Assembly (NCBI RefSeq): GCF_041320665.1
Contig: NZ_CP166730.1
Coordinates: 3,534,001-3,598,000 of the forward strand
DNA length: 64,000 bases
Origin: Comamonas sp. GB3 AK4-5
GTDB taxonomy: Bacteria; Pseudomonadota; Gammaproteobacteria; Burkholderiales; Burkholderiaceae_C
Reading direction: 5' to 3'
A program made the position numbers and the translations under genes. This document shows positions 1 through 64,000 of this stretch, piece after piece. How positions within the stretch are numbered: position 1 is the first letter of the stretch; the number at the start of each line of letters is the position of its first letter. The notes under the pieces were generated by a model. It was not told where the DNA came from. It was given only the letters and a program-made list of their open reading frames with translations, and ran no database searches.

Positions 1-535
1 CCCAGGCAAAGTCGACATCGCCACGGGCCACAAAGTCTTCATACGTCACCTCGCCCAGTTGCACGGCGGGCTCGCCATACAGCGCATCTTCCACGCGGAT
101 GATGGTCAGCGGCGCCGTGGACTTGCGCAGCGGCAAGGCCTTGGCGATCAGGCCGGCAAACTCGGGGTCCACGATCAAGGCCTTGGCCTCGCCATGGTCC
201 AGCATAAAGGCCAGGGTTTCGGCATCCAGGCGGGTGTTGAGCGTGTTGAGCACGGCCCCTGCCATGGGCACACCGAAGTGGGCCTCCACCATGGGCGGGG
301 TGTTGGGCAGGATCACGGCCACGGTGTCGTTCTTGCCAATGCCGATTTGCCGCAGGCTGCTGGCCAGTTGGCGGCAGCGCGCATAGGTCTGGCCCCAGCT
401 CTGGCGCAGCGCGCCATGCACGATGGCCAGGCGATCCGGGTAGATGGTGGCGGTGCGCTCGATGAAGTTCAGCGGGCTCAAAGCGGCGAAGTTGGCCGCG
501 TTGCGATCCAGGTGGTCGTTGTAGGGGCTGCTCAT
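1..535 (-). CDS. Acyl-CoA synthetase (AMP-forming), N-terminal part, truncated by window edge
   Basis: The first 178 residues of an AMP-dependent acyl-CoA synthetase/ligase are visible; the rest lies outside the window. The N-terminus has the usual pattern of the medium/long-chain acyl-CoA ligases: NFIERTATIYPDRLAIVHG, then a WGQTYARCRQLASSL segment and the IGKNDTVAVILPN and AGAVLNTLNTRLDAETLAFML stretches that build the N-terminal substrate domain. Family members activate a fatty or aromatic acid to an acyl-AMP and then to the CoA thioester. The ATP-binding P-loop motif is not in view, so substrate class cannot be judged. The ATG at 535 is the only start that leaves this conserved N-terminus whole. 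Confidence 0.85.
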   Translation of the reverse strand, partial: MSSPYNDHLDRNAANFAALSPLNFIERTATIYPDRLAIVHGALRQSWGQTYARCRQLASSLRQIGIGKNDTVAVILPNTPPMVEAHFGVPMAGAVLNTLNTRLDAETLAFMLDHGEAKALIVDPEFAGLIAKALPLRKSTAPLTIIRVEDALYGEPAVQLGEVTYEDFVARGDVDFAW

Positions 536-889
536 AAAAAGTGTCTCTCGAGTCAAGTTTTGTACTCATTTTGCTGCAACTGCACAACACAGGCTTACAG
601 CCCCTGACAACCCTCGCCTATTGCGCCGCAGTGCTTTCGATGCTGCAGCGCCGACACGCACTTTGGATGCCGCGCCTTTGATGCCGCGCAATACCACGCA
701 TCCGGCTCTCAGGTGCAATACCTACACCATCTGGACTGAGTCCAATTTCAGCAGCAGCCATGCTGCAGGAGTCGGCCCCGTCCAATGCCCAGGGCTGGCA
801 GCCCCCGTTGCCAGCGCACCGGGTGGTGGTGGGTGCGGCGCCAAGGCCCCGCACCGCGATTCCTCTACACAAGCGTCTGGAACCACACA
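536..889. other. 354 bp divergent intergenic region, no gene seen
   Basis: This gap separates the divergent acyl-CoA synthetase and cytochrome c peroxidase genes, so it must carry both promoters. I could not pick out a convincing -35/-10 pair. A short direct repeat GATGCCGCGC occurs twice near 667-690. Small open frames here have no recognisable protein character. Confidence 0.4.
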
Positions 890-1909
890 ATGCAAAATAC
901 CTTCCGCCCCCTCGTTGCCGCCGCCATGCTCGTTGCCGGTCTGGCCAGCGCCTACAGCTGGGCCATGAAGCCCGACAACGAACCCATCTCCCCCGTCACC
1001 CCTGCCGTGATCAAGAACCCGGCCATGGTGGAGCTGGGCAAGAAGCTGTGGTTTGACCCCCGCCTGTCCAAGTCCGGCTTCATCTCCTGCAACAGCTGCC
1101 ACAACCTCTCCATGGGCGGCAGCGACAACATCAAGACCTCCATCGGCCACAACTGGACCGAGGGCCCGATCAACTCGCCCACGGTGCTGAACTCCAGCAT
1201 GAACGTGGCCCAGTTCTGGGACGGCCGTGCCGGCACGCTGAAAGAGCAGGCCGGCGGCCCCATTGCCAACCCCATGGAAATGGCCTTCACCCACGAGCTG
1301 GCCGTGGACATGCTGAGCTCCATCCCTGGCTACAAGGTCGAGTTCAAGCAGGTGTTCAAGAAGGACAAGATCGACATCGACCAGGTGACCGATGCCATTG
1401 CCGCCTTTGAGGAAACCCTGGTCACGCCCAATGCGCGCTTTGACAAATGGCTCAAGGGCGACCAGAAGGCCTTGAGCAAGGACGAGCTCGAAGGCTACAA
1501 GCTGTTCCGCGACAGCGGTTGCGTGGCCTGCCACAACGGCGAAGCCGTGGGCGGCAACTCCTTCCAGCGCATGGGTCTGGTCGAGCCCTACAAGACCAGC
1601 AACCCCGCAGAAGGCCGCTCTGCCGTGACCGGCAATGACGCCGAGCGCTTCAACTTCAAGGTGCCGACCCTGCGCAACGTGGAGCTGACCTATCCCTACT
1701 TCCACGACGGCGCCGCCGACACCCTGAGCCAGGCCGTGGACACCATGGGCCGCATCCAGCTGGGCAAGAATTTCAGCAAGGATGAAAACGCCAAGATCGT
1801 GGCCTTCCTGAAGACCCTGACCGGCGACCAACCCCAGATGGTCATGCCCATCCTGCCGCCTTCCAGCGACAGCACCCCACGTCCCACGCCTTTCGACAAG
1901 AAGAAGTAA
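890..1909 (+). CDS. Di-haem cytochrome c peroxidase (CcpA/MauG family)
   Basis: The 339-residue protein reduces hydrogen peroxide to water in the periplasm with electrons from c-type cytochromes. It has an N-terminal signal segment (residues about 1-22, hydrophobic AAAMLVAGLASAYS). Two CxxCH haem-binding motifs are visible: CNSCH at 67-71 for the N-terminal haem and CVACH at 211-215 for the C-terminal haem. The spacing and length fit bacterial di-haem peroxidases, as do the conserved WFDPRLS near the start and VPTLRNVELTYPYFHDG later. The start is the ATG at 890 because it gives a compact signal peptide; longer in-frame extensions look non-coding. The tail is Pro/Thr-rich. A hairpin and a terminator follow the gene, so it is probably monocistronic. 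Confidence 0.93.
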   Translation: MQNTFRPLVAAAMLVAGLASAYSWAMKPDNEPISPVTPAVIKNPAMVELGKKLWFDPRLSKSGFISCNSCHNLSMGGSDNIKTSIGHNWTEGPINSPTVLNSSMNVAQFWDGRAGTLKEQAGGPIANPMEMAFTHELAVDMLSSIPGYKVEFKQVFKKDKIDIDQVTDAIAAFEETLVTPNARFDKWLKGDQKALSKDELEGYKLFRDSGCVACHNGEAVGGNSFQRMGLVEPYKTSNPAEGRSAVTGNDAERFNFKVPTLRNVELTYPYFHDGAADTLSQAVDTMGRIQLGKNFSKDENAKIVAFLKTLTGDQPQMVMPILPPSSDSTPRPTPFDKKK

Positions 1910-1980
1910 GCCGCAGGCGCGCCGCACCGGCGCGCCTTGCTGGTCTTTCTGAGTGGCCCGCCACCCCGGGCTATCTCCCT

Positions 1981-2016
1981 CGCGCGCGCCAGGCTTTGCC
2001 GGGTGCGCGTTTTTTA
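1981..2016 (+). terminator. Rho-independent terminator of the peroxidase gene
   Basis: A GC-rich stem formed by CGCGC and GCGCG arms around AGGCTTTGCC is followed directly by TTTTTT. It lies 70 bp after the peroxidase stop codon. A second hairpin with AGGCGCGCC/GGCGCGCCT arms at 1915-1937 sits just after the stop but has no T-run. Confidence 0.7.
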
Positions 2017-2070
2017 TTCACAATAGCCATTTATCGCTTTCGTGCCTGTGCACGAACTCCCCCCGCTCCC

Positions 2071-2649
2071 ATGCTCCAGCGCACACCTGCCCGCCGCCCC
2101 AGCCGTCCCCGAGACGCCGCGCCCTCGACTGCGCCGGCGGCCGCGCCGAGCCTGCGAAGCTGCGCCGTGCCGCAACTGCCACAGGCGCACGAGGGCGATG
2201 TCCAACTGGCCCAGCGCCTGCAACGGGCGGGGCTGCAGCCCACACGCCAGCGCCTGGCCATTGCCCGGGTGCTGCTGCGCCAGCCCACCCATATGCATGC
2301 CGACCAGGTGCTGCAGGCCGCCCGAACGCATTACCCGGCCCTGTCGCGCGCCACCGTCTACAGCACCCTGCCCCTGCTGGTGCAGCACGGCCTGCTGCGC
2401 GCCCTGCCCCTGGGGCTGGAGCACCAGGTCTATGACTCGCGCACCGATGCCCACCCCCATCTGCTGGTCGAAGAAACGGGCGAGGTGATGGACCTGCCAC
2501 CCGATTGCATCCGCTGGGATGCCCTGCCCGCCATGGCATCCGGGCTGGAAATCGCCGGCATCGACCTGGTGGTGCGCGTGCGCCGCACGACCTCCGCAAC
2601 GCCTGCACCTGCTGCCACATCGGCGCCAGCGCCCCGGCGCGCCGGCTGA
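2071..2649 (+). CDS. Fur-family transcriptional regulator lacking the CxxC zinc site
   Basis: The 192-residue product carries a Fur-type winged helix: LQPTRQRLAIARVLL, then a THMHADQVL metal-site region, and the recognition helix LSRATVYSTLPLLVQHGLLR. A dimerisation domain with HQVYDSRTDAHPHLLV and the ETGEV turn follows. Fur proteins sense metals or peroxide and repress genes as dimers. The cysteine pairs that hold structural zinc in most Fur proteins are absent, since the position usually filled by CxxC reads EETG. This resembles Irr-like members more than classical Fur. The first 45 residues are Pro/Ala/Arg-rich and poorly conserved in appearance, so the start may lie further downstream. 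No target operon is adjacent on the same strand. Confidence 0.75.
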   Translation: MLQRTPARRPSRPRDAAPSTAPAAAPSLRSCAVPQLPQAHEGDVQLAQRLQRAGLQPTRQRLAIARVLLRQPTHMHADQVLQAARTHYPALSRATVYSTLPLLVQHGLLRALPLGLEHQVYDSRTDAHPHLLVEETGEVMDLPPDCIRWDALPAMASGLEIAGIDLVVRVRRTTSATPAPAATSAPAPRRAG

Positions 2650-2960
2650 CCGCCCGCTCGCCCTTCACCAGCCCCGCGCTCCCTCTGCAGCCCGTCCACC
2701 GGCCCACATCCTGCGGGCCACGGCAAGGCCGCCGCATGCGCGTCACTCTGCCCTGCCACGCCCCGCTGCACCCCATTCCACCCGGCCAATCGGACAGCAT
2801 CGTCCGAAGAATTCTCCAATTACCCCCATGGAAGTGCTGATTTTTTCACGCCTTTCAGTGCACACCATCGGGCCACAGAAATCACAAATATCCAATAAAT
2901 TCAATCACCTGCAGCACATCAAGACCACCTAACACCATTCCACATCGCGCGCAAACTTAC
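2650..2960. other. Intergenic stretch with falling GC, no gene seen
   Basis: The sequence changes from very GC-rich to A/T-rich towards 2950. No protein-coding signal was seen. It leads into the palindrome and small RNA candidate described next. Confidence 0.35.
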
Positions 2961-2974
2961 GTCTTATATAAGAC
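2961..2974. promoter_or_regulatory. Perfect 14 bp palindrome, likely operator
   Basis: GTCTTATATAAGAC is a perfect inverted repeat in an A/T-rich stretch about 50 bp upstream of the predicted start of the small RNA candidate. Its form suits a dimeric repressor or activator such as a GntR-type protein. The regulator cannot be named from the sequence. Confidence 0.5.
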
Positions 2975-3019
2975 ATCAATTACAGCAATAGATGTTTTTG
3001 TCATTTCTTTTCTACAATG

Positions 3020-3156
3020 CAGGAATGGATTGCGCAGAACCGCTCTGACCAGAGCGCCGGTGCAATTCTTTTGCATTTTGTGTTTCAACGAGGAACGCCC
3101 GGGCATGTACCTGGGCGGAGGAGACCGGCCCGCATCCACCGATGCGGGCCTTTTTT
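3020..3156 (+). ncRNA. Candidate trans-acting small RNA ending in an intrinsic terminator
   Basis: The interval folds into three clear stem-loops. SL1 pairs ATTGCGC (3029-3035) with GTGCAAT (3060-3066) and contains an inner CGCTCT/AGAGCG hairpin. SL2 is CGCCCGGG/CCTGGGCG at 3096-3117. SL3 is GGCCCGCATC/GATGCGGGCC at 3127-3150, followed by TTTTTT. A TACAAT -10 element lies at 3013-3018, a few bases before the proposed start. Between SL1 and SL2 is an unpaired U-rich linker that could serve as an Hfq or seed region. GGA triplets lie in the unpaired parts (AGGAATGG, GAGGAAC, GGAGGAG). No open reading frame fits, and the next gene downstream is on the other strand, so this is not a leader. Confidence 0.55.
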
Positions 3157-3198
3157 ATGCCCGGGCCAGCAGACTGAGCATGCCCATGGCCCCACGCT

Positions 3199-3603
3199 CT
3201 AAGCCAGCGCCGTCTCGTGCAGATAGTTCCAGCGCACCGCCTGCTCCGCGCAATGCAGCAGCACCACCGAACAGCGCACGGTGCTCAGCCCATTCAGGTG
3301 GTGGGTCTCCCGGTAGCGCATGGCGATATGGCTGCCGTCCTGCCACACGGGCTCCATGTCGCTGACTTCCATGCGCAGCCCCGGCTTGCTGCCGGCCGCG
3401 CGCGCAAAGGCCTGCTCCACCTGGTGAAGACCCACGACCTGGCCCGAGGTGGCCACCATGCTGAAGTCCTCGGAAAAAAGCGGCATCAGCTGCTGCAAAG
3501 CGGCGTGGGCCGCCTCGGCCTCGCCGGTGAAGATGCAGTGGATCAGTTCGTGAACCCGCAAGATGCTGCGCTTGGCAGCGTCGACCGTGGCCTGCTTATG
3601 CAT
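3199..3603 (-). CDS. SnoaL-like / NTF2-fold protein
   Basis: The 134-residue protein has the size and pattern of the SnoaL/DUF4440 family, small cone-shaped NTF2-fold proteins. Visible features are an N-terminal helix ending in FTGEAEAAHAALQQLMPLFSEDFSMV, a central GLHQVEQAFARAAG, and a C-terminal strand region HIAMRYRETHHLNGLSTVRCSVVLL. No catalytic residues can be assigned. It starts at 3603, inside the last codons of the MFS gene (8 bp overlap), so the two are probably translationally coupled. Its role beside an exporter is unknown; detoxification of the exported substrate is only a guess. Confidence 0.7.
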   Translation of the reverse strand: MHKQATVDAAKRSILRVHELIHCIFTGEAEAAHAALQQLMPLFSEDFSMVATSGQVVGLHQVEQAFARAAGSKPGLRMEVSDMEPVWQDGSHIAMRYRETHHLNGLSTVRCSVVLLHCAEQAVRWNYLHETALA

Positions 3604-4987
3604 AAAAAGCTTTCTGTGGGCGCAATGTGCGCAGTTGCAAAATCGGCGCCAGGCCAGCGAGTGCAGCCAGGGCAAAGGTAAGGCGGTAGGCGCGGACCAT
3701 ATCCATGCGGTGCAACAGCAGGTTGAAGACCATGAGCAGCGCTGCAGCGCCCACGCTGAAAGCCATTTGGCGGTTGATGTTCCACAGCACGCTGGCCTGG
3801 TGCGTGTCCTGGCCGTCAAAGTCCAGCAGCGCCGTGGTCTGGGCGGTGTTGGCGCCCATGCCCCCGCCCAGGCCCATCAGGCCGTAGGCAGCGACCAGCA
3901 TCCCCATATCCGCTGTGCTGTCCACCATCACCAGGCAGGCAATGCCCAGACTGTGCAGCAGCATGCCGGTCAGGAACAGGCGCGGAGCACCCATGCGGCC
4001 ATAGACCCGGCCACCCAGCACCATGGCCACCAGAGCGCCGCAGGCGTAGACCAGCATGAACATGCCCGTGGTCTCGGCGCGCAGCTGCAAGCTGTCCTGC
4101 AGGTAGAAGATATTGAGCAGATTGACGCCGGTGAAGATGCCGGGCACGGCGTAATAGACCAGGATGGAGACCCTCAGCCTGGGGCTTTTCAGCAGCCGCA
4201 AGTCCACGATGGCATTGTCTGTTTGGCGGCCATGCCGCAGATACAGCCCACCAAACACCGCGCCGGCCGCCAGGCACAGCAGCACCGTCACGCCCTCTTG
4301 GCCCGCGCCATACAGCGACATGCCCAGAAGCGCGCAGGCCAGCGCCGCGCTGATGAGCAGCAGGCCCCAAATATCCGGGCGCAGCGGCGCGCTCAAGCGC
4401 GTTGTGACGGATGTGGGTGACAGCGCTTGCGCCGGTGCATCGCGCACCCAGCACCAGCACAGGGCGGCCGCCAGCAAGGACAGCGGGATGTTGGCGTGGA
4501 ACACCCAGCGCCAGGAGCTGTGGTCGACAATCATCCCGCCCAGCATGGGCGACAGCGCCGGCGCGATCAGCGCCACGGCCATGACCAGGGTGGAGACGCG
4601 GGCCCGCTCCTCGCCCTGGAACAGATTGAACGCCATCGCCTGCCCCACGGGAATGAGCAGGCCGCCTGCCATGCCCTGAACCAGGCGCCAGCCCAGCAAC
4701 TGCTCAAAGCTGGCGGCCTGACCGCAGGCCCACACCGCCAGGCTGAAGGCCAGCATGGAGGCCGTCAGCATTCTTCGCGCGCCCCAGCGGCCAGCCAGCC
4801 AGGGGCTGAGCGGAATGACCAGGGTCAGCCCCAAAATATAAGCATTGCCCACCCAGGCGCTGCTGGCGTTGCTGGCCCCCAGCTCCGCCGTGATGCGCGG
4901 CAGCGCCACCACGGGCATGAAGATATTGATGCAATCAATAAAAAAGCCCAGCAAAAAAACCGTGGCCATGCGGTAGCGGTATGTCAT
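3596..4987 (-). CDS. MFS drug-resistance transporter (DHA2/EmrB-like)
   Basis: This 463-residue inner-membrane protein has a series of hydrophobic helices typical of major facilitator transporters. The first transmembrane segment is ATVFLLGFFIDCINIFMPVVALP. The loop after TM2 carries the MFS signature-like LAGRWGARRMLTA. A later WRLVQGMAGGLLIPVGQAM resembles the antiporter motif C region of the DHA2 group. Such pumps expel drugs or dyes by proton antiport. The ATG at 4987 is preceded by AAGGATGG at a workable distance. It is divergent from the LysR gene at 5077, which probably regulates it, and overlaps the SnoaL-like gene. Confidence 0.87.
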   Translation of the reverse strand: MTYRYRMATVFLLGFFIDCINIFMPVVALPRITAELGASNASSAWVGNAYILGLTLVIPLSPWLAGRWGARRMLTASMLAFSLAVWACGQAASFEQLLGWRLVQGMAGGLLIPVGQAMAFNLFQGEERARVSTLVMAVALIAPALSPMLGGMIVDHSSWRWVFHANIPLSLLAAALCWCWVRDAPAQALSPTSVTTRLSAPLRPDIWGLLLISAALACALLGMSLYGAGQEGVTVLLCLAAGAVFGGLYLRHGRQTDNAIVDLRLLKSPRLRVSILVYYAVPGIFTGVNLLNIFYLQDSLQLRAETTGMFMLVYACGALVAMVLGGRVYGRMGAPRLFLTGMLLHSLGIACLVMVDSTADMGMLVAAYGLMGLGGGMGANTAQTTALLDFDGQDTHQASVLWNINRQMAFSVGAAALLMVFNLLLHRMDMVRAYRLTFALAALAGLAPILQLRTLRPQKAFYA

Positions 4988-5076
4988 CTTCCATCCTTGT
5001 GAGCCGGCATGGTGCAGCCGGCCACAGCGGCTGTCGATGCGGCTATGCTTGAATCTCTGTTTAATGGGATTGAACA

Positions 5077-5985
5077 ATGGCCCGCACTGCCATCCACACA
5101 CAGCTGCACCGGGTGCAAACTTTCTTGGCGGTGGTGGACTGCGGCTCCTACACCAAGGCGGCCGACTACCTGTCCATCAGCAAGGCCATGGCCAGCCTGC
5201 ATGTCAAAGCTCTGGAAGAGTCGTTGTCGGTGGCGCTGCTGCTGCGCAACACCCGCAGCATCTCGCTGACCGAATCCGGCCAGGCCCTGTACGACGAGTT
5301 CCAGGACATCGTCAGCGGAATCGACCACGCGTTTGAAAGCGTCATGCAGCGGCGCAGCCGGATCACGGGCCATTTGCGCATCAGCACCACCAGCGAATAT
5401 GGCGAGCGATACCTGCTCCCGCTGATTGCCCGGTTTGTGAAGCGGCACCCGGACATCACCATCAGCTACGACACCAACTCGTCGCTCAGCGATCTGGTGG
5501 CCGAAAAGCTGGATCTGGTGGTGCGCCTGGGCAGCCTGGCGGACTCCAACTTCAAAAGCCGCAAGCTGGCCGACTACGCCATCTGGCTGGTGGCTGCCCC
5601 GGCCTTTTTGGCCCGCCACCCCATCCACGCGCCGGCAGACCTTGCCACCGCACCCTGGATTGCCAACAGCAACCTCAGCGCCCCCACCCAATGGCGCATG
5701 CAAGGGCCGCAAGGCCAGAGCATCGAGGTCGGCGGGCCCATGGCCCACCAGTCCAACGCCTCCTCGGCTATCCGCAGCCTGGCGCTGGCGGGCCTGGGCG
5801 TTGCCGTCTTGCCGGCCTGGCTGGTCGAGGCCGACCTGGCCAGCGGGGCGCTGCAGCGGCTCTTGCCCGCTTACAACCTGCCCCAACAGGCCATCAGCGC
5901 GGTATTCCCCAACAGCCGCCATCTGCCGCGCAAGACGCGCGCCTTCATTGATTTTCTCTGCGAGCACCTGGGGCCCACGGCGTGA
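5077..5985 (+). CDS. LysR-family regulator
   Basis: The 302-residue protein has an N-terminal winged helix-turn-helix (HRVQTFLAVVDCGSYTKAADYLSISKAMASLHVKALEESLSVALLLRNTRSISLTESG) and a LysR substrate-binding domain (RITGHLRISTTSEYGERYLLPLIARFVKRHPDITISYDTNSS). It belongs to the CrgA/DsdC-like group with a short effector domain. The 89 bp gap to the divergent MFS gene is where its operator would lie, and control of that exporter is the obvious inference. Its ligand is unknown. Confidence 0.9.
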   Translation: MARTAIHTQLHRVQTFLAVVDCGSYTKAADYLSISKAMASLHVKALEESLSVALLLRNTRSISLTESGQALYDEFQDIVSGIDHAFESVMQRRSRITGHLRISTTSEYGERYLLPLIARFVKRHPDITISYDTNSSLSDLVAEKLDLVVRLGSLADSNFKSRKLADYAIWLVAAPAFLARHPIHAPADLATAPWIANSNLSAPTQWRMQGPQGQSIEVGGPMAHQSNASSAIRSLALAGLGVAVLPAWLVEADLASGALQRLLPAYNLPQQAISAVFPNSRHLPRKTRAFIDFLCEHLGPTA

Positions 5986-6152
5986 TGCCGCCGCCCAGGC
6001 AACTCCTTTTTTGAGAGCATCTACTGCTGATACAGACTGGATCTTGAAGCCAAACAAATTGGAAACCGAATAAGCACAGGCGATAGGCGCTACGGTTTTT
6101 GCAATGCACAGCCGCCTGCAGCGGATAGCCGCCATGGCGCACAATACGGCCG

Positions 6153-8264
6153 GTGTCCATCCCCCAGTCTTTTCTCCAGGAGCTGCTCGCGCGCGTCGAT
6201 GTCGTCGACGTGGTGGGTCGCTATGTGCCGCTCAAAAAAGGCGGTGCCAACTTCATGGGCCTGTGCCCCTTCCATGGAGAGAAGTCGCCCTCCTTCAGCG
6301 TCAGCCCGTCCAAGCAGTTCTATCACTGCTTTGGCTGCGGCAAGAACGGCAATGCCATCAGCTTTTTGATGGAGCATGCCGGCATGGGCTTTGTCGAGGC
6401 CGTGCAAGACCTAGCCCAGCAAGTGGGCCTGCAGGTGCCGCAAGACGATGTGAGCCCGGCCGAGCGCGAGCGCCAGGCCGCGCAAAAGCGCCAGCAGGCC
6501 TCGCTCACCGATGTGCTGGAGCGCGCAGGCGACTCCTACCGCAAGCAGCTCAAGGACGGCGCCCACGCGGTGGACTACCTGAAAAAGCGCGGCGTTTCCG
6601 GCGCCATCTGCAGCCGCTACGGCCTGGGCTATGCGCCTGCGGGCTGGCGCCATCTGGCCGGTGTGTTCCCGGCCTATGACGATCCGCAGCTGCAGGAGGC
6701 CGGCCTGGTCATCGTCAACGAGGACGATGACAAGCGCTACGACCGCTTTCGCGATCGCATCATGTTCCCCATTCGCAACGTCAAGGGCGAATGCATAGGC
6801 TTTGGCGGCCGTGTGATGGGGGACGAAAAACCCAAATACCTGAACTCGCCCGAGACCCCGCTGTTCCACAAGGGCCGCGAGCTCTACGGCCTGTTCGAAG
6901 CCCGCAACGCCCTGCGCGAAAAAGGCTATGCCCTGGTCACCGAAGGCTATATGGACGTGGTGGCCCTGGCGCAGCTGGGCTTTCCCAACGCCGTGGCCAC
7001 GCTGGGTACGGCCTGCACGCCCGACCATGTGCACAAGCTGTTTCGCTTCACCGATGCCGTGGTCTTCAGCTTTGACGGCGACGCTGCCGGCCGCCGCGCC
7101 GCGCGCAAGGCCCTGGAAGCGGCCCTGCCCTATGCCAGCGACACGCGCAGCGTGAAGTTTCTGTTTCTGCCGGCCGAACACGACCCCGACAGCTTTATCC
7201 GCGAGCATGGCAGCGACGCCTTTGCCCGCCATGTGGGCGACGCCCTGCCGCTGTCGCGCTTTTTGCTCGACGCCATCAGCGAAGGCTGCGACCTGGGCCA
7301 GGCCGAGGGCCGCGCCCGCATGGCCAGCCAGGCGCGGCCGCTGTGGAATCTGCTGCCCGAGGGCGCGCTCAAGCTGCAGCTGCTGGCCGAGATCGCCGGC
7401 AAGGCCCAGCTCTCCAGCAGCAATCTGTCCGAGCTGTGGGAGCAGACCGCCGCCCAGGAAGCCCGCTGGCAGCGCGGGGGTACCGCCGCCCACCCCCAGG
7501 CCGCCCCCAGCGCAGCCCCGCCCCCCGGCGAATGGGCGCCGCCCGATGCCGACTGGGGAGGCCCTGCAAACTATGGCGGTCACAGCGCCCATGAGGGCTG
7601 GGGCGATGCAGGCGGCCAGGCCTACCACCCGGCCGCCGACGGTGGCGGCTATGGCGCGGCAGGTGGCTATGGACGCGACCCGCGCGGCAGCGGCCGTGGC
7701 AACTGGCGCGATGGCCAGGCAGGCGCTGGCAATGGGGCTTATGGCGGGCGCGGCCGCAAGCCCTGGAGCAAGGACCGCAAGGACGGCAATGGCTGGAACG
7801 ATGCCCCCCGCCTGCCACGCATTCCCCAGCCCTTGGGACCGGACCAGGCCGCCCGCCTGCTGCTGGCGCATATGGAATTCATGGAGGAGCTGGCCAACGA
7901 AGACCTGGACGCCCTGGTCAGCCAGCCCGCGCCCCATGGCCCGCTGTTTGCCTGGGTGGAAAGCCAATACCAGGAGCATGGCGCCCAGTCCTGGGCCGTG
8001 CTGCAAGGGCGGCTGGGCGACAGCGCCGAAGCCAAACTGGCCCGCACGCTCATGGAGGGGCCCCACGGGCAGCCCGAGGGCGAGCTGCCCGAGCTGCGCT
8101 GCGAGCTGCGCAGCGTCATCAACCCCATGCTGGCCAAACGCCTGATGGAGCTGGAAAAGCAGGCCCTCTCCGAAGTGGCCACTGACCCTCTGGCCGTGCA
8201 GCGTTACCGCGCGCTGCAGGAGCGGCGCAAGCAACTTTCCGCACAGCCGCAGCCAGCGCCCTGA
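6153..8264 (+). CDS. dnaG: DNA primase DnaG
   Basis: The primase makes the RNA primers for replication forks. The zinc-binding domain has C38, H41, C59 and C62 in CPFH and CFGC. The TOPRIM core has E264 in TEGYMD and D308/D310 in FDGDAAG, which bind catalytic metal. A C-terminal helical domain (about 554-703, starting RLPRIPQPLGPDQAARLLL) should bind the DnaB helicase. At 703 residues it is about 120 longer than the E. coli protein. The extra length is a Gly/Pro/Ala/His-rich low-complexity linker at about 442-553. The start is the GTG at 6153, which places the zinc domain at the expected position. The usual upstream partner rpsU is absent, and rpoD lies 11.8 kb downstream. Confidence 0.97.
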   Translation: MSIPQSFLQELLARVDVVDVVGRYVPLKKGGANFMGLCPFHGEKSPSFSVSPSKQFYHCFGCGKNGNAISFLMEHAGMGFVEAVQDLAQQVGLQVPQDDVSPAERERQAAQKRQQASLTDVLERAGDSYRKQLKDGAHAVDYLKKRGVSGAICSRYGLGYAPAGWRHLAGVFPAYDDPQLQEAGLVIVNEDDDKRYDRFRDRIMFPIRNVKGECIGFGGRVMGDEKPKYLNSPETPLFHKGRELYGLFEARNALREKGYALVTEGYMDVVALAQLGFPNAVATLGTACTPDHVHKLFRFTDAVVFSFDGDAAGRRAARKALEAALPYASDTRSVKFLFLPAEHDPDSFIREHGSDAFARHVGDALPLSRFLLDAISEGCDLGQAEGRARMASQARPLWNLLPEGALKLQLLAEIAGKAQLSSSNLSELWEQTAAQEARWQRGGTAAHPQAAPSAAPPPGEWAPPDADWGGPANYGGHSAHEGWGDAGGQAYHPAADGGGYGAAGGYGRDPRGSGRGNWRDGQAGAGNGAYGGRGRKPWSKDRKDGNGWNDAPRLPRIPQPLGPDQAARLLLAHMEFMEELANEDLDALVSQPAPHGPLFAWVESQYQEHGAQSWAVLQGRLGDSAEAKLARTLMEGPHGQPEGELPELRCELRSVINPMLAKRLMELEKQALSEVATDPLAVQRYRALQERRKQLSAQPQPAP

Positions 8265-8348
8265 GCGCCCTGGCGCGGCACCTGCCCCGCAAATTCTGGG
8301 CCATCCCGGCGGAACGCCACTCCCAGGCCTATACCATTCACAGGTTCA

Positions 8349-8381
8349 CAAAGTCTTCAGCCCAAGCTGGCAAAGACTTTG
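8349..8381. promoter_or_regulatory. Inverted repeat before the WGR gene
   Basis: A perfect 9 bp inverted repeat, CAAAGTCTT and AAGACTTTG with a 15 bp spacer, lies 27 bp before the WGR gene start. No T-run follows, so it is more likely an operator or a leader hairpin than a terminator of dnaG. Confidence 0.4.
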
Positions 8382-8407
8382 TTGGTGATCTCTGAAAGGA
8401 AATAGGC

Positions 8408-11400
8408 ATGCGCCGTTTTGAACTGGTCGAAGGAACGGCCAGCAAGTTCTGGGAAATCGAGCAAAACGACAGCGAACTCAGCATCGCCTGGGGTCGCATA
8501 GGCACTGCGGGTCAAAGCCAGACCAAGTCTTTTGCCGATGCGGCCAAGGCCCTGGCGGCGCTCAACAAGCTGGTCAAGGAAAAAACCGCCAAGGGCTATG
8601 CCGAGACCGGCGCCACCGCGGTGGTGGGTGCAACGCCAGCAGCCACCTCGGCCACCGCACCCAAGCCGGCTGCGGCCAAGACCGTCAAAACCGCCAAGCC
8701 TGCAGCCCCGCCAGCCAGCGCGGTGCCTGCCGCACCCGCAGCCCCCGCCGAGAGCCTGGACGCGCAATGCGAGCGCGTGTTCGAGGCCGTGCGCGCCCAG
8801 ATCGAGGACGGCACGCTCAAGCTGGGCCATGATCTGTCGGCCGCCCAACTCAAGCGCCTGCATGGCGTGAGCGATCGGGGTGCCACCATGGCCTTCGAGC
8901 AGCTCAAGTCCACAGGCATGCTTTACGGCTGGGGCAGCACGGCCAAGGTGCAGGACAAGGCCCAGAGCATTGCCAAAGAACTGGGCGAGGAAAGAGCCGA
9001 GCAGATCGCAGAGATGGCCGAGCAATCCCAGCCAGCGCTGGTGGTCGCAGCGACCGACACCAGCACGCCGCCCTGGGCCCAGGGCGAGCTGCTGCGCCTG
9101 CCGGCCAGCCTGCGCAATCTGGCCTATGCCACGCGTCGTCACCCGCAAAAGCCCAAACCCGCGCCCAGTGCGGCCGCGGCCTGGCATCTGGTGCGCCCCA
9201 TGGCCAAGGACAACGGCCGTGTCGACCTGGCCGGCTGCGATCCCGTGCTGCGCCCCGCGCTGGAACGCATGCTCTCGCGCCTGACCCAGTCCGAGCCCGT
9301 GGCCGACACCGAGGCCGACAGCGCACTGCTGGCCCGCGCCATGGGCACGCGCCGCTACCACGGCGATGTCGAAATCGGCGCCAGCACGATCAACTACCTC
9401 GTGGCCCAGTACGGCCTGCCCGGCGCCATGGACATTTACCTCGCGTCCCAGCAGCTCCAGGTCAGCAGCAGCTACGACAGCAAGGCCAAGGGCCATGTCA
9501 GCACGCTGCACAGCACGGTCACCGGCCCGGTCTCGGACAGCTGGTATGGCCCCCTGGGCGAGACCGAGGAGCAGATGCGCAAGCACCTGTCGGCCGCCCC
9601 CGAAGCCGAGTGGCAGGTCTGCGCCGAGAAGATTGCCGCGGCCCTGCCCACGCTGCACCCCAGCCGCAAAACGGCCGTGGCCCTGCTGGTGCCCGAGTGC
9701 ACCGACATGGCCGATGCCCTGGCCTTCGAGCTCACCGCCGAAAAAGACACACCCGAGAGCGCGCACTGGCTGCTGCTCACGGCCACCGACCCGGCCGCCA
9801 TCGCAGCCCTGGTCAAGGTCAAGCAAAGCTATTCCAGCGGCCTGTGGGACAACCAGCGCATGGTGGCCACCTTGCTGCTGGAGCGCGGCCTGGACGCTCT
9901 TGCCTTGCTGGAGCGCGGCGCGGCCCAGGATGAGGCCGGCGACGCCCTGGCCGCCATGGGCACGCCCGAAGCCGTCACCGCCCTGGCGCGCGTGGCCAGC
10001 GGCTCCAAGGGCGCACTGGCGCGCCTGGCCCTGGCGGTGGACCGCTGGCCGCTGGCGGCCATGGTGGCCCTCGCCAAGCTGATTGCCTCGGGCGGCAAAG
10101 ACGCCGGCTTCCTGACCCCCAGCCTCACACGGCTGCTGCGCGCCCACAGCGGGCAGGTCGATGCGCTACGCCCCTGGCTGGACAGCGCAGCCCAGGCCAC
10201 CATAGACCGCCAGCTGGCCCTGCTGGCCGGCCCCGCCGAGGTGGCCGCCGTGAGCGAGCTGCCCCAGGTGCTGGCCGCCCCGCCCTGGCAGGCCAAGGTA
10301 CAGAAAAAGGCCGCCACCGCCCTGGCCCTGGAGCCTTTGACGCTGGAGCCCACCGAACAATGGGCCGATGGCGCACGCGACAAGGCCTTGGAACTCAACC
10401 AATGGGAGCAAAAGCGCTTTGACAGCGCCAGCAAGAACGTGCTGGAGCTGGTGGACCGACTGGGCTTTGACGACAACAAAAAACAGTTCAAGCACCCCCT
10501 GGAAAACGCCGCGGCCGCCATACGCCAGCGCGACACCGAGGCCTTGATCACGGCCTGGCGCGCCATGGTGGAGCAGCGCAAAAAAGAGCGCTACTACTGG
10601 TTTTACTTCTACGCCGAATACATCAGCCTGCTGCCCGAAGAGATGGCCGCCCCGTTCTGGAATGCCGTGGCAGGTGAGGCCACGGACACGCGCGGCGTGG
10701 ACTTTATGGCTGCCAAGCTGGGCCTGGCCGGTTTGCCCGGCCTGCTGGCCATGGTGCGCAGCAAGCCCAGCGAGAACCTGGAACTGGCGCTGAACTTTGG
10801 CGCCGTGGAGCTGGCGGCCCCTGCGGCCCGGGCCTTTGCCAAGCTCAAGTCGCTGCGCGACGCGGGCCGCCAATGGCTGCTCAAACACCCCGAGCATGCG
10901 GCCTGCGCGCTGCTGGCACCGGCCCTGGGCAAGCCCGGCGAGGCACGCGACTGCGCAGGCTCCGCCCTGCGCCTGCTACAAGCCAACGGCCATGCGGCCT
11001 TGCTGCAAGAGGTGGCGGCGCGCTATGGCCGCGAAGACGTGGTGAACGCATTGCAGGCCGTGCTGGATGAAAACCCGCTGGACCGCTTTCCCACCAAGCG
11101 CAGCAAGCTGCCCGAATGGTGGCAGCCGCGCGGCTGGCGCCGCCCGCAGCTCGCCAACGGCAAGGCCTTGCCCGACGAGGCCTTGGACGCCCTGGGCCAG
11201 ATGCTGGGCTTTCCCACCAACGAAGAGGTCTATGCCGGCATTGCCGATGTGCAGGCCGCCTGCCTGCGCGAATCGCTGGCCGACTTTGGCTGGGACGCCT
11301 TCAGCGCCTGGCTGGAGGCCGGTGCCCCCAGCAAGGAAGGCTGGGCGCTGACGGCCCTGGGCGCTCTGGGCACGGACGAGACCGCGCGCAAGCTCACTCC

Positions 11401-12577
11401 CTTTATCCGCGCCTGGCCCGGCGAATCGGCCCATGCCCGCGCCGTCACCGGCCTGGATGTGCTGGCCGGCATTGGCACCGACGTGGCGCTGATGCTGCTC
11501 AACGGCATTGCGCAGAAGATCAAGTTCAAGGGCCTGCAGGACAAGGCCCGCGAAAAAATCAATGCCATTGCCGAGGCCCGCGGCCTCTCCACCGAGGAGC
11601 TGGAAGACCGCCTCGCCCCCGACCTGGGACTGGACGCCCAGGGCACTTTGAGGCTGGACTTTGGCCCGCGCGCCTTTGTGGTGGGCTTTGACGAAACGCT
11701 GAAGCCCTATGTGCGCGAGCTGGACGCCGATGGCCGCCCCGGCGCACGCCTGCCCGATCTGCCCAAGCCCAAGAAGAGCGATGACGCGGCCCTGTCCAAG
11801 GAGGCAACCGAGCGCTTCAAGCTGCTGAAAAAAGACGTGCGCACCATTGCCAGCCAGCAGCTGCTGCGCCTGGAAGTGGCCATGTGCGCGCGCCGCCGCT
11901 GGACGCCCGCGCTGTTCCGCATGTTCCTGGTCGAGCACCCGCTGGTGCGCCACATCGTGCAGCGCCTGATCTGGGGCGTGTACGAGCTGCCGGGCCAGAC
12001 CAGCTATGGCGGCCAGCTGCAGGCCTGTTTCCGCGTGGCCGAGGATGGCAGCTTCACCACGGCCGAGGACGATGACTTCGAACTGCCCGAGGGCGAGACC
12101 ATCCGCATCGGCGTGCCCCATGCGCTGGAGCTGTCGGCGGCCGATGCCGCCGCCTTTGGCCAGGTGTTTGCCGACTACGAGCTGCTCCAGCCCTTTGCCC
12201 AGATTGGCCGCGACACCTATACGCTGAACGAAGACGAAAGCAAGGCCCTCAAGCTCGAGCGCTGGAAGGGCGCCAAAGTGCCCACGGGCCGTGTGCTGGG
12301 CCTGGTTAACAAGGGCTGGCGCCGTGGCCAGGCCCAAGACGGCGGCGGCATCTGGTATTTCACCAAGCCCCTTGGCAACGGCAAGGTCATCGAGCTGTAT
12401 CTGGACCCGGGCATCATCGTCGGCATGGTCGACGAATACCCCGAGCAGGAGCTGGGCGACGTCCATGTGGGCAAGCCCGCCTCCTGGGGCGAGATCGACA
12501 AGCCCGAGGCTTTCACCATCCTTGATGAGATTTCGGCCAGCGAGCTGGTCCGTGACCTGGAGGCGCTGCGCGCTTGA
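8408..12577 (+). CDS. WGR domain / DUF4132 protein (YehI/MolR-like)
   Basis: This is the first and largest gene of the five-gene system. The 1389-residue product begins with a WGR domain (residues 1-75, with FWEIEQND, the signature AWGRIGTAGQSQTKSF and DAAKALAALNKLVKEK), a module known from PARP-1 that binds nucleic acid ends. An Ala/Pro/Lys linker (about 76-118) follows. The long middle is made of alpha-helical repeats. The C-terminal region (about 1080-1290, with DFGPRAFVVGFDETLKPYVRELD and KKDVRTIASQQLLRLEVAM) matches DUF4132. From family knowledge it corresponds to E. coli YehI, the product of the old molR locus. The function is unknown; the order of domains suggests a large scaffold that senses or binds nucleic acid. 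An AAGGA ribosome-binding site precedes the ATG. Confidence 0.85.
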   Translation: MRRFELVEGTASKFWEIEQNDSELSIAWGRIGTAGQSQTKSFADAAKALAALNKLVKEKTAKGYAETGATAVVGATPAATSATAPKPAAAKTVKTAKPAAPPASAVPAAPAAPAESLDAQCERVFEAVRAQIEDGTLKLGHDLSAAQLKRLHGVSDRGATMAFEQLKSTGMLYGWGSTAKVQDKAQSIAKELGEERAEQIAEMAEQSQPALVVAATDTSTPPWAQGELLRLPASLRNLAYATRRHPQKPKPAPSAAAAWHLVRPMAKDNGRVDLAGCDPVLRPALERMLSRLTQSEPVADTEADSALLARAMGTRRYHGDVEIGASTINYLVAQYGLPGAMDIYLASQQLQVSSSYDSKAKGHVSTLHSTVTGPVSDSWYGPLGETEEQMRKHLSAAPEAEWQVCAEKIAAALPTLHPSRKTAVALLVPECTDMADALAFELTAEKDTPESAHWLLLTATDPAAIAALVKVKQSYSSGLWDNQRMVATLLLERGLDALALLERGAAQDEAGDALAAMGTPEAVTALARVASGSKGALARLALAVDRWPLAAMVALAKLIASGGKDAGFLTPSLTRLLRAHSGQVDALRPWLDSAAQATIDRQLALLAGPAEVAAVSELPQVLAAPPWQAKVQKKAATALALEPLTLEPTEQWADGARDKALELNQWEQKRFDSASKNVLELVDRLGFDDNKKQFKHPLENAAAAIRQRDTEALITAWRAMVEQRKKERYYWFYFYAEYISLLPEEMAAPFWNAVAGEATDTRGVDFMAAKLGLAGLPGLLAMVRSKPSENLELALNFGAVELAAPAARAFAKLKSLRDAGRQWLLKHPEHAACALLAPALGKPGEARDCAGSALRLLQANGHAALLQEVAARYGREDVVNALQAVLDENPLDRFPTKRSKLPEWWQPRGWRRPQLANGKALPDEALDALGQMLGFPTNEEVYAGIADVQAACLRESLADFGWDAFSAWLEAGAPSKEGWALTALGALGTDETARKLTPFIRAWPGESAHARAVTGLDVLAGIGTDVALMLLNGIAQKIKFKGLQDKAREKINAIAEARGLSTEELEDRLAPDLGLDAQGTLRLDFGPRAFVVGFDETLKPYVRELDADGRPGARLPDLPKPKKSDDAALSKEATERFKLLKKDVRTIASQQLLRLEVAMCARRRWTPALFRMFLVEHPLVRHIVQRLIWGVYELPGQTSYGGQLQACFRVAEDGSFTTAEDDDFELPEGETIRIGVPHALELSAADAAAFGQVFADYELLQPFAQIGRDTYTLNEDESKALKLERWKGAKVPTGRVLGLVNKGWRRGQAQDGGGIWYFTKPLGNGKVIELYLDPGIIVGMVDEYPEQELGDVHVGKPASWGEIDKPEAFTILDEISASELVRDLEALRA

Positions 12578-12584
12578 TAAATCC

Positions 12585-12674
12585 CCCCCTGAGTCGCTGC
12601 GCGCCTTCCCCCTCTCTGGCTTCGCCGGAGGGGGACGACACCAGCGCGGCGGGGCGGCCCTTGCGCGGTGTCCT
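12585..12674. repeat. Dispersed GC-rich intergenic repeat, copy A
   Basis: It begins CCCCCTGAGTCGCT and contains a C5TCTCT...GGAGGGGG hairpin, then GACGACA and GGGGCGGCCCTTGC. Copy B lies at 13955-14054 in the same orientation, differing by a few substitutions and a slightly longer hairpin loop. The pair flanks the MoxR gene. Confidence 0.8.
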
Positions 12675-12715
12675 GGCCTTGGGTCGCGCCGGTTTTGTGC
12701 GCTGCGCCCCTCTTT

Positions 12716-12755
12716 ACTCCCTCGCCCCTTTGGGGAGAGGGTGGGGGTGAGGGGC
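12716..12755. repeat. G/C-run hairpin repeat
   Basis: The arms CCCTCGCCCC and GGGGAGAGGG around TTT form a strong hairpin, followed by TGGGGGTGAGGGG. It is of the type often scattered between genes in Gram-negative genomes. It lies between the WGR and MoxR genes and could weaken transcription through the operon. Confidence 0.5.
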
Positions 12756-12824
12756 CTGCTGGCACAGCGCAATACGCTGGTCTCACCCGCCTTCGCTTTG
12801 ACCATCCAACACACAGAAATTTGT

Positions 12825-13952
12825 ATGGCGACTTCACGTAAATCGACATCCAGCGCGGCTGCAGGCCAGCCTGTTTTGCAGCGCCCGCCGGCGGAAATCC
12901 AATACGCCGCGCAGCTGGCTCAGCTCCAGGCCCTGGACGCGGGCCAGCCGCGCCCCCCGGGCTGGCGGCTCAGCCTCAAGGCCGCGCGCAGCTTTATTTT
13001 GGGCGATGCGGCTCTGGGCATTGCGCCAAAAATAGTGGCCCCCGTGGCCGGCATAGAGCGCATGCTGGTGACCCTGGCCACGGGCCGGGGTTTGATGCTG
13101 GTGGGCGAACCGGGCACGGCCAAGTCCATGCTGTCCGAGCTGCTGGCTGCGGCCGTCTGCGGCAGCTCCACGCTGACCATCCAGGGCGGTGCCTCCATTA
13201 CCGAGGACCAGATCAAATACGGCTGGAACTACGCCCTGCTGATCAACGAAGGCCCCAGCCCGCGCGCCCTGGTGCCGGCTCCGCTCTACCAGGGCATGCA
13301 GGCCGGGCAGATCGTGCGCTTTGAAGAAATCACGCGCGCCCCGCTGGAGGTGCAGGACTGCCTGCTGGGCATGCTGTCCGACCGCGTGATGGCCGTGCCC
13401 GAACTGGCCGGCGAGCACGGCATGCTCTATGCCCGCGAAGGTTTCAACATCATTGCCACGGCCAATACGCGCGACCGCGGCGTCAACGAGATGAGCGCGG
13501 CGCTCAAGCGCCGCTTCGACTTCGAGACCGTGTTCCCCATTCTCAACTTCGACAGCGAAATGGCCCTGGTGCAAGAGGCCAGCGCCCGCCTGCTGGTCCA
13601 AAGCGGCATTCCCCAGACCTTGCCCGCGCCCGTGCTGGAGCTGCTGGTCACCACCTTCCGCGATCTGCGCGGTGCCGGTGACAGTGGGAGCGGCGGCGCC
13701 ATGGACAAGCTCAGCGCCGTGATGTCCACGGCCGAGGCCGTGAACGTGGCCCATGCCGTGGGCGTGCGCGCCTGGTTTCTGGAGCAGCGCGAGGGCTCGC
13801 CCCAGGACCTGGTGGACTGCATTGCCGGCACCGTGGTCAAGGACAATGCCGACGACCGCGCCAAGCTGCGCCGCTACTTTGAGCAAAAGGCGGCCAAGCG
13901 CCAGGGCGCGCACTGGAAGGCGTACTACGAGGCAAGACATAGGCTTCCATGA
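12825..13952 (+). CDS. MoxR-type AAA+ ATPase (YehL-like)
   Basis: The 375-residue protein is an AAA+ ATPase of the MoxR branch. It has a Walker A motif GEPGTAKS at 94-101 and a Walker B region VRFEEITRAP at 164-173, in which the acidic pair is EE rather than the commoner DE. Sensor-like INIIATANTRDRGVNEMS and ALKRRFDF segments follow. MoxR ATPases usually work with a VWA-domain partner to remodel or load metals into protein complexes (RavA-ViaA, NorQ-NorD, CbbQ-CbbO). Here the VWA partner is two genes downstream. The ATG at 12825 is chosen because it starts a plausible short N-terminus just after the repeat-filled 247 bp gap. Confidence 0.88.
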   Translation: MATSRKSTSSAAAGQPVLQRPPAEIQYAAQLAQLQALDAGQPRPPGWRLSLKAARSFILGDAALGIAPKIVAPVAGIERMLVTLATGRGLMLVGEPGTAKSMLSELLAAAVCGSSTLTIQGGASITEDQIKYGWNYALLINEGPSPRALVPAPLYQGMQAGQIVRFEEITRAPLEVQDCLLGMLSDRVMAVPELAGEHGMLYAREGFNIIATANTRDRGVNEMSAALKRRFDFETVFPILNFDSEMALVQEASARLLVQSGIPQTLPAPVLELLVTTFRDLRGAGDSGSGGAMDKLSAVMSTAEAVNVAHAVGVRAWFLEQREGSPQDLVDCIAGTVVKDNADDRAKLRRYFEQKAAKRQGAHWKAYYEARHRLP

Positions 13953-13954
13953 AG

Positions 13955-14054
13955 CTCCCCCTGAGTCGCTACGCGCCTTCCCCCTCTCTCTCGCTGCGCG
14001 AGGGAGGGGGACGACAGCCTAAGCATAGGGGCGGCCCTTGCTCGCTGTCCCACG
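13955..14054. repeat. Dispersed GC-rich intergenic repeat, copy B
   Basis: This copy matches 12585-12674: CCCCCTGAGTCGCT, CGCGCCTTCCCCCTCTCT, a hairpin closed by GGAGGGGG, GACGACAGCC, then GGGGCGGCCCTTGC. It starts 3 bp after the MoxR stop codon and ends 49 bp before the DUF5682 start. Confidence 0.8.
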
Positions 14055-14103
14055 CCTGGTACGAGCCAGTTGCATGCGCATCGCCCCGCCCTGGATTGCT
14101 GAG

Positions 14104-16533
14104 ATGAACCTTCCTGAAATCATTGGCGTACGCCACCACAGCCCAGCCTGCGCGCGGCTGGTGGCCCGGCGCATACGCGCGCTGCAACCTGCCTTTGTGC
14201 TCATCGAAGGCCCGGCAGACTTCAACGCGCGCCTGGACGAGCTGGCCCTGCCCCACCAGTTGCCGGTGGCCATTTACAGCTATCTGTCCACGGGTGAAGT
14301 CCACCACGGCTCCTGGTCGCCATTTGCCGAGCATTCGCCCGAATGGCAGGCCCTGGTCGTGGGCCGCGAGACGGGGGCGCAGCTGCGCTTTATCGACCTG
14401 CCGGCCTGGCACAAGGCCTTGGGCCAGCTGGAAAACCGCTATGCCGATGTGGCCGACGCCGAGCACGAGCACCAGGCAGAGGCTTACGAACAGGCGCTGG
14501 AGCAGCAGCTGTCCGTGCAAGGGCGCGATGCGCTGTGGGACCATTTGTTCGAAGATGGCTGCGAGGATGGTGAGCTGGCACAGCGCCTGTCCACCTACTT
14601 CGCCCACCTGCGCCCGGCGCACGAACCCGGCTCCTTGGGCAACCAGCAGCGCGAGCAGATGATGGCCCGCTGGATCGCCTGGGCCATGGCCCAGGGCACC
14701 GGCCCGGTGCTGGTGGTGTGCGGGGGCTACCACGCCCCGGCGCTGGGCCGGCTGTGGACCGAGGTGTCCGCAGAACTCCCGGAGACGCCGCTGCCTGATT
14801 CCACTACGGAATCAGGAGCTATCAGCGCTGATGGGCCCAGCGACGCACCGCGTTTTGGCTCATTTCTCGTGCCCTATACCTTCAAGCGCCTGGATGCATT
14901 TGCCGGCTATGCCGCAGGCATGCCCTCGCCCACCTGGTACCAGTGGCTGTGGGAGCATGGCAGCGAGGGCGCGGCCCGGCGCGCGCTGCAGGCCGTGCTG
15001 GGCCGCATGCGTGACAAAAAACTGCCCGCCTCCACCGCCGACCTGATGGCCGTGCACGGTAAGGCCCTGGGGCTGGCACGGCTGCGCGGCCATGTGCAGC
15101 CGCTGCGCAGCGACTGGCTGGATGCCATGGCCGGCGCCCTGGTCAAGAACGCGCTGGATGCCCCCCTGCCCTGGTCTTACCGCGGCCCGCTGCGCCCGGG
15201 CACCGACCCCGTGCTGGTGCTGGCCATGGATGTGCTGGCCGGCGACAGCGCGGGCCGACTGGCCCCTGGCACGCCCCAGCCGCCGCTGGTGGCCGCCGTG
15301 GCCGCCGAGCTGGAGGCGCTGGGCATCAGCTTGCGCGGCACGCTCAAGCTCGATCTCTTGTCCCAGACCGACCGTGCCAAAAGCCGCTTGCTGCACCGGC
15401 TGCAGATTCTGGAGCTACCCGGCATCCGCCGCACGCAGGGCCCGGAGCTGGCCCTGTCGGCCGAGCGCGGCGAGCAATGGGAGTTGCGGGCCCCGCTGGA
15501 ACAGCAGGCCGCGCTGATTGAGGCCGGCGCCTGGGGTGCCACGCTGCAGGACGCCGCCCGCGCCAAGCTGGAGGACCAGCTGCACCGCGCCCAGGGCCGC
15601 ATAGAGCCGCTGGCCCAGGGCCTGAACCGCGCAGCCTGGGCCGGTCTTTCTGCATTGAGCGACCGCTTGCTGCGTGAGCTGCAGACCGCCGTGGCCAACG
15701 AGGGCCGCTTTGAGGCTCTGGCCCCGGCCCTGGGCCTGCTGCATGTGCTGCTGCGCCACGGCCAGACGCTGGGCATGGCTGGCGCACCCGTGCTGCGCGT
15801 GGTGGTGCAAGCCGGCTTTGACCGCGCGCTGTGGTTGCTGGAGCCCGCCACCGTCATCCCTCCCGCCGAGATGGAAGCCCATTTGCAGGGCTACAAGGCA
15901 CTGAAACAGATCGTCAGCGACAGGCTGGCCGCACAGCCCGGTGACGGCCAGGCCCTGGATATTGAGCCGCTGCGCGCCCTGGGCCTGTGGCAACGCAAGG
16001 CTGCCGACCCCGCTGCCGCGCCCTTAAGCCGTGGCGCCGCCCTGGGTGCGGCCTTCAGCCTTTCGGGCCGGGTGGCCGAGACCCGGGCCATGACCCAAGC
16101 CATTGCCCAGGCCGCGCCCCAGGACGTCAGCCTGGAACAGGCCATGGGCCTGCTGCGGCAGCTGCCCCCGGCCACGCTGGGCGACGCCCTGGCCGGCCTG
16201 CTGGCCCTGGCGCGTGAGGCCCTGGCCAGCGAGCCCGGCTTTGCCGCCGGCCTGGACGCCCTGGTGCGCACATTGGACGGCATGGACTTTGCGCTGGCCC
16301 TGCCCGCGCTGCGCTCGGCCTTTGCCTGGCTGCCGCCGCGTGAGCGCGCCGCCCTGGCCGAGCAGGTCTTGCAGTTGCATCAGGCCACGCATTTGTCCCA
16401 GCGTGTGCTGACAGGCCCCTTGCAGACCGCGCTCACCCCCAAAGAAACCGCGCAGGCCACGGCCTGGGAAGCCCGGGCCGCACAGCGACTGGCGATGTGG
16501 GGCATAGACACAGGAATCGAACATGGCCTTTGA
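14104..16533 (+). CDS. DUF5682 family protein (YehM-like)
   Basis: The third gene of the system encodes 809 residues. The conserved N-terminus EIIGVRHHSPACARLVARRIRALQPAFVLIEGPADFN is typical of DUF5682, with a His-His pair and a later CGGYHAPAL. Their arrangement suggests an enzyme-like N-terminal alpha/beta domain, but no reaction is known. The rest is Ala/Leu-rich and helical. At about residues 231-243 the gene contains a short palindromic insertion that keeps the frame (see the repeat at 14795-14832). Its 3' end overlaps the VWA gene by 11 bp, so the two are translationally coupled. An upstream in-frame ATG at 14074 is possible but leaves a less conserved N-terminus. Confidence 0.82.
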   Translation: MNLPEIIGVRHHSPACARLVARRIRALQPAFVLIEGPADFNARLDELALPHQLPVAIYSYLSTGEVHHGSWSPFAEHSPEWQALVVGRETGAQLRFIDLPAWHKALGQLENRYADVADAEHEHQAEAYEQALEQQLSVQGRDALWDHLFEDGCEDGELAQRLSTYFAHLRPAHEPGSLGNQQREQMMARWIAWAMAQGTGPVLVVCGGYHAPALGRLWTEVSAELPETPLPDSTTESGAISADGPSDAPRFGSFLVPYTFKRLDAFAGYAAGMPSPTWYQWLWEHGSEGAARRALQAVLGRMRDKKLPASTADLMAVHGKALGLARLRGHVQPLRSDWLDAMAGALVKNALDAPLPWSYRGPLRPGTDPVLVLAMDVLAGDSAGRLAPGTPQPPLVAAVAAELEALGISLRGTLKLDLLSQTDRAKSRLLHRLQILELPGIRRTQGPELALSAERGEQWELRAPLEQQAALIEAGAWGATLQDAARAKLEDQLHRAQGRIEPLAQGLNRAAWAGLSALSDRLLRELQTAVANEGRFEALAPALGLLHVLLRHGQTLGMAGAPVLRVVVQAGFDRALWLLEPATVIPPAEMEAHLQGYKALKQIVSDRLAAQPGDGQALDIEPLRALGLWQRKAADPAAAPLSRGAALGAAFSLSGRVAETRAMTQAIAQAAPQDVSLEQAMGLLRQLPPATLGDALAGLLALAREALASEPGFAAGLDALVRTLDGMDFALALPALRSAFAWLPPRERAALAEQVLQLHQATHLSQRVLTGPLQTALTPKETAQATAWEARAAQRLAMWGIDTGIEHGL
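14795..14832. repeat. In-frame palindromic mini-element inside the DUF5682 gene
   Basis: A perfect 8 bp stem CTGATTCC/GGAATCAG with a 5 bp loop (14795-14815) is followed by the 12 bp palindrome ATCAGCGCTGAT (14821-14832). The second part recurs at 25102-25112 on the other side of rpoD as ATCAGCGCTGA with similar flanks (AGCT-TCAGCGCTGAT-GG read on the opposite strand). It is read in frame as a Ser/Thr/Gly-rich loop. Confidence 0.55.
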
Positions 16534-17647
16534 CATTACCGAGCCCCTGCAGCGCTGGCGCTTGCTGCTGGGTGAATCCGCCGAAGCGGCCTGCGGCAGC
16601 CTGGGCGAGCAGGCCCAGGCCGCGGATGCGGCCCTGGACTGGCTCTACGGCCGCGACCCGGACCGCGCCCAGCGCGGTGAACGTGCGGCAGGTCTGGGGC
16701 CTTCGGCCCTGTCCACGCCTGACTGGATCAACACCATCCACCAGCTGTTCCCCAAAGAGGTCATAGAGCGGCTGGAGCGCGACGCCGTGGAGCGCTTCGG
16801 CATTGACGAGGTGGTGACCAATCTGGAAGTGCTGGAGCGTATAGAACCCTCCGAATCCCTGCTGCGCGCCGTGCTGCACACCAAGCATTTGATGAACCCC
16901 GAGGTACTGGCCGCAGCACGCAAGCTGGTGGCCGAGGTAGTGCGCCGCATCATGGAGAAAATGGCCACCGAGGTGCGCCAGGCCTTTGGCGGCACGCGCG
17001 ACAGGCGCCGGCGATCGCGCATCAAGATTGCGCGCAACTTTGACTTCAAGCACACGATTGCGGCCAATCTGCACCGCTGGGACCCCAAAAGCCAGCGTCT
17101 GTACCTGCAGACCCCGCTGTTCAACAGCCGCACGCGCCGCCATATCGAGCCCTGGGACATCATCTTGCTGATCGACCAGAGCGGCTCCATGGTGGACTCG
17201 GTGATCCACAGCGCCGTGATGGCGGCCTGCCTGTGGCAGCTGCCCGGCATGCGCACCCGCCTGGTGGCCTTTGACACCGAGGTGGTGGACCTCACCGCCG
17301 ATGTAGCCGACCCCGTGGAGCTGCTGATGAAGGTGCAGCTGGGCGGCGGCACCTATATCGCCAAGGCCGTGGGCTATGCCCAGTCGCTGATCAGCAACCC
17401 GGCCAAAAGCATGGTGGTGCTGGTCAGCGACTTTTACGAAGGCGGCAGCGACAGCGAGCTGGTGCGCCGCGTGCGTGCGCTGACCGAAGCCGGCACCAAG
17501 GTGCTGGGCCTGGCCGCACTGGATTCCGAAGCCCAGCCCGCCTACGACCGGGAAATGGCCGCGCGCCTGGTGAGCGTGGGCGCCCAGGTGGGCGCCATGA
17601 CGCCGGGACAGTTGGCCGGCTGGCTGGCCGAAAAGGTGCAGGCATGA
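16523..17647 (+). CDS. VWA domain protein (YehP-like)
   Basis: The 374-residue protein has an N-terminal helical region (about 1-165) and a C-terminal von Willebrand A domain. The metal-ion-dependent adhesion site reads DQSGS at 218-222, within WDIILLIDQSGSM. The later MIDAS positions appear as GGGTYI near 274 and LVSDFYEGG near 300. VWA proteins of this type are the usual partners of MoxR ATPases. The gene starts 11 bp inside the DUF5682 gene and ends in an ATGA overlap with the SWIM gene, so the three are clearly one transcription and translation unit. Confidence 0.9.
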   Translation: MAFDITEPLQRWRLLLGESAEAACGSLGEQAQAADAALDWLYGRDPDRAQRGERAAGLGPSALSTPDWINTIHQLFPKEVIERLERDAVERFGIDEVVTNLEVLERIEPSESLLRAVLHTKHLMNPEVLAAARKLVAEVVRRIMEKMATEVRQAFGGTRDRRRRSRIKIARNFDFKHTIAANLHRWDPKSQRLYLQTPLFNSRTRRHIEPWDIILLIDQSGSMVDSVIHSAVMAACLWQLPGMRTRLVAFDTEVVDLTADVADPVELLMKVQLGGGTYIAKAVGYAQSLISNPAKSMVVLVSDFYEGGSDSELVRRVRALTEAGTKVLGLAALDSEAQPAYDREMAARLVSVGAQVGAMTPGQLAGWLAEKVQA

Positions 17648-19767
17648 GTCGCCCCGATCTGCTGGAGCTCACACCACAGGCCTTGACGGCCCTGGCCAAT
17701 GCCGGTTTTGTGAAGCGCGCGCAAAAAGACGTGGCCGCCGGCCTGCTGCCGCGCATAGAGGCCGCAGACGACGGCGAAGTGGCGGCGCATTTTGACGATG
17801 GCGTCAGCACCCGCTTGCCCCCAGGCCGCACGCTGCGCGACGCCAGCTGCACCTGCCCGGCCAGCGGCATGTGCCGGCACCGGGTGATGCTGGTGCTGGC
17901 CTACCAGGCACAGGCGCAAGCTCCAGAGCAAGACAGCGCGCCGGCTTCGGGTTCTGCCACCCAGGCTCAGGAGCCGCTACAGGCCGAGGTCTGGACGCCG
18001 GCCGAGTTTGACGACGCCGCCTTGACCCAGGTGTTCTCGCCCTCGGTCCAGGCCCAGGCCGGCGAGCTGGCGGCCCAGCGCCCGGTGATTGCCCTGCTGC
18101 CCGGCGTGGGTGAGCAGCAGCCGCCCAGCGCGCGCCTGCCCATGTGCAGCGTGCGGTTTTTCTCGCGCAGCTCCCTGGCCCATGCACGCTGCGACTGCAA
18201 GCAAGGCAGCGGCTGCGCCCACGTGCTGATGGCCGTATGGGCCTACCAGCAGACCGGCCCCATGACCGCCGATGCGCCCGAGCGCATGGTGGAACTGGGC
18301 CCGCGCCTAGGCAGCGCCACCGCCCCGGCACCCCAGGCCCGCAAGCTGCTGGACAGCGAAGCCGCACGCAGTGCACAGCAGGCGCTGGACCAGTTGCTTG
18401 CCGCCCTGTGGCTGGATGGTGCCAGCCAACCCTTGCTGGCTCTGGCCGCACGCTTTGAAGCCTTGCGCACCCAGGTCCAAGCCCTGGGCTGGGCCTGGGT
18501 GGACGATGGGCTTCATGAACTCTGGCAGCTGCTGCAGGCCCACCAGGCGCGCAGCAGCCGCTTTGATGCCCACCGCCTGCTGGCCGTGGCGACCGAACTC
18601 TGGGCCAGGCTGCGCGCCGCCGCCCATGCAGAGGGTTGCCAGCCTGATGCTGCACCGCCCCTGCTCGCCAGCCAGATTCTGGGCCTGGGTGTGAAGGGCG
18701 AGCTGGCGCTGGACCATCTGCGCCTGGTTTCCCTGGGCGCGGCGCTGTGGCGCAGCGAGACCGCCGAAGGCGCCAGCCTGCTGTTTGCCGACCCCGATAC
18801 CCAGACCGTCACCGTGCTGGAGCGCGAATGGCCGCTGGCCGATGACAACAACACAGGCCCTGCGGCCACGGCCCTGCTCCACCGCCGCGTGGCCGGCTTT
18901 CCGCTGCGCCAGCTGGCCAGCGGCCAGGTCATCACCAAGACCGCCGTACGCCGCGCCAACGGGCTGATCGACATTGGCGCTAGCACACGCCAGACCGGCG
19001 TCATGCCGCTGTCGCCCCGCTCCTGGGACGACCTGGCTGCACCGCTCAAGCACCACAGCCTCGCCACGCTGCGCCAGGCCCTGGAATCGGCCCTGCCCGA
19101 CTTTGCCACCCCACGCCAGGCCGCCACTGGCGCGGCCGCTGGCACCGGCGGTGCCCTGCATGTGCTGGCCAGCGAGCAGCTGCGGCTGCTGGAGCAGGCC
19201 TGGGATGCAGGCGCCCAGGTCTTGCATGCAAAGCTGGCAACAGGGGAGGAAGCCGGAGCAGATGCAGAGGAGCGCCATGTGCTGCACCTGGCCCTGCCCC
19301 ACCACGCCGCCGCACCCGCAGCCGTCGACACCCTGGCCCGGGCCTTGGCCGGCGAATGGGGGCCGCTGCGCGCCGTGGCCGGCAGCGTGCAGCTGCAGGC
19401 GGGTCAGTTAGTGATGCAGCCCCTGGCCTTGCTCACGGTCGAACGCGGCCTGGCCCTGCAGGCCGAACCCGGTGCCGGCCCGCAGCAACTGCCCCTGGCC
19501 CAGGGCAGTCCGGAGCGCGGTGCGCTGCAAGCGCTGACCGCATCCAGCCTGGACATGCTGGCCGTCTGGCTACGCCAAGGGCTGCGCCACCAATCCGCCT
19601 CTGGCCTGGTACGGGGCGGTGAGCAGGCCAGGCAGCTGAGCCAGGCCGGGCTGCCGCGCTGCGCGGCCTTGATGCAAGAAGCCCTGAACAAGCTCAGGGA
19701 CAGCGAGCACCCGACCCTGCTGGCCAGCCTGGGCGCTTTGACGCTCTTACTGCAGGATCAAAAATAA
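17644..19767 (+). CDS. Double SWIM zinc-finger protein (YehQ-like)
   Basis: The 707-residue protein closes the system. Two SWIM zinc fingers (CxC...CxH) are visible: C69-T-C71...C77-R-H79 and C183-D-C185...C191-A-H193. SWIM fingers bind DNA or proteins and occur in transposases, helicases and plant regulators. The remaining 500 residues are Ala/Leu-rich with no motif I recognise. The start ATG overlaps the VWA stop codon (ATGA). The gene ends only 15 bp before the TTGACA element that probably starts rpoD transcription. Confidence 0.87.
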   Translation: MSRPDLLELTPQALTALANAGFVKRAQKDVAAGLLPRIEAADDGEVAAHFDDGVSTRLPPGRTLRDASCTCPASGMCRHRVMLVLAYQAQAQAPEQDSAPASGSATQAQEPLQAEVWTPAEFDDAALTQVFSPSVQAQAGELAAQRPVIALLPGVGEQQPPSARLPMCSVRFFSRSSLAHARCDCKQGSGCAHVLMAVWAYQQTGPMTADAPERMVELGPRLGSATAPAPQARKLLDSEAARSAQQALDQLLAALWLDGASQPLLALAARFEALRTQVQALGWAWVDDGLHELWQLLQAHQARSSRFDAHRLLAVATELWARLRAAAHAEGCQPDAAPPLLASQILGLGVKGELALDHLRLVSLGAALWRSETAEGASLLFADPDTQTVTVLEREWPLADDNNTGPAATALLHRRVAGFPLRQLASGQVITKTAVRRANGLIDIGASTRQTGVMPLSPRSWDDLAAPLKHHSLATLRQALESALPDFATPRQAATGAAAGTGGALHVLASEQLRLLEQAWDAGAQVLHAKLATGEEAGADAEERHVLHLALPHHAAAPAAVDTLARALAGEWGPLRAVAGSVQLQAGQLVMQPLALLTVERGLALQAEPGAGPQQLPLAQGSPERGALQALTASSLDMLAVWLRQGLRHQSASGLVRGGEQARQLSQAGLPRCAALMQEALNKLRDSEHPTLLASLGALTLLLQDQK

Positions 19768-19781
19768 ATGTGCGAGAGCTC

Positions 19782-19806
19782 TTGACATCTTGCAAATCGT
19801 TATAAT
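19782..19806 (+). promoter_or_regulatory. Probable rpoD promoter
   Basis: TTGACA at 19782-19787 and TATAAT at 19801-19806 are both perfect consensus hexamers but only 13 bp apart. Using the overlapping TAATAT at 19803-19808 gives 15 bp. It lies in an A/T-rich island right after the SWIM gene and would give rpoD a leader of about 270 nt. That leader (19815-20082) has no open frame or riboswitch that I recognise. Confidence 0.5.
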
Positions 19807-20082
19807 ATGAATCTTATCGGCAAGAGCGACAGCAACACCTCCGGACCCGGCCCCCGTGACAGACCTCACGTGGATTGCAGCAAGTGCATGGCCAATTTCA
19901 CCGCAAGGACTGCACACCAAATGTTCGCCCACCCATCTTGCCACCGGGAGCCCGTCCGCTCCCCACATGCTGCGGCCTAGGCCTTGGCATGTGTTGAATG
20001 CGCCGGGTATCGAGGCGCTTGCTTTCCATCTTTGTGTTTGTGTATCAGCTCGTTGTCTCCGCTTTTACCGTGAGGTGTGTGC

Positions 20083-22545
20083 ATGCCCGTATCAAAGTCC
20101 GCGAAGTCCCAGCAGGCCCTCGAAACTTCCGCGAAGTCCAAGACCTCTTCGGCGGCTGCCAAGAAAACAGCAGCCGTGAAAAAGCCCGCCTCCACCAAGG
20201 CGGCTGAAGCCAAGAAAGACCCCAACGTGGCAACCAAATCTCAAGCTGAACTCAAAGCCCTGGCCGACGAACTGCTCGCGGCCGATGCCAAGAAGCGTGG
20301 CCGCAAGAAAGCCGATGCGGTAGAAGGCGACACCGCCGACGCTGAAGCGCCTGCCGTCAAAAAGCCTGCGGCCAAGAAGGCTGCCGCCAAAAAGGCCCCA
20401 GCCAAGACTGCAGCCGCCACCAGCGATGACAAGGCTCCGGCCAAGCGCGGCCGCAAGCCCAAGGCCGAAACCACTGCCAAGGGCAAGGGTAAGGCTGGCA
20501 TGTCCGATGACATGGATGATGTCGACATGGACGGCGAGATGGACGGCGAGGTCGACGCCGACCTCGAAGTCGAGACCGAAGTGGAAGCAGAAGTGGAGAG
20601 CACGCCCACGACCACGGAAAAGGTCAAGCCGCTGCGCATGAAGATCAGCAAGGCCAAGGAGCGCGCCTTGATGAAGGAATTCGGCCTGGACGAAACCGTC
20701 CTGACCGAAGAGGAAATGAACACCCGCCGTCAGCGCCTGAAGGCACTGATCACGCTGGGCAAAACACGCGGCTACCTGACCCACAGCGAAATCAACGACC
20801 ACTTGCCCGACAAGCTGATCGATGCCGAAACGCTGGAAGTCGTGATCTCCATGCTCAACGACATGGGCGTGGCCGTGTACGAGCAAACGCCCGACGCGGA
20901 AACCCTGTTCCAGAACAACGTGACGCCCACGGCCACCACGGTGGAAGAGGCCGAGGAAGAAGCCGAAGCCGCCCTGTCCACCGTGGACTCGGAATTCGGC
21001 CGTACCACCGACCCCGTGCGCATGTACATGCGTGAAATGGGTACGGTGGAGCTGCTGACGCGCGAAGGCGAAATCGAAATCGCCAAGCGCATCGAAGGCG
21101 GCTTGATGGACATGATGGAGGCCATCTCGGCCTCCCCCGCCACCATCGCCGAGATCCTGGGCATGGCCGAGGAAATCCGCGAAGGCAAGGTAGTCATCTC
21201 CACCATCGTCGACGGCTTTGTGAACGCCAACGAAAACGATGACTACGTGGCCGAAGAAGACTTCGACGAATACGACGAAGAGGACGACGACGACGGCAAG
21301 GGCGGCTCCAAGGCGCTGACCAAGAAGCTCGAAGAGCTGAAGAACGAAGCCCTGTCGCGCTTTGACAGCATGCGCGGTCACTTCGAGAAGATGCACAAGG
21401 TCTACGACAAGGAAGGCTACGGCTCGGCCACCTACCTGAAGCTCCAGAAGACCATCACCGAGGAGCTGATGACCATCCGCTTCACGGCCAAGACCATCGA
21501 GAAGCTGTGCGATCTGGTGCGCGCCCAGGTGGATGATGTGCGCAAGAAGGAACGCGAGCTGCGCAAGATCATCGTGGACAAGTGCCGCATGCCGCAGGAA
21601 ACCTTTATCAAGGATTTCCCGGCCAACCTGCTGAACCTGGACTGGGTGGTCAAGCAAGCCGCTGCCGGCAAGCCCTGGAGCACGGTGCTGGAACGCAATA
21701 TCCCGCCCGTGCAGGAACTGCAGCAAAACCTGATGGACCTGCAGTCCCGCGTGGTGGTGCCGCTGGACGAGCTCAAGCGCATCAACAAGCGCATGAACGA
21801 CGGCGAGCGCGCCAGCCGCGATGCCAAGAAGGAGATGATCGAGGCCAACTTGCGCCTGGTGATCTCGATTGCCAAGAAATACACCAACCGTGGCCTGCAG
21901 TTCCTGGACCTGATCCAGGAAGGCAACATCGGCTTGATGAAGGCCGTGGACAAGTTCGAGTACCGCCGCGGCTACAAGTTCTCGACCTATGCCACCTGGT
22001 GGATTCGCCAGGCCATCACCCGCTCCATCGCGGACCAGGCGCGCACCATCCGTATTCCGGTGCACATGATCGAGACCATCAACAAGATGAACCGCATCTC
22101 GCGCCAGCACTTGCAGGAATTTGGCTTCGAGCCCGATGCCTCCATCCTGGCCGCCAAGATGGAAATCCCCGAGGACAAGATCCGCAAGATCATGAAGATC
22201 GCCAAGGAGCCCATCTCGATGGAAACCCCCATCGGCGATGATGACGACTCCCACCTGGGCGACTTCATCGAGGACCACAACAACACCGCGCCGGTGGATG
22301 CAGCCATGCAAGCCGGCCTGCGCGATGTGGTCAAGGACATCCTCGACGGCCTGACCCCGCGCGAAGCCAAGGTGCTGCGCATGCGCTTCGGTATTGAAAT
22401 GTCCACCGACCACACGCTGGAAGAAGTGGGCAAGCAGTTCGACGTGACGCGCGAGCGCATCCGCCAGATCGAAGCCAAGGCGCTGCGCAAGCTCAAGCAC
22501 CCCAGCCGCTCCGACAAGCTGCGCAGCTTTATCGATTCGCTGTAA
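20083..22545 (+). CDS. rpoD: Primary sigma factor RpoD (sigma-70) with long basic N-terminal extension
   Basis: The housekeeping sigma factor directs RNA polymerase to most promoters. Region 1.2 ([16 protein letters not shown]), region 2 ([27 protein letters not shown] and [26 protein letters not shown]), region 3 and the region 4.2 helix-turn-helix ([24 protein letters not shown]) are all intact. At 820 residues it is about 200 longer than E. coli RpoD. Most of the difference is a Lys/Ala/Pro-rich, histone H1-like N-terminus (about 1-145, with repeated [16 protein letters not shown] stretches and an AT-hook-like KRGRKPK), then a very acidic segment. A GTGAGG ribosome-binding site at 20070-20075 supports the ATG at 20083 over one two codons earlier. 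Confidence 0.98.
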
Positions 22546-22599
22546 GCGCTATCCAAGCGTCATCGCTGCTGCCCCGCCTGCGCGGGGCATAGCAAACAA

Positions 22600-22632
22600 A
22601 GCCTGCCAGCTCTCGCTGCGCAGGCTTTTTTA
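22600..22632 (+). terminator. Rho-independent terminator of rpoD
   Basis: The stem AGCCTGC/GCAGGCT with a CAGCTCTCGCTGC loop is followed by a T-rich run (TTTTTTATT). It lies 55 bp after the rpoD stop. Confidence 0.8.
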
Positions 22633-22714
22633 TTACGTCACAACACAGCCTGCTCTTTCATGCCTGCCAGAGCGGGCCCGCGCCGTGCTGTGGGCACCCA
22701 AGCACCAAACCCAA

Positions 22715-22807
22715 CGGCCAGACAGCGCTTGAGGCGCGGCGCGTGCCCGCAGACAGTATTCGCATACGGCAAGGGCTCGCAACAAAGCATCAGGCGCTGT
22801 ATGGCCG
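22715..22807. repeat. Palindromic dispersed element, short copy (93 bp)
   Basis: The ends are an 18 bp inverted repeat with two mismatches: CGGCCAGACAGCGCTTGA at 22715-22732 and its partner at 22790-22807. Read on the minus strand, the element matches the outer parts of the 360 bp element at 58983-59342, but it lacks that element's 270 bp core. Similarity extends some way outside the inverted repeat on both sides. Confidence 0.7.
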
Positions 22808-22844
22808 CCCCCAAACGAATAGCGTTCCAAGCCTCATAGACAAC

Positions 22845-22871
22845 AAAAAGCCGCGCAATGCGCGGCTTTTT
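22845..22871. terminator. Bidirectional terminator between rpoD side and the Bug receptor gene
   Basis: AAAAAGCCGCGC and GCGCGGCTTTTT form a perfect stem with an AAT loop, with an A-run on one side and a T-run on the other. It lies 17 bp from the end of the minus-strand Bug receptor gene and can serve both directions. Confidence 0.85.
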
Positions 22872-22888
22872 GGCGAAAGAGCGTGGAC

Positions 22889-23857
22889 TTATTCCAGCGT
22901 CAGCTTTTGCTTGGCCACCACCTGCTTGTAGATGGCGAACTCATCCTTGCACTCCTTGGCAAACTGCTCGGGCGTATTGCCCACAATGACCGAACCCGTG
23001 TCCTCGATGCGCTTGCGGATGGCGGGCTCCTGCAGCACCTTGCGCACGGCGGCGTTGAGCTTGTCCACCACTTCCTTGGGCATGCCCTTGGGGCCGATGA
23101 TGCCGTAGAAGGCCATGCGGTTCACAGGCTCCAGGCCCACTTCCTTGAAGGTGGGCACATCGGGCAGCACGGCCAGACGCTCGGGCGCGGCCACGGCGAT
23201 GGCCGTGAGGCGCTTGTCCTTGATAAAGGGCAGAGCCGAGGGCAGGTTGTCCAAAATCATGGGGATCTGGTTGGCCACGGCATCGTTCAGCGCCGGGCCC
23301 GCTCCGCGGTAGGGCACGTGAATCATCTCGATGCCGGTCAGGCTTTTGTACAGCTCCATCAGCATGTGCTGGATGCCGCCCGTGCCAGAGGAACCGTAGG
23401 AGTACTGGCCCGGGTTCTTCTTGAGCTCGGCCTCGAAAGCCTTGTAGTTGGCCGCACCGGCGAACTTGGGGTTCACGGCGATGACATTCGGCGTGGCCGC
23501 AATGTTCACCACCGGCGTGAAGGCGGTCAGCGGGTCATAGGGGTTCTTGGGGTTGATGGCCGGGTTGGTGGCCATGGTGGAGACGGTGGCAATGCCCAGG
23601 TTGTAGCCGTCGGCCTTTTGGCGCGAGGTTTCCAGCGCACCGATGACGCCACCGCCACCGCCACGGTTTTCCACAATCACGGGCTGGCCCAGCTCTTTAC
23701 CCAGAGGGTCGGCGATCACGCGGGCAATGATGTCGGTCGTGCCACCGGCCGCAAAGGGCACCAGCAGCCTGATCGGCTTGTTGGGGAACGATGCATCTGC
23801 CATTGCTGCGGTGCTGGCCAATGCCAACACCACGCCCATCCAACTACGACGATCCAT
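22889..23857 (-). CDS. Bug-family tripartite tricarboxylate transporter receptor
   Basis: This 322-residue periplasmic solute-binding protein has a signal peptide (residues 1-22, cut near AMADA) and the Bug hallmark FPNKPIRLLVPFAAGGTTDIIAR right after it. Other conserved parts are VENRGGGGGVIGA, the YGSSGTGGIQHM pocket segment and HVPYRGAGPALND. Bug proteins bind carboxylates or other small anions and are hugely expanded in betaproteobacteria such as Comamonas and Bordetella. No TctA/TctB membrane genes are adjacent, so it is an orphan receptor of unknown ligand. The terminator at 22845 follows it. Confidence 0.93.
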   Translation of the reverse strand: MDRRSWMGVVLALASTAAMADASFPNKPIRLLVPFAAGGTTDIIARVIADPLGKELGQPVIVENRGGGGGVIGALETSRQKADGYNLGIATVSTMATNPAINPKNPYDPLTAFTPVVNIAATPNVIAVNPKFAGAANYKAFEAELKKNPGQYSYGSSGTGGIQHMLMELYKSLTGIEMIHVPYRGAGPALNDAVANQIPMILDNLPSALPFIKDKRLTAIAVAAPERLAVLPDVPTFKEVGLEPVNRMAFYGIIGPKGMPKEVVDKLNAAVRKVLQEPAIRKRIEDTGSVIVGNTPEQFAKECKDEFAIYKQVVAKQKLTLE

Positions 23858-24117
23858 GGGAGTACTCCTTGCCTATGTATCCAAAAGGAAAGAGGGATGC
23901 TAAACGCTGGGCTTTGTAGGCATGGGCGTTTTGCGACGGCAGATTGATAGGTGTTTACCCAGGGATTACATGCAAATTGCCTATCCATTGACAACATACT
24001 CCGGCGGGGCAGGCCACCGATGCACGCTGGCCCTGCTGCCCAAGCTGTCCCTTCTGCGCCAGCCTTGAACTTCTCCCAGGCCCGCTCTCCCACGCGATGG
24101 GCGTATGCTTGGCGCCC

Positions 24118-25023
24118 GTGAATTACGCCCAGCTTCTTTTCCCCGATTTCTCCCTGATCTTGCTGGGCTATTTGCTGTGCCGCTTCAGCCCGCTCAACCG
24201 CCCCGTCTGGCAAGGCGTCGAGGCACTGGTGTATTACCTGCTGTTCCCGGTGCTGCTGTTTCACTCCATCGTCAAAAGCCCGCTGGACTGGACCACCACC
24301 TCCAACCTGATTGCCGCCGGCGTGTTGTCTGGCGTGGTGGGCATTGCCCTGGCCTACAGCCTGCCCTGGTGGCCGGGCCTCAAAGGCCATGTGGACCGGC
24401 GCGACCATGCCAGCGCGGCCCAGGTGGCGTTTCGCTTCAACTCCTTTATCGGCCTGGCCCTGGCCGAACGCCTGGCCGGCGCCCAGGGGCTGCTGCTGAT
24501 GTCGGTGCTGATCGGCTTTTGCGTGCCCATGTTCAATATCGCTGCCGTCTGGCCCATGGCCCGCGCCGGGCAGCAAAGCTTTTGGCAGCAACTGGTGCGC
24601 AACCCGCTGATTGTGGCCACGGTCAGCGGCCTGGTCGCCAATTTGCTGGGCTTTCGCATGCCCACCTGGCTGGAGCCACCGGCCAACCGCCTGGGTGCGG
24701 CATCGATTGCACTGGGCCTGATGTCGGCCGGTGCCGGTCTGCAGCTGGGGCTGTTGACACATGCCAAGCGCCTGTCCGTGGCCGTGCTGGCCATCCGCCA
24801 TGGCGTGCAGCCGCTGCTGGCCCTGGCGGCCATCCACCTCCTGGGCCTGCAAGGCGACCAGGCCCTGATTCTGCTGCTGTTTGCCGCCCTGCCCACGGCC
24901 AGCACCTGCTATGTGCTGGCGGCGCGCATGGGATACAACGGGCCCTATGTGGCCGGGCTGGTGACGCTGTCCACCGTGCTGGGCGTGGCCAGTCTGCCGT
25001 TTGCGCTGTCGCTGGCGCCTTGA
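24118..25023 (+). CDS. AEC-family transporter (auxin efflux carrier-like)
   Basis: The product of about 301 residues is an inner-membrane protein with around ten hydrophobic helices: LLFPDFSLILLGYLLCRF first, then VEALVYYLLFPVLLFHSIVKSPL with the proline-broken helix typical of the AEC family, and FRFNSFIGLALAERLAG later. Family members export or import carboxylates, amino acids or related anions. The start is uncertain. The GTG at 24118 begins directly at the conserved NYAQLLFPDF; an ATG at 24097 would add seven residues. It is divergent from the Bug receptor gene with 260 bp between, and a TTGACA at 23988-23993 could be part of its promoter. Confidence 0.85.
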   Translation: MNYAQLLFPDFSLILLGYLLCRFSPLNRPVWQGVEALVYYLLFPVLLFHSIVKSPLDWTTTSNLIAAGVLSGVVGIALAYSLPWWPGLKGHVDRRDHASAAQVAFRFNSFIGLALAERLAGAQGLLLMSVLIGFCVPMFNIAAVWPMARAGQQSFWQQLVRNPLIVATVSGLVANLLGFRMPTWLEPPANRLGAASIALGLMSAGAGLQLGLLTHAKRLSVAVLAIRHGVQPLLALAAIHLLGLQGDQALILLLFAALPTASTCYVLAARMGYNGPYVAGLVTLSTVLGVASLPFALSLAP

Positions 25024-25101
25024 GCCCACTCCCGAGACAGAAGCGTTGAGCGCTTTCAGCGCAACAACTTCAAGCACAAATACATCTGATACCAAGCACC
25101 T

Positions 25102-25112
25102 ATCAGCGCTGA
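25102..25112. repeat. Second copy of the ATCAGCGCTGA mini-element
   Basis: This 11-mer with related flanks also occurs inside the DUF5682 gene at 14821. Here it lies between the ends of the convergent AEC and queG genes, followed by a CTCTCTTTTTT run that may help terminate the AEC transcript. Confidence 0.45.
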
Positions 25113-25143
25113 CAGCTCTCTTTTTTAAAAGATCCGACTGCGC

Positions 25144-26235
25144 TTATGGCCGGCCTGCACCCTGCGCCAGCGCCCATTGCACATGCTCGCGCACCAGGTC
25201 GCTGGGGTGTTCGGCCTGGGCTTGCAAGGCAGTGCACACGGCGTCGCGCTCCAGGCCTTGGGGCAGACTGCGCAGCGCATTGCCCAGGGCTACGGCGATG
25301 TTGCGCAGCCAGCGCTCATGGCCTATGCGGCGTATGGGGCTGCCCTCGGTGCGGCGCAAAAAGCTCGCCTCATCCCAGGCAAAAAGCTGCACCAGCGTGC
25401 TGCCGGCCAGGCCATCGCGGGCATCAAAGTCCGGCAGCTGACTGGGCTGGGCAAACTTGTTCCATGGGCAGGCCAGCTGGCAGTCGTCGCAGCCATAGAT
25501 GCGATTGGCCAGCAGCGGGCGCAGCTCCAGCGGGATGGCCCCGGCATGTTCGATGGTCAGATAGGAAATGCAGCGGCGTGCATCCACCCGGTGTGGCGCC
25601 ACGATGGCGCCCGTGGGGCAGGCCTGCATGCAGGCGCTACAGCTGCCGCAATGCGCACTGACGGGCTCGGTAGGCGCCAGCGCCATGTCCACAAAGATTT
25701 CACCCAGAAAGAACATGGAGCCCGCCTCCCGGCTGAGCACCAGGGTGTGTTTGCCGCGCCAGCCCTGGCCGCTGCGCTGGGCCAGCTCGGCCTCCAGCAC
25801 GGGCGCCGAGTCGGTGAACACGCGGTGGCCGAAAGGGCCAATTTCCTGGGCAATGCGATCGGTCAGCTTTTGCAGCCGCGCACGCAACACCTTGTGGTAG
25901 TCGCGGCCACGAGCGTAGACGGAGACAATGCCTTCTTCAGGCCGCTGCAAACGCGCAAATTCCACGGCCTGCCAGCCTGGTGGTGTAGCTTGGGGCAGAT
26001 AATCCATGCGCGCGGTGATGACGCTGAGCGTGCCCGGCACCAGTTCGGCCGGCCGGGCGCGCTTGAGGCCATGGCCTTCCATATAGTGCATCTCGCCATG
26101 GCAACCGGCGTCCAGCCATTGCAGCAGCCCGGGCTCTGCCGAGGACAAATCCACACCGGCCACGCCAATTTGGGAAAATCCCAGCTCGCTGGCCCAGTCT
26201 TGTATTTGAGGAACGAGTTGACTGCTGCACACCAT
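25144..26235 (-). CDS. queG: Epoxyqueuosine reductase QueG
   Basis: QueG catalyses the last step of queuosine synthesis, reducing epoxyqueuosine in the anticodon of tRNA with a cobalamin cofactor and two 4Fe-4S clusters. The 363-residue protein has the catalytic-region FTDSAPVLE (Asp near 142), a first cluster motif C196-x2-C199-x2-C202-x3-C206 in CGSCSACMQACPTGAI, and C222 with C249-x2-C252-x3-C256 in CDDCQLACPWN for the second cluster. The ATG at 26235 starts the conserved helix LVPQIQDWASELGF. It is divergent from tsaE and their 5' ends overlap. The dependence on B12 fits the cobalamin uptake genes later in the window. Confidence 0.95.
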   Translation of the reverse strand: MVCSSQLVPQIQDWASELGFSQIGVAGVDLSSAEPGLLQWLDAGCHGEMHYMEGHGLKRARPAELVPGTLSVITARMDYLPQATPPGWQAVEFARLQRPEEGIVSVYARGRDYHKVLRARLQKLTDRIAQEIGPFGHRVFTDSAPVLEAELAQRSGQGWRGKHTLVLSREAGSMFFLGEIFVDMALAPTEPVSAHCGSCSACMQACPTGAIVAPHRVDARRCISYLTIEHAGAIPLELRPLLANRIYGCDDCQLACPWNKFAQPSQLPDFDARDGLAGSTLVQLFAWDEASFLRRTEGSPIRRIGHERWLRNIAVALGNALRSLPQGLERDAVCTALQAQAEHPSDLVREHVQWALAQGAGRP

Positions 26236-26733
26236 ACCCCCCCGATTGTAGAAACCCCTGCCCCCCTTGCCGAGCAATTACGCACCTGGCACAGCGAGGC
26301 GGACACCGCCGCTTTTGCCCAGGCACTGGCGCAGCTGCCTGCGCTGCGCAATGCCTATGTCACCTTGCACGGCGACCTGGGCACGGGCAAGACCACGCTG
26401 GTACGCCATCTGCTGCGCAGCCTGGGCGTGACGGGCCGCATCAAAAGCCCCACCTACGCCGTGGTGGAGCCGCACGAGGCCGAGGGCCTGTTCATCTGGC
26501 ACTTTGACTTCTACCGCTTCGACGATCCGCGCGAATGGGAGGACGCGGGTTTTCGCGACATTTTCGCCAGCCAGGGGCTGAAACTGGCAGAATGGCCGGA
26601 AAAGGCCGCAGCACTGACTCCTGCTGCGGACCTAGCTATCCATATAGAAGCAATTGACGACACGCAGCGCCGCGTGAGCTTGCGCGCCCACACGCAAGCC
26701 GGTGTGCACATGCTGCAGCATTGGCCCGCATGA
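26218..26733 (+). CDS. tsaE: tRNA threonylcarbamoyladenosine ATPase subunit TsaE
   Basis: TsaE is the ATPase of the TsaBDE complex that makes the essential t6A modification of ANN-decoding tRNAs. The protein of about 171 residues shows the P-loop GDLGTGKTT (near 52-60), the family motif KSPTYAVVEPHE, FHFDFYR-like WHFDFYRF, and LAEWPEKAAAL. There is no ATG in the right place. A TTG at 26218, 5 bp after GAGGA, is the best start, which would make it overlap the divergent queG start by 18 bp. Its stop overlaps the amiC start (ATGA). Confidence 0.9.
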   Translation: MTAAHHTPPIVETPAPLAEQLRTWHSEADTAAFAQALAQLPALRNAYVTLHGDLGTGKTTLVRHLLRSLGVTGRIKSPTYAVVEPHEAEGLFIWHFDFYRFDDPREWEDAGFRDIFASQGLKLAEWPEKAAALTPAADLAIHIEAIDDTQRRVSLRAHTQAGVHMLQHWPA

Positions 26734-28217
26734 GCGACGAAAACATCCCCCGCCCTGCCTCATCTGCTCCACTGAGCCGCCGCCATCTGTTGCAGGCAGG
26801 CTCATTGGTGCTCTTGCTCGGCACCCAACAGATTGCGCGCGGCGCCACCATCGTGGCGGTGCGCGTCTGGCCCGCCCCCGAGTACTCCCGCGTCACGCTG
26901 GAGTCCGACACCCCCCTGGTGGCCAAGCAGTTCTTTGTGGCCTCGCCGCCCAGGCTGGCGGTGGACATCGAGGGCATCGATCTCAACCCCGCGCTGCGTG
27001 AGCTGGTGGCCAAGGTCCAGGCGGATGACCCCAATATCAAAGCCATACGCGTGGGCCAGAACTCACCCAATGTGGTGCGCCTGGTCATCGACCTCAAGCA
27101 GGCCGCCGTGCCCCAGGTGTTCACGCTGCAACCTGTGGCCGCCTACCAGCACCGGCTGGTGTTTGACCTGTACCCGGCCGACCCGGTGGACCCGCTGGAG
27201 GCCCTGATCAGCGAGCGCCTGCGCGACGCCGGCCCCCAGTCGGCCCAAGCACAAGCCCACCAACCCAGCATGGGCAGCGGCGTGCCGCCGGAAGCCGATC
27301 CGCTGGGTGAGCTGATTGCCCAGCAAGGCAAGAAGCCGACAGCCACCACCCCGGCCACCAAGCCCGCAGGCACTGGCACGCCTCCCGCCCCGCCCACCGT
27401 GGTGGCCACGGCCCCACCGCCACCTGCGCCGCCGCCCGAGCCCCCACCCACCAAGCGCCCGGTCAGCCCCAGCGTGGCCACGGCCCAACGCACGGACCGC
27501 ATCATCGTCGTGGCCCTGGACCCTGGCCACGGCGGCGAAGACCCTGGCGCCATCGGCCCTGGTGGCACACGCGAAAAAGACGTGGTGCTACGTATTGCCC
27601 ATTTGCTGCGTGACCGCATCAACGCCAGCACCATAGGTGGCAGCCCCATGCGCGCCTTTTTGACGCGCGATGGCGACTTCTTTGTGCCCCTGGGCACCCG
27701 CGTGGAAAAAGCCCGCCGCGTACAGGCCGATTTGTTCATCAGCATCCATGCCGACGCCTTCACCACACCGGCGGCCAAGGGCGCCAGCGTGTTTGCATTG
27801 AGCCAGAAAGGCGCGTCCAGCACGGCCGCTCGCTGGCTGGCCAACAAGGAAAACCAGGCCGACCTGGTGGGCGGCATCAACGTCAAAAGCCAGGACCGCC
27901 ATGTGCAGCAAATGATGCTGGACATGAGCACCACCGCCCAGATCAACGACAGCCTGAAGCTGGGCACCCACCTGCTGGGACAGATTGGTGACATGGCCAA
28001 GCTGCACAAGCCCCGCGTGGAGCAAGCCGGTTTTGCCGTGCTCAAGGCTCCCGACATTCCCAGTGTGCTGGTGGAGACGGCCTTCATCAGCAACCCCGAG
28101 GAAGAGGCCAAGCTGCGCAGCGCGACCTACCAGGTACAGCTGGCCGACGCACTGATGCGCGGCATCAAGCTGTACTTCACCAAAAACCCACCACTGGCCC
28201 GCAACCGGTCGGTGTAA
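26730..28217 (+). CDS. amiC: N-acetylmuramoyl-L-alanine amidase AmiC
   Basis: AmiC splits the septal peptidoglycan during cell separation. The 495-residue protein has a twin-arginine signal (R17-R18 in LSRRHLLQAGSLVLLLG), so it is exported folded by Tat. An AMIN localisation domain follows (about 42-150, IVAVRVWPAPEYSRVTLES). A Pro/Ala/Thr linker (about 170-250) leads to the Amidase_3 catalytic domain, with zinc ligands in LDPGHGGEDPG (H267), SIHADAF and VLVETAFISNPEEE. It starts inside the tsaE stop codon and forms an operon with it. In many relatives mutL follows directly, but here the pga operon intervenes. Confidence 0.95.
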   Translation: MSDENIPRPASSAPLSRRHLLQAGSLVLLLGTQQIARGATIVAVRVWPAPEYSRVTLESDTPLVAKQFFVASPPRLAVDIEGIDLNPALRELVAKVQADDPNIKAIRVGQNSPNVVRLVIDLKQAAVPQVFTLQPVAAYQHRLVFDLYPADPVDPLEALISERLRDAGPQSAQAQAHQPSMGSGVPPEADPLGELIAQQGKKPTATTPATKPAGTGTPPAPPTVVATAPPPPAPPPEPPPTKRPVSPSVATAQRTDRIIVVALDPGHGGEDPGAIGPGGTREKDVVLRIAHLLRDRINASTIGGSPMRAFLTRDGDFFVPLGTRVEKARRVQADLFISIHADAFTTPAAKGASVFALSQKGASSTAARWLANKENQADLVGGINVKSQDRHVQQMMLDMSTTAQINDSLKLGTHLLGQIGDMAKLHKPRVEQAGFAVLKAPDIPSVLVETAFISNPEEEAKLRSATYQVQLADALMRGIKLYFTKNPPLARNRSV

Positions 28218-28692
28218 GCCTGCGGCCCACCTCGGGCCACAGCCAAAAGGGGCCGCATGCAGCGCATTGCCGCCGTGGCCCCTTTCGCGTCTCCTCCCCA
28301 GCGCACGCAGATACCGCCGTGCGTTCTGTGCATGCCTTGCCATGCACAGACCATGGGCCAGCTGTACGCCGCATCTTGCTGCCCCTTTATCCAGCAGCAG
28401 CGACCTTCCTACAAGCCAACAGGAAATCGCCGCATGGCGCGGCTGCGCCATGTGCCATCCACCGCCCCTACCTCCCAGCACGACGGCAGGTACTTTCTAC
28501 ATCTCCCCGCCTCCTTTAGCTTGGAGTCTGCGCTGCGCAAAGCCCTGAATCACCTTGGCTGAAGCTGGCTGCAGTCCCTATCGCAACGGCCAAGCGGGGA
28601 TGAAGCCACTACCCGCCAGGCCATGGCTTTCGGTCTTTGCGCCAGCACAGCCCCCCGACTGTCTGTCTGTTTACAAGAGGCAAGCCCCTTCG
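28218..28692. other. 475 bp gap between amiC and pgaA with a strong hairpin
   Basis: A perfect 10 bp stem TCTGTGCATG/CATGCACAGA with a CCTTGC loop lies at 28325-28350, and a GGGGCC-based inverted repeat at about 28240-28285. Neither has a T-run, but either could end the amiC message. The pga promoter must lie here; no clear consensus was seen. No gene is visible. Confidence 0.45.
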
Positions 28693-30987
28693 ATGCATCG
28701 CCCGTCTTTCAGAGCGTTCCCGCCATTTCGCACCGCCCTCTACGCCTGCGCCGCAGCGCTCCTCACCGCATGCCTGAGTCCATCTGCTGCAACGGCTTCT
28801 GAGGCGGCCCCCAGCCGCGAACAGCTTTTGGCGCAAGCCCGGCACAAACGCGATGCACAGCAGTGGCAAGCGGCCTTGCATGATTTCCAGCAGGGGCAGG
28901 CCCGCTTCCCCCATGAGCCGGGTTTTTTGTACGGAGAAATCTATGTGCTGGCGGATGGAGGACAAGCTGGAGCGGCTTATGAAAAGGCCACACAGCTGCT
29001 GGAGCGCCACCCTCACGATGTCGATACCTTGCTGGTCATGGCCTATACCAGCTTGCGCCAACACGGCCCTTTTGCGGCCCTGGAATATGCCGACCGTGCC
29101 CAGCAACTGGCGCCTGATCGACCTTATGTAGCACGTGAATACCTGCAAGCGCTGCGGCGGGCCGACATGCCGAATGCAGCGCTGGAATGGGTGGAAAAAC
29201 ACCCCAACTTTCTGCCACCTGCGGAAATGCGCGTGCTGCAAGCCGATGCGGTTGCAGAAATCGTACGGCTTTCCGATGTGGATTCCCGCTCGGAAGCAGA
29301 GCGCTTTCAACTAGCAGATGAGGCCCTCGCCCAATATCAGCGGCTTTTTCCGCAATGGCTGCAGGCCGGCCCTGAAGCACAGGCTCTGGTGCAGCGGGCA
29401 CGCACCGACAGGCTTCAGGCGTTGCATGCCCGCTTTTACATGTCCGAGCTGGTGCGGGAATACGAAGACCTGGTGGCAAGCCAAGCCGAGATACCGCCGT
29501 ATGCACTGGCGGATATCGCCTCGGCCTATCTGTATTTGCGTCAGCCGGAAAAATCCCTGGCCATTTACCAGCAGTTGATTGATGCGAATTACATGCGCAA
29601 TGACGACATCATTCGCCAAAAACAGGATTTCGGCCTGCTCTACTCCTATTCCGATGCGGGAGATGTGAGCACCGCCCAAAATACCGCCAGCCCCATGCCG
29701 CAGGACTTCAGTCCGTGGCGTTATGTGGAGGGGGAGAAATCCAAGGTTCCCAACGCCTCTTATCTGGATGCCGTGCATGCATCCACCATGATGGATTTCT
29801 ACGCCAACGATACGGTTGGCGCCCAATCACGGCTTGGGGGCATGGTCGCTGGCGCACCGGTGAACAATCATTTGCGCACCGATCTGGCGTGGATCTACCG
29901 CTCCAGAGGCTGGCCAAGGCGCTCCGAAGCAGAGCTCAAAGTGGCAGAGACCTATGAGCCCAGGGACATGGTCGTACAACTGGGCCAAGGCAATACCGCC
30001 TTGAGCCTGCAGGAATGGCGGCAAGCCGAGGCCATCAACCAAGACACCTACCAGCGCTACCCAGAAGATGTTCGCGCCCAGCGCCTCAATCGTTTGTGGG
30101 AAGTTCACAAACTCTCCGAACTCCGCATCTCTGCCTACAGGGGTTTGAGCAAGCAAAACCCCGTGTATGGCAGCCGTTATTTTGGTCTTGAAACCGTTGT
30201 CTATACACCACCCATTGATTACAACTGGCGGCTTTTTGCGGGCGCCGCCCATTTAACCGGGAATTATGAAGACGGTAAGGCGCAATACAACTTTGAACGC
30301 GCAGGTGTGGAATGGAGAAGCCGCAATTGGACCAGCGAAGCAGAGGTTTCGAGCAACCGCTACGGCTTTGGCCAACGCCCAGGCGCCAGAATATCCAGCA
30401 CCTACAACATCAATGACCAATGGGGAATCAGCGGGGCAGCCAACTGGCGCTCACGCGCCCCCCCCTTGGACGCGCTCCGTCAAAACATCAGCAGCAATAG
30501 CGCAGAAATCAGCTTGCGCTGGCGACAAAGTGAGCGCCGAGAATGGGATATATCCATTACACCCTCCCGGTTCAGTGATGGAAACCAACGCATTGATGTG
30601 CTGCTCAGCGGCAAGGAACGCCTTCTCACCTTCCCTCGCTGGTTTCTCGACCTGGGGATCGAGGGCTATGCCACGCGTAACAAGCTGAACAATGTCAACT
30701 ATTACAGCCCACAAAGAGAATATGGCGTTCTGCCATTCCTCAATTGGAACCACACCATCTACCAGCGATATGAGACCGCCTGGAGGCAAAACGCCAGCAT
30801 AGGGTTTGGCGGTCTTTATCAAAAAGGCTTTGGCAATTATGCAACGCAGATGCTGAGCTATGGCCAGCGCTACCAACACAACAGTGTTTTTGAGCTTGGC
30901 GGCACCATTTCACTGAATCGACGCGCTTATGACAGCATTTATGAACGCGAATGGCGTTTGGTGCTCGACATGATTTACCGATTTTAA
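28693..30987 (+). CDS. pgaA: Poly-beta-1,6-GlcNAc export porin PgaA
   Basis: PgaA is the outer-membrane porin that exports de-N-acetylated poly-beta-1,6-N-acetylglucosamine, the biofilm matrix. The 764-residue protein has a signal sequence, TPR repeats over about residues 40-480 (PSREQLLAQARHKRDAQQWQAAL, then FLYGEIYVLADGGQAGAAYEKA, and so on) and a C-terminal beta-barrel of about 16 strands, ending in aromatic YDSIYEREWRLVLDMIYRF. The ATG at 28693 gives a normal signal peptide; upstream in-frame ATGs do not. The second half is noticeably richer in A/T than the neighbouring genes. It is followed after 12 bp by pgaB. Confidence 0.92.
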   Translation: MHRPSFRAFPPFRTALYACAAALLTACLSPSAATASEAAPSREQLLAQARHKRDAQQWQAALHDFQQGQARFPHEPGFLYGEIYVLADGGQAGAAYEKATQLLERHPHDVDTLLVMAYTSLRQHGPFAALEYADRAQQLAPDRPYVAREYLQALRRADMPNAALEWVEKHPNFLPPAEMRVLQADAVAEIVRLSDVDSRSEAERFQLADEALAQYQRLFPQWLQAGPEAQALVQRARTDRLQALHARFYMSELVREYEDLVASQAEIPPYALADIASAYLYLRQPEKSLAIYQQLIDANYMRNDDIIRQKQDFGLLYSYSDAGDVSTAQNTASPMPQDFSPWRYVEGEKSKVPNASYLDAVHASTMMDFYANDTVGAQSRLGGMVAGAPVNNHLRTDLAWIYRSRGWPRRSEAELKVAETYEPRDMVVQLGQGNTALSLQEWRQAEAINQDTYQRYPEDVRAQRLNRLWEVHKLSELRISAYRGLSKQNPVYGSRYFGLETVVYTPPIDYNWRLFAGAAHLTGNYEDGKAQYNFERAGVEWRSRNWTSEAEVSSNRYGFGQRPGARISSTYNINDQWGISGAANWRSRAPPLDALRQNISSNSAEISLRWRQSERREWDISITPSRFSDGNQRIDVLLSGKERLLTFPRWFLDLGIEGYATRNKLNNVNYYSPQREYGVLPFLNWNHTIYQRYETAWRQNASIGFGGLYQKGFGNYATQMLSYGQRYQHNSVFELGGTISLNRRAYDSIYEREWRLVLDMIYRF

Positions 30988-30999
30988 TCCGATGCCCCT

Positions 31000-33033
31000 A
31001 TGAAAACAAAAAAACTCTTCGGAAAAATTCTGCCGTTTTTGATGATTCTGGCATCTTGTCTTGCGCTTTCCGGCTGCGCCCAAAGCCCTGTGGCCTACGT
31101 ACCACCAGCGCAACGCCCAGTCGCCAATGCAGACAAACCCTGGCCCCACAACAAATACCTGGCTATTGCCTACCATGCCATTGAAGATGGTGTGGCCGAC
31201 CAAACCTTTCTCTCGGTCAGAACAGACCAATTGGTTGCGCAGCTGAAATGGCTGAAATTCAACGGCTACCAAGCGGTTTCCATTGACCAAATACTGGCAG
31301 CCAAGCGGGGTGGGCCGGCCTTGCCACCCAAAGCGGTTCTGCTTTCATTCGACGATGGCTACCGTGATTTCTACAGCCGCGTCATCCCGGTCCTCAATGC
31401 GTTTCAATGGCCTGCTGTGCTGGCACCGGTAGGTAATTGGCTACTCACTCCTGGTGACAAAGACGTTGTTTTTGGAGATACCCCCGTACCACGGCATATG
31501 TTCCTGAACCAGGCGGAGTTGAAAAAAGTGGCCCAGTCTCCGCTGATTGAAATTGGTGTGCACACCTTCAGCTCGCACAAAGGCGTGCTTGGAAACCCTC
31601 AGGGCAATTTACTCCCCCAGATTTCCAATCGAATATACCTGTCAGATGCACAGCGCTACGAGACCACAAGTGAGTACCAACACAGGGTTGCCACAGATGT
31701 TCGCAGCATCACCCAACTGGTCAAGAGCATCAGCGGGAAAAGTCCTAGAGTGTGGGTATGGCCTTATGGCAATGTGAATGGAGAAGCGCAAGCCATTATC
31801 AAACAACAAGGCTATGAGGTCTTTCTGACCCTCGACAGCGGTCTGGCCAGCGCCAGCCATACAGACAATGTCCCCAGGCTGCTGATGTCCGGCAAGGATA
31901 ATATCCAGTCCTTTTCCCAGCTGGTTTCCAACACCGAAGCCCCATTCACGATGCGGGTAGCCCACATTGATCTGGACTATGTATTCGACCCAGACCCCGA
32001 TCAGCTTGTGAAAAACCTGGACGCTCTAGTCCAGCGTATTTTCGACATGGGCATTACCGCAGTTTTTCTGCAGGCTTTTTCTGACCCCGATGGGGATGGA
32101 CTGGTAAAGGAGGTTTATTTCCCGAATCAGGTGCTGCCTATCAAGGCAGATTTATTCAACCGCGTAGCCTGGCAGCTGATGAGCCGTACCGATGTCAAAG
32201 TGTATGCCTGGCTTCCGGTACTCAGTTTAGACCTTTCTGCCGCACACCCCCGCGTCGCCGCATATGATGCCAAGACGGGGAAAATTTCGGTTGATGCAAA
32301 GCAATACCAGCGCCTGAGCCCGTTCAATACGGCGAACAGACAAGCCATCACCTCACTGTACGAAGACCTATCGCGTCATGCAGATTTTGATGGGGTTTTA
32401 TTCCATGACGACGCCATTCTTTCGGACTTCGAAGATGTCAGCCCCGATGCGCTTGCTTATTACCACACACAAGGCCTGCCAGCCGATATCCATGCCATTC
32501 GCTCCTCACCAGAGATGATGAAGCGCTGGACCAGGCTGAAATCCAATTACCTGACAAATTTCACCGTGGAGCTGGCCAATGCCGTGAAGTCCATTCGCGG
32601 CCCTGACATCAAGACTGCGCGAAATATATTTGCTACGCCAGTGTTGAATGAGGAATCAGAAGAGTGGTTTGCACAGAATATTGATGAATTTCTCCAGACC
32701 TATGACTGGACCGCTCCAATGGTCATGCCTTATATGGAAGGGATTGCACCATCCCAGGCCAATCAATGGATTGGAAGACTCGTCGATGCCATCGCCCAAA
32801 AGAAAGGGGCTCTCGACAAGACCGTTTTTGAACTACAGGCCAAAAACTGGGAAATCAAAGATGAGCAGCCAGGAAGCCATATTGATTCCCAAACCATTGC
32901 CGAGTGGATGCGCACCATCCAGTTGCATGGCGGGAAGAATTTTGGCTACTACCCCGATGATTTTGCGGTGGACCAGCCACGTCTGTCCGTCATCCGTGCC
33001 CATATGTCAACCAACTGGTACCCCGCGCCATGA
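31000..33033 (+). CDS. pgaB: Poly-beta-1,6-GlcNAc N-deacetylase PgaB
   Basis: PgaB partly deacetylates the polymer in the periplasm, which is needed for its export by PgaA. The 677-residue lipoprotein has a lipobox LSGC with the lipidated cysteine at 26. The N-terminal polysaccharide deacetylase domain shows [11 protein letters not shown] with D118/D119 and the metal ligands H188 and H193 in HTFSSHKG. The C-terminal half (about 315-677, [17 protein letters not shown] onwards) is the glycoside-hydrolase-like domain (GH153). Base composition is lower in G/C than the surroundings. The stop codon overlaps the pgaC start (ATGA). Confidence 0.95.
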
Positions 33034-34379
33034 AAGACCGAATCGTTGCCTTTGTGCTGATGTTGGTGGTCATTGCCATGCCTTTTGCAGTCGCCATGGC
33101 GGTCAATGACAAGCTGGTGCTGGATTTCGTGTTCTTTTACCCCTTGCTCATGTCCGCACTCTGGATGACGGGAGGCTTGTACTTTTACGTGCGCATGGAG
33201 CGCAAATGGAAATGGGGAGAGCGCCTGGAAGACCGCGAAGTCCCGCCGCTGCCAGGCGATCCCCAGGTCACCATCATCATTCCCTGCTTCAATGAGGAAA
33301 AGAACGCTGAAGAGACCTTGCTGGCAGCCTTGCAGCAGCGCTACAGCCATATCGAGGTGCTGGCCGTCAACGATGGCTCCACCGACGGAACTGCCGGCGT
33401 GCTGGACCGCATGGCGGCAGAGCACCCCAAGCTGCGGGTGCTCCATCTCTCTGAAAACCAGGGCAAGGCCATGGCGCTGCGCATGGGCGCTCTGGCGGCC
33501 AACAGCGAATACCTGGTGTGCATTGATGGCGACGCCATCCTGGACCCCGATGCTGTGACCTTTCTGGTGCGCCCCATGCTGGATATACCCCGCGTGGGCG
33601 CGGTCACCGGCAACCCGCGCGTGCGCACCCGCTCCACCTTGGTGGGCATGGTGCAGGTGGGCGAGTTTTCTTCCATCATTGGATTGATCAAGCGCACCCA
33701 GCGCATTTATGGCCAGGTGTTTACCGTCTCGGGAGCCGTCGCGGCCTTTCGCCGCCAGGCCCTGGACCGGGTGGGCTATTGGAGCCTGGATATGGTGACC
33801 GAGGACATCGACATCAGCTGGAAGCTGCAACACGATCACTGGTCTGTTTTCTATGAGCCTCGCGCCCTGGCCTGGATCTTGATGCCCGAGACCTTGCGCG
33901 GCCTGTGGAAGCAGCGCTTGCGCTGGGCCCAGGGCGGAGCCGAGATTCTGCTGAAGAACTTCGGCAGCTTGCTGCGCTGGCACAACCGCCGCATGTGGCC
34001 GCTGCTGGTCGAGTTCACACTCTCCACCCTGTGGGCTTACGCCTTTGCCCTGTCCATCTTGCTGTATGTGGTCGGTCTATTCGTTCAACTGCCAGCACAT
34101 ATCCGGGTGGACACCCTGTTCCCCCCGGCCTTCACAGGTCTGGTGCTGGCCGCCACCTGCTTGCTGCAATTTGCCGTCAGCATGGCCATCGACCGGCGCT
34201 ATGAAAAAGGACTGACGCGCACTCTTTTCTGGGTGGTCTGGTATCCCATGGTTTTCTGGATGGTCAGTCTCTTCACCAGCCTGGTCAGCTTCCCCCGCGT
34301 CATGCTGCGCAGCCAACGCCAGCGGGCCCGCTGGGTCAGCCCGGACCGAGGGATCAAGCAACTGGATGGAACGCCATGA
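33030..34379 (+). CDS. pgaC: Poly-beta-1,6-GlcNAc synthase PgaC
   Basis: PgaC is the membrane glycosyltransferase (GT2) that polymerises UDP-GlcNAc. In the 449-residue protein two N-terminal helices precede the catalytic domain, with [37 protein letters not shown], the DxD-type IDGDAILD, the [10 protein letters not shown] acceptor motif and QRLRWAQGG (QxxRW). Further helices follow at the C-terminus. Composition returns to the high GC of the chromosome. It overlaps pgaB and pgaD by ATGA junctions. Confidence 0.95.
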
Positions 34380-34903
34380 CGCTCAACATGCCCACCGCCT
34401 CCACGCCCTTGTCACTGGAGGTCAACACCGCCACGATGGTGATCCGCACCCAGCGCTCCAAGCTGCGCTATGCCCTCGACGTTGTGCTGACACTGCTGGC
34501 CTGGCTGGCATTTGCCTACCTGTTCGCACAAGGCATCTGGGCCGTGGGCACCGGCCGCATGGAGGGGCTGGACATGCCTTTCATCTCCCGCATGCAACCC
34601 TCCATGGGCACCCTGAGCACCTATGCACTGGCCATGCTGCTGCAAGGCCTGCTGCTGGTGGTGTGGGCGCTCTACAACTGGGGCCGCTTTCGCAGCAAGC
34701 AGCGGCGCAGTGCAGACGCTGCGGTCTCCGACGAAAGCCTGACCCACCGCTACGGCATAGACATCCCCACGCTGCAGCGCTTGCGCACCCAGCCTGTGTC
34801 CGTGATCTACCACACGCCCGACGGCTCTATCGCGGCCGTCGAGCCGCTGTGGGCAGCCGCACGCAAGCCATCCATGCAGGCACAGTCCGCAGAGCTTGCT
34901 TGA
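34376..34903 (+). CDS. pgaD: Poly-beta-1,6-GlcNAc biosynthesis protein PgaD
   Basis: PgaD is the small inner-membrane partner that PgaC needs for activity, and in E. coli the pair responds to cyclic di-GMP. The 175-residue protein has two hydrophobic helices ([20 protein letters not shown] and [21 protein letters not shown]) and a basic segment [10 protein letters not shown] after the second. It is the last gene of the operon and is followed by a strong terminator. Confidence 0.9.
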
Positions 34904-34948
34904 CCCCAACCGCCTGCAGACCCATCTACCATCTGCACGCCCCAACGC

Positions 34949-34983
34949 AAAAAGCCACTGCCTTGCCTGCAGTGGCTTTTTTT
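34949..34983 (+). terminator. Rho-independent terminator of the pga operon
   Basis: AAAAAGCCACTGC and GCAGTGGCTTTTTTT form a long perfect stem with a CTTGCCT loop, 46 bp after the pgaD stop. Confidence 0.92.
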
Positions 34984-35081
34984 CATCCAGCGCCTGCCCC
35001 TGGGCTCTGGTTCTTTTTCAGGAGCAAATCACGCACGCTGTAGATGCGCTCGGGCCTTGTGGAGCCCCCGCAGCAGCAGCC

Positions 35082-35735
35082 TCAGGCCGCGCGCTTGGCG
35101 CTATCGCGCCCCGCGCGCCAGGCACCCAAAATGGCAATCAAGCCCGGCACCAGAATCAAGCCCCAGATGATTTTCTCCAGGTTGTTGCGCACCCATTCGA
35201 GGTTGCCAAAGAAATAGCCTGCCGTGGCAATACCCACCACCCACAGCAGCGCGCCCAGCACATTGAACAAGGTGAACCGGCTGCGCTCCATATGGGCAAC
35301 ACCCGCCACAAAAGGCGCAAACGTGCGAATAAAGGGCATGAAGCGCGCCAAGATGATGGTCACGCCACCATAGCGCTCGTAAAAGCTGTGGGCCTGGTCA
35401 AAGGCCTTGCGGTTGAACCAGCGCGAATCCTCCCACTGAAACACCTTGGGGCCCAAATGGCGTCCTATGCTGTAGTTGCACTGGTCGCCCAATATGGCCG
35501 CCGCCAACAGCACCGCCATGGCCAATGGCAGCGACATAAAACCTGCGCCACACAGGGCTCCGACGATGAACAGCAGCGAATCCCCGGGCAGAAAGGGCAT
35601 CACCACCACGCCGGTTTCCACAAACACAATCAAAAACAGCAAGGCGTAAACCCAGGGCCCATAGGCCACCACAAAGGCTTCCAGGTGCTTGTCCACATGC
35701 AGGATGAAGTCGATCAGAAACTGGACAATTTCCAC
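35082..35735 (-). CDS. DedA-family membrane protein
   Basis: The 217-residue inner-membrane protein belongs to the DedA superfamily, whose members include phospholipid flippase-like proteins needed for envelope homeostasis. Conserved parts are FVETGVVVMPFLPGDSLLFIVGAL with the acidic and proline residues of the reentrant loop, GDQCNYSIGRHLG, and the amphipathic segment RFMPFIRTFAPFVAGVAHM with its essential arginines. It is convergent with pgaD and separated by the pga terminator. Confidence 0.92.
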   Translation of the reverse strand: MEIVQFLIDFILHVDKHLEAFVVAYGPWVYALLFLIVFVETGVVVMPFLPGDSLLFIVGALCGAGFMSLPLAMAVLLAAAILGDQCNYSIGRHLGPKVFQWEDSRWFNRKAFDQAHSFYERYGGVTIILARFMPFIRTFAPFVAGVAHMERSRFTLFNVLGALLWVVGIATAGYFFGNLEWVRNNLEKIIWGLILVPGLIAILGAWRAGRDSAKRAA

Positions 35736-36015
35736 AATACGCTCGCTCTCAAAGGAAGGCGGGAGCCCCTAGCGGGCGCCCAAACTGGGGCGTACTGTAG
35801 CGCGTCCCCATGCCCCTGCAAGGCGGAGACTTGCACGAAAGGCATGCGGATGTCACACAAAAATACAACTGCATCGACAGATCAAGTCAACGGTTGGAAT
35901 TGATTACATCTATTCACCATCCATGCGGTATTTCTTCGCAGACCATCCCTTGGCATAGGGCACAGTACAAGCACACCAACAAGGAAGTTGGTATTTCTTG
36001 CTCCAAGGAGAACGA
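35736..36015. other. 280 bp divergent gap with hairpin
   Basis: This gap holds promoters for dedA and the small lipoprotein gene. A hairpin ACCAAC/GTTGGT (35975-35992) lies 24 bp before the lipoprotein start and could affect its leader. The lower GC around 35870-35930 suggests a promoter, but no pair of elements is convincing. Confidence 0.35.
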
Positions 36016-36243
36016 ATGATGTTGAAAAAAACCATGGCTATTTCTACATTGGCATTGGCGGCTTTGGGTCTGGCTGGCTGTGCCTCGCACCCAACCAATC
36101 GCCAAATCGGCACCGGCGTAGGCGCCGTGGCTGGCGGTATGGTGGGCAGTGCCCTGTTTGGCACCACCCTGGGCACCGTGGGTGGTGCTGCTGCCGGCGC
36201 GCTGATCGGCAATGAAATGGGCGGCAACAGCCGCCGCCGCTGA
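36016..36243 (+). CDS. Small glycine-zipper lipoprotein (OsmB-like)
   Basis: The 75-residue protein has a lipoprotein signal with the lipobox LAGC and then a glycine-zipper segment (GTGVGAVAGGMVGSALFGTTLGTVGGAAAGALIGNEMGG) of the type found in OsmB and other two-helix glycine-zipper proteins. These are envelope proteins often induced by osmotic or envelope stress. AAGGAG at 36004-36009 supports the first of two adjacent ATG codons. The last residues are arginine-rich. Confidence 0.85.
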   Translation: MMLKKTMAISTLALAALGLAGCASHPTNRQIGTGVGAVAGGMVGSALFGTTLGTVGGAAAGALIGNEMGGNSRRR

Positions 36244-36404
36244 GGCGGCCACTGACGGCTGCCAACGGCCATCACCTGCGCTGAGCGCCCTGCGGCCCTG
36301 CCCCACCCGGAGCCGCATTCTTGTGGGAGCTGTTCCGCCCTGAAAGCCCAGCTATTACACCTGCCCACGGCCCCAGCACCTGCCGCTGCATAAAATCGGG
36401 GCCA

Positions 36405-38411
36405 ATGACTTCTCCCGACACCAGCCCGGAACGCCGGCGCATCCAAGAACTTCCCGACGAACTCATCAGCCAGATCGCTGCAGGCGAAGTGGTGGAGCGC
36501 CCGGCCTCGGTAGTGCGCGAGCTGGTGGACAACGCGCTGGACGCTGGCGCAACCCAGATCACCTTGCGCCTGCTGGCCGGCGGCGTGCGCCTGATTGCCG
36601 TGGAAGACGACGGCATAGGCATCCCCCGCGAAGAGCTGCCCGTGGCCCTGCGCCGCCACGCCACCAGCAAGATCCGCGATCTGCACGATCTGGAAACCGT
36701 GTCCACCATGGGTTTTCGGGGCGAGGCCCTGGCCGCCATCGCCTCGGTGTCCGAGGCCGCCATTCTTTCGCGCCCAGCCGGCCAGGACAACGCCTTCTTG
36801 CTTGACGCCCGCAGCGGCGAGCTACGCCCCGCCGCCCGTGGTCAAGGCACGACGCTGGAAATCAAGGAGCTGTTCTTCAGCACCCCTGCGCGCCGCAAGT
36901 TTTTGAAAAGCGACGCCACCGAGCTGGCCCATTGCATTGAATCCGTGCGCCGCCATGCCCTGGCCCGCCCGGACGTGGGTTTTGCCATCTGGCACGAAGG
37001 CAAGCTGGTCGAGCAGTGGCGCGCCGTGCCCTCTGGCACGCCCATGGCAGAGGCCCTGGCGCTGCGCCTGGCCGATGTGCTGGGCCAGGAGTTTGTCGAC
37101 AACACCTTGCCCGTGCAACGCACCAGCAGCAACGGCATCACCGTGATCGGCCGTGCCGGCCTGCCGGACGCGGCCCGCTCGCGCCCCGACCAGCAGTACT
37201 GCTATGTCAACGGCCGCTTTGTGCGCGACAAGGTGCTGACCCACGCCGCCAAGAGCGCCTACGAAGACGTGCTGCACGGCCACAAGCAGCCGCTGTACGC
37301 CCTCTACATCGACATCGATCCCGCGCGCGTGGACGTCAACGTCCACCCCACCAAGATCGAGGTGCGCTTTCGCGACAGCCGTGAGGTGCACCAGGCCGTG
37401 CGTTACGCCATCGAGGACGCCTTGGCCGCCCCACGGGCCGCGCTGCTGGCCGCCCAGGCAGCCCAAGACACCCCCGGCACCGACGCCCCCCCAGCTGACG
37501 GCAGCGCCGCAGTCTCCGCCAGCATGGCTGGCGGCGCCGCACCAGCTGCTGCCTGGCAGCCCCAGGCGCCAGCACGCACGCCCCAGATGCAATACGCCAT
37601 GCCGCTGCCCGAGCGCGCCGGCCATGTGGTCAACGACATGACGGCGCTGTGGGCGCCCATGCGCGAAGGCGCTGCGCAGCCGCCTCTGCCCCACAGCCCG
37701 GCACCACAGGGGGACACCGCGGCAGCCACCAACGCCACAGCCCAAGGCCAGGCTGCCGCCCCCTGGAATGCCACGCAGCCGGAACCGGCGCCCGGCGCAG
37801 ATGCCGCAGCCCCCGATGCAGCGGCCTGGCCCCTGGGCCGGGCCGTGGCCCAGATCCACGGCGTCTACATCCTGGCCGAGAATGCCCAGGGCATGGTGAT
37901 TGTGGACATGCATGCGGCCCACGAGCGTATCGTCTACGAGCGCCTCAAATCCCAATTGGGCAATGACCAGCCCATTGCCAGCCAGCCTCTGCTGATTCCC
38001 GCCACCTTTGCCGCCACGCCCCAGGAGGTGGCCACGGCCGAGGCCCATGCCGACACCCTGCGCGAGCTGGGCCTGGAAGTGGCGCCGTTCTCCCCCAAGA
38101 CCCTGGCGGTGCGCGCCGTGCCGTCCACCCTGGCCCAGGGCGATGCCGTGGAGCTGGCACGCAGCGTGCTGGCCGAGCTGGAGCAGCAAGACGCCAGCGG
38201 CGTGGTGCAGCGCGCGCGTAATGAAATCCTCGCCACCATGGCCTGCCACGGCGCCGTGCGCGCCAACCGCAAGCTGACGCTGGACGAGATGAACGCCCTG
38301 CTGCGCCAGATGGAGAGCACCGAGCGCTCCGATCAATGCAACCATGGCCGCCCCACCTGGCGCCAGCTGAACATGAAAGAGCTGGACGCGCTGTTTCTGC
38401 GCGGCCGCTGA
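36405..38411 (+). CDS. mutL: DNA mismatch repair protein MutL (endonuclease type)
   Basis: MutL links mismatch recognition by MutS to strand incision. The N-terminal GHKL ATPase domain shows ISQIAAGEVVERPASVVRELVDNALDAG, VEDDGIGI and TMGFRGEALAAI. An Ala/Pro/Gln-rich linker (about 345-480) connects to the C-terminal dimerisation domain. There D501 begins DMHAAHERIVYE, matching the DxHA(X)2E(X)4E metal motif of MutL proteins with their own nickase activity, and ACHGAVR and QCNHGRPTW complete the site. This fits betaproteobacteria that lack MutH. The 668-residue length starts from the ATG at 36405. Confidence 0.96.
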   Translation: MTSPDTSPERRRIQELPDELISQIAAGEVVERPASVVRELVDNALDAGATQITLRLLAGGVRLIAVEDDGIGIPREELPVALRRHATSKIRDLHDLETVSTMGFRGEALAAIASVSEAAILSRPAGQDNAFLLDARSGELRPAARGQGTTLEIKELFFSTPARRKFLKSDATELAHCIESVRRHALARPDVGFAIWHEGKLVEQWRAVPSGTPMAEALALRLADVLGQEFVDNTLPVQRTSSNGITVIGRAGLPDAARSRPDQQYCYVNGRFVRDKVLTHAAKSAYEDVLHGHKQPLYALYIDIDPARVDVNVHPTKIEVRFRDSREVHQAVRYAIEDALAAPRAALLAAQAAQDTPGTDAPPADGSAAVSASMAGGAAPAAAWQPQAPARTPQMQYAMPLPERAGHVVNDMTALWAPMREGAAQPPLPHSPAPQGDTAAATNATAQGQAAAPWNATQPEPAPGADAAAPDAAAWPLGRAVAQIHGVYILAENAQGMVIVDMHAAHERIVYERLKSQLGNDQPIASQPLLIPATFAATPQEVATAEAHADTLRELGLEVAPFSPKTLAVRAVPSTLAQGDAVELARSVLAELEQQDASGVVQRARNEILATMACHGAVRANRKLTLDEMNALLRQMESTERSDQCNHGRPTWRQLNMKELDALFLRGR

Positions 38412-38437
38412 GACCCCGTTTTTCCCTTGTGCCCTCC

Positions 38438-39280
38438 ATGGACTCTTCTTCCCGCAGCCTGCCCGTGACCCCATTTTTTGCCCGCGTGCGCCAGGCCCTG
38501 CCCGATTTTTCGCCCACCGAGCGCAAGCTCGCCCAGATGGTGCTGGACCAGCCACTGAACCCCGCCGGCTACAGCGCCAGCGAACTGGCCCTGCTCACCG
38601 GCGTGTCGAATGCCACCGTCACCCGTTTCGTGCGCCGCCTGGGCTTTGAAAGCTATGACGAGGCCCGCCGCCAGGCCCGGCTCGACAGCACCCCCAGCGG
38701 CGTGCCGCTGTCCGTACATGTGGCCGAGCACGCCCCCACACCCATGCAGCTGTGGCAGCAGGTGCAGGAAAACGTGGCCGCCACCGTGGCCCAGATTCCG
38801 GCCACGGTGATGGATGCCATGGCCGCCGCCCTCAACCAGGCGCCCCAGGTGTTTTGCATGGGCCTGCAGCAAAACCATAGCCTGGCCACCCATTTGCGCT
38901 GGCAACTGCGCCACGGCCTGGGCAAGCGCGCCTATCTGGTGCCCGACCTGGGCGAAACCGTGGAAGACGTGCTGCCCCGGCTGGACACCCACGACCTGGT
39001 GGTGCTGTTTGCCCTGCACAGCACCGACCCGCTGCTGGCCGAGGTGGCCCAGGCCGCGCGCGCGGCAGGCGCCAAGGTGCTGTGCATGACCGACCTGGGC
39101 AGCAGCGCCCCGGCCTCCGACTGGTTGCTGCGCTGCCACACCAGCGCCTACAGCCGCAACGATGCCAGCGCCCAGCGCCATGTGCCCCCAGTGTTTGACA
39201 CCACGGCCGCCTCGGCCCTGATCTACAGCCTCACCGCCCATGCCGTGCAATGGCGGGCCACCCCTTTTGAGCTGGTGTAG
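38438..39280 (+). CDS. RpiR-family regulator (HTH + SIS domain)
   Basis: The 280-residue protein has an N-terminal RpiR helix-turn-helix (FSPTERKLAQMVLDQPLNPAGYSASELALLTGVSNATVTRFVRRLGFESYDEARRQAR) and a C-terminal SIS sugar-phosphate binding domain (TVMDAMAAALNQAPQVFCMGLQQNHSLATHLRW, then VLFALHSTDPLLAEVAQAARAAGAKVLCMTD). Such regulators sense phosphorylated sugars. It lies 26 bp after mutL on the same strand and may be co-transcribed. The gene after it, gdhA, is beyond a strong terminator, so a regulatory link is only possible, not shown. Confidence 0.9.
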   Translation: MDSSSRSLPVTPFFARVRQALPDFSPTERKLAQMVLDQPLNPAGYSASELALLTGVSNATVTRFVRRLGFESYDEARRQARLDSTPSGVPLSVHVAEHAPTPMQLWQQVQENVAATVAQIPATVMDAMAAALNQAPQVFCMGLQQNHSLATHLRWQLRHGLGKRAYLVPDLGETVEDVLPRLDTHDLVVLFALHSTDPLLAEVAQAARAAGAKVLCMTDLGSSAPASDWLLRCHTSAYSRNDASAQRHVPPVFDTTAASALIYSLTAHAVQWRATPFELV

Positions 39281-39335
39281 CGCCAGCGCAAACCTCCCCC
39301 TGCAGGCTCGCATACACAGCAGCCCCGCCCCCAGC

Positions 39336-39391
39336 AAGGCGCACAGGAGCGCATCCATCAGGGATGCGTCCCTGTGCGCCTTGTGGTTTTT
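39336..39391 (+). terminator. Strong terminator after the RpiR gene
   Basis: A 21 bp stem with two mismatches (AAGGCGCACAGG... with ...CCTGTGCGCCTT) is followed by GTGGTTTTTT, 55 bp after the stop codon. Confidence 0.82.
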
Positions 39392-39509
39392 GGCATGTGC
39401 CAAAACGGTGCATACAGGCCTGCATCGCACCAAACCACCGAATCCATGCACCAAACTTATAGAAGTTATGCCCAGATTGATGCATAAATGCATACATTTT
39501 TGGCATAAT
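39387..39509 (+). promoter_or_regulatory. gdhA upstream region with repeated motifs
   Basis: The A/T-rich stretch before gdhA contains TTTTTGGCAT twice (39387-39396 and 39497-39506), TGCATACA twice (39409-39416 and 39489-39496) and a 14 bp palindrome ATGCATAAATGCAT (39480-39493). A CATAAT -10-like box follows at 39504-39509. Paired sites about 80-110 bp apart suit a regulator that loops DNA or a double operator. The regulator is not identifiable. Confidence 0.45.
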
Positions 39510-39559
39510 TTTCTTCTTCGCACTTCCGCGATCGATTTTTTGTCTGCTGAAAGCTCCCG

Positions 39560-40906
<1,347 letters not shown>

Positions 40907-40932
40907 TCACCAGCGCAAGCATCCATATGCAG

Positions 40933-40959
40933 ACAGGGGCCCTTGGGCCCCTGTTTTTT
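40933..40959 (+). terminator. Rho-independent terminator of gdhA
   Basis: ACAGGGGCCC and GGGCCCCTGT enclose TT and are followed by TTTTTT, 27 bp after the gdhA stop. Confidence 0.9.
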
Positions 40960-41052
40960 CTTCATCGCCTCAACAACCGTCCTGCACTTTCCCAAAGCCC
41001 TGTGCACCATGACTGCTGCACCGCCTTCGGGCAGGGAATCAATCGGCTGATT

Positions 41053-41496
41053 TCAATCATGCCCGCTGGACACCCAAAGCGCTCTGACCGATAGTCCCTG
41101 CTGCGTCTGTTCACGCCACAACCGCGCCATCCGCCATGCCAACCAGCCACAGAGCACCCAGCCAACCAGCCCGATGAACCAGCCTATCAAAAACACCAGA
41201 ACAAACCACTGCAGCAGCACCGTCAGCGGGCCCGCACGCCGAAGCAAGACCCAACAGATGGGAGCCAAGGCCAGCGCAACGAGGGGCGTGTAAACAAACA
41301 TGGCCATATAGCCGCTGCTGCCTTCAAACCCCGAGCCGAAGAAGTCCGGTTGAAAAAAGAAGATGAAGATGGCTGAGGCTGCAGCGAGAAACACCCCCAG
41401 CGCCAAGGCCAAAGCGCCACGTGACAGGGAAGAAATGGGTGGAGAAATGGAAGAGGACATGGCGGACGCGCCATGGTCCGAAGCAGGCGGAGTCAT
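41053..41496 (-). CDS. Hypothetical membrane protein
   Basis: I do not recognise this 147-residue protein. It has about three hydrophobic segments (LALALGVFLAAASAIFIFFF, YMAMFVYTPLVALALAPICWVLL and LLQWFVLVFLIGWFIGLVGWVLCGWLAW) and a short basic C-terminal tail, so it is probably an inner-membrane protein. The start is uncertain: the ATG at 41496 or one at 41460. It is convergent with gdhA. Confidence 0.6.
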   Translation of the reverse strand: MTPPASDHGASAMSSSISPPISSLSRGALALALGVFLAAASAIFIFFFQPDFFGSGFEGSSGYMAMFVYTPLVALALAPICWVLLRRAGPLTVLLQWFVLVFLIGWFIGLVGWVLCGWLAWRMARLWREQTQQGLSVRALWVSSGHD

Positions 41497-41610
41497 GCGA
41501 GAAGATGGCAGTCAGTCAGCGAATCAGTGAGCGAATGCGGGGCAGTCCATCGTATCAGCGCAGGACACGAGAACACCAAACACCTCCCACATGCTGCGAG
41601 AAGAGTCGCA

Positions 41611-42351
41611 TCACAGCGCTAACCAGACCGACAGCAGCATGGCGGCCCCCGATAAGGTCAACAACCCCAGCACCAGTTGCCGAAAACGCGCCTCGCTGAT
41701 GCCTATGTACAGCCGCGTTCCCAGCCAGGTGGGCAACAACATGGCAGGTGCCACCACGGCAAACAGCGGCAGCATGTCACGCGTCACCATGCCGGTGCCC
41801 AGATACACGCCCATGGTCACCAGCAGCATGGACAGATTGAAGTTCTGTATCACCGCCCGCTGCACGTCCTTGGGATAGCCGCGCAGCGTGCACCACAAGG
41901 TGGGCACCACGCCGGTAAAGCCCCCCACCCCGCCCAGCACACCTCCGGCAAGGCCAGAGACGCCATCGGCCCAACGCCCGCCCACCTTCAGTGCCGGCCA
42001 ACGTGGTGCCAGCAGCATCAGCGGGCACCACAGCACCAGCAGGCCGCCCAGCAGCGCCTTGAACCACAGCATATTCAGCTGGGGCAGCAGCCACACACCC
42101 AGCGGAATCCCCGCCAACCCGCCCAGCACAAAGGGCAGCAGCTGCGCCCACACAAAGCCCCGGCGCACGGTAAAGGCCGCCAGCAACTGGCCCAGTAGCG
42201 CGCCAAACACCGTCAGCACGGCGGCCAGCTGCGGCGGCAGCACCCAGGCCCAGAACGACATGGCCACCATGCCAAAGGCAAAGCCCGACAGCCCCTGCAC
42301 AAAACCAGCCACCCCGGCGCCCACCGCCACCACCAGCCATACCGACTCCAT
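41611..42351 (-). CDS. TSUP family transporter (TauE/SafE-like)
   Basis: The 246-residue inner-membrane protein has about eight helices with the repeated TauE/SafE pattern: VGAGVAGFVQGLSGFAFGMVAMSFWAWVLPPQLAAVL in the first half and GVSGLAGGVLGGVGGFTGVVPTLWCTLRGYPK in the second. Family members export sulfite, sulfoacetate or similar organosulfur anions. It is divergent from a LysR gene, a common arrangement for regulated exporters. The ATG at 42351 starts just before the first helix. Confidence 0.88.
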   Translation of the reverse strand: MESVWLVVAVGAGVAGFVQGLSGFAFGMVAMSFWAWVLPPQLAAVLTVFGALLGQLLAAFTVRRGFVWAQLLPFVLGGLAGIPLGVWLLPQLNMLWFKALLGGLLVLWCPLMLLAPRWPALKVGGRWADGVSGLAGGVLGGVGGFTGVVPTLWCTLRGYPKDVQRAVIQNFNLSMLLVTMGVYLGTGMVTRDMLPLFAVVAPAMLLPTWLGTRLYIGISEARFRQLVLGLLTLSGAAMLLSVWLAL

Positions 42352-42421
42352 AAGCTCCCTCTTTTCTTGGAAATACACCGCCTCGCACCACGAGGAGATG
42401 GGGCGGATTCTGGCCACAAGC

Positions 42422-42471
42422 CATAAGTAGAAAATCGCGAATTCTTATTGGTTAATATGTTTTTACTTATG
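42422..42471. promoter_or_regulatory. Candidate LysR operator between TSUP and LysR genes
   Basis: An 8 bp perfect inverted repeat CATAAGTA (42422-42429) and TACTTATG (42464-42471) frames an A/T-rich segment containing TTATTGGTTAATA, which fits the T-N11-A LysR core. It lies in the 134 bp gap between the divergent starts. Confidence 0.5.
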
Positions 42472-42485
42472 AAAGAAAAGCCGCT

Positions 42486-43454
42486 GTGACGTCCCATCCA
42501 GACCAGACGCTGGCCCGCCGCCTGGCCCAGCGCCTGAAGATGAAGCATTTGCTGCTGCTGGTCGCCATACAGCAGCAACGCTCCCTGACCCGTGTGGCCG
42601 AGCAAATGGCCACCAGCCAGCCCGCCGTCACCCAGGCCCTGGCCGAGCTGGAGTCCTTGTTCGGCGCAGCACTGTTCACCCGCTCCTCACGCGGCATGGC
42701 ACCCACGGCCCTGGGTGCGCTGGTGCTGACCCGCGCCCAGACCCTGCTGGCCGATCTGGACCACTGGGCCCTGGACATTGCCGCCGTGGCGCAGCAACGC
42801 GCCGCCCATTTGCAGGTAGGGGTGATTCCGTTTCTGCCCGGCCGCATGCTGGCCCAGGCCATAGACCGCACGCGCCTGCAGGGGCGACGCACCACCGTGA
42901 CGCTGCACGAGGCCACCAGCGACCAGTTGCTGGCCCGGCTGCGCACCCACGAACTGGACTGCGTGATCGGCCGCACCTCGGCCATTTTGGACATGGACGG
43001 CCTGCGTCACACCGTGCTGTATGCGCAAACCCCGCAGTTGGTGGCCCATCGCCGCCTGGCCGCACGCCTGGGCCGGCGCCCGCTGGCCTGGGCCGAGCTG
43101 GCAGAGCTGGACTGGGTGCTGGGCCCGCGCAACACCCCCATGCGCGAGCAGATCACCGATTTCTTTTTGCGCGCCGGGGTGGAGCCACCGCCGCCCTATG
43201 TCGAAAGCCTGTCTGCCAAGGTGATTGGCGAGCTGGTAGCGGCCAATGAACGCGCCGTCTCCATCGTGCCGGCCGACATTGCCCAGGAGCTGGTGCGCAT
43301 TGCCGGCGTAGCCATCGTGCCCCATGCCTTCAACTGGCAGCTGCCGCCGATTACGCTGTTTCAGCGCAAGGCCGGTGCCCAGTACGCCGAGCTGCAGCAC
43401 TTTGTGGAGGCACTGCAGCAAGCCTGTGCCAACCTGGCCGGCACAAACCCTTGA
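42486..43454 (+). CDS. LysR-family regulator
   Basis: The 322-residue protein has the LysR helix-turn-helix (MKHLLLLVAIQQQRSLTRVAEQMATSQPAVTQALAELESLFGAALFTRSSRGMAPTALG) and an effector domain with LQVGVIPFLPGRML and LLARLRTHELDCVIGRTSAI. It resembles the GbpR/CbbR-like group with two extra N-terminal residues blocks before the helix. The start is a GTG at 42486. Divergence from the TSUP gene suggests that it controls that exporter. Confidence 0.9.
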   Translation: MTSHPDQTLARRLAQRLKMKHLLLLVAIQQQRSLTRVAEQMATSQPAVTQALAELESLFGAALFTRSSRGMAPTALGALVLTRAQTLLADLDHWALDIAAVAQQRAAHLQVGVIPFLPGRMLAQAIDRTRLQGRRTTVTLHEATSDQLLARLRTHELDCVIGRTSAILDMDGLRHTVLYAQTPQLVAHRRLAARLGRRPLAWAELAELDWVLGPRNTPMREQITDFFLRAGVEPPPPYVESLSAKVIGELVAANERAVSIVPADIAQELVRIAGVAIVPHAFNWQLPPITLFQRKAGAQYAELQHFVEALQQACANLAGTNP

Positions 43455-43621
43455 ATGCGCTGCACTTTGCTGCGCTGCTCTGCACCAGCCACGGGCTTGG
43501 CCTAGCATGACGCCCCTTTCCGCCGTGCCCGCTGCTGCGCACGGCTTCGCGTGCCGGTTGGCTGCCCTCTGCGCAGCCATGGCCTCCGGCCTTGTGTCTG
43601 TCTGCTTTTCTGGCTTTTCCC

Positions 43622-44614
43622 GTGACCCTGCGCACCCTCTGCATGCCCGCCGCTGCCTGCCTGGCCGCCCTGTCTTTCTCCGCCCTGGCCCATGATGGAG
43701 GCCTGCAGATCTATGGGCGCATCAACACCTCGGTGGAGCGCAGCACCGAAGACCACGCCCACACCAGCGGTGTGCGCAATAACGAGTCCTTTTTCGGCTT
43801 TCGCGGCAGCGAAGACCTGGGCGGCGGCCTGAGGGCCGGGTTCATCCTGGAAAACGGCTTTGAGTCGGACACCGGGGCCAACACCGACAGCGCCTTCTTC
43901 AACCGCAAGAGCGAGGTCTACCTGGCCGGCGACTTCGGCATGCTACGCATGGGCCGCATCATCAGCGAGGCCTATTACGCCACGGCCGACATCGTCAACG
44001 CGCACAATTTCGACACTGGCACCTCGGCCGACGCGCTCTACGCCTTTGTCTCCAACGGCGCCAACCACCTCTCCTACCGCGCGCCCACCTGGAACCACCT
44101 CACGGTCGAAATCGGCACCAGCCTGCACGAAAAATCGGCAGAGCCCGCCAGGAACGCCTGGGATCTGGCGGCCAACTACGAGCGTGGCGACTGGTCCTTC
44201 GGCCTGGGCTATGGCGACTGGGGCCCGGCCCGCCAGGCCACGCTGCGCGCCACCTACGCCCTCAATGACAGCTGGACCTTCTCTGCCTATCACCAGTACA
44301 GCCGGGGCTGGGACCATGCCAACTACGCAGTCGACGCCAGCCAGGGCGGTCGCCACACCACACGCCTGGCCAGCATCTACACCCAGGGCGCCAATGAGTA
44401 CCACGTCAACGTGGGCTATGCCGGCAAGGCCGCAGGCCAGGGCGACACCCAGGCCCTGCAATGGACCCTGGCCTACAACCACAACTTCAGCAAGCTGACC
44501 AAGGTGTATGCGCTGTTCACCCGCATCCACAACCGCGACCAGGCCAGCTACGGCACGGGTGTGCAAGGCGGCGATCTGCGCTCGTTCGGCGTGGGCATTC
44601 GCCAGTATTTCTGA
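43622..44614 (+). CDS. Gram-negative porin (betaproteobacterial OmpC-like)
   Basis: The outer-membrane protein of about 330 residues is a 16-stranded general porin. After the signal peptide (CMPAAACLAALSFSALA) it begins GLQIYGRINTSVERS, followed by ESFFGFRGSEDLGGGLRAGFILENGFESDTG, the usual first strands of this family, and it ends in GVGIRQYF with the C-terminal Phe needed for assembly. There is no ATG at a suitable place. I chose the GTG at 43622; a TTG at 43592 and an internal ATG at 43643 are alternatives. Confidence 0.88.
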   Translation: MTLRTLCMPAAACLAALSFSALAHDGGLQIYGRINTSVERSTEDHAHTSGVRNNESFFGFRGSEDLGGGLRAGFILENGFESDTGANTDSAFFNRKSEVYLAGDFGMLRMGRIISEAYYATADIVNAHNFDTGTSADALYAFVSNGANHLSYRAPTWNHLTVEIGTSLHEKSAEPARNAWDLAANYERGDWSFGLGYGDWGPARQATLRATYALNDSWTFSAYHQYSRGWDHANYAVDASQGGRHTTRLASIYTQGANEYHVNVGYAGKAAGQGDTQALQWTLAYNHNFSKLTKVYALFTRIHNRDQASYGTGVQGGDLRSFGVGIRQYF

Positions 44615-44796
44615 GCATGGTCGCCGTCTCAAAGAGGAGCCCTCGTGGCTTCTCTTTGCATGCAGCACTCTTTATTCAATAGCAACCTATGCGCCATGCA
44701 TATGCGCCAGCTGCACTTTTTCTTTGTAACTTCGGCTTGCGAATTTCCGCTGCAGGACTACAGCGTTTTCGCCGAATCTTTGTAACATCTGCGGGC

Positions 44797-45189
44797 ATGA
44801 AACGATTCATACGCCAGCTGCGTGCCTGCACGCTCGCCACCTTGCTGCCACTGGCCCCTTTGGCCGCAACCCATGCCGCGCCACCTACCGCTGCGGCCAA
44901 TCAGGAAATCGAGCATTTGATTGTTCACCTCCGCAACTCGGGCTGCGAGTTCCAGCGCAATGGCAGCTGGTTTGACAGCAAGCAGGCGGCCGACCATCTG
45001 CGCAAGAAATACGACTACCTGCTTCGAAAAGACTGGGTGGCCACGGCAGAGGACTTCATCACCCGCGCCGGCAGCGAAAGCAGCATGAGCAGCAAGCCCT
45101 ACCAGGTGCGCTGCGCCAACCAGGCGGCAGAGCCCAGTGCGACCTGGCTGCGCACCGAGCTCGAGCGCTACCGCAGCGCCCGCAAATAA
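44797..45189 (+). CDS. YfeK-like secreted protein (DUF5329)
   Basis: The 130-residue protein has a signal peptide (MKRFIRQLRACTLATLLPLAPLAATHA) and a mature domain starting EIEHLIVHLRNSGCEFQRNGSWFDSKQAADHLRKKYDYL, a pattern I know from the YfeK/DUF5329 family. These periplasmic proteins have no established function. Two cysteines (in SGCEF and VRCAN) could form a disulfide. The ATG at 44797 is chosen over upstream frames because it starts the signal peptide. Confidence 0.78.
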   Translation: MKRFIRQLRACTLATLLPLAPLAATHAAPPTAAANQEIEHLIVHLRNSGCEFQRNGSWFDSKQAADHLRKKYDYLLRKDWVATAEDFITRAGSESSMSSKPYQVRCANQAAEPSATWLRTELERYRSARK

Positions 45190-45195
45190 GGCCGT

Positions 45196-46080
45196 TCAGG
45201 CCATGGGTGTGGCGCTGGCGCGCTGCACCGCCGCATCACACCAGCGCTGCGCCACCGCGGGTGAGGTGGTGCACACGGCCTCGTGGGTGACGGTGGTGAC
45301 GGCACGCTCCAGCAGCTGGATATCGGCCTCATGCTGGCGCGCCACATGCGGGTCTTCAAAAAATATGGCGCGCTGGCAGCGGCGCTCCAGCACCAGGTCG
45401 GCAATCTGGGCATCCCCGCCCAAGGGGCCGCTGTGGTAGCGGTCCACCCAGGGGCGGTCCGTGGGCCAACCCTTGCTCCAGGCCAGCTCGTTGAGCTTTT
45501 GCCCTGTGGTGCCCGTGCCCACACGGCGCGCAAAGCGCGACAGCAATGCGAAGTTGCGCGCGGCAAAGTCCAGCATGGCCGGCTTCATGGCATCGTGGGC
45601 AATCAAGGCCACGGTCTGGCGCTCCAGGTCATGGAAGCGGTCGGCGCTGCGATCCGGCACCAGACCGGCATGGATGCGCTCCATCTCCACCCAGTCGCGG
45701 GTGCTGGCCACGGTAGACAAAAAAGGCTTGCCATGGATCACGCACTGGCGCTTCAGGGCCAGTGCCTCGGGAAAGATGGAGGACGGGTCCACCGGGTCCG
45801 TCAGGTAAATGGCGCCATCCAGCACACGGCCTTCACCAGGCATTCCCACCACCTCGGCCACCAGCTTCATCAGGCCACCATCGCGTCCATAGGGGTAGCG
45901 CACCAGGCCTTTGTAGCCCTGCAGCATGGCGGCTGCGGCAATGGCGTCATAGGTGCGGCCCACGGTGTGAAAGCCCAGCTGCAGCTGCCGAATGCCCGGC
46001 TCGCAGGCGCGCAGCAGGGCAAACAGGGCTCCATCTTCGTTCTGGTGGTGCAGGCGGTTGGCGGCGAGTCCCAAAAGCAT
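45196..46080 (-). CDS. mgsA: Methylglyoxal synthase with tandem MGS domains
   Basis: Methylglyoxal synthase converts dihydroxyacetone phosphate to methylglyoxal and phosphate, a bypass of lower glycolysis. The C-terminal half (about 155-290) is a normal MGS domain: AHD at 161-163, the phosphate-binding GTGTTG at 188-193, SGPLGGD with D223, FFEDP and H250. The protein has 294 residues against about 150 for E. coli MgsA. The extra N-terminal half (1-140) follows the same fold order: LAAN in place of AHD, GFHTVGRT for GTGTTG, YPYGRDGG for GPLGGD, and IYLTDPVDPS then HGKPFLSTVAST. It therefore looks like a degenerate second copy. The gene is convergent with the YfeK-like gene. Confidence 0.85.
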   Translation of the reverse strand: MLLGLAANRLHHQNEDGALFALLRACEPGIRQLQLGFHTVGRTYDAIAAAAMLQGYKGLVRYPYGRDGGLMKLVAEVVGMPGEGRVLDGAIYLTDPVDPSSIFPEALALKRQCVIHGKPFLSTVASTRDWVEMERIHAGLVPDRSADRFHDLERQTVALIAHDAMKPAMLDFAARNFALLSRFARRVGTGTTGQKLNELAWSKGWPTDRPWVDRYHSGPLGGDAQIADLVLERRCQRAIFFEDPHVARQHEADIQLLERAVTTVTHEAVCTTSPAVAQRWCDAAVQRASATPMA

Positions 46081-46261
46081 GGTGGCGCATTCCTCTCAAA
46101 AGGCTGGAGCCGCCAAGCATAGACGCAAAAGCCGGCACGGCCTGGAGAAATGACCGAGGGGCCATTTGTCTGGCCGCCATGGCTGTGGGGCACGGCGGGG
46201 CCGCATGAAGTGCGGGCCCGTCGTTACCGTGGCAGCTATTCCACGCCTGCACCACCCTGCC

Positions 46262-46570
46262 ATGACTTCCTGCACCGGCTACCCCGACATCGATGCCATC
46301 AAGATCGTGCACACCCCTGCCAGCGTCAACCACGCTCTGCAGGCCGGCTGGATCTTGCTGCAGGTTCACAACGCCCCGCCCACTGCGCACCAGGAACATG
46401 CCACGCTGATCTTTGTATTGGGCCGCCGTCGTGGCAGCAGCACCCGCGACAGCAATGCCGGCCCGGCCGAGCGCCCCTACTTTGACCTGCAGCCCGGTGA
46501 CGATCCCGAGCACCCGCCCGTGAGCACCTTGCAGCAGCTGGAAATCCCCCCCTCGCCATCAGGCAGGTGA
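46262..46570 (+). CDS. Hypothetical small protein
   Basis: I do not recognise a named family. The 102-residue product has a central HALQAGWILLQVHNAP...EHATLIFVLGR block of strand-like residues and a Pro-rich tail. Codon use resembles that of the neighbours, with strong G/C in third positions. The ATG at 46262 follows a CCTGC-rich leader without a good ribosome-binding site. It is probably real, but its function is unknown. Confidence 0.55.
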   Translation: MTSCTGYPDIDAIKIVHTPASVNHALQAGWILLQVHNAPPTAHQEHATLIFVLGRRRGSSTRDSNAGPAERPYFDLQPGDDPEHPPVSTLQQLEIPPSPSGR

Positions 46571-46764
46571 CACCGAACCGCATCTCCACCCAGGGCAGCA
46601 CCGCAGCTGCGCCCTGAAGGAAACCCTGGTGCCGTGGAAAGCGGCAGGGCTGCGGTATCCTCGGCCCAGTTTTTTCCAGCCTGCGGACGCCCGCCATGGT
46701 CCGGTTTGCCGGGCCATTTGCTTTTCCAGCACCGGGCTTTCGCACCCAGCCGCTTTCCCACGCC

Positions 46765-47757
46765 ATGACTGCCTCGCTCCCTCTGCCCTGCATTGCCATC
46801 GCTGGCCCCACCGCATCCGGCAAAACCGCTGCGGCCCTGGCACTGGCTGCCGTGCTGCAGCAGCGCGGCCTGGCCGCAGAAATCATCAGCGTCGACTCCG
46901 CCTTGGTCTACCGCGGCATGGACATTGGCACGGCCAAACCTACGCCCGCCGAGCTGGCCGCCGTACCCCACCACCTGATCGACATTCTGGAGCCCACACA
47001 AAGCTATTCGGCCGCCGAGTTTGTGCGCGACACCGAACGCCTGGTGGCCGAGATTCGCGCGCGCGGTGCCGTGCCCCTGCTGGTGGGCGGCACCATGCTG
47101 TACTTCAAGGCCTTGTTTGAGGGGCTGGACGAAATGCCCCCCGCCGCCCCCGAGGTCCGCGCCCAGCTGGATGCCCAGGCTGCCGACATCGGCTGGCCTG
47201 CCATGCATGCCGAGCTGGCCAAGGTCGACCCCGAGGCCGCGGCCCGCCTGGCTCCCGGCGACAGCCAGCGCATCCAGCGCGCGCTGGAGGTGTGGCGCGT
47301 GTCCGGTCGGCCGCTGTCCAGCTTCCACACCGCCAAAGACCCATCGGCCCCGCGCTTTGATGCCACGCTTTTCTCGCTGGAGCCCACCGACCGTGCCTGG
47401 CTGCATGCGCGCATTGCCCAGCGTTTTGAACAGATGCTGGAGCAAGGCCTGGTGGAGGAAGTGCGCGCCCTGCGTGCCCGCCCCGAGCTGCACCTGGACC
47501 TGCCCAGCATGCGCTGCGTGGGCTACCGCCAGGTATGGGAAGAACTGGATTGGCAAGAGCGCGGGAGCAAGCCCGCGCTCAACCTGCACCTGGTGCGCGA
47601 AAAAGGCATTGCCGCCACCCGCCAGCTGGCCAAGCGCCAGATCACCTGGCTGCGCGGCATGCGAGAGCGCCAGACCATTGACTGCCAGGCACCCGACGCT
47701 ATCGCCCAGCTGGTGATGGCCGCATGGGGCGTGGTGCAGGCCCGGCTGCCGCGCTGA
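46765..47757 (+). CDS. miaA: tRNA dimethylallyltransferase MiaA
   Basis: MiaA adds the isopentenyl group to A37 of tRNAs that read codons starting with U. The 330-residue protein has the P-loop GPTASGKT at 14-21, the tRNA/substrate segments [21 protein letters not shown] and [34 protein letters not shown], and the C-terminal [12 protein letters not shown] and [10 protein letters not shown]. In many relatives it lies close to mutL; here about 8 kb and several genes separate them. The ATG at 46765 leaves the usual short N-terminus. Confidence 0.96.
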
Positions 47758-47783
47758 AACCGCGCCAATGTGGCCCGGCAGCC

Positions 47784-47883
47784 GCTATCCCTTGGATAGC
47801 TGTTGCTGCAGATACAGCCTGCATTTCACAGAGGAATCCATCAAAAATCATTGCTGTCTCGGTAAAGGCAGCTATGGTTTTTT
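47784..47883. terminator. Convergent gap after miaA with hairpin and T-run
   Basis: A GCTATCC/GGATAGC hairpin with a CTT loop (47784-47800) follows miaA. Further on, GGCAGCTATGG leads into TTTTTTT at 47877-47883. Together they probably end the miaA transcript before the convergent SulP gene. The hairpin resembles the small ATAGC mini-elements seen elsewhere in the window. Confidence 0.45.
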
Positions 47884-49536
47884 TCATGTCATTGCAGACC
47901 CGGCTGCCGCCTGGACTGCCTGCCCATCCACCGCATCGGCCACGCTCCAGGCCGCATAGGCCTGCGGGGGCAGCGCGGCCAGGTTGGCGCGCTGCAGCAG
48001 CACACGCACGGCATCCTTGCAGCGCGCCAACCGCAACTCCACGCCCCATTGCTGCATTTGTGCGGCAAAGCTGGCCAGGGCTTCCAGGCTGCTGCCGTCC
48101 AGATCGGAAGACTCCTCCAGGCTCAGCACCAGAGCCTGCAGCCCCGCACCACGCCCAGCTTGCACCTGGGCACCCAGGGCGGCAAACACCGCCTCGGCAT
48201 TGCCAAAGAACAGCGGCGCCTCGGGTCTGGCAATCAGCAGGCCGGCCTGCACCTGGGCCTCGGGGTTCAGCGCTGCATCCACAAAATCATGGGACTGGGG
48301 CAAACGCCCCAGCCAGCTCAGACGCGGCTGGGCAAAGCGTTTGAGCAGCATGGCAATGCTGACCGCAATCGCCACCAGCAAGCCATCGAGCACGCCAAAC
48401 AGCAGCACGGCGGCCAAGGCCGCCAGCACCACCAGCCGGTCGCGCTTCCAGGCGAAATAGGGTTTGAGCGCCGCCGGGCTCAAGCTATGGCCCACGGCAT
48501 GCATGACCACGGCGGCCAGCAGGGGCTCGGGAATGCGCTCCATCCAGGCCAGCAGTTGCCAGACCAGCAAGCCTATGGCCGCGCAGGCAATCAGGCCTGC
48601 GGCCTTGCTCCGCGCCCCCGCCACCTCGTTGGCCGAGCTGGCCGAGTAGCCCGCCCCCACCGGCAGGCCCTGGAACAGCGCCGACAAGGTATTGGCCGCG
48701 CCCAGGGCCAGCAGGTCGCGGTTGGGCGAGACCGCATCGCCATGGCGCAAGGCCAGGCTGCTGATGGAGCTGTACGACTCGGCATACAGAATCAAGGCCA
48801 GGGCCATGGCCAGCTGGCCCACACGCAGCCACTCGGCCATGGCCAAGGTCGGCAGCTCGGGCCGTATGCCCCCCAGCGCCATGGACCCCACGCTGGCAAT
48901 CCCCCAGGCCTGGCCATAGCCCAGGCTTTGAAAAACAATGCCGGCGGCAATCACCAGCAAGGCCCCGGGCACGGCCTTGAAGCGCCCCAACAGCCGCAGG
49001 GCCAGCAAGCCAGCCAGCAGCATGGCGAGGCCCGGCATATGCCAGGACCGCCACTGGCTGAACAGCTCCCAGCCGTAGCGCAGAAAATCGCTGTGCACCG
49101 GGTGTACGCCCACGGCCACGGGCAGTTGCTTGAGCACAATGGTCAGCGCCAACCCCAGCGCAAAACCGCGCAGCACGGGCTTGGCAATGAACTGCGACAC
49201 CGCACCCAACCTGGCCAGGGCCGCCAGAAAAAAGATCACCCCCGCCATCAACACCATGGCCAGGCCCATGGCATGCTGCTGCGCCCCGCTCACATGCAAC
49301 ACCGACGCAGTGGCCGCCGCCAACACCGCCGCCGAGGACGAAGTGGACGAAACGATGGCAAAACGGCTGCTGCCCAGCAAGCCATAGGCCAGCAGACCGG
49401 CAAACAAGGCCACGACACCGGCCTGGGGCGGCACACCAGCAATGCCGGCATAGGCCACGGCCTCGGGCAGCAGCAGGCCAGCGATCGACAGGCCTGCCAC
49501 CCAATCAGCCCCCCGAGGCAGTGACGGCATTCGCAT
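47884..49536 (-). CDS. SulP-family anion transporter with STAS domain
   Basis: The 550-residue inner-membrane protein is a SulP (SLC26-type) transporter. The first helix carries DWVAGLSIAGLLLPEAVAYAGIAGVPPQAGVVALFAGLLAYGLLGSSRFAIVSSTS, the family signature. About 12 helices follow, then a cytoplasmic STAS domain from about residue 430 (VQAGLLIARPEAPLFFGNAEAVF and VLSLEESSDLDGSSLEAL). Substrates in the family include sulfate, bicarbonate and C4-dicarboxylates; this one cannot be assigned. AGGAG six bases before the ATG at 49536 supports the start. Confidence 0.93.
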   Translation of the reverse strand: MRMPSLPRGADWVAGLSIAGLLLPEAVAYAGIAGVPPQAGVVALFAGLLAYGLLGSSRFAIVSSTSSSAAVLAAATASVLHVSGAQQHAMGLAMVLMAGVIFFLAALARLGAVSQFIAKPVLRGFALGLALTIVLKQLPVAVGVHPVHSDFLRYGWELFSQWRSWHMPGLAMLLAGLLALRLLGRFKAVPGALLVIAAGIVFQSLGYGQAWGIASVGSMALGGIRPELPTLAMAEWLRVGQLAMALALILYAESYSSISSLALRHGDAVSPNRDLLALGAANTLSALFQGLPVGAGYSASSANEVAGARSKAAGLIACAAIGLLVWQLLAWMERIPEPLLAAVVMHAVGHSLSPAALKPYFAWKRDRLVVLAALAAVLLFGVLDGLLVAIAVSIAMLLKRFAQPRLSWLGRLPQSHDFVDAALNPEAQVQAGLLIARPEAPLFFGNAEAVFAALGAQVQAGRGAGLQALVLSLEESSDLDGSSLEALASFAAQMQQWGVELRLARCKDAVRVLLQRANLAALPPQAYAAWSVADAVDGQAVQAAAGSAMT

Positions 49537-49616
49537 CGGAGCACTCCTATTCTTTGATGGGATGGGTAAATCTTTTGGAGGCGGCCAGAGCCAGTAGCCC
49601 GCCCCAAATCTGCCGC

Positions 49617-50249
49617 TCAGGGGGTTGACTGAACCCCTGCCCATCCCGGAAGGAAGCGCGCCTGCGGGCCGCGGGCCAATGCCACGGCAGCCACCACAGC
49701 CGACTCGGGCAGGCCTTGGCCGCCCTGGCTGCTCAAGCTCTTTTTGTCGAAATGCGGGCGAAAGAAATCGGCCCACAAAAACTCCACAAAGGGGGCGGAG
49801 TCCTTGGCATAGCCGCCGGCCTTGCGCACCTCGCCGGCCAGGCTGCGGTAGGGGTCGTCCTTGAGCTGCTCCAGGCGCTTGGGAATGGCGCTGAATGCCT
49901 GGCGCCGGCCTTTTTCGTCGTAGGGATGGGTCCAGTGGTGGAACTCCATCAGCCGCCAGAACATATCCGGCTCCACCGCGCTGTAATCGGCCAGCAGCAT
50001 GACCCAGACCTGGTCCACGCTTTCTTGCATCAGCGCCTGGCCCAAGTGGTGGTGGTCCACGATGAAGAAAAGCCCACGCGGCCCGCGCACGGCCGGGAAC
50101 CAGTGGCTGTGCAGCAGCTTGTCTCTGGCCTTGGATTTGAGTTGCGCCCATTGGGCGCGTTTGACGGCCACCTCGGCGGCCCCCACCGTCATTTGCGTGG
50201 GCCGCAAATCGGCCAGCGCGACCTGCTCCATATGCTGCTGAATCGGCAT
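49617..50249 (-). CDS. ParB-like protein (ParBc_2 family)
   Basis: The 210-residue protein starts with a ParB/sulfiredoxin-like segment: VALADLRPTQMTVGAAEVAVKRAQWAQL, then FFIVDHHHLGQALMQESVDQVWVML, with the His-rich motif in place of the usual ParB box. This matches the small ParB-like family that stands alone and has no HTH domain. Chromosome partition is unlikely because there is no parA or parS context. It may be a CTP-binding or nuclease-like enzyme. It is 80 bp upstream of the SulP gene on the same strand and 109 bp after the adenosyltransferase-like gene. Confidence 0.7.
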   Translation of the reverse strand: MPIQQHMEQVALADLRPTQMTVGAAEVAVKRAQWAQLKSKARDKLLHSHWFPAVRGPRGLFFIVDHHHLGQALMQESVDQVWVMLLADYSAVEPDMFWRLMEFHHWTHPYDEKGRRQAFSAIPKRLEQLKDDPYRSLAGEVRKAGGYAKDSAPFVEFLWADFFRPHFDKKSLSSQGGQGLPESAVVAAVALARGPQARFLPGWAGVQSTP

Positions 50250-50358
50250 TGCAACTCCTGCGACAAGCAATGCCCCATTGTCAGCCAAGCCCACGCGGCC
50301 CGGGTTGGCAGTGGTCCAGGGTGATGCAAAACAGCAGCACCCAAGACCATTTGCCCAT

Positions 50359-50898
50359 TCACCCCGGCGCGCGCACCCGGTAGCTTTTGCTCTCGAAAGC
50401 CACCTCCACCACATCCCGGCGCTGGTTCACCGCCAGCGTCATGGCAAAAAACAGATTGCACAGCAGATTGCAGGCTCGGGGCAGCACGGCAGGCACTTCA
50501 CGCCCCTCCTGCTCCACACGCACCATGCAGCGAATGGCTTTTTTGGCGGCCGACCGACATTGGTGCAGCTGGGGCACGGGCGCGCTGCCGCGCGGCAGCA
50601 CAAAGGCGTGCAGACGCTCGCCGGCTTGCGCGCGGTAGTAGCCCAACCGATCTTTCAACCAGTCCAGATCGCTTTCCTCCACCGCCAGCTTGCCGCGAAT
50701 CGAGCCATTGATGTGAAAGGCCAGCGGCTGCAGCCGGTCCAGATCGGCCAACAGATCGGCGTATTCCGGCGGCGTGGCGGCCAGTGCGCTGCCAATCAGG
50801 GCGCAGAGCTCGTCGGTGGTGACTTCGAAGTCACACAGATAGGAGGTCTCGCAGATAAAGGGGTAGCACACCTCGTCGAGGATGGGGCTGGGCTTCAT
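50359..50898 (-). CDS. Cobalamin adenosyltransferase-like protein (PduO C-terminal fold)
   Basis: The 179-residue protein resembles the helical core of PduO-type ATP:cob(I)alamin adenosyltransferases. The later part reads LHAFVLPRGSAPVPQLHQCRSAAKKAIRCMVRV, corresponding to the family's FILPGG...LH.aRt..RRaER, and then LPRACNLLCNLFFAMTLAVN for the closing NRLSDLLF helix. The N-terminal ATP loop (TKTGDxG) is missing and the RRAER motif is changed to KKAIR, so catalytic activity is doubtful. Its start overlaps the btuF stop (ATGA), which together with the riboswitch ties it firmly to cobalamin metabolism. Confidence 0.6.
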   Translation of the reverse strand: MKPSPILDEVCYPFICETSYLCDFEVTTDELCALIGSALAATPPEYADLLADLDRLQPLAFHINGSIRGKLAVEESDLDWLKDRLGYYRAQAGERLHAFVLPRGSAPVPQLHQCRSAAKKAIRCMVRVEQEGREVPAVLPRACNLLCNLFFAMTLAVNQRRDVVEVAFESKSYRVRAPG

Positions 50899-51812
50899 AT
50901 CGGGTCTTTCCATGCAGCGGGCATGACCGCGGCAGTCTGTGGCATCTGCAGGCAGCGTGCCAGCACCGCGGCCGCCACGTCCAGGCGTGGGCCAGGTCGG
51001 GTCACGGCGCGGCTTTCCGCCTGACTCAGACGGCAGACCTGGCCGGTGCGCACGGCGCGCAGCTTGGCCCAACCCGGGCGCTGGGCCAGCTCTCGCGCCG
51101 TGGCGCCATGGGTTTGAATGATCAGGTCCGGATCGGCCTTGAGCACAAACTCCGGCGCCAGACGCGGAAACGGCCGGTCACTGACTGGCACGATGTTCTG
51201 CACCTCCAGCAACGCAAGCAGCTGCCCCATGAAGGAGCCGGGTGCGGCAGCAAACAATGCGGCATCCACCTCCAGATACACACGTGGAGCCGGGCGCCCC
51301 TGGCGATCCTGCTGGCTGCGCTGCACCACCTGCATCATTCTTTGCTGCAGCAGCTGCCACAGCGCCTCGCCTCTTTGCTGCTGCAGCACGCTGTCCACCT
51401 GCAGCAGCATGGCCCTCACCTCGGGCAGGGTGCTGGCATCCGCCACCACCACGCGCAGGCCAGCGGCCTCCAACCGCCGCTGTGCAGGCGGCACCCGCCC
51501 CATGAACACCACATCGGGGCGCAGCTGGATGATGCGTTCGATATCAGGCTCCCAGGTACGCCCCAGCTGAGGCAGATGGCGCACAGCCGGGGGATCTTCG
51601 GAAAACACATCCACCCCCACCAGCCGCCCGCAGGCCCCCAGCGCACACACGGCCTCTGTGAGCGAGGGCAGCAAAGAAACAATGCGCTGCGGCGCGGGAA
51701 TGGGGGCTGGCAGCGGCGCAGGATCGGCCACCGCCCAGCCCGCCACGGCGCACAGCAAGGCGGCAGTGGCCTGGCGCAGGGTACGCAGGCAGGGGTTTAG
51801 TGCGGCGTCCAT
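50895..51812 (-). CDS. btuF: Cobalamin-type periplasmic binding protein BtuF
   Basis: BtuF captures vitamin B12 in the periplasm for an ABC importer. The 305-residue protein has a signal peptide (ATAALLCAVAGWAVADPAP) and the family start QRIVSLLPSLTEAVCALGACGRLVGVDVFSEDPPAV, then LPQLGRTWEPDIERIIQLRPDVVFM. The C-terminal lobe carries VPVSDRPFPRLAPEFVLKADPDLII. It begins 16 bp inside the end of btuB, so the two are coupled. No BtuC permease or BtuD ATPase gene is adjacent. Confidence 0.87.
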   Translation of the reverse strand: MDAALNPCLRTLRQATAALLCAVAGWAVADPAPLPAPIPAPQRIVSLLPSLTEAVCALGACGRLVGVDVFSEDPPAVRHLPQLGRTWEPDIERIIQLRPDVVFMGRVPPAQRRLEAAGLRVVVADASTLPEVRAMLLQVDSVLQQQRGEALWQLLQQRMMQVVQRSQQDRQGRPAPRVYLEVDAALFAAAPGSFMGQLLALLEVQNIVPVSDRPFPRLAPEFVLKADPDLIIQTHGATARELAQRPGWAKLRAVRTGQVCRLSQAESRAVTRPGPRLDVAAAVLARCLQMPQTAAVMPAAWKDPI

Positions 51813-53689
51813 TTCAAACTGACAAAGAAGGTGCGGCCTGCGCTGGCGTAGCCCTTGCTGGGGGCATAGTCCTTGTCTGCCACATTGTTCAGACGAGCCA
51901 GCAAGCGCCAGTCCCGGCTCAATGCACGCTCGGCATACAAGTTCACCAGACCATAGCCGGGCAACTGCTGCGTGTTCTCGGCATCGACTTGGCGCTGGCT
52001 GTACAGCTGGGCTTCACTGCCCAGGGTCCAACCGGCCAGCTGTGTGTCTGCATAGAGCTTGAGCATGCGCTTGGAGCGGTAAGGCAGCAGCTTGTCGTTC
52101 TCCTGATTCTTGGGCTGCATGAAGTCCAGCGAGCCGCCCATATTCCAGCCTGCCACCCGGGTCGAGCCGGACAGTGTCAGACCCGTCAGCTCCACCTTTT
52201 CCCAGTTGCGATAGCAGTTGCAGGCTGCAGAACCGCTCCATTCATAGGTGATCTGGTCCCGGATCTTGTTGCGGTAGACCACGGCCGACAACTTGTTCTG
52301 GCCTTGCTCGAAATGCAGGCCGGTTTCAATGTTACGGCTGCTTTCCGGGCGAAGATCAGGCGAAGACTGGCCTGTGAAACGCTCATACAGCGTGGGAGTC
52401 CGAAAGGCTGTGCCTGCCGAAGCCACCCAGCGCAGGCTGTCGTTGATCTGCAGCCCATAGCCCACGCCTCCGGTGGTCTTGCTCTTCTGGTCGCGCACAT
52501 CATCGTGGCGCATATGGGCATTGAAGCTGTGCGCCCCGGTTTGCCAGCCCCAGCCCAAGGCAATGGCGTTTTGCACGCGCTTGCTATCTGTATTCACAAG
52601 AGAGGAATAAGGTGAGAGCGAGTAATCTGTCTTCAGACGGTCTTCCGTACGCTCATAGTCCACGTTGAAGCGGTGCCCGCCCAATGTCCAGATGTTCTGC
52701 CACAGCAGGCCTGCGCTGCGGCCCTCGGCCGATTCCGGGGCGCTGGTGTGGCGGTCGGTGTCCATGCCGGTGTGCGAGAGCTGCACCACGCTGCGATAGC
52801 TGCCCGTCCACTGGGCTGCCCACTTCACGCTGGCCGTGGTGGTTTTGACAATGTCGAAATCATCAAATGGCGCGGGGCTTTGATCGTATTGGGCCTTGAG
52901 ACGGTTGTAGCGCAAGCTGCCGTCCAGAGTGTGGATGCCGGTCTTGTAGCCCAGGTTCAGCCCCACCGAGCTGTTGGAATATCCGTCTTTATCGGGATTG
53001 GGCGCCCATTGATTACCCGGATTCACATCCCAGCCATCGCTGCGCTCATCCGCCAGATTCAGTGCATAGCTCAGGCCATTGACGCCACCGGAAATCCCTG
53101 CGGCAGCCTTGCTGCTCTTGTGGGTGCCATAGCCCAGCTCCACATAGGGCACGGGCGCACCTTCCTTGCCTTTGCGGGTGAAGATTTGAATCACACCACC
53201 CATGGCATCCGAGCCATAAATGGCAGCGGCAGGGCCGCGCAGCACTTCAATGCGTTCGATCTGCGCCAGCGGCAACGTCGCCCACACAGCGCCGCCTTGC
53301 ATTTCCTGCGTGCCAAATCGCACACCATCCACAAACACCACGGCATGCTGATTGCTCATGCCGCGCAAATACACGCTGGTGGCTTGCCCGGGCCCGCCAC
53401 TGCGGTTGATTTGCACGCCAGGAACCCGCGCCAGCACATCGGCCACACCAACCGCGCCAGAGCGTTCAATCTCTGCACTGTCGATCACGGTCATATCGGC
53501 CGTCACGCTTTCCAAAGACTGGGGCATGCGTGCGGCCGTCACCACGGTTTCGGACAGTCGCGACGCCGAAGCGGTTTGCGCCAGCACGCCGGCGCTGCAC
53601 AAGGCCATGACGGCGCCCGCCACAGCAGCCAGAGGACAACGCACACGGGCGCACAGGCCTTCCGCGGAGAATTGCTTGAAGTTTTGCAT
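51797..53689 (-). CDS. btuB: TonB-dependent cobalamin receptor BtuB
   Basis: This 630-residue outer-membrane receptor imports vitamin B12 with energy from TonB. After the signal peptide (LAAVAGAVMALCSAGVLAQ) comes a TonB box-like ETVVTAAR, the plug domain (VLARVPGVQINRSGGPGQATSVYLRGMSNQHAVVFVDGVRFG, RIEVLRGPAAAIYGSDAMGGVIQI) and a 22-strand barrel ending GRTFFVSLKWTPH. The upstream cobalamin riboswitch fixes the ligand as B12 with good confidence. The ATG at 53689 is about 80 nt after the end of the riboswitch. Confidence 0.93.
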   Translation of the reverse strand: MQNFKQFSAEGLCARVRCPLAAVAGAVMALCSAGVLAQTASASRLSETVVTAARMPQSLESVTADMTVIDSAEIERSGAVGVADVLARVPGVQINRSGGPGQATSVYLRGMSNQHAVVFVDGVRFGTQEMQGGAVWATLPLAQIERIEVLRGPAAAIYGSDAMGGVIQIFTRKGKEGAPVPYVELGYGTHKSSKAAAGISGGVNGLSYALNLADERSDGWDVNPGNQWAPNPDKDGYSNSSVGLNLGYKTGIHTLDGSLRYNRLKAQYDQSPAPFDDFDIVKTTTASVKWAAQWTGSYRSVVQLSHTGMDTDRHTSAPESAEGRSAGLLWQNIWTLGGHRFNVDYERTEDRLKTDYSLSPYSSLVNTDSKRVQNAIALGWGWQTGAHSFNAHMRHDDVRDQKSKTTGGVGYGLQINDSLRWVASAGTAFRTPTLYERFTGQSSPDLRPESSRNIETGLHFEQGQNKLSAVVYRNKIRDQITYEWSGSAACNCYRNWEKVELTGLTLSGSTRVAGWNMGGSLDFMQPKNQENDKLLPYRSKRMLKLYADTQLAGWTLGSEAQLYSQRQVDAENTQQLPGYGLVNLYAERALSRDWRLLARLNNVADKDYAPSKGYASAGRTFFVSLKWTPH

Positions 53690-53754
53690 CAATGAATCAA
53701 AGGTTGGCACCGGCGTCCCCGCCCGTGCAGCTTGCACCACCAGCCGCCTGCGGA

Positions 53755-53975
53755 CAGGTGCTGAACCTTTTGGCCGGTATCCAGACTGGCGCACCCGCTG
53801 CCTCGGCCTTCCCAGAGCGCCAGGCTCCAGTGGCGGGAAAAGAGACAGGGTGGTCTTGCGACCGGTGCGCTCACTGTTGCGGGGGCAGTACATGCTGTGC
53901 AGGCTGCAAGGCCTGCATCCATGTTTCCCGTTTAACCACAGCGCCAGAACAGCGCCGTGAGCACCAAAGGCCGGC
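53755..53975 (-). promoter_or_regulatory. Cobalamin (AdoCbl) riboswitch
   Basis: Read on the minus strand, all the conserved blocks are present in order: the 5' GGTGC start, GGGAAAC and GGATGC, CTGCCCCCGCAACAGTGAGCG, GCCACTGG, TGGGAAGG, and the B12 box GCCAGTCTGGATACCGGCC at 53772-53790. It should shut off btuB translation or transcription when adenosylcobalamin is plentiful, and with it btuF and the adenosyltransferase-like gene. Confidence 0.93.
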
Positions 53976-54128
53976 ATTGTACGAAGCCTGGCTTACAGCC
54001 CGCTTGTGTGAGAGCTCCCTCACATGCTGCACCGCTTGCACTGTGCCGTGCCTCGCAAGGAGGCAGAAAAGAGCACCGTCCCGCCGGCAAGAAAATGGGC
54101 CCGCACCGCGCAAGCTGTCCCATGTAAA

Positions 54129-54155
54129 AAGCGCCTGCAGGGCTTGCAGGCGCTT
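54129..54155 (-). terminator. Rho-independent terminator of the haemerythrin gene
   Basis: On the minus strand AAGCGCCTGCA pairs with TGCAGGCGCTT, followed by TTTACATGG. It lies 35 bp after the haemerythrin stop codon. Confidence 0.75.
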
Positions 54156-54189
54156 GCGGGGCAAAGGCCCGATGCATCCCTCCGCAGGC

Positions 54190-54726
54190 CTAGCCCCGAG
54201 GCTTGCTGGCAGGCAAGGCCGGCGGCTGCGCCGCGCTGAGGGCGGGGACTGCCGGGGCGTGCCGGGCGATGGCTGCGGTGCTGCTGCCCGCAACCCGGGC
54301 CGCAGCGCTCTTTCGGGCCTGCTCGCGCGCCTGGCGGCGTTGAAAGCGCAGCAGCTCCTTGTCGTTGCGGCGGATATGCAGCGACAGCCAGTCGCGCAGC
54401 ACGCTCGACAGCTGGGCCGCCACGGTGATGCTGCCGGCCTGCAGCTTTTTCTCCAGGCTCCACAGCTGGTCCATGAAATGCTGGTGGCCTATCTTGTGGT
54501 TGTCCAGATCCGGAAAACCCATCTGCGCCATGATGTGCTCCTCATTGCGCAGATGCTCCTGGGTGCTGACGATCACCCTGTGCAAAATGGTTTCCACCAC
54601 AGCCCGGCCCTGGCCTTCGCTGGTGGCGGTGTGCAACTCGTTGACCAGCTCCACCAGCAGGCGGTGGTCTGCGTCGATGGGGCCGCCATCGATCACCATG
54701 TCATCGGCCCATGCAAAGTAAGCCAT
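54190..54726 (-). CDS. Bacteriohaemerythrin
   Basis: The 178-residue protein binds oxygen at a di-iron centre. All the iron ligands of the family are visible: H21 (DADH), H58 and E62 (EHLRNEE), H77 and H81 (HKIGH), H117 and D122 (HIRRND). After residue 125 there is an unusual Ala/Pro/Arg-rich tail of about 50 residues. The gene begins 3 bp after the chemoreceptor gene, so both come from one message and the protein may feed oxygen status to that receptor or deliver oxygen. Confidence 0.93.
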   Translation of the reverse strand: MAYFAWADDMVIDGGPIDADHRLLVELVNELHTATSEGQGRAVVETILHRVIVSTQEHLRNEEHIMAQMGFPDLDNHKIGHQHFMDQLWSLEKKLQAGSITVAAQLSSVLRDWLSLHIRRNDKELLRFQRRQAREQARKSAAARVAGSSTAAIARHAPAVPALSAAQPPALPASKPRG

Positions 54727-54729
54727 GGA

Positions 54730-56355
54730 TCAGGCCTCCAGTGCCGGCAGCGCCTGTCGCGCGGCCAGTGCAGGCTGGGCATAGGTCAGCGTGGTTGCCG
54801 TGCCCTTGAACACGCTGACGGCCTGCACCAGCGCCTGGGCCTGAGCCTCCAGCGACTGGGCTGCGGCGGCCGATTCCTCCACCAGGGCCGCGTTGGACTG
54901 GGTGACCTGGTCCATCTGCATCATGGCCTGGTTGATCTGCTCGATGCCATGGGTCTGGTCTTCGCTGGCCTCGCTGATCTCGTTCATGATGTCCGCCACG
55001 CGGCGCACGCTGACCACGATTTCGTCCATGGTACTGCCGGCTTTTTCCACCAGCGTGCAGCCGTTGCCGACGTTGTTGACCGACTCGTCGATCAGGCCCT
55101 TGATTTCCTTGGCGGCCTCGGCTGAGCGGCCGGCCAGGGAGCGCACCTCGGAGGCCACCACGGCAAAGCCCCGGCCCTGCTCGCCTGCGCGGGCCGCTTC
55201 CACGGCGGCGTTCAGCGCCAGGATATTGGTCTGGAAGGCAATGCCGTCAATGATGCCGATGATGTCGGCGATCTTGCGCGACGAGGTGTTGATGGCTTCC
55301 ATGGTGTGCACCACTTCGCCCACCACCTGGCCACCGCGCACGGCGACCTTGGAGGCGGTTTCGGCCAGCTCGGCAGCCTGGCGGCCGTTGGCGAAGTTCT
55401 GGCTCACGGTGCCGGCCAGCTCCTGCATGGCGGCCGTGGTTTCTTCCAGCGCACTGGCCTGCTCCTCGGTGCGGCCCGACAAATCCAGGTTGCCGGTGGC
55501 AATTTGCGAGGTGGCCGTGGCAATCGCATCGCTGCCGTTACGCACCTCGCCCACGATGTCCGAAAGGCTGTGGTTCATGGTCTGCAAGGCCATCAGCAGC
55601 TGACCGGTTTCATCCTGGCTGCGCACGGTGATGCGGCTGCCCAGATCACCTGCGGCCACGGCCTGGGCCACTTGCACGGCTTCACCCAGCGGCCGGGTGA
55701 TGGCGCGGGTGATGCGCCAGGCCAGGAACAGGCCCAGCCACATGGCTGAAAAACCAATACCCGCCACCCACAGGCGAGCGGACTGGGTGTCGTCCACCGC
55801 CTTGTGGCCGGCATCCACCACCAGCTGCTTTTCGATCACGGCCAGGGCATCGGCGTTTTGCTGCACCTGCCCCAGCTGCACCAGGGTGGTGCCCAGCAGC
55901 TCCTGGCGGGCCGCATCATCCTGGCCGGCGTCCAGCAGCTCGTAAAAGCGCTTTTGCGATTCCACATACAGGCCGCGCGCGGCCTCGGCCTTTTTCAGCA
56001 GATCGCGTGCTTCGGGGCGCTTGATCTGCTCATTGAGCAGATTGAACGCAGCCACAAAGCGCTCGCGGCCCTGTGTGATCTCGGTACGCAAGACCTGACG
56101 CTCGGCCGGCGCGCTGACCAGCTGCTGCACCGTGCGCCGGGCATTGGCCAGGGCAATGGTGCTGAGGGTATTGGCCGCTTCGGTCTTGACCCATTCCACA
56201 TCGATGATGTCGCGCGTGGTGTGGCCCACGCTGGTCAAGCGCACCACGGACACCACGAGGATGATGAACATCAAGACATTGATGGTGAAAAAGGCCAAGC
56301 CCAGCTTGGCGCCAATACGCAGGCTGCCACCTGCGGTGAATGAGGGAAGAGGCAT
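54730..56355 (-). CDS. Methyl-accepting chemotaxis protein (Tar/Tsr type with 4HB sensor)
   Basis: The 541-residue chemoreceptor has a first membrane helix (LGLAFFTINVLMFIILVVSVV), a periplasmic four-helix-bundle sensor of about 150 residues, a second membrane helix (LWVAGIGFSAMWLGLFLAW), a HAMP domain and the cytoplasmic coiled-coil with the hairpin tip IIGIIDGIAFQTNILALNAAVEAARAGEQGRGFAVVASEVR. The C-terminus lacks a CheR-docking pentapeptide such as NWETF. The haemerythrin gene follows within 3 bp. Confidence 0.93.
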   Translation of the reverse strand: MPLPSFTAGGSLRIGAKLGLAFFTINVLMFIILVVSVVRLTSVGHTTRDIIDVEWVKTEAANTLSTIALANARRTVQQLVSAPAERQVLRTEITQGRERFVAAFNLLNEQIKRPEARDLLKKAEAARGLYVESQKRFYELLDAGQDDAARQELLGTTLVQLGQVQQNADALAVIEKQLVVDAGHKAVDDTQSARLWVAGIGFSAMWLGLFLAWRITRAITRPLGEAVQVAQAVAAGDLGSRITVRSQDETGQLLMALQTMNHSLSDIVGEVRNGSDAIATATSQIATGNLDLSGRTEEQASALEETTAAMQELAGTVSQNFANGRQAAELAETASKVAVRGGQVVGEVVHTMEAINTSSRKIADIIGIIDGIAFQTNILALNAAVEAARAGEQGRGFAVVASEVRSLAGRSAEAAKEIKGLIDESVNNVGNGCTLVEKAGSTMDEIVVSVRRVADIMNEISEASEDQTHGIEQINQAMMQMDQVTQSNAALVEESAAAAQSLEAQAQALVQAVSVFKGTATTLTYAQPALAARQALPALEA

Positions 56356-56601
56356 GGAAAAGAGAAGAAGGGAACAAGCCAAAAAATGCCCCACTGTCTA
56401 GCAGCGGGCGTCAAACATCTATTGATACACCAAGTAACAACTTATCACGCCTGACTTACCGCAAGCTTTACGCGAATTCCCCTCCCCCAAGGCGCAGCGG
56501 CCACGCAAGCCCATTGCGCCGCCACGCCCGCAAGGCCCCAGCACCCACGGCGGCCACACAGCCTTTGCAAGCTTCACGTAAGCATGCACTACCATGCAGG
56601 C

Positions 56602-56790
56602 ATGCAATCTTTATTCGCTTCTCCCATTTCTCTTCGCTGGCTGCGCCGTGGCGCCCTCACCCTGGCCGCTGGCCTGTGCCTGGCACTGACGGCCTGCGGC
56701 GGCACCATGGCCTCCAATGCGGGCAGCAGCTCGGGCAGCGGCATCACGGTGTTTGGCGACATCGACGCCAACGCCTCACGCACCCGCTGA
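56602..56790 (+). CDS. Small lipoprotein
   Basis: I do not recognise a named family. The 62-residue product has an Arg-rich start and a hydrophobic stretch ending in the lipobox LTACGG, then a Ser/Gly-rich mature part of about 28 residues ending GITVFGDIDANASRTR. Small lipoproteins with a conserved VFGDID-type tail look real, but the function is unknown. The ATG at 56602 is chosen; one six codons earlier is possible. Confidence 0.6.
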   Translation: MQSLFASPISLRWLRRGALTLAAGLCLALTACGGTMASNAGSSSGSGITVFGDIDANASRTR

Positions 56791-56804
56791 CAACGCCCCG
56801 CCCA

Positions 56805-56840
56805 TAAAAAATGCCCCGCCAGGCAAGGCCTGCGGGGCAT
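56805..56840 (-). terminator. Terminator of the putP remnant
   Basis: ATGCCCCGC and GCGGGGCAT form a stem with an A-run on the plus side, which reads as a T-run after the stem on the minus strand. It lies 24 bp after the end of the putP remnant. Confidence 0.8.
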
Positions 56841-56863
56841 GGGCACACGGCGAAAGCGCTGGC

Positions 56864-57364
56864 TTATCCGCCGTGGGCAGCGATGTCGCGCTCCACTTCG
56901 GCGTGGATGGCCTGCACCCGTGCAGAGGGGCCCTTGCCCAACAGGCTCACCAGCACAATGGCCAGGCTGGACAGTGCAAAGCCCGGCACGATCTCATACA
57001 GCTTGAACCACTGGTATTGCTGCCACACCAGCACGGTGACGGCACCCACCACCATGCCGGCCAAGGCGCCATTGCGCGTCATGCGCGGCCACAGCAGCGA
57101 CAGCAGCACCAGCGGGCCAAAGGCCGCACCAAAACCGGCCCAGGCATTGCTGACCATGGACAGCACCTTGCTGTCCGGATCCTGGGCAATGGCGATGGCC
57201 ACCACCGCCACCGCCACCGCAAACACCATGGCCCGGCCGAACCAGACCAGCTCTTGCTGGCTGGCCTGCTTGCGCAAAAAGGTTTTGTAGATGTCTTGCG
57301 TCAACGCACTGGAGCACACCAGCAGCTGGCAGGACAGGGTGCTCATCACCGCAGCCAGCAAGAT
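56864..57364 (-). pseudogene. putP: C-terminal remnant of sodium/proline symporter PutP
   Basis: About 165 residues match the C-terminal third of PutP: AGILLAAVMSTLSCQLLVCSSALTQDIYKTFLRKQAS, then QELVWFGRAM, SNAWAGFGAAFGPLVLLSLLW and MTRNGALAGM, up to the normal-looking end. The N-terminal two thirds (about 325 residues, with the sodium-binding core) are gone, and the sequence before AGILL is unrelated. The first helix also seems to lack four residues compared with E. coli PutP (GILLSAILAAVM). No start codon with a credible N-terminus exists. A deletion between this point and the LrgA gene is the simplest cause. Confidence 0.85.
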
Positions 57365-57828
57365 GCCGGCCACACTGGTTGCAGCCCGAGCGCTACAGAC
57401 AGCGCTGGTGCATGGCACGGGCGAAACCGGGCATTCTAGTTGCCTGCGCCAACCGCCCCGGCGCAGCCCGGCCTGGCCACCCGCTGCTGCGGCCCGCACC
57501 GCCATGTGGGCACTCACCTGCACCCGACACACAGGCCGCCGAAAGCTTCCCATACCTAAAAATCTAGGCATTTACCCTGAGTCTTCCCCACAGCTTGCTT
57601 GCACAACCCTGTGGACAAGTCGTTCCCGCCGCGTGCAAAGCAGATGTAAGCAATTGATTTTATTGAACCCTTATTAAGCTGCCCAGAAAGCAGGCAGGGC
57701 GCACAGGCTTGCGGGCTCGCCCAGCCTGCCGCCGCCATCACGCCTAGACTGCACGCCTGCGCGGCCATGGGCTCTCAACAGATGCTCGCCGCCGTACCGA
57801 TTGTTCTTCTGGATGGAGTGTGGAGCGC
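57365..57828. other. 464 bp gap between the putP remnant and LrgA, no gene seen
   Basis: This stretch replaces the missing 5' part of putP. It becomes A/T-rich around 57640-57690 (TGATTTTATTGAACCCTTATTAAG), where a promoter for the LrgA/LrgB pair could lie. TGTGGACAA at 57610-57618, a near match to a DnaA box, stands alone. No protein-coding signal was found. Confidence 0.4.
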
Positions 57829-58203
57829 ATGTTGCAGGCCTTGCTGGTGCTTTTCGTTTTTCAGTGGCTGGGCCAGATGCTGGTCACCGCCCTGGCGCTG
57901 CCGTTTCCCGGTGCCCTGGCCGGCACCTTGCTGCTCTTGCTGGCCCTGCTGTGGAAGAACACGCTGCCGGCCTGGCTGGAGCAGACCGGCCATTTCCTGC
58001 TGCAAAACATGATGCTGCTGTTCATTCCCACCATCGCCGGGGTGATACTGCACTTTGACCGCCTCTCGCGCGAATGGCTGCCCTTTGTGGCTTCTTGCGT
58101 GCTGGGCGCCTTGCTCACGCTGGCCGCCACCGCTCTGACCTTCAAATGGATGATGGGCCGCGAACGCGCCCGCCACGGCAATGCCGCGGAGGACCAGGCA
58201 TGA
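57829..58203 (+). CDS. CidA/LrgA-family membrane protein
   Basis: The 124-residue protein has four hydrophobic helices (LLVLFVFQWLGQMLVTAL, PFPGALAGTLLLLLALLW, FLLQNMMLLFIPTIAGVILHF, VASCVLGALLTLAATAL) in the pattern of CidA/LrgA/YohJ, holin-like proteins linked to murein hydrolase control or pyruvate export. The start is the ATG at 57829 with GGAG upstream; a GTG at 57820 is the alternative. It overlaps the LrgB gene by ATGA. Confidence 0.85.
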   Translation: MLQALLVLFVFQWLGQMLVTALALPFPGALAGTLLLLLALLWKNTLPAWLEQTGHFLLQNMMLLFIPTIAGVILHFDRLSREWLPFVASCVLGALLTLAATALTFKWMMGRERARHGNAAEDQA

Positions 58204-58928
58204 ACGAGGCCCTTTACCTCAGCCTGAACCGCACCCTGGTCAGCATGCAGGCCGGCCCCCTGCCCTGGCTGATTCTGACCATTGCCTGCTATCTGGCCGC
58301 CGTCTGGCTGTACAAGCGCAGCGGCCAGCAGCCCTGGCTGATTCCCGTGTTCACCGCCGTGCCGGTGATTGTCTGCGTGCTGCTGCTCACCGGCACGCCC
58401 TATGCCATCTACCAGCAGGGCACGGCTTGGCTCAGCCTGCTGGTGGGCCCGGCCACCGTGGCCCTGGCCCTGCCGCTGTATGCCCAGCGCGCGCGCATTC
58501 GCCGGCTGTGGCGGCCGATTGCCGTCTCGCTGACGGTGGGCTGCATCGTGGCCCTGCTGTCGGCCGTGGGCATTGCCTGGGTGCTCGGGGGATCGATGGA
58601 AAGCATCGTCTCGCTGGCGCCCAAGTCGGCCACCATCCCCATCGCCCTGCCGCTGGCGGAGCGCTTTGGCGGCCTGCCCTCGTTGGCCGCCGTGGCCGTG
58701 GCCATCACCGGCATTGCCGGCACCATTCTGGCGCCCTGGCTGCTGCGCCGCCTGCACTGCACCGACCCCGCCGTGGAAGGCTTTGCCCTGGGCTTGACGG
58801 CCCACGCCATAGGCACGGCCCGCAGCATTCAGATCCACCCCACGGCCGGCGCCTTTTCAGCCCTGGCCATGGGGCTCAACGGTGTGGCCACCGCCGTCGC
58901 CATGCCGCTGCTGATGGCTTTGCTGTAA
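58200..58928 (+). CDS. LrgB/CidB-family membrane protein
   Basis: The 242-residue protein is the partner of the LrgA-type protein. It has about seven helices and the family signature SLAPKSATIPIALPLAERFGGLPSLAAVAVAITGIAGTI, followed by GLTAHAIGTARSIQ. Known members act with LrgA in programmed lysis control, pyruvate or glycolate transport. The ATGA overlap makes the two a coupled pair. Confidence 0.92.
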   Translation: MNEALYLSLNRTLVSMQAGPLPWLILTIACYLAAVWLYKRSGQQPWLIPVFTAVPVIVCVLLLTGTPYAIYQQGTAWLSLLVGPATVALALPLYAQRARIRRLWRPIAVSLTVGCIVALLSAVGIAWVLGGSMESIVSLAPKSATIPIALPLAERFGGLPSLAAVAVAITGIAGTILAPWLLRRLHCTDPAVEGFALGLTAHAIGTARSIQIHPTAGAFSALAMGLNGVATAVAMPLLMALL

Positions 58929-58982
58929 ATCCTCTTTTGTTCTTTGCCAAGTCTTCGACTTGGTGGGTGAATCGTTTCGAGG

Positions 58983-59342
58983 CGCCCATACAGCGCTTCA
59001 TGCTTTGTTGCTCGCCCTTGCCGTATTAAGAGCATGCTTACGGTCTCTACGCAGGCGCGTTGGAGCGCAATCGGGATGAGTTCGAAGTGATGAGGCGCAG
59101 CTTGCACCCGTGTGCAAGCAAGCTTCAGCGCGAAGAAATCGCCCGATTTCGCTCCAACCCTTCGGGCCAGTGCCTTTGCGGGCGGTCTACGTCGTTGCGA
59201 ATCCTCGCAATAGCGCGGCTATTGCTGCGGTATCGCGCCTTGTATCCCATCCCGCAAAGACACTGGCGCGCCGCGAGGAGATCGTAAGCACGCTCTTCAC
59301 TGTCTGCGGGCGAGACGCCGCGCCTGAAGCGCTGTCTGGGCG
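58983..59342. repeat. 360 bp nested inverted-repeat element
   Basis: The outer ends are an 18 bp inverted repeat, CGCCCATACAGCGCTTCA at 58983-59000 and its partner at 59325-59342. Inside is a second inverted repeat, AAGAGCATGCTTACGGTCTC at 59028-59047 and its partner at 59278-59297 (18 of 20 match). Within that lie two further palindromic halves: 59059-59075 with 59142-59158 (16 of 17) enclosing CTTGCAC/GTGCAAG, and 59167-59182 with 59251-59266 (15 of 16) enclosing GCAATAGC/GCTATTGC. The outer part alone occurs at 22715-22807. No protein is encoded. Confidence 0.8.
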
Positions 59343-59467
59343 TTGCGGAGGGCGATCCGGCGCCCTCTCGTCTTCTCTGGCCCGCTCCGGCCAACCATCG
59401 TCAGTCGCTTCGCTCCCAGAACAGGAGCTGCTAAAGCTTATCTACTCTCCGCTCCAGCCTGTTTTTT

Positions 59468-60427
59468 CTAGTTTTGCCCAGCCCTGCGCCGCCAGCCCCA
59501 GACTGCGCCCAGGATCAGGGCCATGCCCAGCCATTGCGCAGTCGTGGGCCAGGTGCCAAACCACAGCAGGTCCACCAGCAAGGCCATGGCCGGGTAGATA
59601 AAGGACAGGCCGGCAATGGCCTGGGCCGGCAGGCGCTGGAAAGCGGCATACATCAGCGTGTACATGCAGGCCGTGTGCACCAGGCCCAGCACCAGCACCG
59701 CCGTCCAGGCCCGGGCGTTGAACACCGGCGCCCCGCCCCAAAGCCACACCGGCCCTGCCAGCACCAGCGCACCCAGGCCCATTTGCAGCATGGCAATTTG
59801 TGCCGCAGGAATGCGCTGCAGGCGCTGGGTGAGCAGCGTGGCCACCGCATACAGGCTGGCGGCCAGCAGCGCCAGGGCCACTCCGGGCCAGGTGGTGCTA
59901 GCAGTCTGGCCGCCCTCCAGGCCGCTGCTCAGCGCCACGCCCAGCAGGGCCAGGCCCAGCCAGGGCAGGCGGCGCAGCGGCAAGGCCTGCCCCAGAAACA
60001 GCGCCGCCAGCACCAGCAGCACAAAGGGCTGCACGTGATAGACCACAGTGGCCACGGCAATGCTGCTGTAGCCATAGGCGCTGAACAAGGCGATCCAGTT
60101 GCACACCAGGGCCACCCCGCCCAGGCCCAGCCAGCCCCATTCTCGGCGCGTGGGCGCCACCCACTGGCGTGCACACACCACCCAGACCGCCAGGCCCAAC
60201 CCTCCCAGCAGGCAGCGCAGCCACACCACCCACAGCGCAGGCAGCCCACTTTCCACCACCAACAAACCGATGGTGCCGGACAGTGCCATGGCCAGCACCA
60301 TGCGCCAGCTACCGCCTTGGAGGGCTGGCGGTGAGGCCGCGGCTACCGGCATGGATGGAGGTAAAGCGGTGCTGCGGTCTGCAGCGTCATGGGAATGCAA
60401 TGTCGTCATGCCCCTAGCGTCGTTCAT
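59468..60427 (-). CDS. EamA/DMT-family transporter
   Basis: The 319-residue inner-membrane protein has ten helices in two EamA repeats. The first repeat starts MVLAMALSGTIGLLVVESGLPALWVVWLRCLLGGLGLAVWV, the second TTWPGVALALLAASLYAVATLLTQRLQRI. It has a hydrophilic N-terminal tail of about 40 residues. Family members export amino acids, nucleobases or other metabolites. It is divergent from a LysR gene, which probably controls it. Confidence 0.9.
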   Translation of the reverse strand: MNDARGMTTLHSHDAADRSTALPPSMPVAAASPPALQGGSWRMVLAMALSGTIGLLVVESGLPALWVVWLRCLLGGLGLAVWVVCARQWVAPTRREWGWLGLGGVALVCNWIALFSAYGYSSIAVATVVYHVQPFVLLVLAALFLGQALPLRRLPWLGLALLGVALSSGLEGGQTASTTWPGVALALLAASLYAVATLLTQRLQRIPAAQIAMLQMGLGALVLAGPVWLWGGAPVFNARAWTAVLVLGLVHTACMYTLMYAAFQRLPAQAIAGLSFIYPAMALLVDLLWFGTWPTTAQWLGMALILGAVWGWRRRAGQN

Positions 60428-60459
60428 TGCGCGCAGCGCATCAATTCATCGCTATTCAA

Positions 60460-60488
60460 TTTACTATTGCACGCCATTCAACAGTAAA
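60460..60488. promoter_or_regulatory. Candidate LysR operator between EamA and LysR genes
   Basis: An inverted repeat TTTACT (60460-60465) and AGTAAA (60483-60488) with a 17 bp spacer lies in the 68 bp A/T-rich gap between the two divergent genes, directly before the LysR start. Confidence 0.4.
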
Positions 60489-60495
60489 GCGGTTT

Positions 60496-61434
60496 ATGCG
60501 CAACGAACACGCCCTGGTGCCCGAGATGCTGGTGTTTGCCACCGTGGTGGAGCTGCGTGGTTTTGCCGCCGCCGCACGCCGGCTGGAGCTGACCACCTCG
60601 GCCGTCAGCCGCAGCGTGGGCCGGCTGGAGGCACATTGGGGCGCCAAGCTGCTGCACCGCACCACCCGCTCCGTCTCGCTGACCGAGCTGGGCGCCGAGG
60701 TCTATGTCGGCTGCGCCCGTATGGCCCAGCTGGCGCGTGAGGTGCACGCCACCGCCGGCCACTATGGCGACACCCCGCGCGGCAGGGTGAGGATGACGGC
60801 GCCCGAGGTGTTTGGCGAGACCTGGCTGGCACCGCAGCTGCCTGCCTTTCGCACACGCTGGCCGGAGGTGGAGCTGTCGGTCCAGCTGACGGACCGCATG
60901 GTGGACCTGACGGAAGAAGGCCTGGACCTGGGCATACGCCTCACCACGGCGGCACAGCTGCCGCCCGGCATGGTGGCGCGGGCCCTGTGCCAGGTGCGCT
61001 ATATCGCCGTGGCCTCGCCCGAATGCTTGCGCCTGCTGCCTGCGCCGCTGGAACACCCCGGCGACCTGGCCAACCAGCCCTGCATCACCCTGGGCTATGG
61101 CGAGTTTCAGAACCAGCTGTGCTGGGAACCGCAAGACGCGGCCGGGCAGGCAATGCCCCAAACCCCGGTGGAGTTGCGCGTGCATGCGCCGCTGTCCATC
61201 AGCAGCAGCGTGGGCATTCTGGCCCTGGCCCTGCGCCACCAGGGCGTGGGCATCGTGGTCGACTTTGCCGCGCGCGAAGCCCTGACCCAGGGCCGGCTGG
61301 TGCAGCTGTTTCCTGGCTGGCAACTGGCCGGCCCCTATGCCACGCGCACGGCCTACGCGCTCTACCCACCCACACGCCATCTGCCACTGAAGGTGCGGGC
61401 GTTGATTGACCACCTGGCCCGGGGTGACGACTGA
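60496..61434 (+). CDS. LysR-family regulator
   Basis: The 312-residue protein has the LysR helix-turn-helix (EMLVFATVVELRGFAAAARRLELTTSAVSRSVGRLEAHWGAKLLHRTTRSVSLTELG) and a CrgA-type effector domain (GRVRMTAPEVFGETWLAPQLPAFRTRWPEVELSVQLTDRMVDLTEEGLDLGIRL). The ATG at 60496 gives the normal short N-terminus. It is divergent from the EamA gene. Confidence 0.92.
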   Translation: MRNEHALVPEMLVFATVVELRGFAAAARRLELTTSAVSRSVGRLEAHWGAKLLHRTTRSVSLTELGAEVYVGCARMAQLAREVHATAGHYGDTPRGRVRMTAPEVFGETWLAPQLPAFRTRWPEVELSVQLTDRMVDLTEEGLDLGIRLTTAAQLPPGMVARALCQVRYIAVASPECLRLLPAPLEHPGDLANQPCITLGYGEFQNQLCWEPQDAAGQAMPQTPVELRVHAPLSISSSVGILALALRHQGVGIVVDFAAREALTQGRLVQLFPGWQLAGPYATRTAYALYPPTRHLPLKVRALIDHLARGDD

Positions 61435-61775
61435 ATGCGGGCTGCCACGCAGTGGTGCGGCCACATCGGATGATGCTGATTTCAGGAGCTGCTGGTGCAC
61501 GCCCTGTCTGCATGAAGTGCCGTTTTAGTGTGAAGTGAGTTTTAGGGCACTCATTTCCAGGTGCTGCCATGGAGAGACAGAGCTGCTTGCCATGGGTGAA
61601 AACTGCGTCGTGTCGGAGAAAATCTTGCCCGTGAAAATTCTGACCAAACCGGGGTTTTATGGACTTCGGCATTCGGCCAGGAGCTGTCGAAAACCAGGGG
61701 CCGTTTTCGGGTAGGCTTGCTGTAAGCGCCAGTGTCGTTATTGCAATGCGAACCTAACTTTGAGCACAAATTTTT
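61435..61775. other. 341 bp gap, less GC-rich, no gene seen
   Basis: Composition falls from here towards the insertion sequence. I see no coding frame with family character, no terminator and no clear promoter. This marks the edge of a probable accessory stretch. Confidence 0.35.
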
Positions 61776-62078
61776 ATGACACCCCAGCAGAAAAAACAGC
61801 TCAGCTACGCGAAAGATCGACGGAACACGTACGGCGAAAACAATAAATCCTCACGTAAGAACATTCCTCTTGCCAAAGCTCTCGACATTCGATCTGAACG
61901 TCGTGCCCAAGACTCAGCGCTGGCAAAGGCCGTTGTGGCCCAAGACGTTAATCAACTGGATGAAGTTGAGAACTCCGTTCGATCAACGAAGCCAAGGCAA
62001 TGGCGGAAATGGCCTGACCAGCCGCTTGGAGACGTTCTCATCCGCAAGAGCCTTCTCTCGGGGAAGAATGAGGTCTAA
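61776..62078 (+). CDS. Small orphan protein, hypothetical
   Basis: I do not recognise this 100-residue basic protein. It starts MTPQQKKQLSYAKDRRNTYGEN, with a Lys/Arg/Gln-rich N-terminal half and no membrane segment, which suggests a soluble nucleic-acid-associated or regulatory protein. Its base composition is lower in G/C than that of the core genes. It has no same-strand neighbour; the insertion sequence starts 80 bp downstream. The ribosome-binding site is weak. Confidence 0.5.
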   Translation: MTPQQKKQLSYAKDRRNTYGENNKSSRKNIPLAKALDIRSERRAQDSALAKAVVAQDVNQLDEVENSVRSTKPRQWRKWPDQPLGDVLIRKSLLSGKNEV

Positions 62079-62158
62079 GTTCATTGTTCTCTGAAAGTTG
62101 CATTGAGTGGCTGCCTCCGGACGCTGACTCCATGAGCATCGACAGGCTGCTTGGGGTC

Positions 62159-63844
62159 GAGGCTGTGTGGAAACTCAAAAACTTCACCGGCATCTCAGCC
62201 AATGGGTCAACAAGCTCTTGCATTTCGTGGTGTTGAAGATTTTTTCCCTCAAGAACGACCTGTCCCCTCCCAATCGGGCATCCAACGCCGTTTCTGACTC
62301 CAATTTCACCCTTTAAAAGGGCTCACCTGCCTACCAGACGCATTGCAGCCATGGTTCTTGCGAACCCAAGAATTCCAAGCACTCGCTTAAGGTTGTAGGC
62401 CAGCACATTCAAGCTCATCTCGGTGCTCACATTCGGCAGCCGCCTGGTTAGGAAGTGCGTGTACCCCATCCAATGCTTGAGCGTGCCGAACACATGCTCC
62501 ACCGTCCGCCTTCTCACCATCATGGCGTCAGGCATTTGGTCCAAACGCTGCTGCGCTCGCTCCACGACGTCTTCGTGCTCCCATCGACTGATGCGGCGGT
62601 AATCGCTGGGCGTGCACTGGGATTTGATTGGGCATTGTTTGCAAGCGCTGCTCCAGTAGCGTCGCATTTGCAGACCTGCCTCCTCGCGGGTGAAGCGGTA
62701 GATGGCCCGCTGTCCTGCGGGGCACTGGTATTCGTCATCTTTCTGGATGTAGATGAAGTCTGAGCGATCGAAGCGGCCTTTGGCACGCGCACCAGATGTA
62801 TTGGGCTTGGGAAGAATGGCTGCTACACCAGTGTCTTCGCATGCTTTGATCTGCTCACCACTGTAATAGCCACGGTCCGCAATGGCTTGCAGCTTGCGTT
62901 TGCCCATGGCCTTGCGTGCAGCCAGTGCCATGGCAGCAAGAGCACTTCTGTCATGGCCTTGATTGATCACTTCATGGGCGACGATCAGATGATGTTTGGC
63001 ATCTACCGCTACCTGAACGTTATAGGCCACCATGCCAGAGCCTCGGCCACTGGTGGCCATGGATCTGGCATCTGGGTCTGTTGTTGATAGCTGCTTGTCC
63101 GGCTGCTCTTTGAGTTGTTCCTTCACCTCATCGAGTGCCTGCATTTGTTTGCGCAGCAAGGCTATCTTGTCTTGGAGTCGGGTGGTCCGCGCCTCAAGCT
63201 CCGCAGGCTGCGTGCGATCTGCTGTATCCAGATCTGCCAGGTAGCGCTGAATGCTTTCTTCGATCTGCTGTTGGCGCTTGTCAATCTTGCCCAAGGTGAA
63301 GTTCTTGTCACGAGTGTTGACGGCTTTGAACTTGCTGCCATCAATCGCTACCAGAGCCTTGGTAAACAGCTTCAGATCACGACACAGCACTACGAACCGG
63401 CGGCATACATTGCGGATGCCTGCGCCGTTATCTCGACGGAAATCAGCGATTGTTTTGAAGTCAGGTGACAAACGGCCAGTGAGCCACATGAGCTCCACAT
63501 TGCGCTGCGCTTCACGCTCCAGGCAGCGGCTGGATTGGATGCGGTTGAGATACCCGTAGATGTAGACCTTGAGCAGTACCGCAGGGTGATAAGCCGGGCG
63601 ACCTGTGGCTGCAGGTGTTGCCCCATCAAAGCCCATCGAACACAAGTCCAGTTCTTCAACGAACGCATCGACAATGCGCACGGGATTGTCTACACCCACA
63701 AAGTCATCGAGACACTCGGGCAGCAAGGTCACTTGCTCGCGGGCCTGGCCTTCAATGAATCGCTTCATGGGTCACCTCGCTAAAACCGGGTGCTGTGATT
63801 TTAAATTTTGAAGCGTGAGCGGCCAAGCGTTTTCACACAGCCTC
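62159..63844. mobile_element. IS1182-family insertion sequence
   Basis: The element is 1686 bp with terminal inverted repeats GAGGCTGTGTGGAAAC at the left and GTTTTCACACAGCCTC at the right (15 of 16 match). It is flanked by a 4 bp direct repeat GGTC at 62155-62158 and 63845-63848, so the boundaries are well supported. It carries one intact transposase gene. The rejoined target would read GGCTGCTT-GGGGTCG-AAAGCAGCC, a palindrome, so it landed in a hairpin. Confidence 0.88.
62323..63768 (-). CDS. IS1182-family transposase
   Basis: The 481-residue transposase is intact. It begins MKRFIEGQAREQVTLLPECLDDFVG, a start shared by IS1182 transposases. Catalytic acidic residues of the DDE core are likely the Asp in ALVAIDGSKFKAVN and the Asp in QAIADRGYYSGEQIKACE, with the Glu in RRRTVEHVFGTLKHWMG. 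A coiled-coil segment (KRQQQIEESIQRYLADLDTAD, then TTRLQDKIALLRKQM) and a cysteine cluster (SACKQCPIKSQC) lie between and after them. Confidence 0.95.
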   Translation of the reverse strand: MKRFIEGQAREQVTLLPECLDDFVGVDNPVRIVDAFVEELDLCSMGFDGATPAATGRPAYHPAVLLKVYIYGYLNRIQSSRCLEREAQRNVELMWLTGRLSPDFKTIADFRRDNGAGIRNVCRRFVVLCRDLKLFTKALVAIDGSKFKAVNTRDKNFTLGKIDKRQQQIEESIQRYLADLDTADRTQPAELEARTTRLQDKIALLRKQMQALDEVKEQLKEQPDKQLSTTDPDARSMATSGRGSGMVAYNVQVAVDAKHHLIVAHEVINQGHDRSALAAMALAARKAMGKRKLQAIADRGYYSGEQIKACEDTGVAAILPKPNTSGARAKGRFDRSDFIYIQKDDEYQCPAGQRAIYRFTREEAGLQMRRYWSSACKQCPIKSQCTPSDYRRISRWEHEDVVERAQQRLDQMPDAMMVRRRTVEHVFGTLKHWMGYTHFLTRRLPNVSTEMSLNVLAYNLKRVLGILGFARTMAAMRLVGR

Positions 63845-63848
63845 GGTC

Positions 63849-64000
63849 GAAAGCAGCCCCCTCTTGAGCCAGCTGGACTCTCAAGCAAAGATGCACCCTG
63901 CTTCCCCCTGGCCTGGCCCGGTTGTCCCCATTCTCCCTGCCCAAGCTTGTGGACAAGCGCCGCCGGGCTCCGGGATAAGTGGCTTAAGCCTTTGTCAGGT
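63849..64000. other. Flank after the insertion sequence, no gene seen
   Basis: The sequence after the target duplication begins AAAGCAGCC, the right arm of the interrupted palindrome. GC content rises again. One TGTGGACAA near-match to a DnaA box lies at 63948-63956. The window ends before any gene becomes clear. Confidence 0.3.

Follow-up and report, generated by a model that had tools for sequence, protein, structure and literature searches.

What is the five-gene operon that lies between dnaG (6153-8264) and rpoD (20077-22545) in Comamonas sp. GB3 AK4-5, and does its position say anything about what it does? In the window analyzed here, a stretch of 64,000 nucleotides, five genes on the + strand, designated I, L, M, P, and Q, extend from position 8408 to 19767. 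The first-pass annotation had read them as five domain-bearing genes, the last three overlapping, with the composition of E. coli yehI, yehL, yehM, yehP, and yehQ, and the follow-up bears this reading out. A Pfam HMM search detected every domain named, all above the curated cut-offs (WGR, DUF4132, AAA_5, DUF5682, VWA_CoxE, and SWIM). The products are orthologues of YehI, YehL, YehM, YehP, and YehQ, with identities of 33, 73, 46, 69, and 36%, respectively, and the DUF5682 and VWA genes overlap by 11 bp (16523-16533), the VWA and SWIM genes by 4 bp (17644-17647). Gene order and strand equal those of K-12, where the cluster runs yehI-yehK-yehL-yehM-yehP-yehQ with yehF upstream. The operon is yeh-type, that is, a conserved five-gene bacterial set whose E. 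coli relative has no known function, and its gene anatomy is well supported. The two layouts differ in that the window operon fuses WGR and a probable winged helix-turn-helix (wHTH) to the DUF4132 protein, whereas K-12 has a separate WGR gene, yehF, and also a yehH pseudogene; unlike the E. coli operon, that of the window has two repeat elements between its genes. For yehK, no blastp match was found among the window proteins tested, and no Pfam match. The literature searched holds no mention of DUF5682, and two or more of yehL, yehM, yehP, and yehQ are named together in only 2 of its papers.

Gene I (8408..12577, +) encodes 1389 residues, arranged as WGR, probable GntR-like wHTH, a helical region, and DUF4132. 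It aligns with YehI over 1140 columns, and its N-terminus matches YehF; by sequence comparison, it is a YehI orthologue with an added N-terminal WGR. The WGR domain (residues 5-68; 8420..8611, +) matches PF05406 at 4.8e-18, and a profile of the family retrieves 2ra8 from the PDB at 1e-13 and the PARP3 WGR at 0.025. The wHTH (residues 122-172; 8771..8923, +) matches PF00392 at E 0.0059, a value that falls below the curated cut-off. PF00392 appears at E<=1 in 12 of 22 gene I orthologues (best 3.8e-05), and GntR-type PDB matches are weak (E 0.046-0.83); the sequence matches make a GntR-like wHTH probable. DUF4132 occupies residues 1112-1304 (11741..12319, +; Pfam 2e-48).

Gene L (12825..13952, +) encodes a MoxR AAA+ ATPase of 375 residues (AAA_5 6e-34). 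A mechanically assigned start, GTG 12291, was rejected because the two closest relatives have its first 92 codons in a different frame; from the sequence, ATG 12825 is the likely start. Walker A, GEPGTAKS (residues 94-101; 13104..13127, +), sensor 1, ATAN, and an RFEE[IM]-type motif are each found in 68 of 69 orthologues. A loose Walker B pattern matched none of the 69, and the RFEE[IM]-type motif is likely the Walker B. YehL has been described as a MoxR subfamily of its own (PMC3893208), and the gene L product has a MoxR-type AAA+ core, Walker A, sensor 1, and the high identity to YehL that place it there. The core of a dispersed repeat, matched 166 times across the genome when up to 3 mismatches are allowed, lies between I and L (12586..12613, +). 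A second copy lies between L and M (13958..13985, +), at a point where L and M overlap in two close relatives.

Gene P (16523..17647, +) encodes a VWA_CoxE protein of 374 residues (5.5e-61). The intact MIDAS reported earlier is confirmed, with DQSGSM from residue 218, GGGT from 274, and LVSDF from 300, and the elements DxSxS...T...D are present in 78 of 78 orthologues. The earlier statement that MoxR and VWA proteins pair is likewise supported. As in NorQ/NorD, CbbQ/CbbO, and RavA/ViaA, a MoxR-type AAA+ ATPase and a MIDAS-bearing VWA protein are adjacent or nearly so; compared with those systems, the yeh-type operon adds DUF5682, DUF4132/DUF5691, and SWIM proteins as constant partners. Gene Q (17644..19767, +; 707 residues, SWIM 3.5e-07) has the two SWIM fingers ascribed to it. 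Pfam SWIM matches two stretches, and C-x-C...C-x-H is found at residues 69 and 183, as CTCPASGMCRH (residues 69-79; 17848..17880, +) and CDCKQGSGCAH (residues 183-193; 18190..18222, +). The predicted model of Q (pLDDT 91.4) gives OB-fold matches, and two OB-like folds, new here, form a tandem region at residues 352-601 (18697..19446, +). A PDB sequence search with the gene Q profile returned chance matches only.

Gene M (14104..16533, +; DUF5682, E 8.1e-103 to 9e-103) is placed by the sequence at a corrected start, ATG 14104, with which residue 1 of E. coli YehM aligns, giving 809 residues. The TraB/Tiki superfamily is defined by two GX2H motifs plus a Glu. The N-terminal 222 residues of M (14104..14769, +) contain GVRH (residues 8-11; 14125..14136, +), GGYH (residues 207-210; 14722..14733, +), and the Glu, E35; these motifs align with those of PrgY. 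In the predicted model (pLDDT 88.8), the best structural match of the N-terminal part is a "TraB family protein", with some 400 residues of HEAT-like solenoid C-terminal to it. As modelled, the N-terminus of M has the TraB/Tiki-superfamily fold, an assignment that is new here. With TraB, PrgY, GumN, and the wider Tiki group, these 222 residues have in common the fold, the GX2H motifs, the Glu, and an R-x-x-x-M motif; unlike those proteins, M is fused to the solenoid and tied to a MoxR-VWA pair.

In an alignment of 47 rows, G8, H11, E35, G207, and H210 are each present in all 47. Among 69 distinct sequences covering all subtypes, H11 and E35 are found in 69, G8 in 62 (with Pro in the other 7), and H210 in all 64 that have a letter there, 5 being gapped; the conserved polar H, E, D, and R residues are invariant in the 69 apart from these gaps. 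Profile comparison of M with TraB/Tiki by hhalign gives E 0.0016 to 6.7e-4 at a probability of 16-27%, and shallower profiles give weaker values (in one case, E 0.06). Pfam ChaN matches 2 of 47 sequences, at best E 0.039. ChaN alone matches M at E 0.003, aligned over the last motif pair only, with a score of 27.4 against 20.3 or less in 30 shuffles. Against the PDB, the gene M profile returned chance matches only, a TraB profile did not find the TraB chain, and PrgY as a single sequence retrieved that chain at E 0.056. Helical-repeat matches dominate a Foldseek search of M against the PDB, with none at E<=0.001.

All five genes occur together in 61 of the 66 loci with full flanks, drawn from several phyla, so that the earlier reading stands up to the co-occurrence check set for it. 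Among these 66, the order is I-L-M-P-Q in 52, L-M-P-Q-I in 5, L-M-I-P-Q in 4, L-M-P-Q in 4, and L-M-P in 1. A SWIM or SWIM-like protein, a helical-repeat protein (DUF4132 or DUF5691/HEAT), MoxR, DUF5682, and VWA are also retained by two divergent subtypes found in Comamonas. The Comamonas DUF5691-type cluster, subtype C, has these five components in one cluster, as here, with DUF5691 in place of WGR-DUF4132 and a different gene order; its MoxR, DUF5682, and VWA proteins are roughly 25-43% identical to those of the window, by segment. The three SWIM-like genes of subtype B, linked to Q by blastp clustering, give 20.7 bits (Pfam cut-off 19.6), 15.8 bits (below it), and no match.

The first-pass annotation had suggested that the site upstream of rpoD could tie expression of the operon to core functions. 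Three Comamonas genomes do have the system between dnaG and rpoD, and in xanthomonads, an independent site, it stands directly ahead of an rpoH gene (sigma-70-type matches in 6 loci, named RpoH by NCBIfam in 4 of the 4 proteins tested). The suggestion fares poorly, however: 30 rpoD loci were examined from the 53 genomes of the genus, of which 27 have dnaG directly upstream with no insert, and rpoD keeps its own conserved leader below the insertion (19817..20076, +; 84% identity to that of an empty-site relative). In one of the three occupied genomes, moreover, the system and rpoD lie 5.3 kb apart, with a TraB/GumN gene in between. Among 80 loci, the system is beside dnaG in only two, both from Comamonas, and apart from these two and the 6 xanthomonad loci, the other 72 show no rpoD-like match within the fetched flanks. 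That the system regulates, or is co-regulated with, dnaG or rpoD through position is therefore highly improbable. The site is a lineage-specific local insertion and looks like a local accident. Adjacency to sigma genes as a regulatory logic was considered and left unexplained, because it concerns two lineages only and was noticed after the fact.

A LexA-type box precedes the first WGR gene in E. coli K-12, Escherichia sp. E1V33, E. whittamii, and Intestinirhabdus alba, four of the five enterobacterial loci examined, Thorsellia being the one without it; a published listing of E. coli LexA-regulated genes includes molR. No such box was found at the first gene of the window operon. Among 64 upstream regions, 5 contain LexA-like patterns, of which one is convincing, and 16 upstream regions from Comamonadaceae and relatives have no conserved regulatory motif. 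A sigma-70 scan of 8000-20300 gave a single site, at 19738-19765, against a chance expectation of 0.7; upstream of gene I it gave none.

What, then, might the operon do? We propose, tentatively and with somewhat less than even confidence, that the MoxR-VWA pair of the yeh-type operon remodels or metal-loads the TraB-like M protein in nucleic-acid stress. The proposal starts from gene content, co-occurrence, motifs, predicted folds, and the enterobacterial LexA-type boxes, and it has a published MoxR-VWA precedent in NorQD. L, as a MoxR AAA+ ring, and P, as a MIDAS-bearing VWA adaptor, would form one ATP-driven remodelling machine, whose main client is probably M, with its TraB/Tiki fold, conserved polar site, and HEAT-like solenoid. 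I (WGR, probable wHTH, DUF4132) and Q (SWIM, OB-like) are the probable readers of damaged or unusual nucleic acid and would set the time or place at which L and P act on M by opening it, loading it with metal, or switching it. We infer that M is an enzyme, that L-P acts on it, that the sensors are I and Q, and that the signal is DNA damage. The nucleic-acid-linked character suggested earlier is strengthened because of the probable wHTH in the WGR protein, the OB-like folds in the SWIM protein, and the enterobacterial LexA boxes. It is tempting to go further and suppose a stress-response machine built on a new plan, in which the WGR/wHTH and SWIM/OB proteins, on sensing stray nucleic acid or damaged DNA, set off a MoxR-VWA motor that metal-loads and activates a cytosolic Tiki/TraB-type metallohydrolase, the whole being SOS-induced in Escherichia; as a complete scheme, this is unlikely.

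These same three nucleic-acid features bear on a possible, if doubtful, alternative, a chaperone that matures metal cofactors and has nothing to do with nucleic acid, in which L-P would supply metal to M or to a metalloenzyme of the host, with I and Q as scaffolds. The zinc fingers and WGR would then serve protein contacts. MoxR-VWA pairs of known function, NorQD among them, mature metalloenzymes, and the CoxE type of the VWA and the invariance of its MIDAS speak for such a role; yet the wHTH, OB-like folds, and LexA boxes point to nucleic acid, and within the five-gene set, M alone is a conserved candidate for the client. The first-pass annotation had also raised a conflict system, and an anti-phage version, with I and Q sensing invading nucleic acid and L-P freeing M as a toxic effector, would suit the copies found on some plasmids and the patchiness of the system in most groups, where sampled genomes carry Q-type SWIM in 11 of 399 cases at family level and 2 of 369 at class level, and DUF5682 in 12 of 299 at phylum level. 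However, the system is usually present as one chromosomal copy, and its L-M-P core is present in 5165 of 5426 complete E. coli genomes (about 95%), which makes it near-universal in that species. The sole match in PADLOC-DB 2.0.0 has E 0.042 and 10.4 bits, and 50,697 phage records, searched with P only, held one P relative (33.5% identity). The published MoxR-vWA ternary conflict systems (eLife 2020, PMC7159879) likewise combine MoxR, VWA, and a third protein, but their VWA proteins are described with variable C-terminal effectors, whereas VWA_CoxE covers residues 147-367 of the 374 in P, with no C-terminal effector, and orthologues have 367-440 residues. The model of their beta-propeller subtype, bpMoxR, gives 14.3 bits against the window proteins, below its cut-off of 27; neither VMAP nor iSTAND is among the Pfam names given to the five proteins, and the main text of PMC7159879 does not name SWIM, WGR, DUF4132, YehL, EreA, or MolR. 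The claim of a conflict system gains no support from these comparisons, and we consider the anti-phage version quite unlikely.

Remodelling or metal-loading of M by the MoxR-VWA pair is the reading that we prefer. The predicted fold and polar site for YehM and the modelled nucleic-acid-binding architecture for YehQ, together with a LexA-type box, would give a concrete, falsifiable mechanism to an operon that has long been without a known role in the best-studied bacterium, and to a five-gene set that spans several phyla.

The genome containing the window is 5.05 Mb in a single contig. The first-pass annotation had described five named-domain genes placed between dnaG and rpoD, and both points are borne out in the window, with Pfam matching every domain listed, above cut-off. 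All five genes lie on the plus strand. Gene I (8408–12577, 1389 aa in the corrected gene list) encodes the WGR-DUF4132 protein; L (12825–13952, 375 aa, corrected start) the MoxR ATPase; M (14104–16533, 809 aa, corrected start) the DUF5682 protein; P (16523–17647, 374 aa) the VWA protein; and Q (17644–19767, 707 aa) the double-SWIM protein. The longer MoxR and DUF5682 frames of the ORF list were mechanical and were replaced by the shorter L and M. By blastp against K-12 proteins, I is 33% identical to YehI over 1140 columns, and L, M, P, and Q are 73%, 46%, 69%, and 36% identical to YehL, YehM, YehP, and YehQ, respectively.

A dispersed repeat with 166 genome matches at up to three mismatches (86 forward, 80 reverse) has copies at window positions 12586–12613 and 13958–13985. 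The copy between L and M parts two genes which overlap in the closest relatives; a variant between I and L is present in those relatives as well. Downstream of the operon, a PgaA-barrel protein and a polysaccharide deacetylase with GHL13 (28555–33033) probably form a poly-N-acetylglucosamine cluster, and a DDE transposase gene lies on the minus strand at 62323–63768.

The operon is found well outside the genus. A VWA-alignment scan of 84,980 species genomes gave 246 confirmed matches, the best 80 of which were compared; 66 of these loci extend to at least 21 kb, and the remaining 14, cut by contig ends, are outside the counts. The expectation that the five genes would co-occur elsewhere held in 61 of the 66; the other five lack I, and one of these also lacks Q. 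The gene orders are ILMPQ (52 loci), LMPQI (5, in Burkholderia), LMIPQ (4, rhizobial), LMPQ (4), and LMP (1). Records bearing the operon among the best 80 include Escherichia, Klebsiella, Burkholderia, Variovorax, Streptomyces, Actinomadura, Archangium, Agrobacterium, Trichlorobacter, and a Thermoanaerobaculia bin, taxa from several phyla. The window type is rare: among the genomes sampled, Q-type SWIM occurs in 11 of 399 from the family and 2 of 369 from the class, and 12 of 299 from the phylum have a DUF5682 gene, whatever its type.

Of the L orthologues, 68/69 have Walker A, and the set of MIDAS elements is complete in 78/78 P orthologues. NorQ-NorD provides an example of how a MoxR/VWA pair like L-P can work. 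As two reports describe it, the VWA finger goes into the ring, the MIDAS is the presumed binding site for the target, and metal insertion is proposed to occur via ATP-driven twisting (PMC9976466, PMC13036017). Two further reports place YehL among the recognised MoxR subfamilies (PMC3893208, PMC11432383).

Within the genus, a DUF5682 gene occurs in 33 of 53 genomes, in three types. The window type is confined to three genomes (G000, G008, and G035). The second, in four (G001, G032, G051, and G052), has two or three DUF4132 regions, MoxR, DUF5682, and VWA; blastp finds a Q-related gene in all three gene-called loci, and the SWIM match of this gene passes the cut-off in one locus, falls short of it in another, and is absent in the third. 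The other 26 genomes, plus the four second-type genomes, have a third-type-like DUF5682 match (650–884 bits vs 341–392). Six third-type loci (subtype C) were read, and contain a SWIM-type gene, DUF5691 (HEAT-like), MoxR, DUF5682, and VWA; Pfam on two detected DUF5691 in both and SWIM in one. In one subtype C cluster (L021:5321–9559), HSP90-like and TPR genes are inserted between MoxR and DUF5682. From the shared gene content of the three types, it follows that five roles are common to them: a SWIM protein, a helical-repeat protein, MoxR, a DUF5682 protein, and a VWA protein.

It had been proposed that the position ahead of rpoD ties expression of the operon to core functions. rpoD was matched in 53/53 genus genomes (54 matches in all), and 30 of the matches were made into loci, with 23 genomes outside the count. 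dnaG is directly upstream of rpoD in 27 of the 30 loci, and not so in three occupied genomes. Among the best 80 of 246 matches, none has dnaG in the flank except two of this genus. The insertion is therefore local. Given the 27 rpoD loci without an insert and an rpoD leader that is kept, aligning at 84% with an empty-site relative (L107) from window position 19817 on, the proposal is not supported. In one relative, a TraB/GumN-family gene (G035:C19:95403–96158; L018:18104–18859) lies between Q and rpoD, adjoining a system with a TraB-like domain of its own. Six xanthomonad loci (L051, L065, L070, L074, L076, and L077) have a sigma-70-type match within about 450 bases after Q, which NCBIfam identifies above cut-off as RpoH in the four tested; upstream, in the one locus annotated, ftsX, a response regulator, and a UDG-family gene precede the operon. 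The operon stands ahead of a sigma gene in two independent cases, rpoD in the window and RpoH in xanthomonads.

A stress or conflict system had also been suggested. The conflict part finds no favour: no PADLOC model matched better than E 0.042, and 5165 of 5426 E. coli genomes match at least 80% of the yehL-M-P query. The median genome has one such place, and 5297 of 5299 places are chromosomal. A relative of M occurs in 34 of 72,556 plasmid records, some chromosome-sized, and a relative of P in one of 50,697 phage records, at 33.5% identity. The published MoxR-vWA conflict systems have variable effectors on the VWA protein as a hallmark (PMC7159879); in contrast, the window VWA protein has none. 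In one E. coli strain (NZ_CP091677.1 near 2801525, hit H5), the match is limited to the final 9% of the yehL-P query, and the annotation under it shows VWA, WGR, and yehQ genes; this is a possible replacement of the operon.

As to stress, four of the five enterobacterial loci compared upstream (K-12, Escherichia sp. E1V33, E. whittamii, and Intestinirhabdus alba) have a LexA-type box whose end is 8 or 9 bases from the start of the first WGR gene; the Klebsiella and one further Escherichia locus are outside this count. No such box was found upstream of the operon in Thorsellia or in the window upstream region, and the pattern, at one mismatch, occurs in 5 of 64 upstream regions scanned. The K-12 box (L012:1450–1465) is ahead of yehF, and molR presumably corresponds to yehF/yehH. 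In the loci of Escherichia sp. E1V33 and E. whittamii (L244 and L245), yehL is preceded by two WGR-DUF4132-like regions in tandem; the box stands ahead of the first, and K-12 yehF best matches the N-terminus of the second. Two reports list molR among SOS or LexA-regulated E. coli genes (PMC11039860, PMC3978071), and another describes strong upregulation of the DUF4132 gene DRA0166 and the WGR gene DR2173 on depletion of Deinococcus DdrO (PMC8533742).

Among the papers listed in searches of the open-access literature on the yeh genes, DUF5682, and the domain combinations, with subscription papers outside these searches, there was no functional study of the operon. The mechanism proposed for the operon is tentative, and we would put it somewhat short of an even chance. 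The new content is structural: a TraB/Tiki-like domain in the DUF5682 protein, OB-like folds in the SWIM protein, and a probable wHTH in the WGR protein; also new is a single five-role blueprint spanning the subtypes. The yeh-type operon in the window is real, conserved, and under-studied, and it is a new member in which WGR and a probable wHTH are fused to DUF4132.
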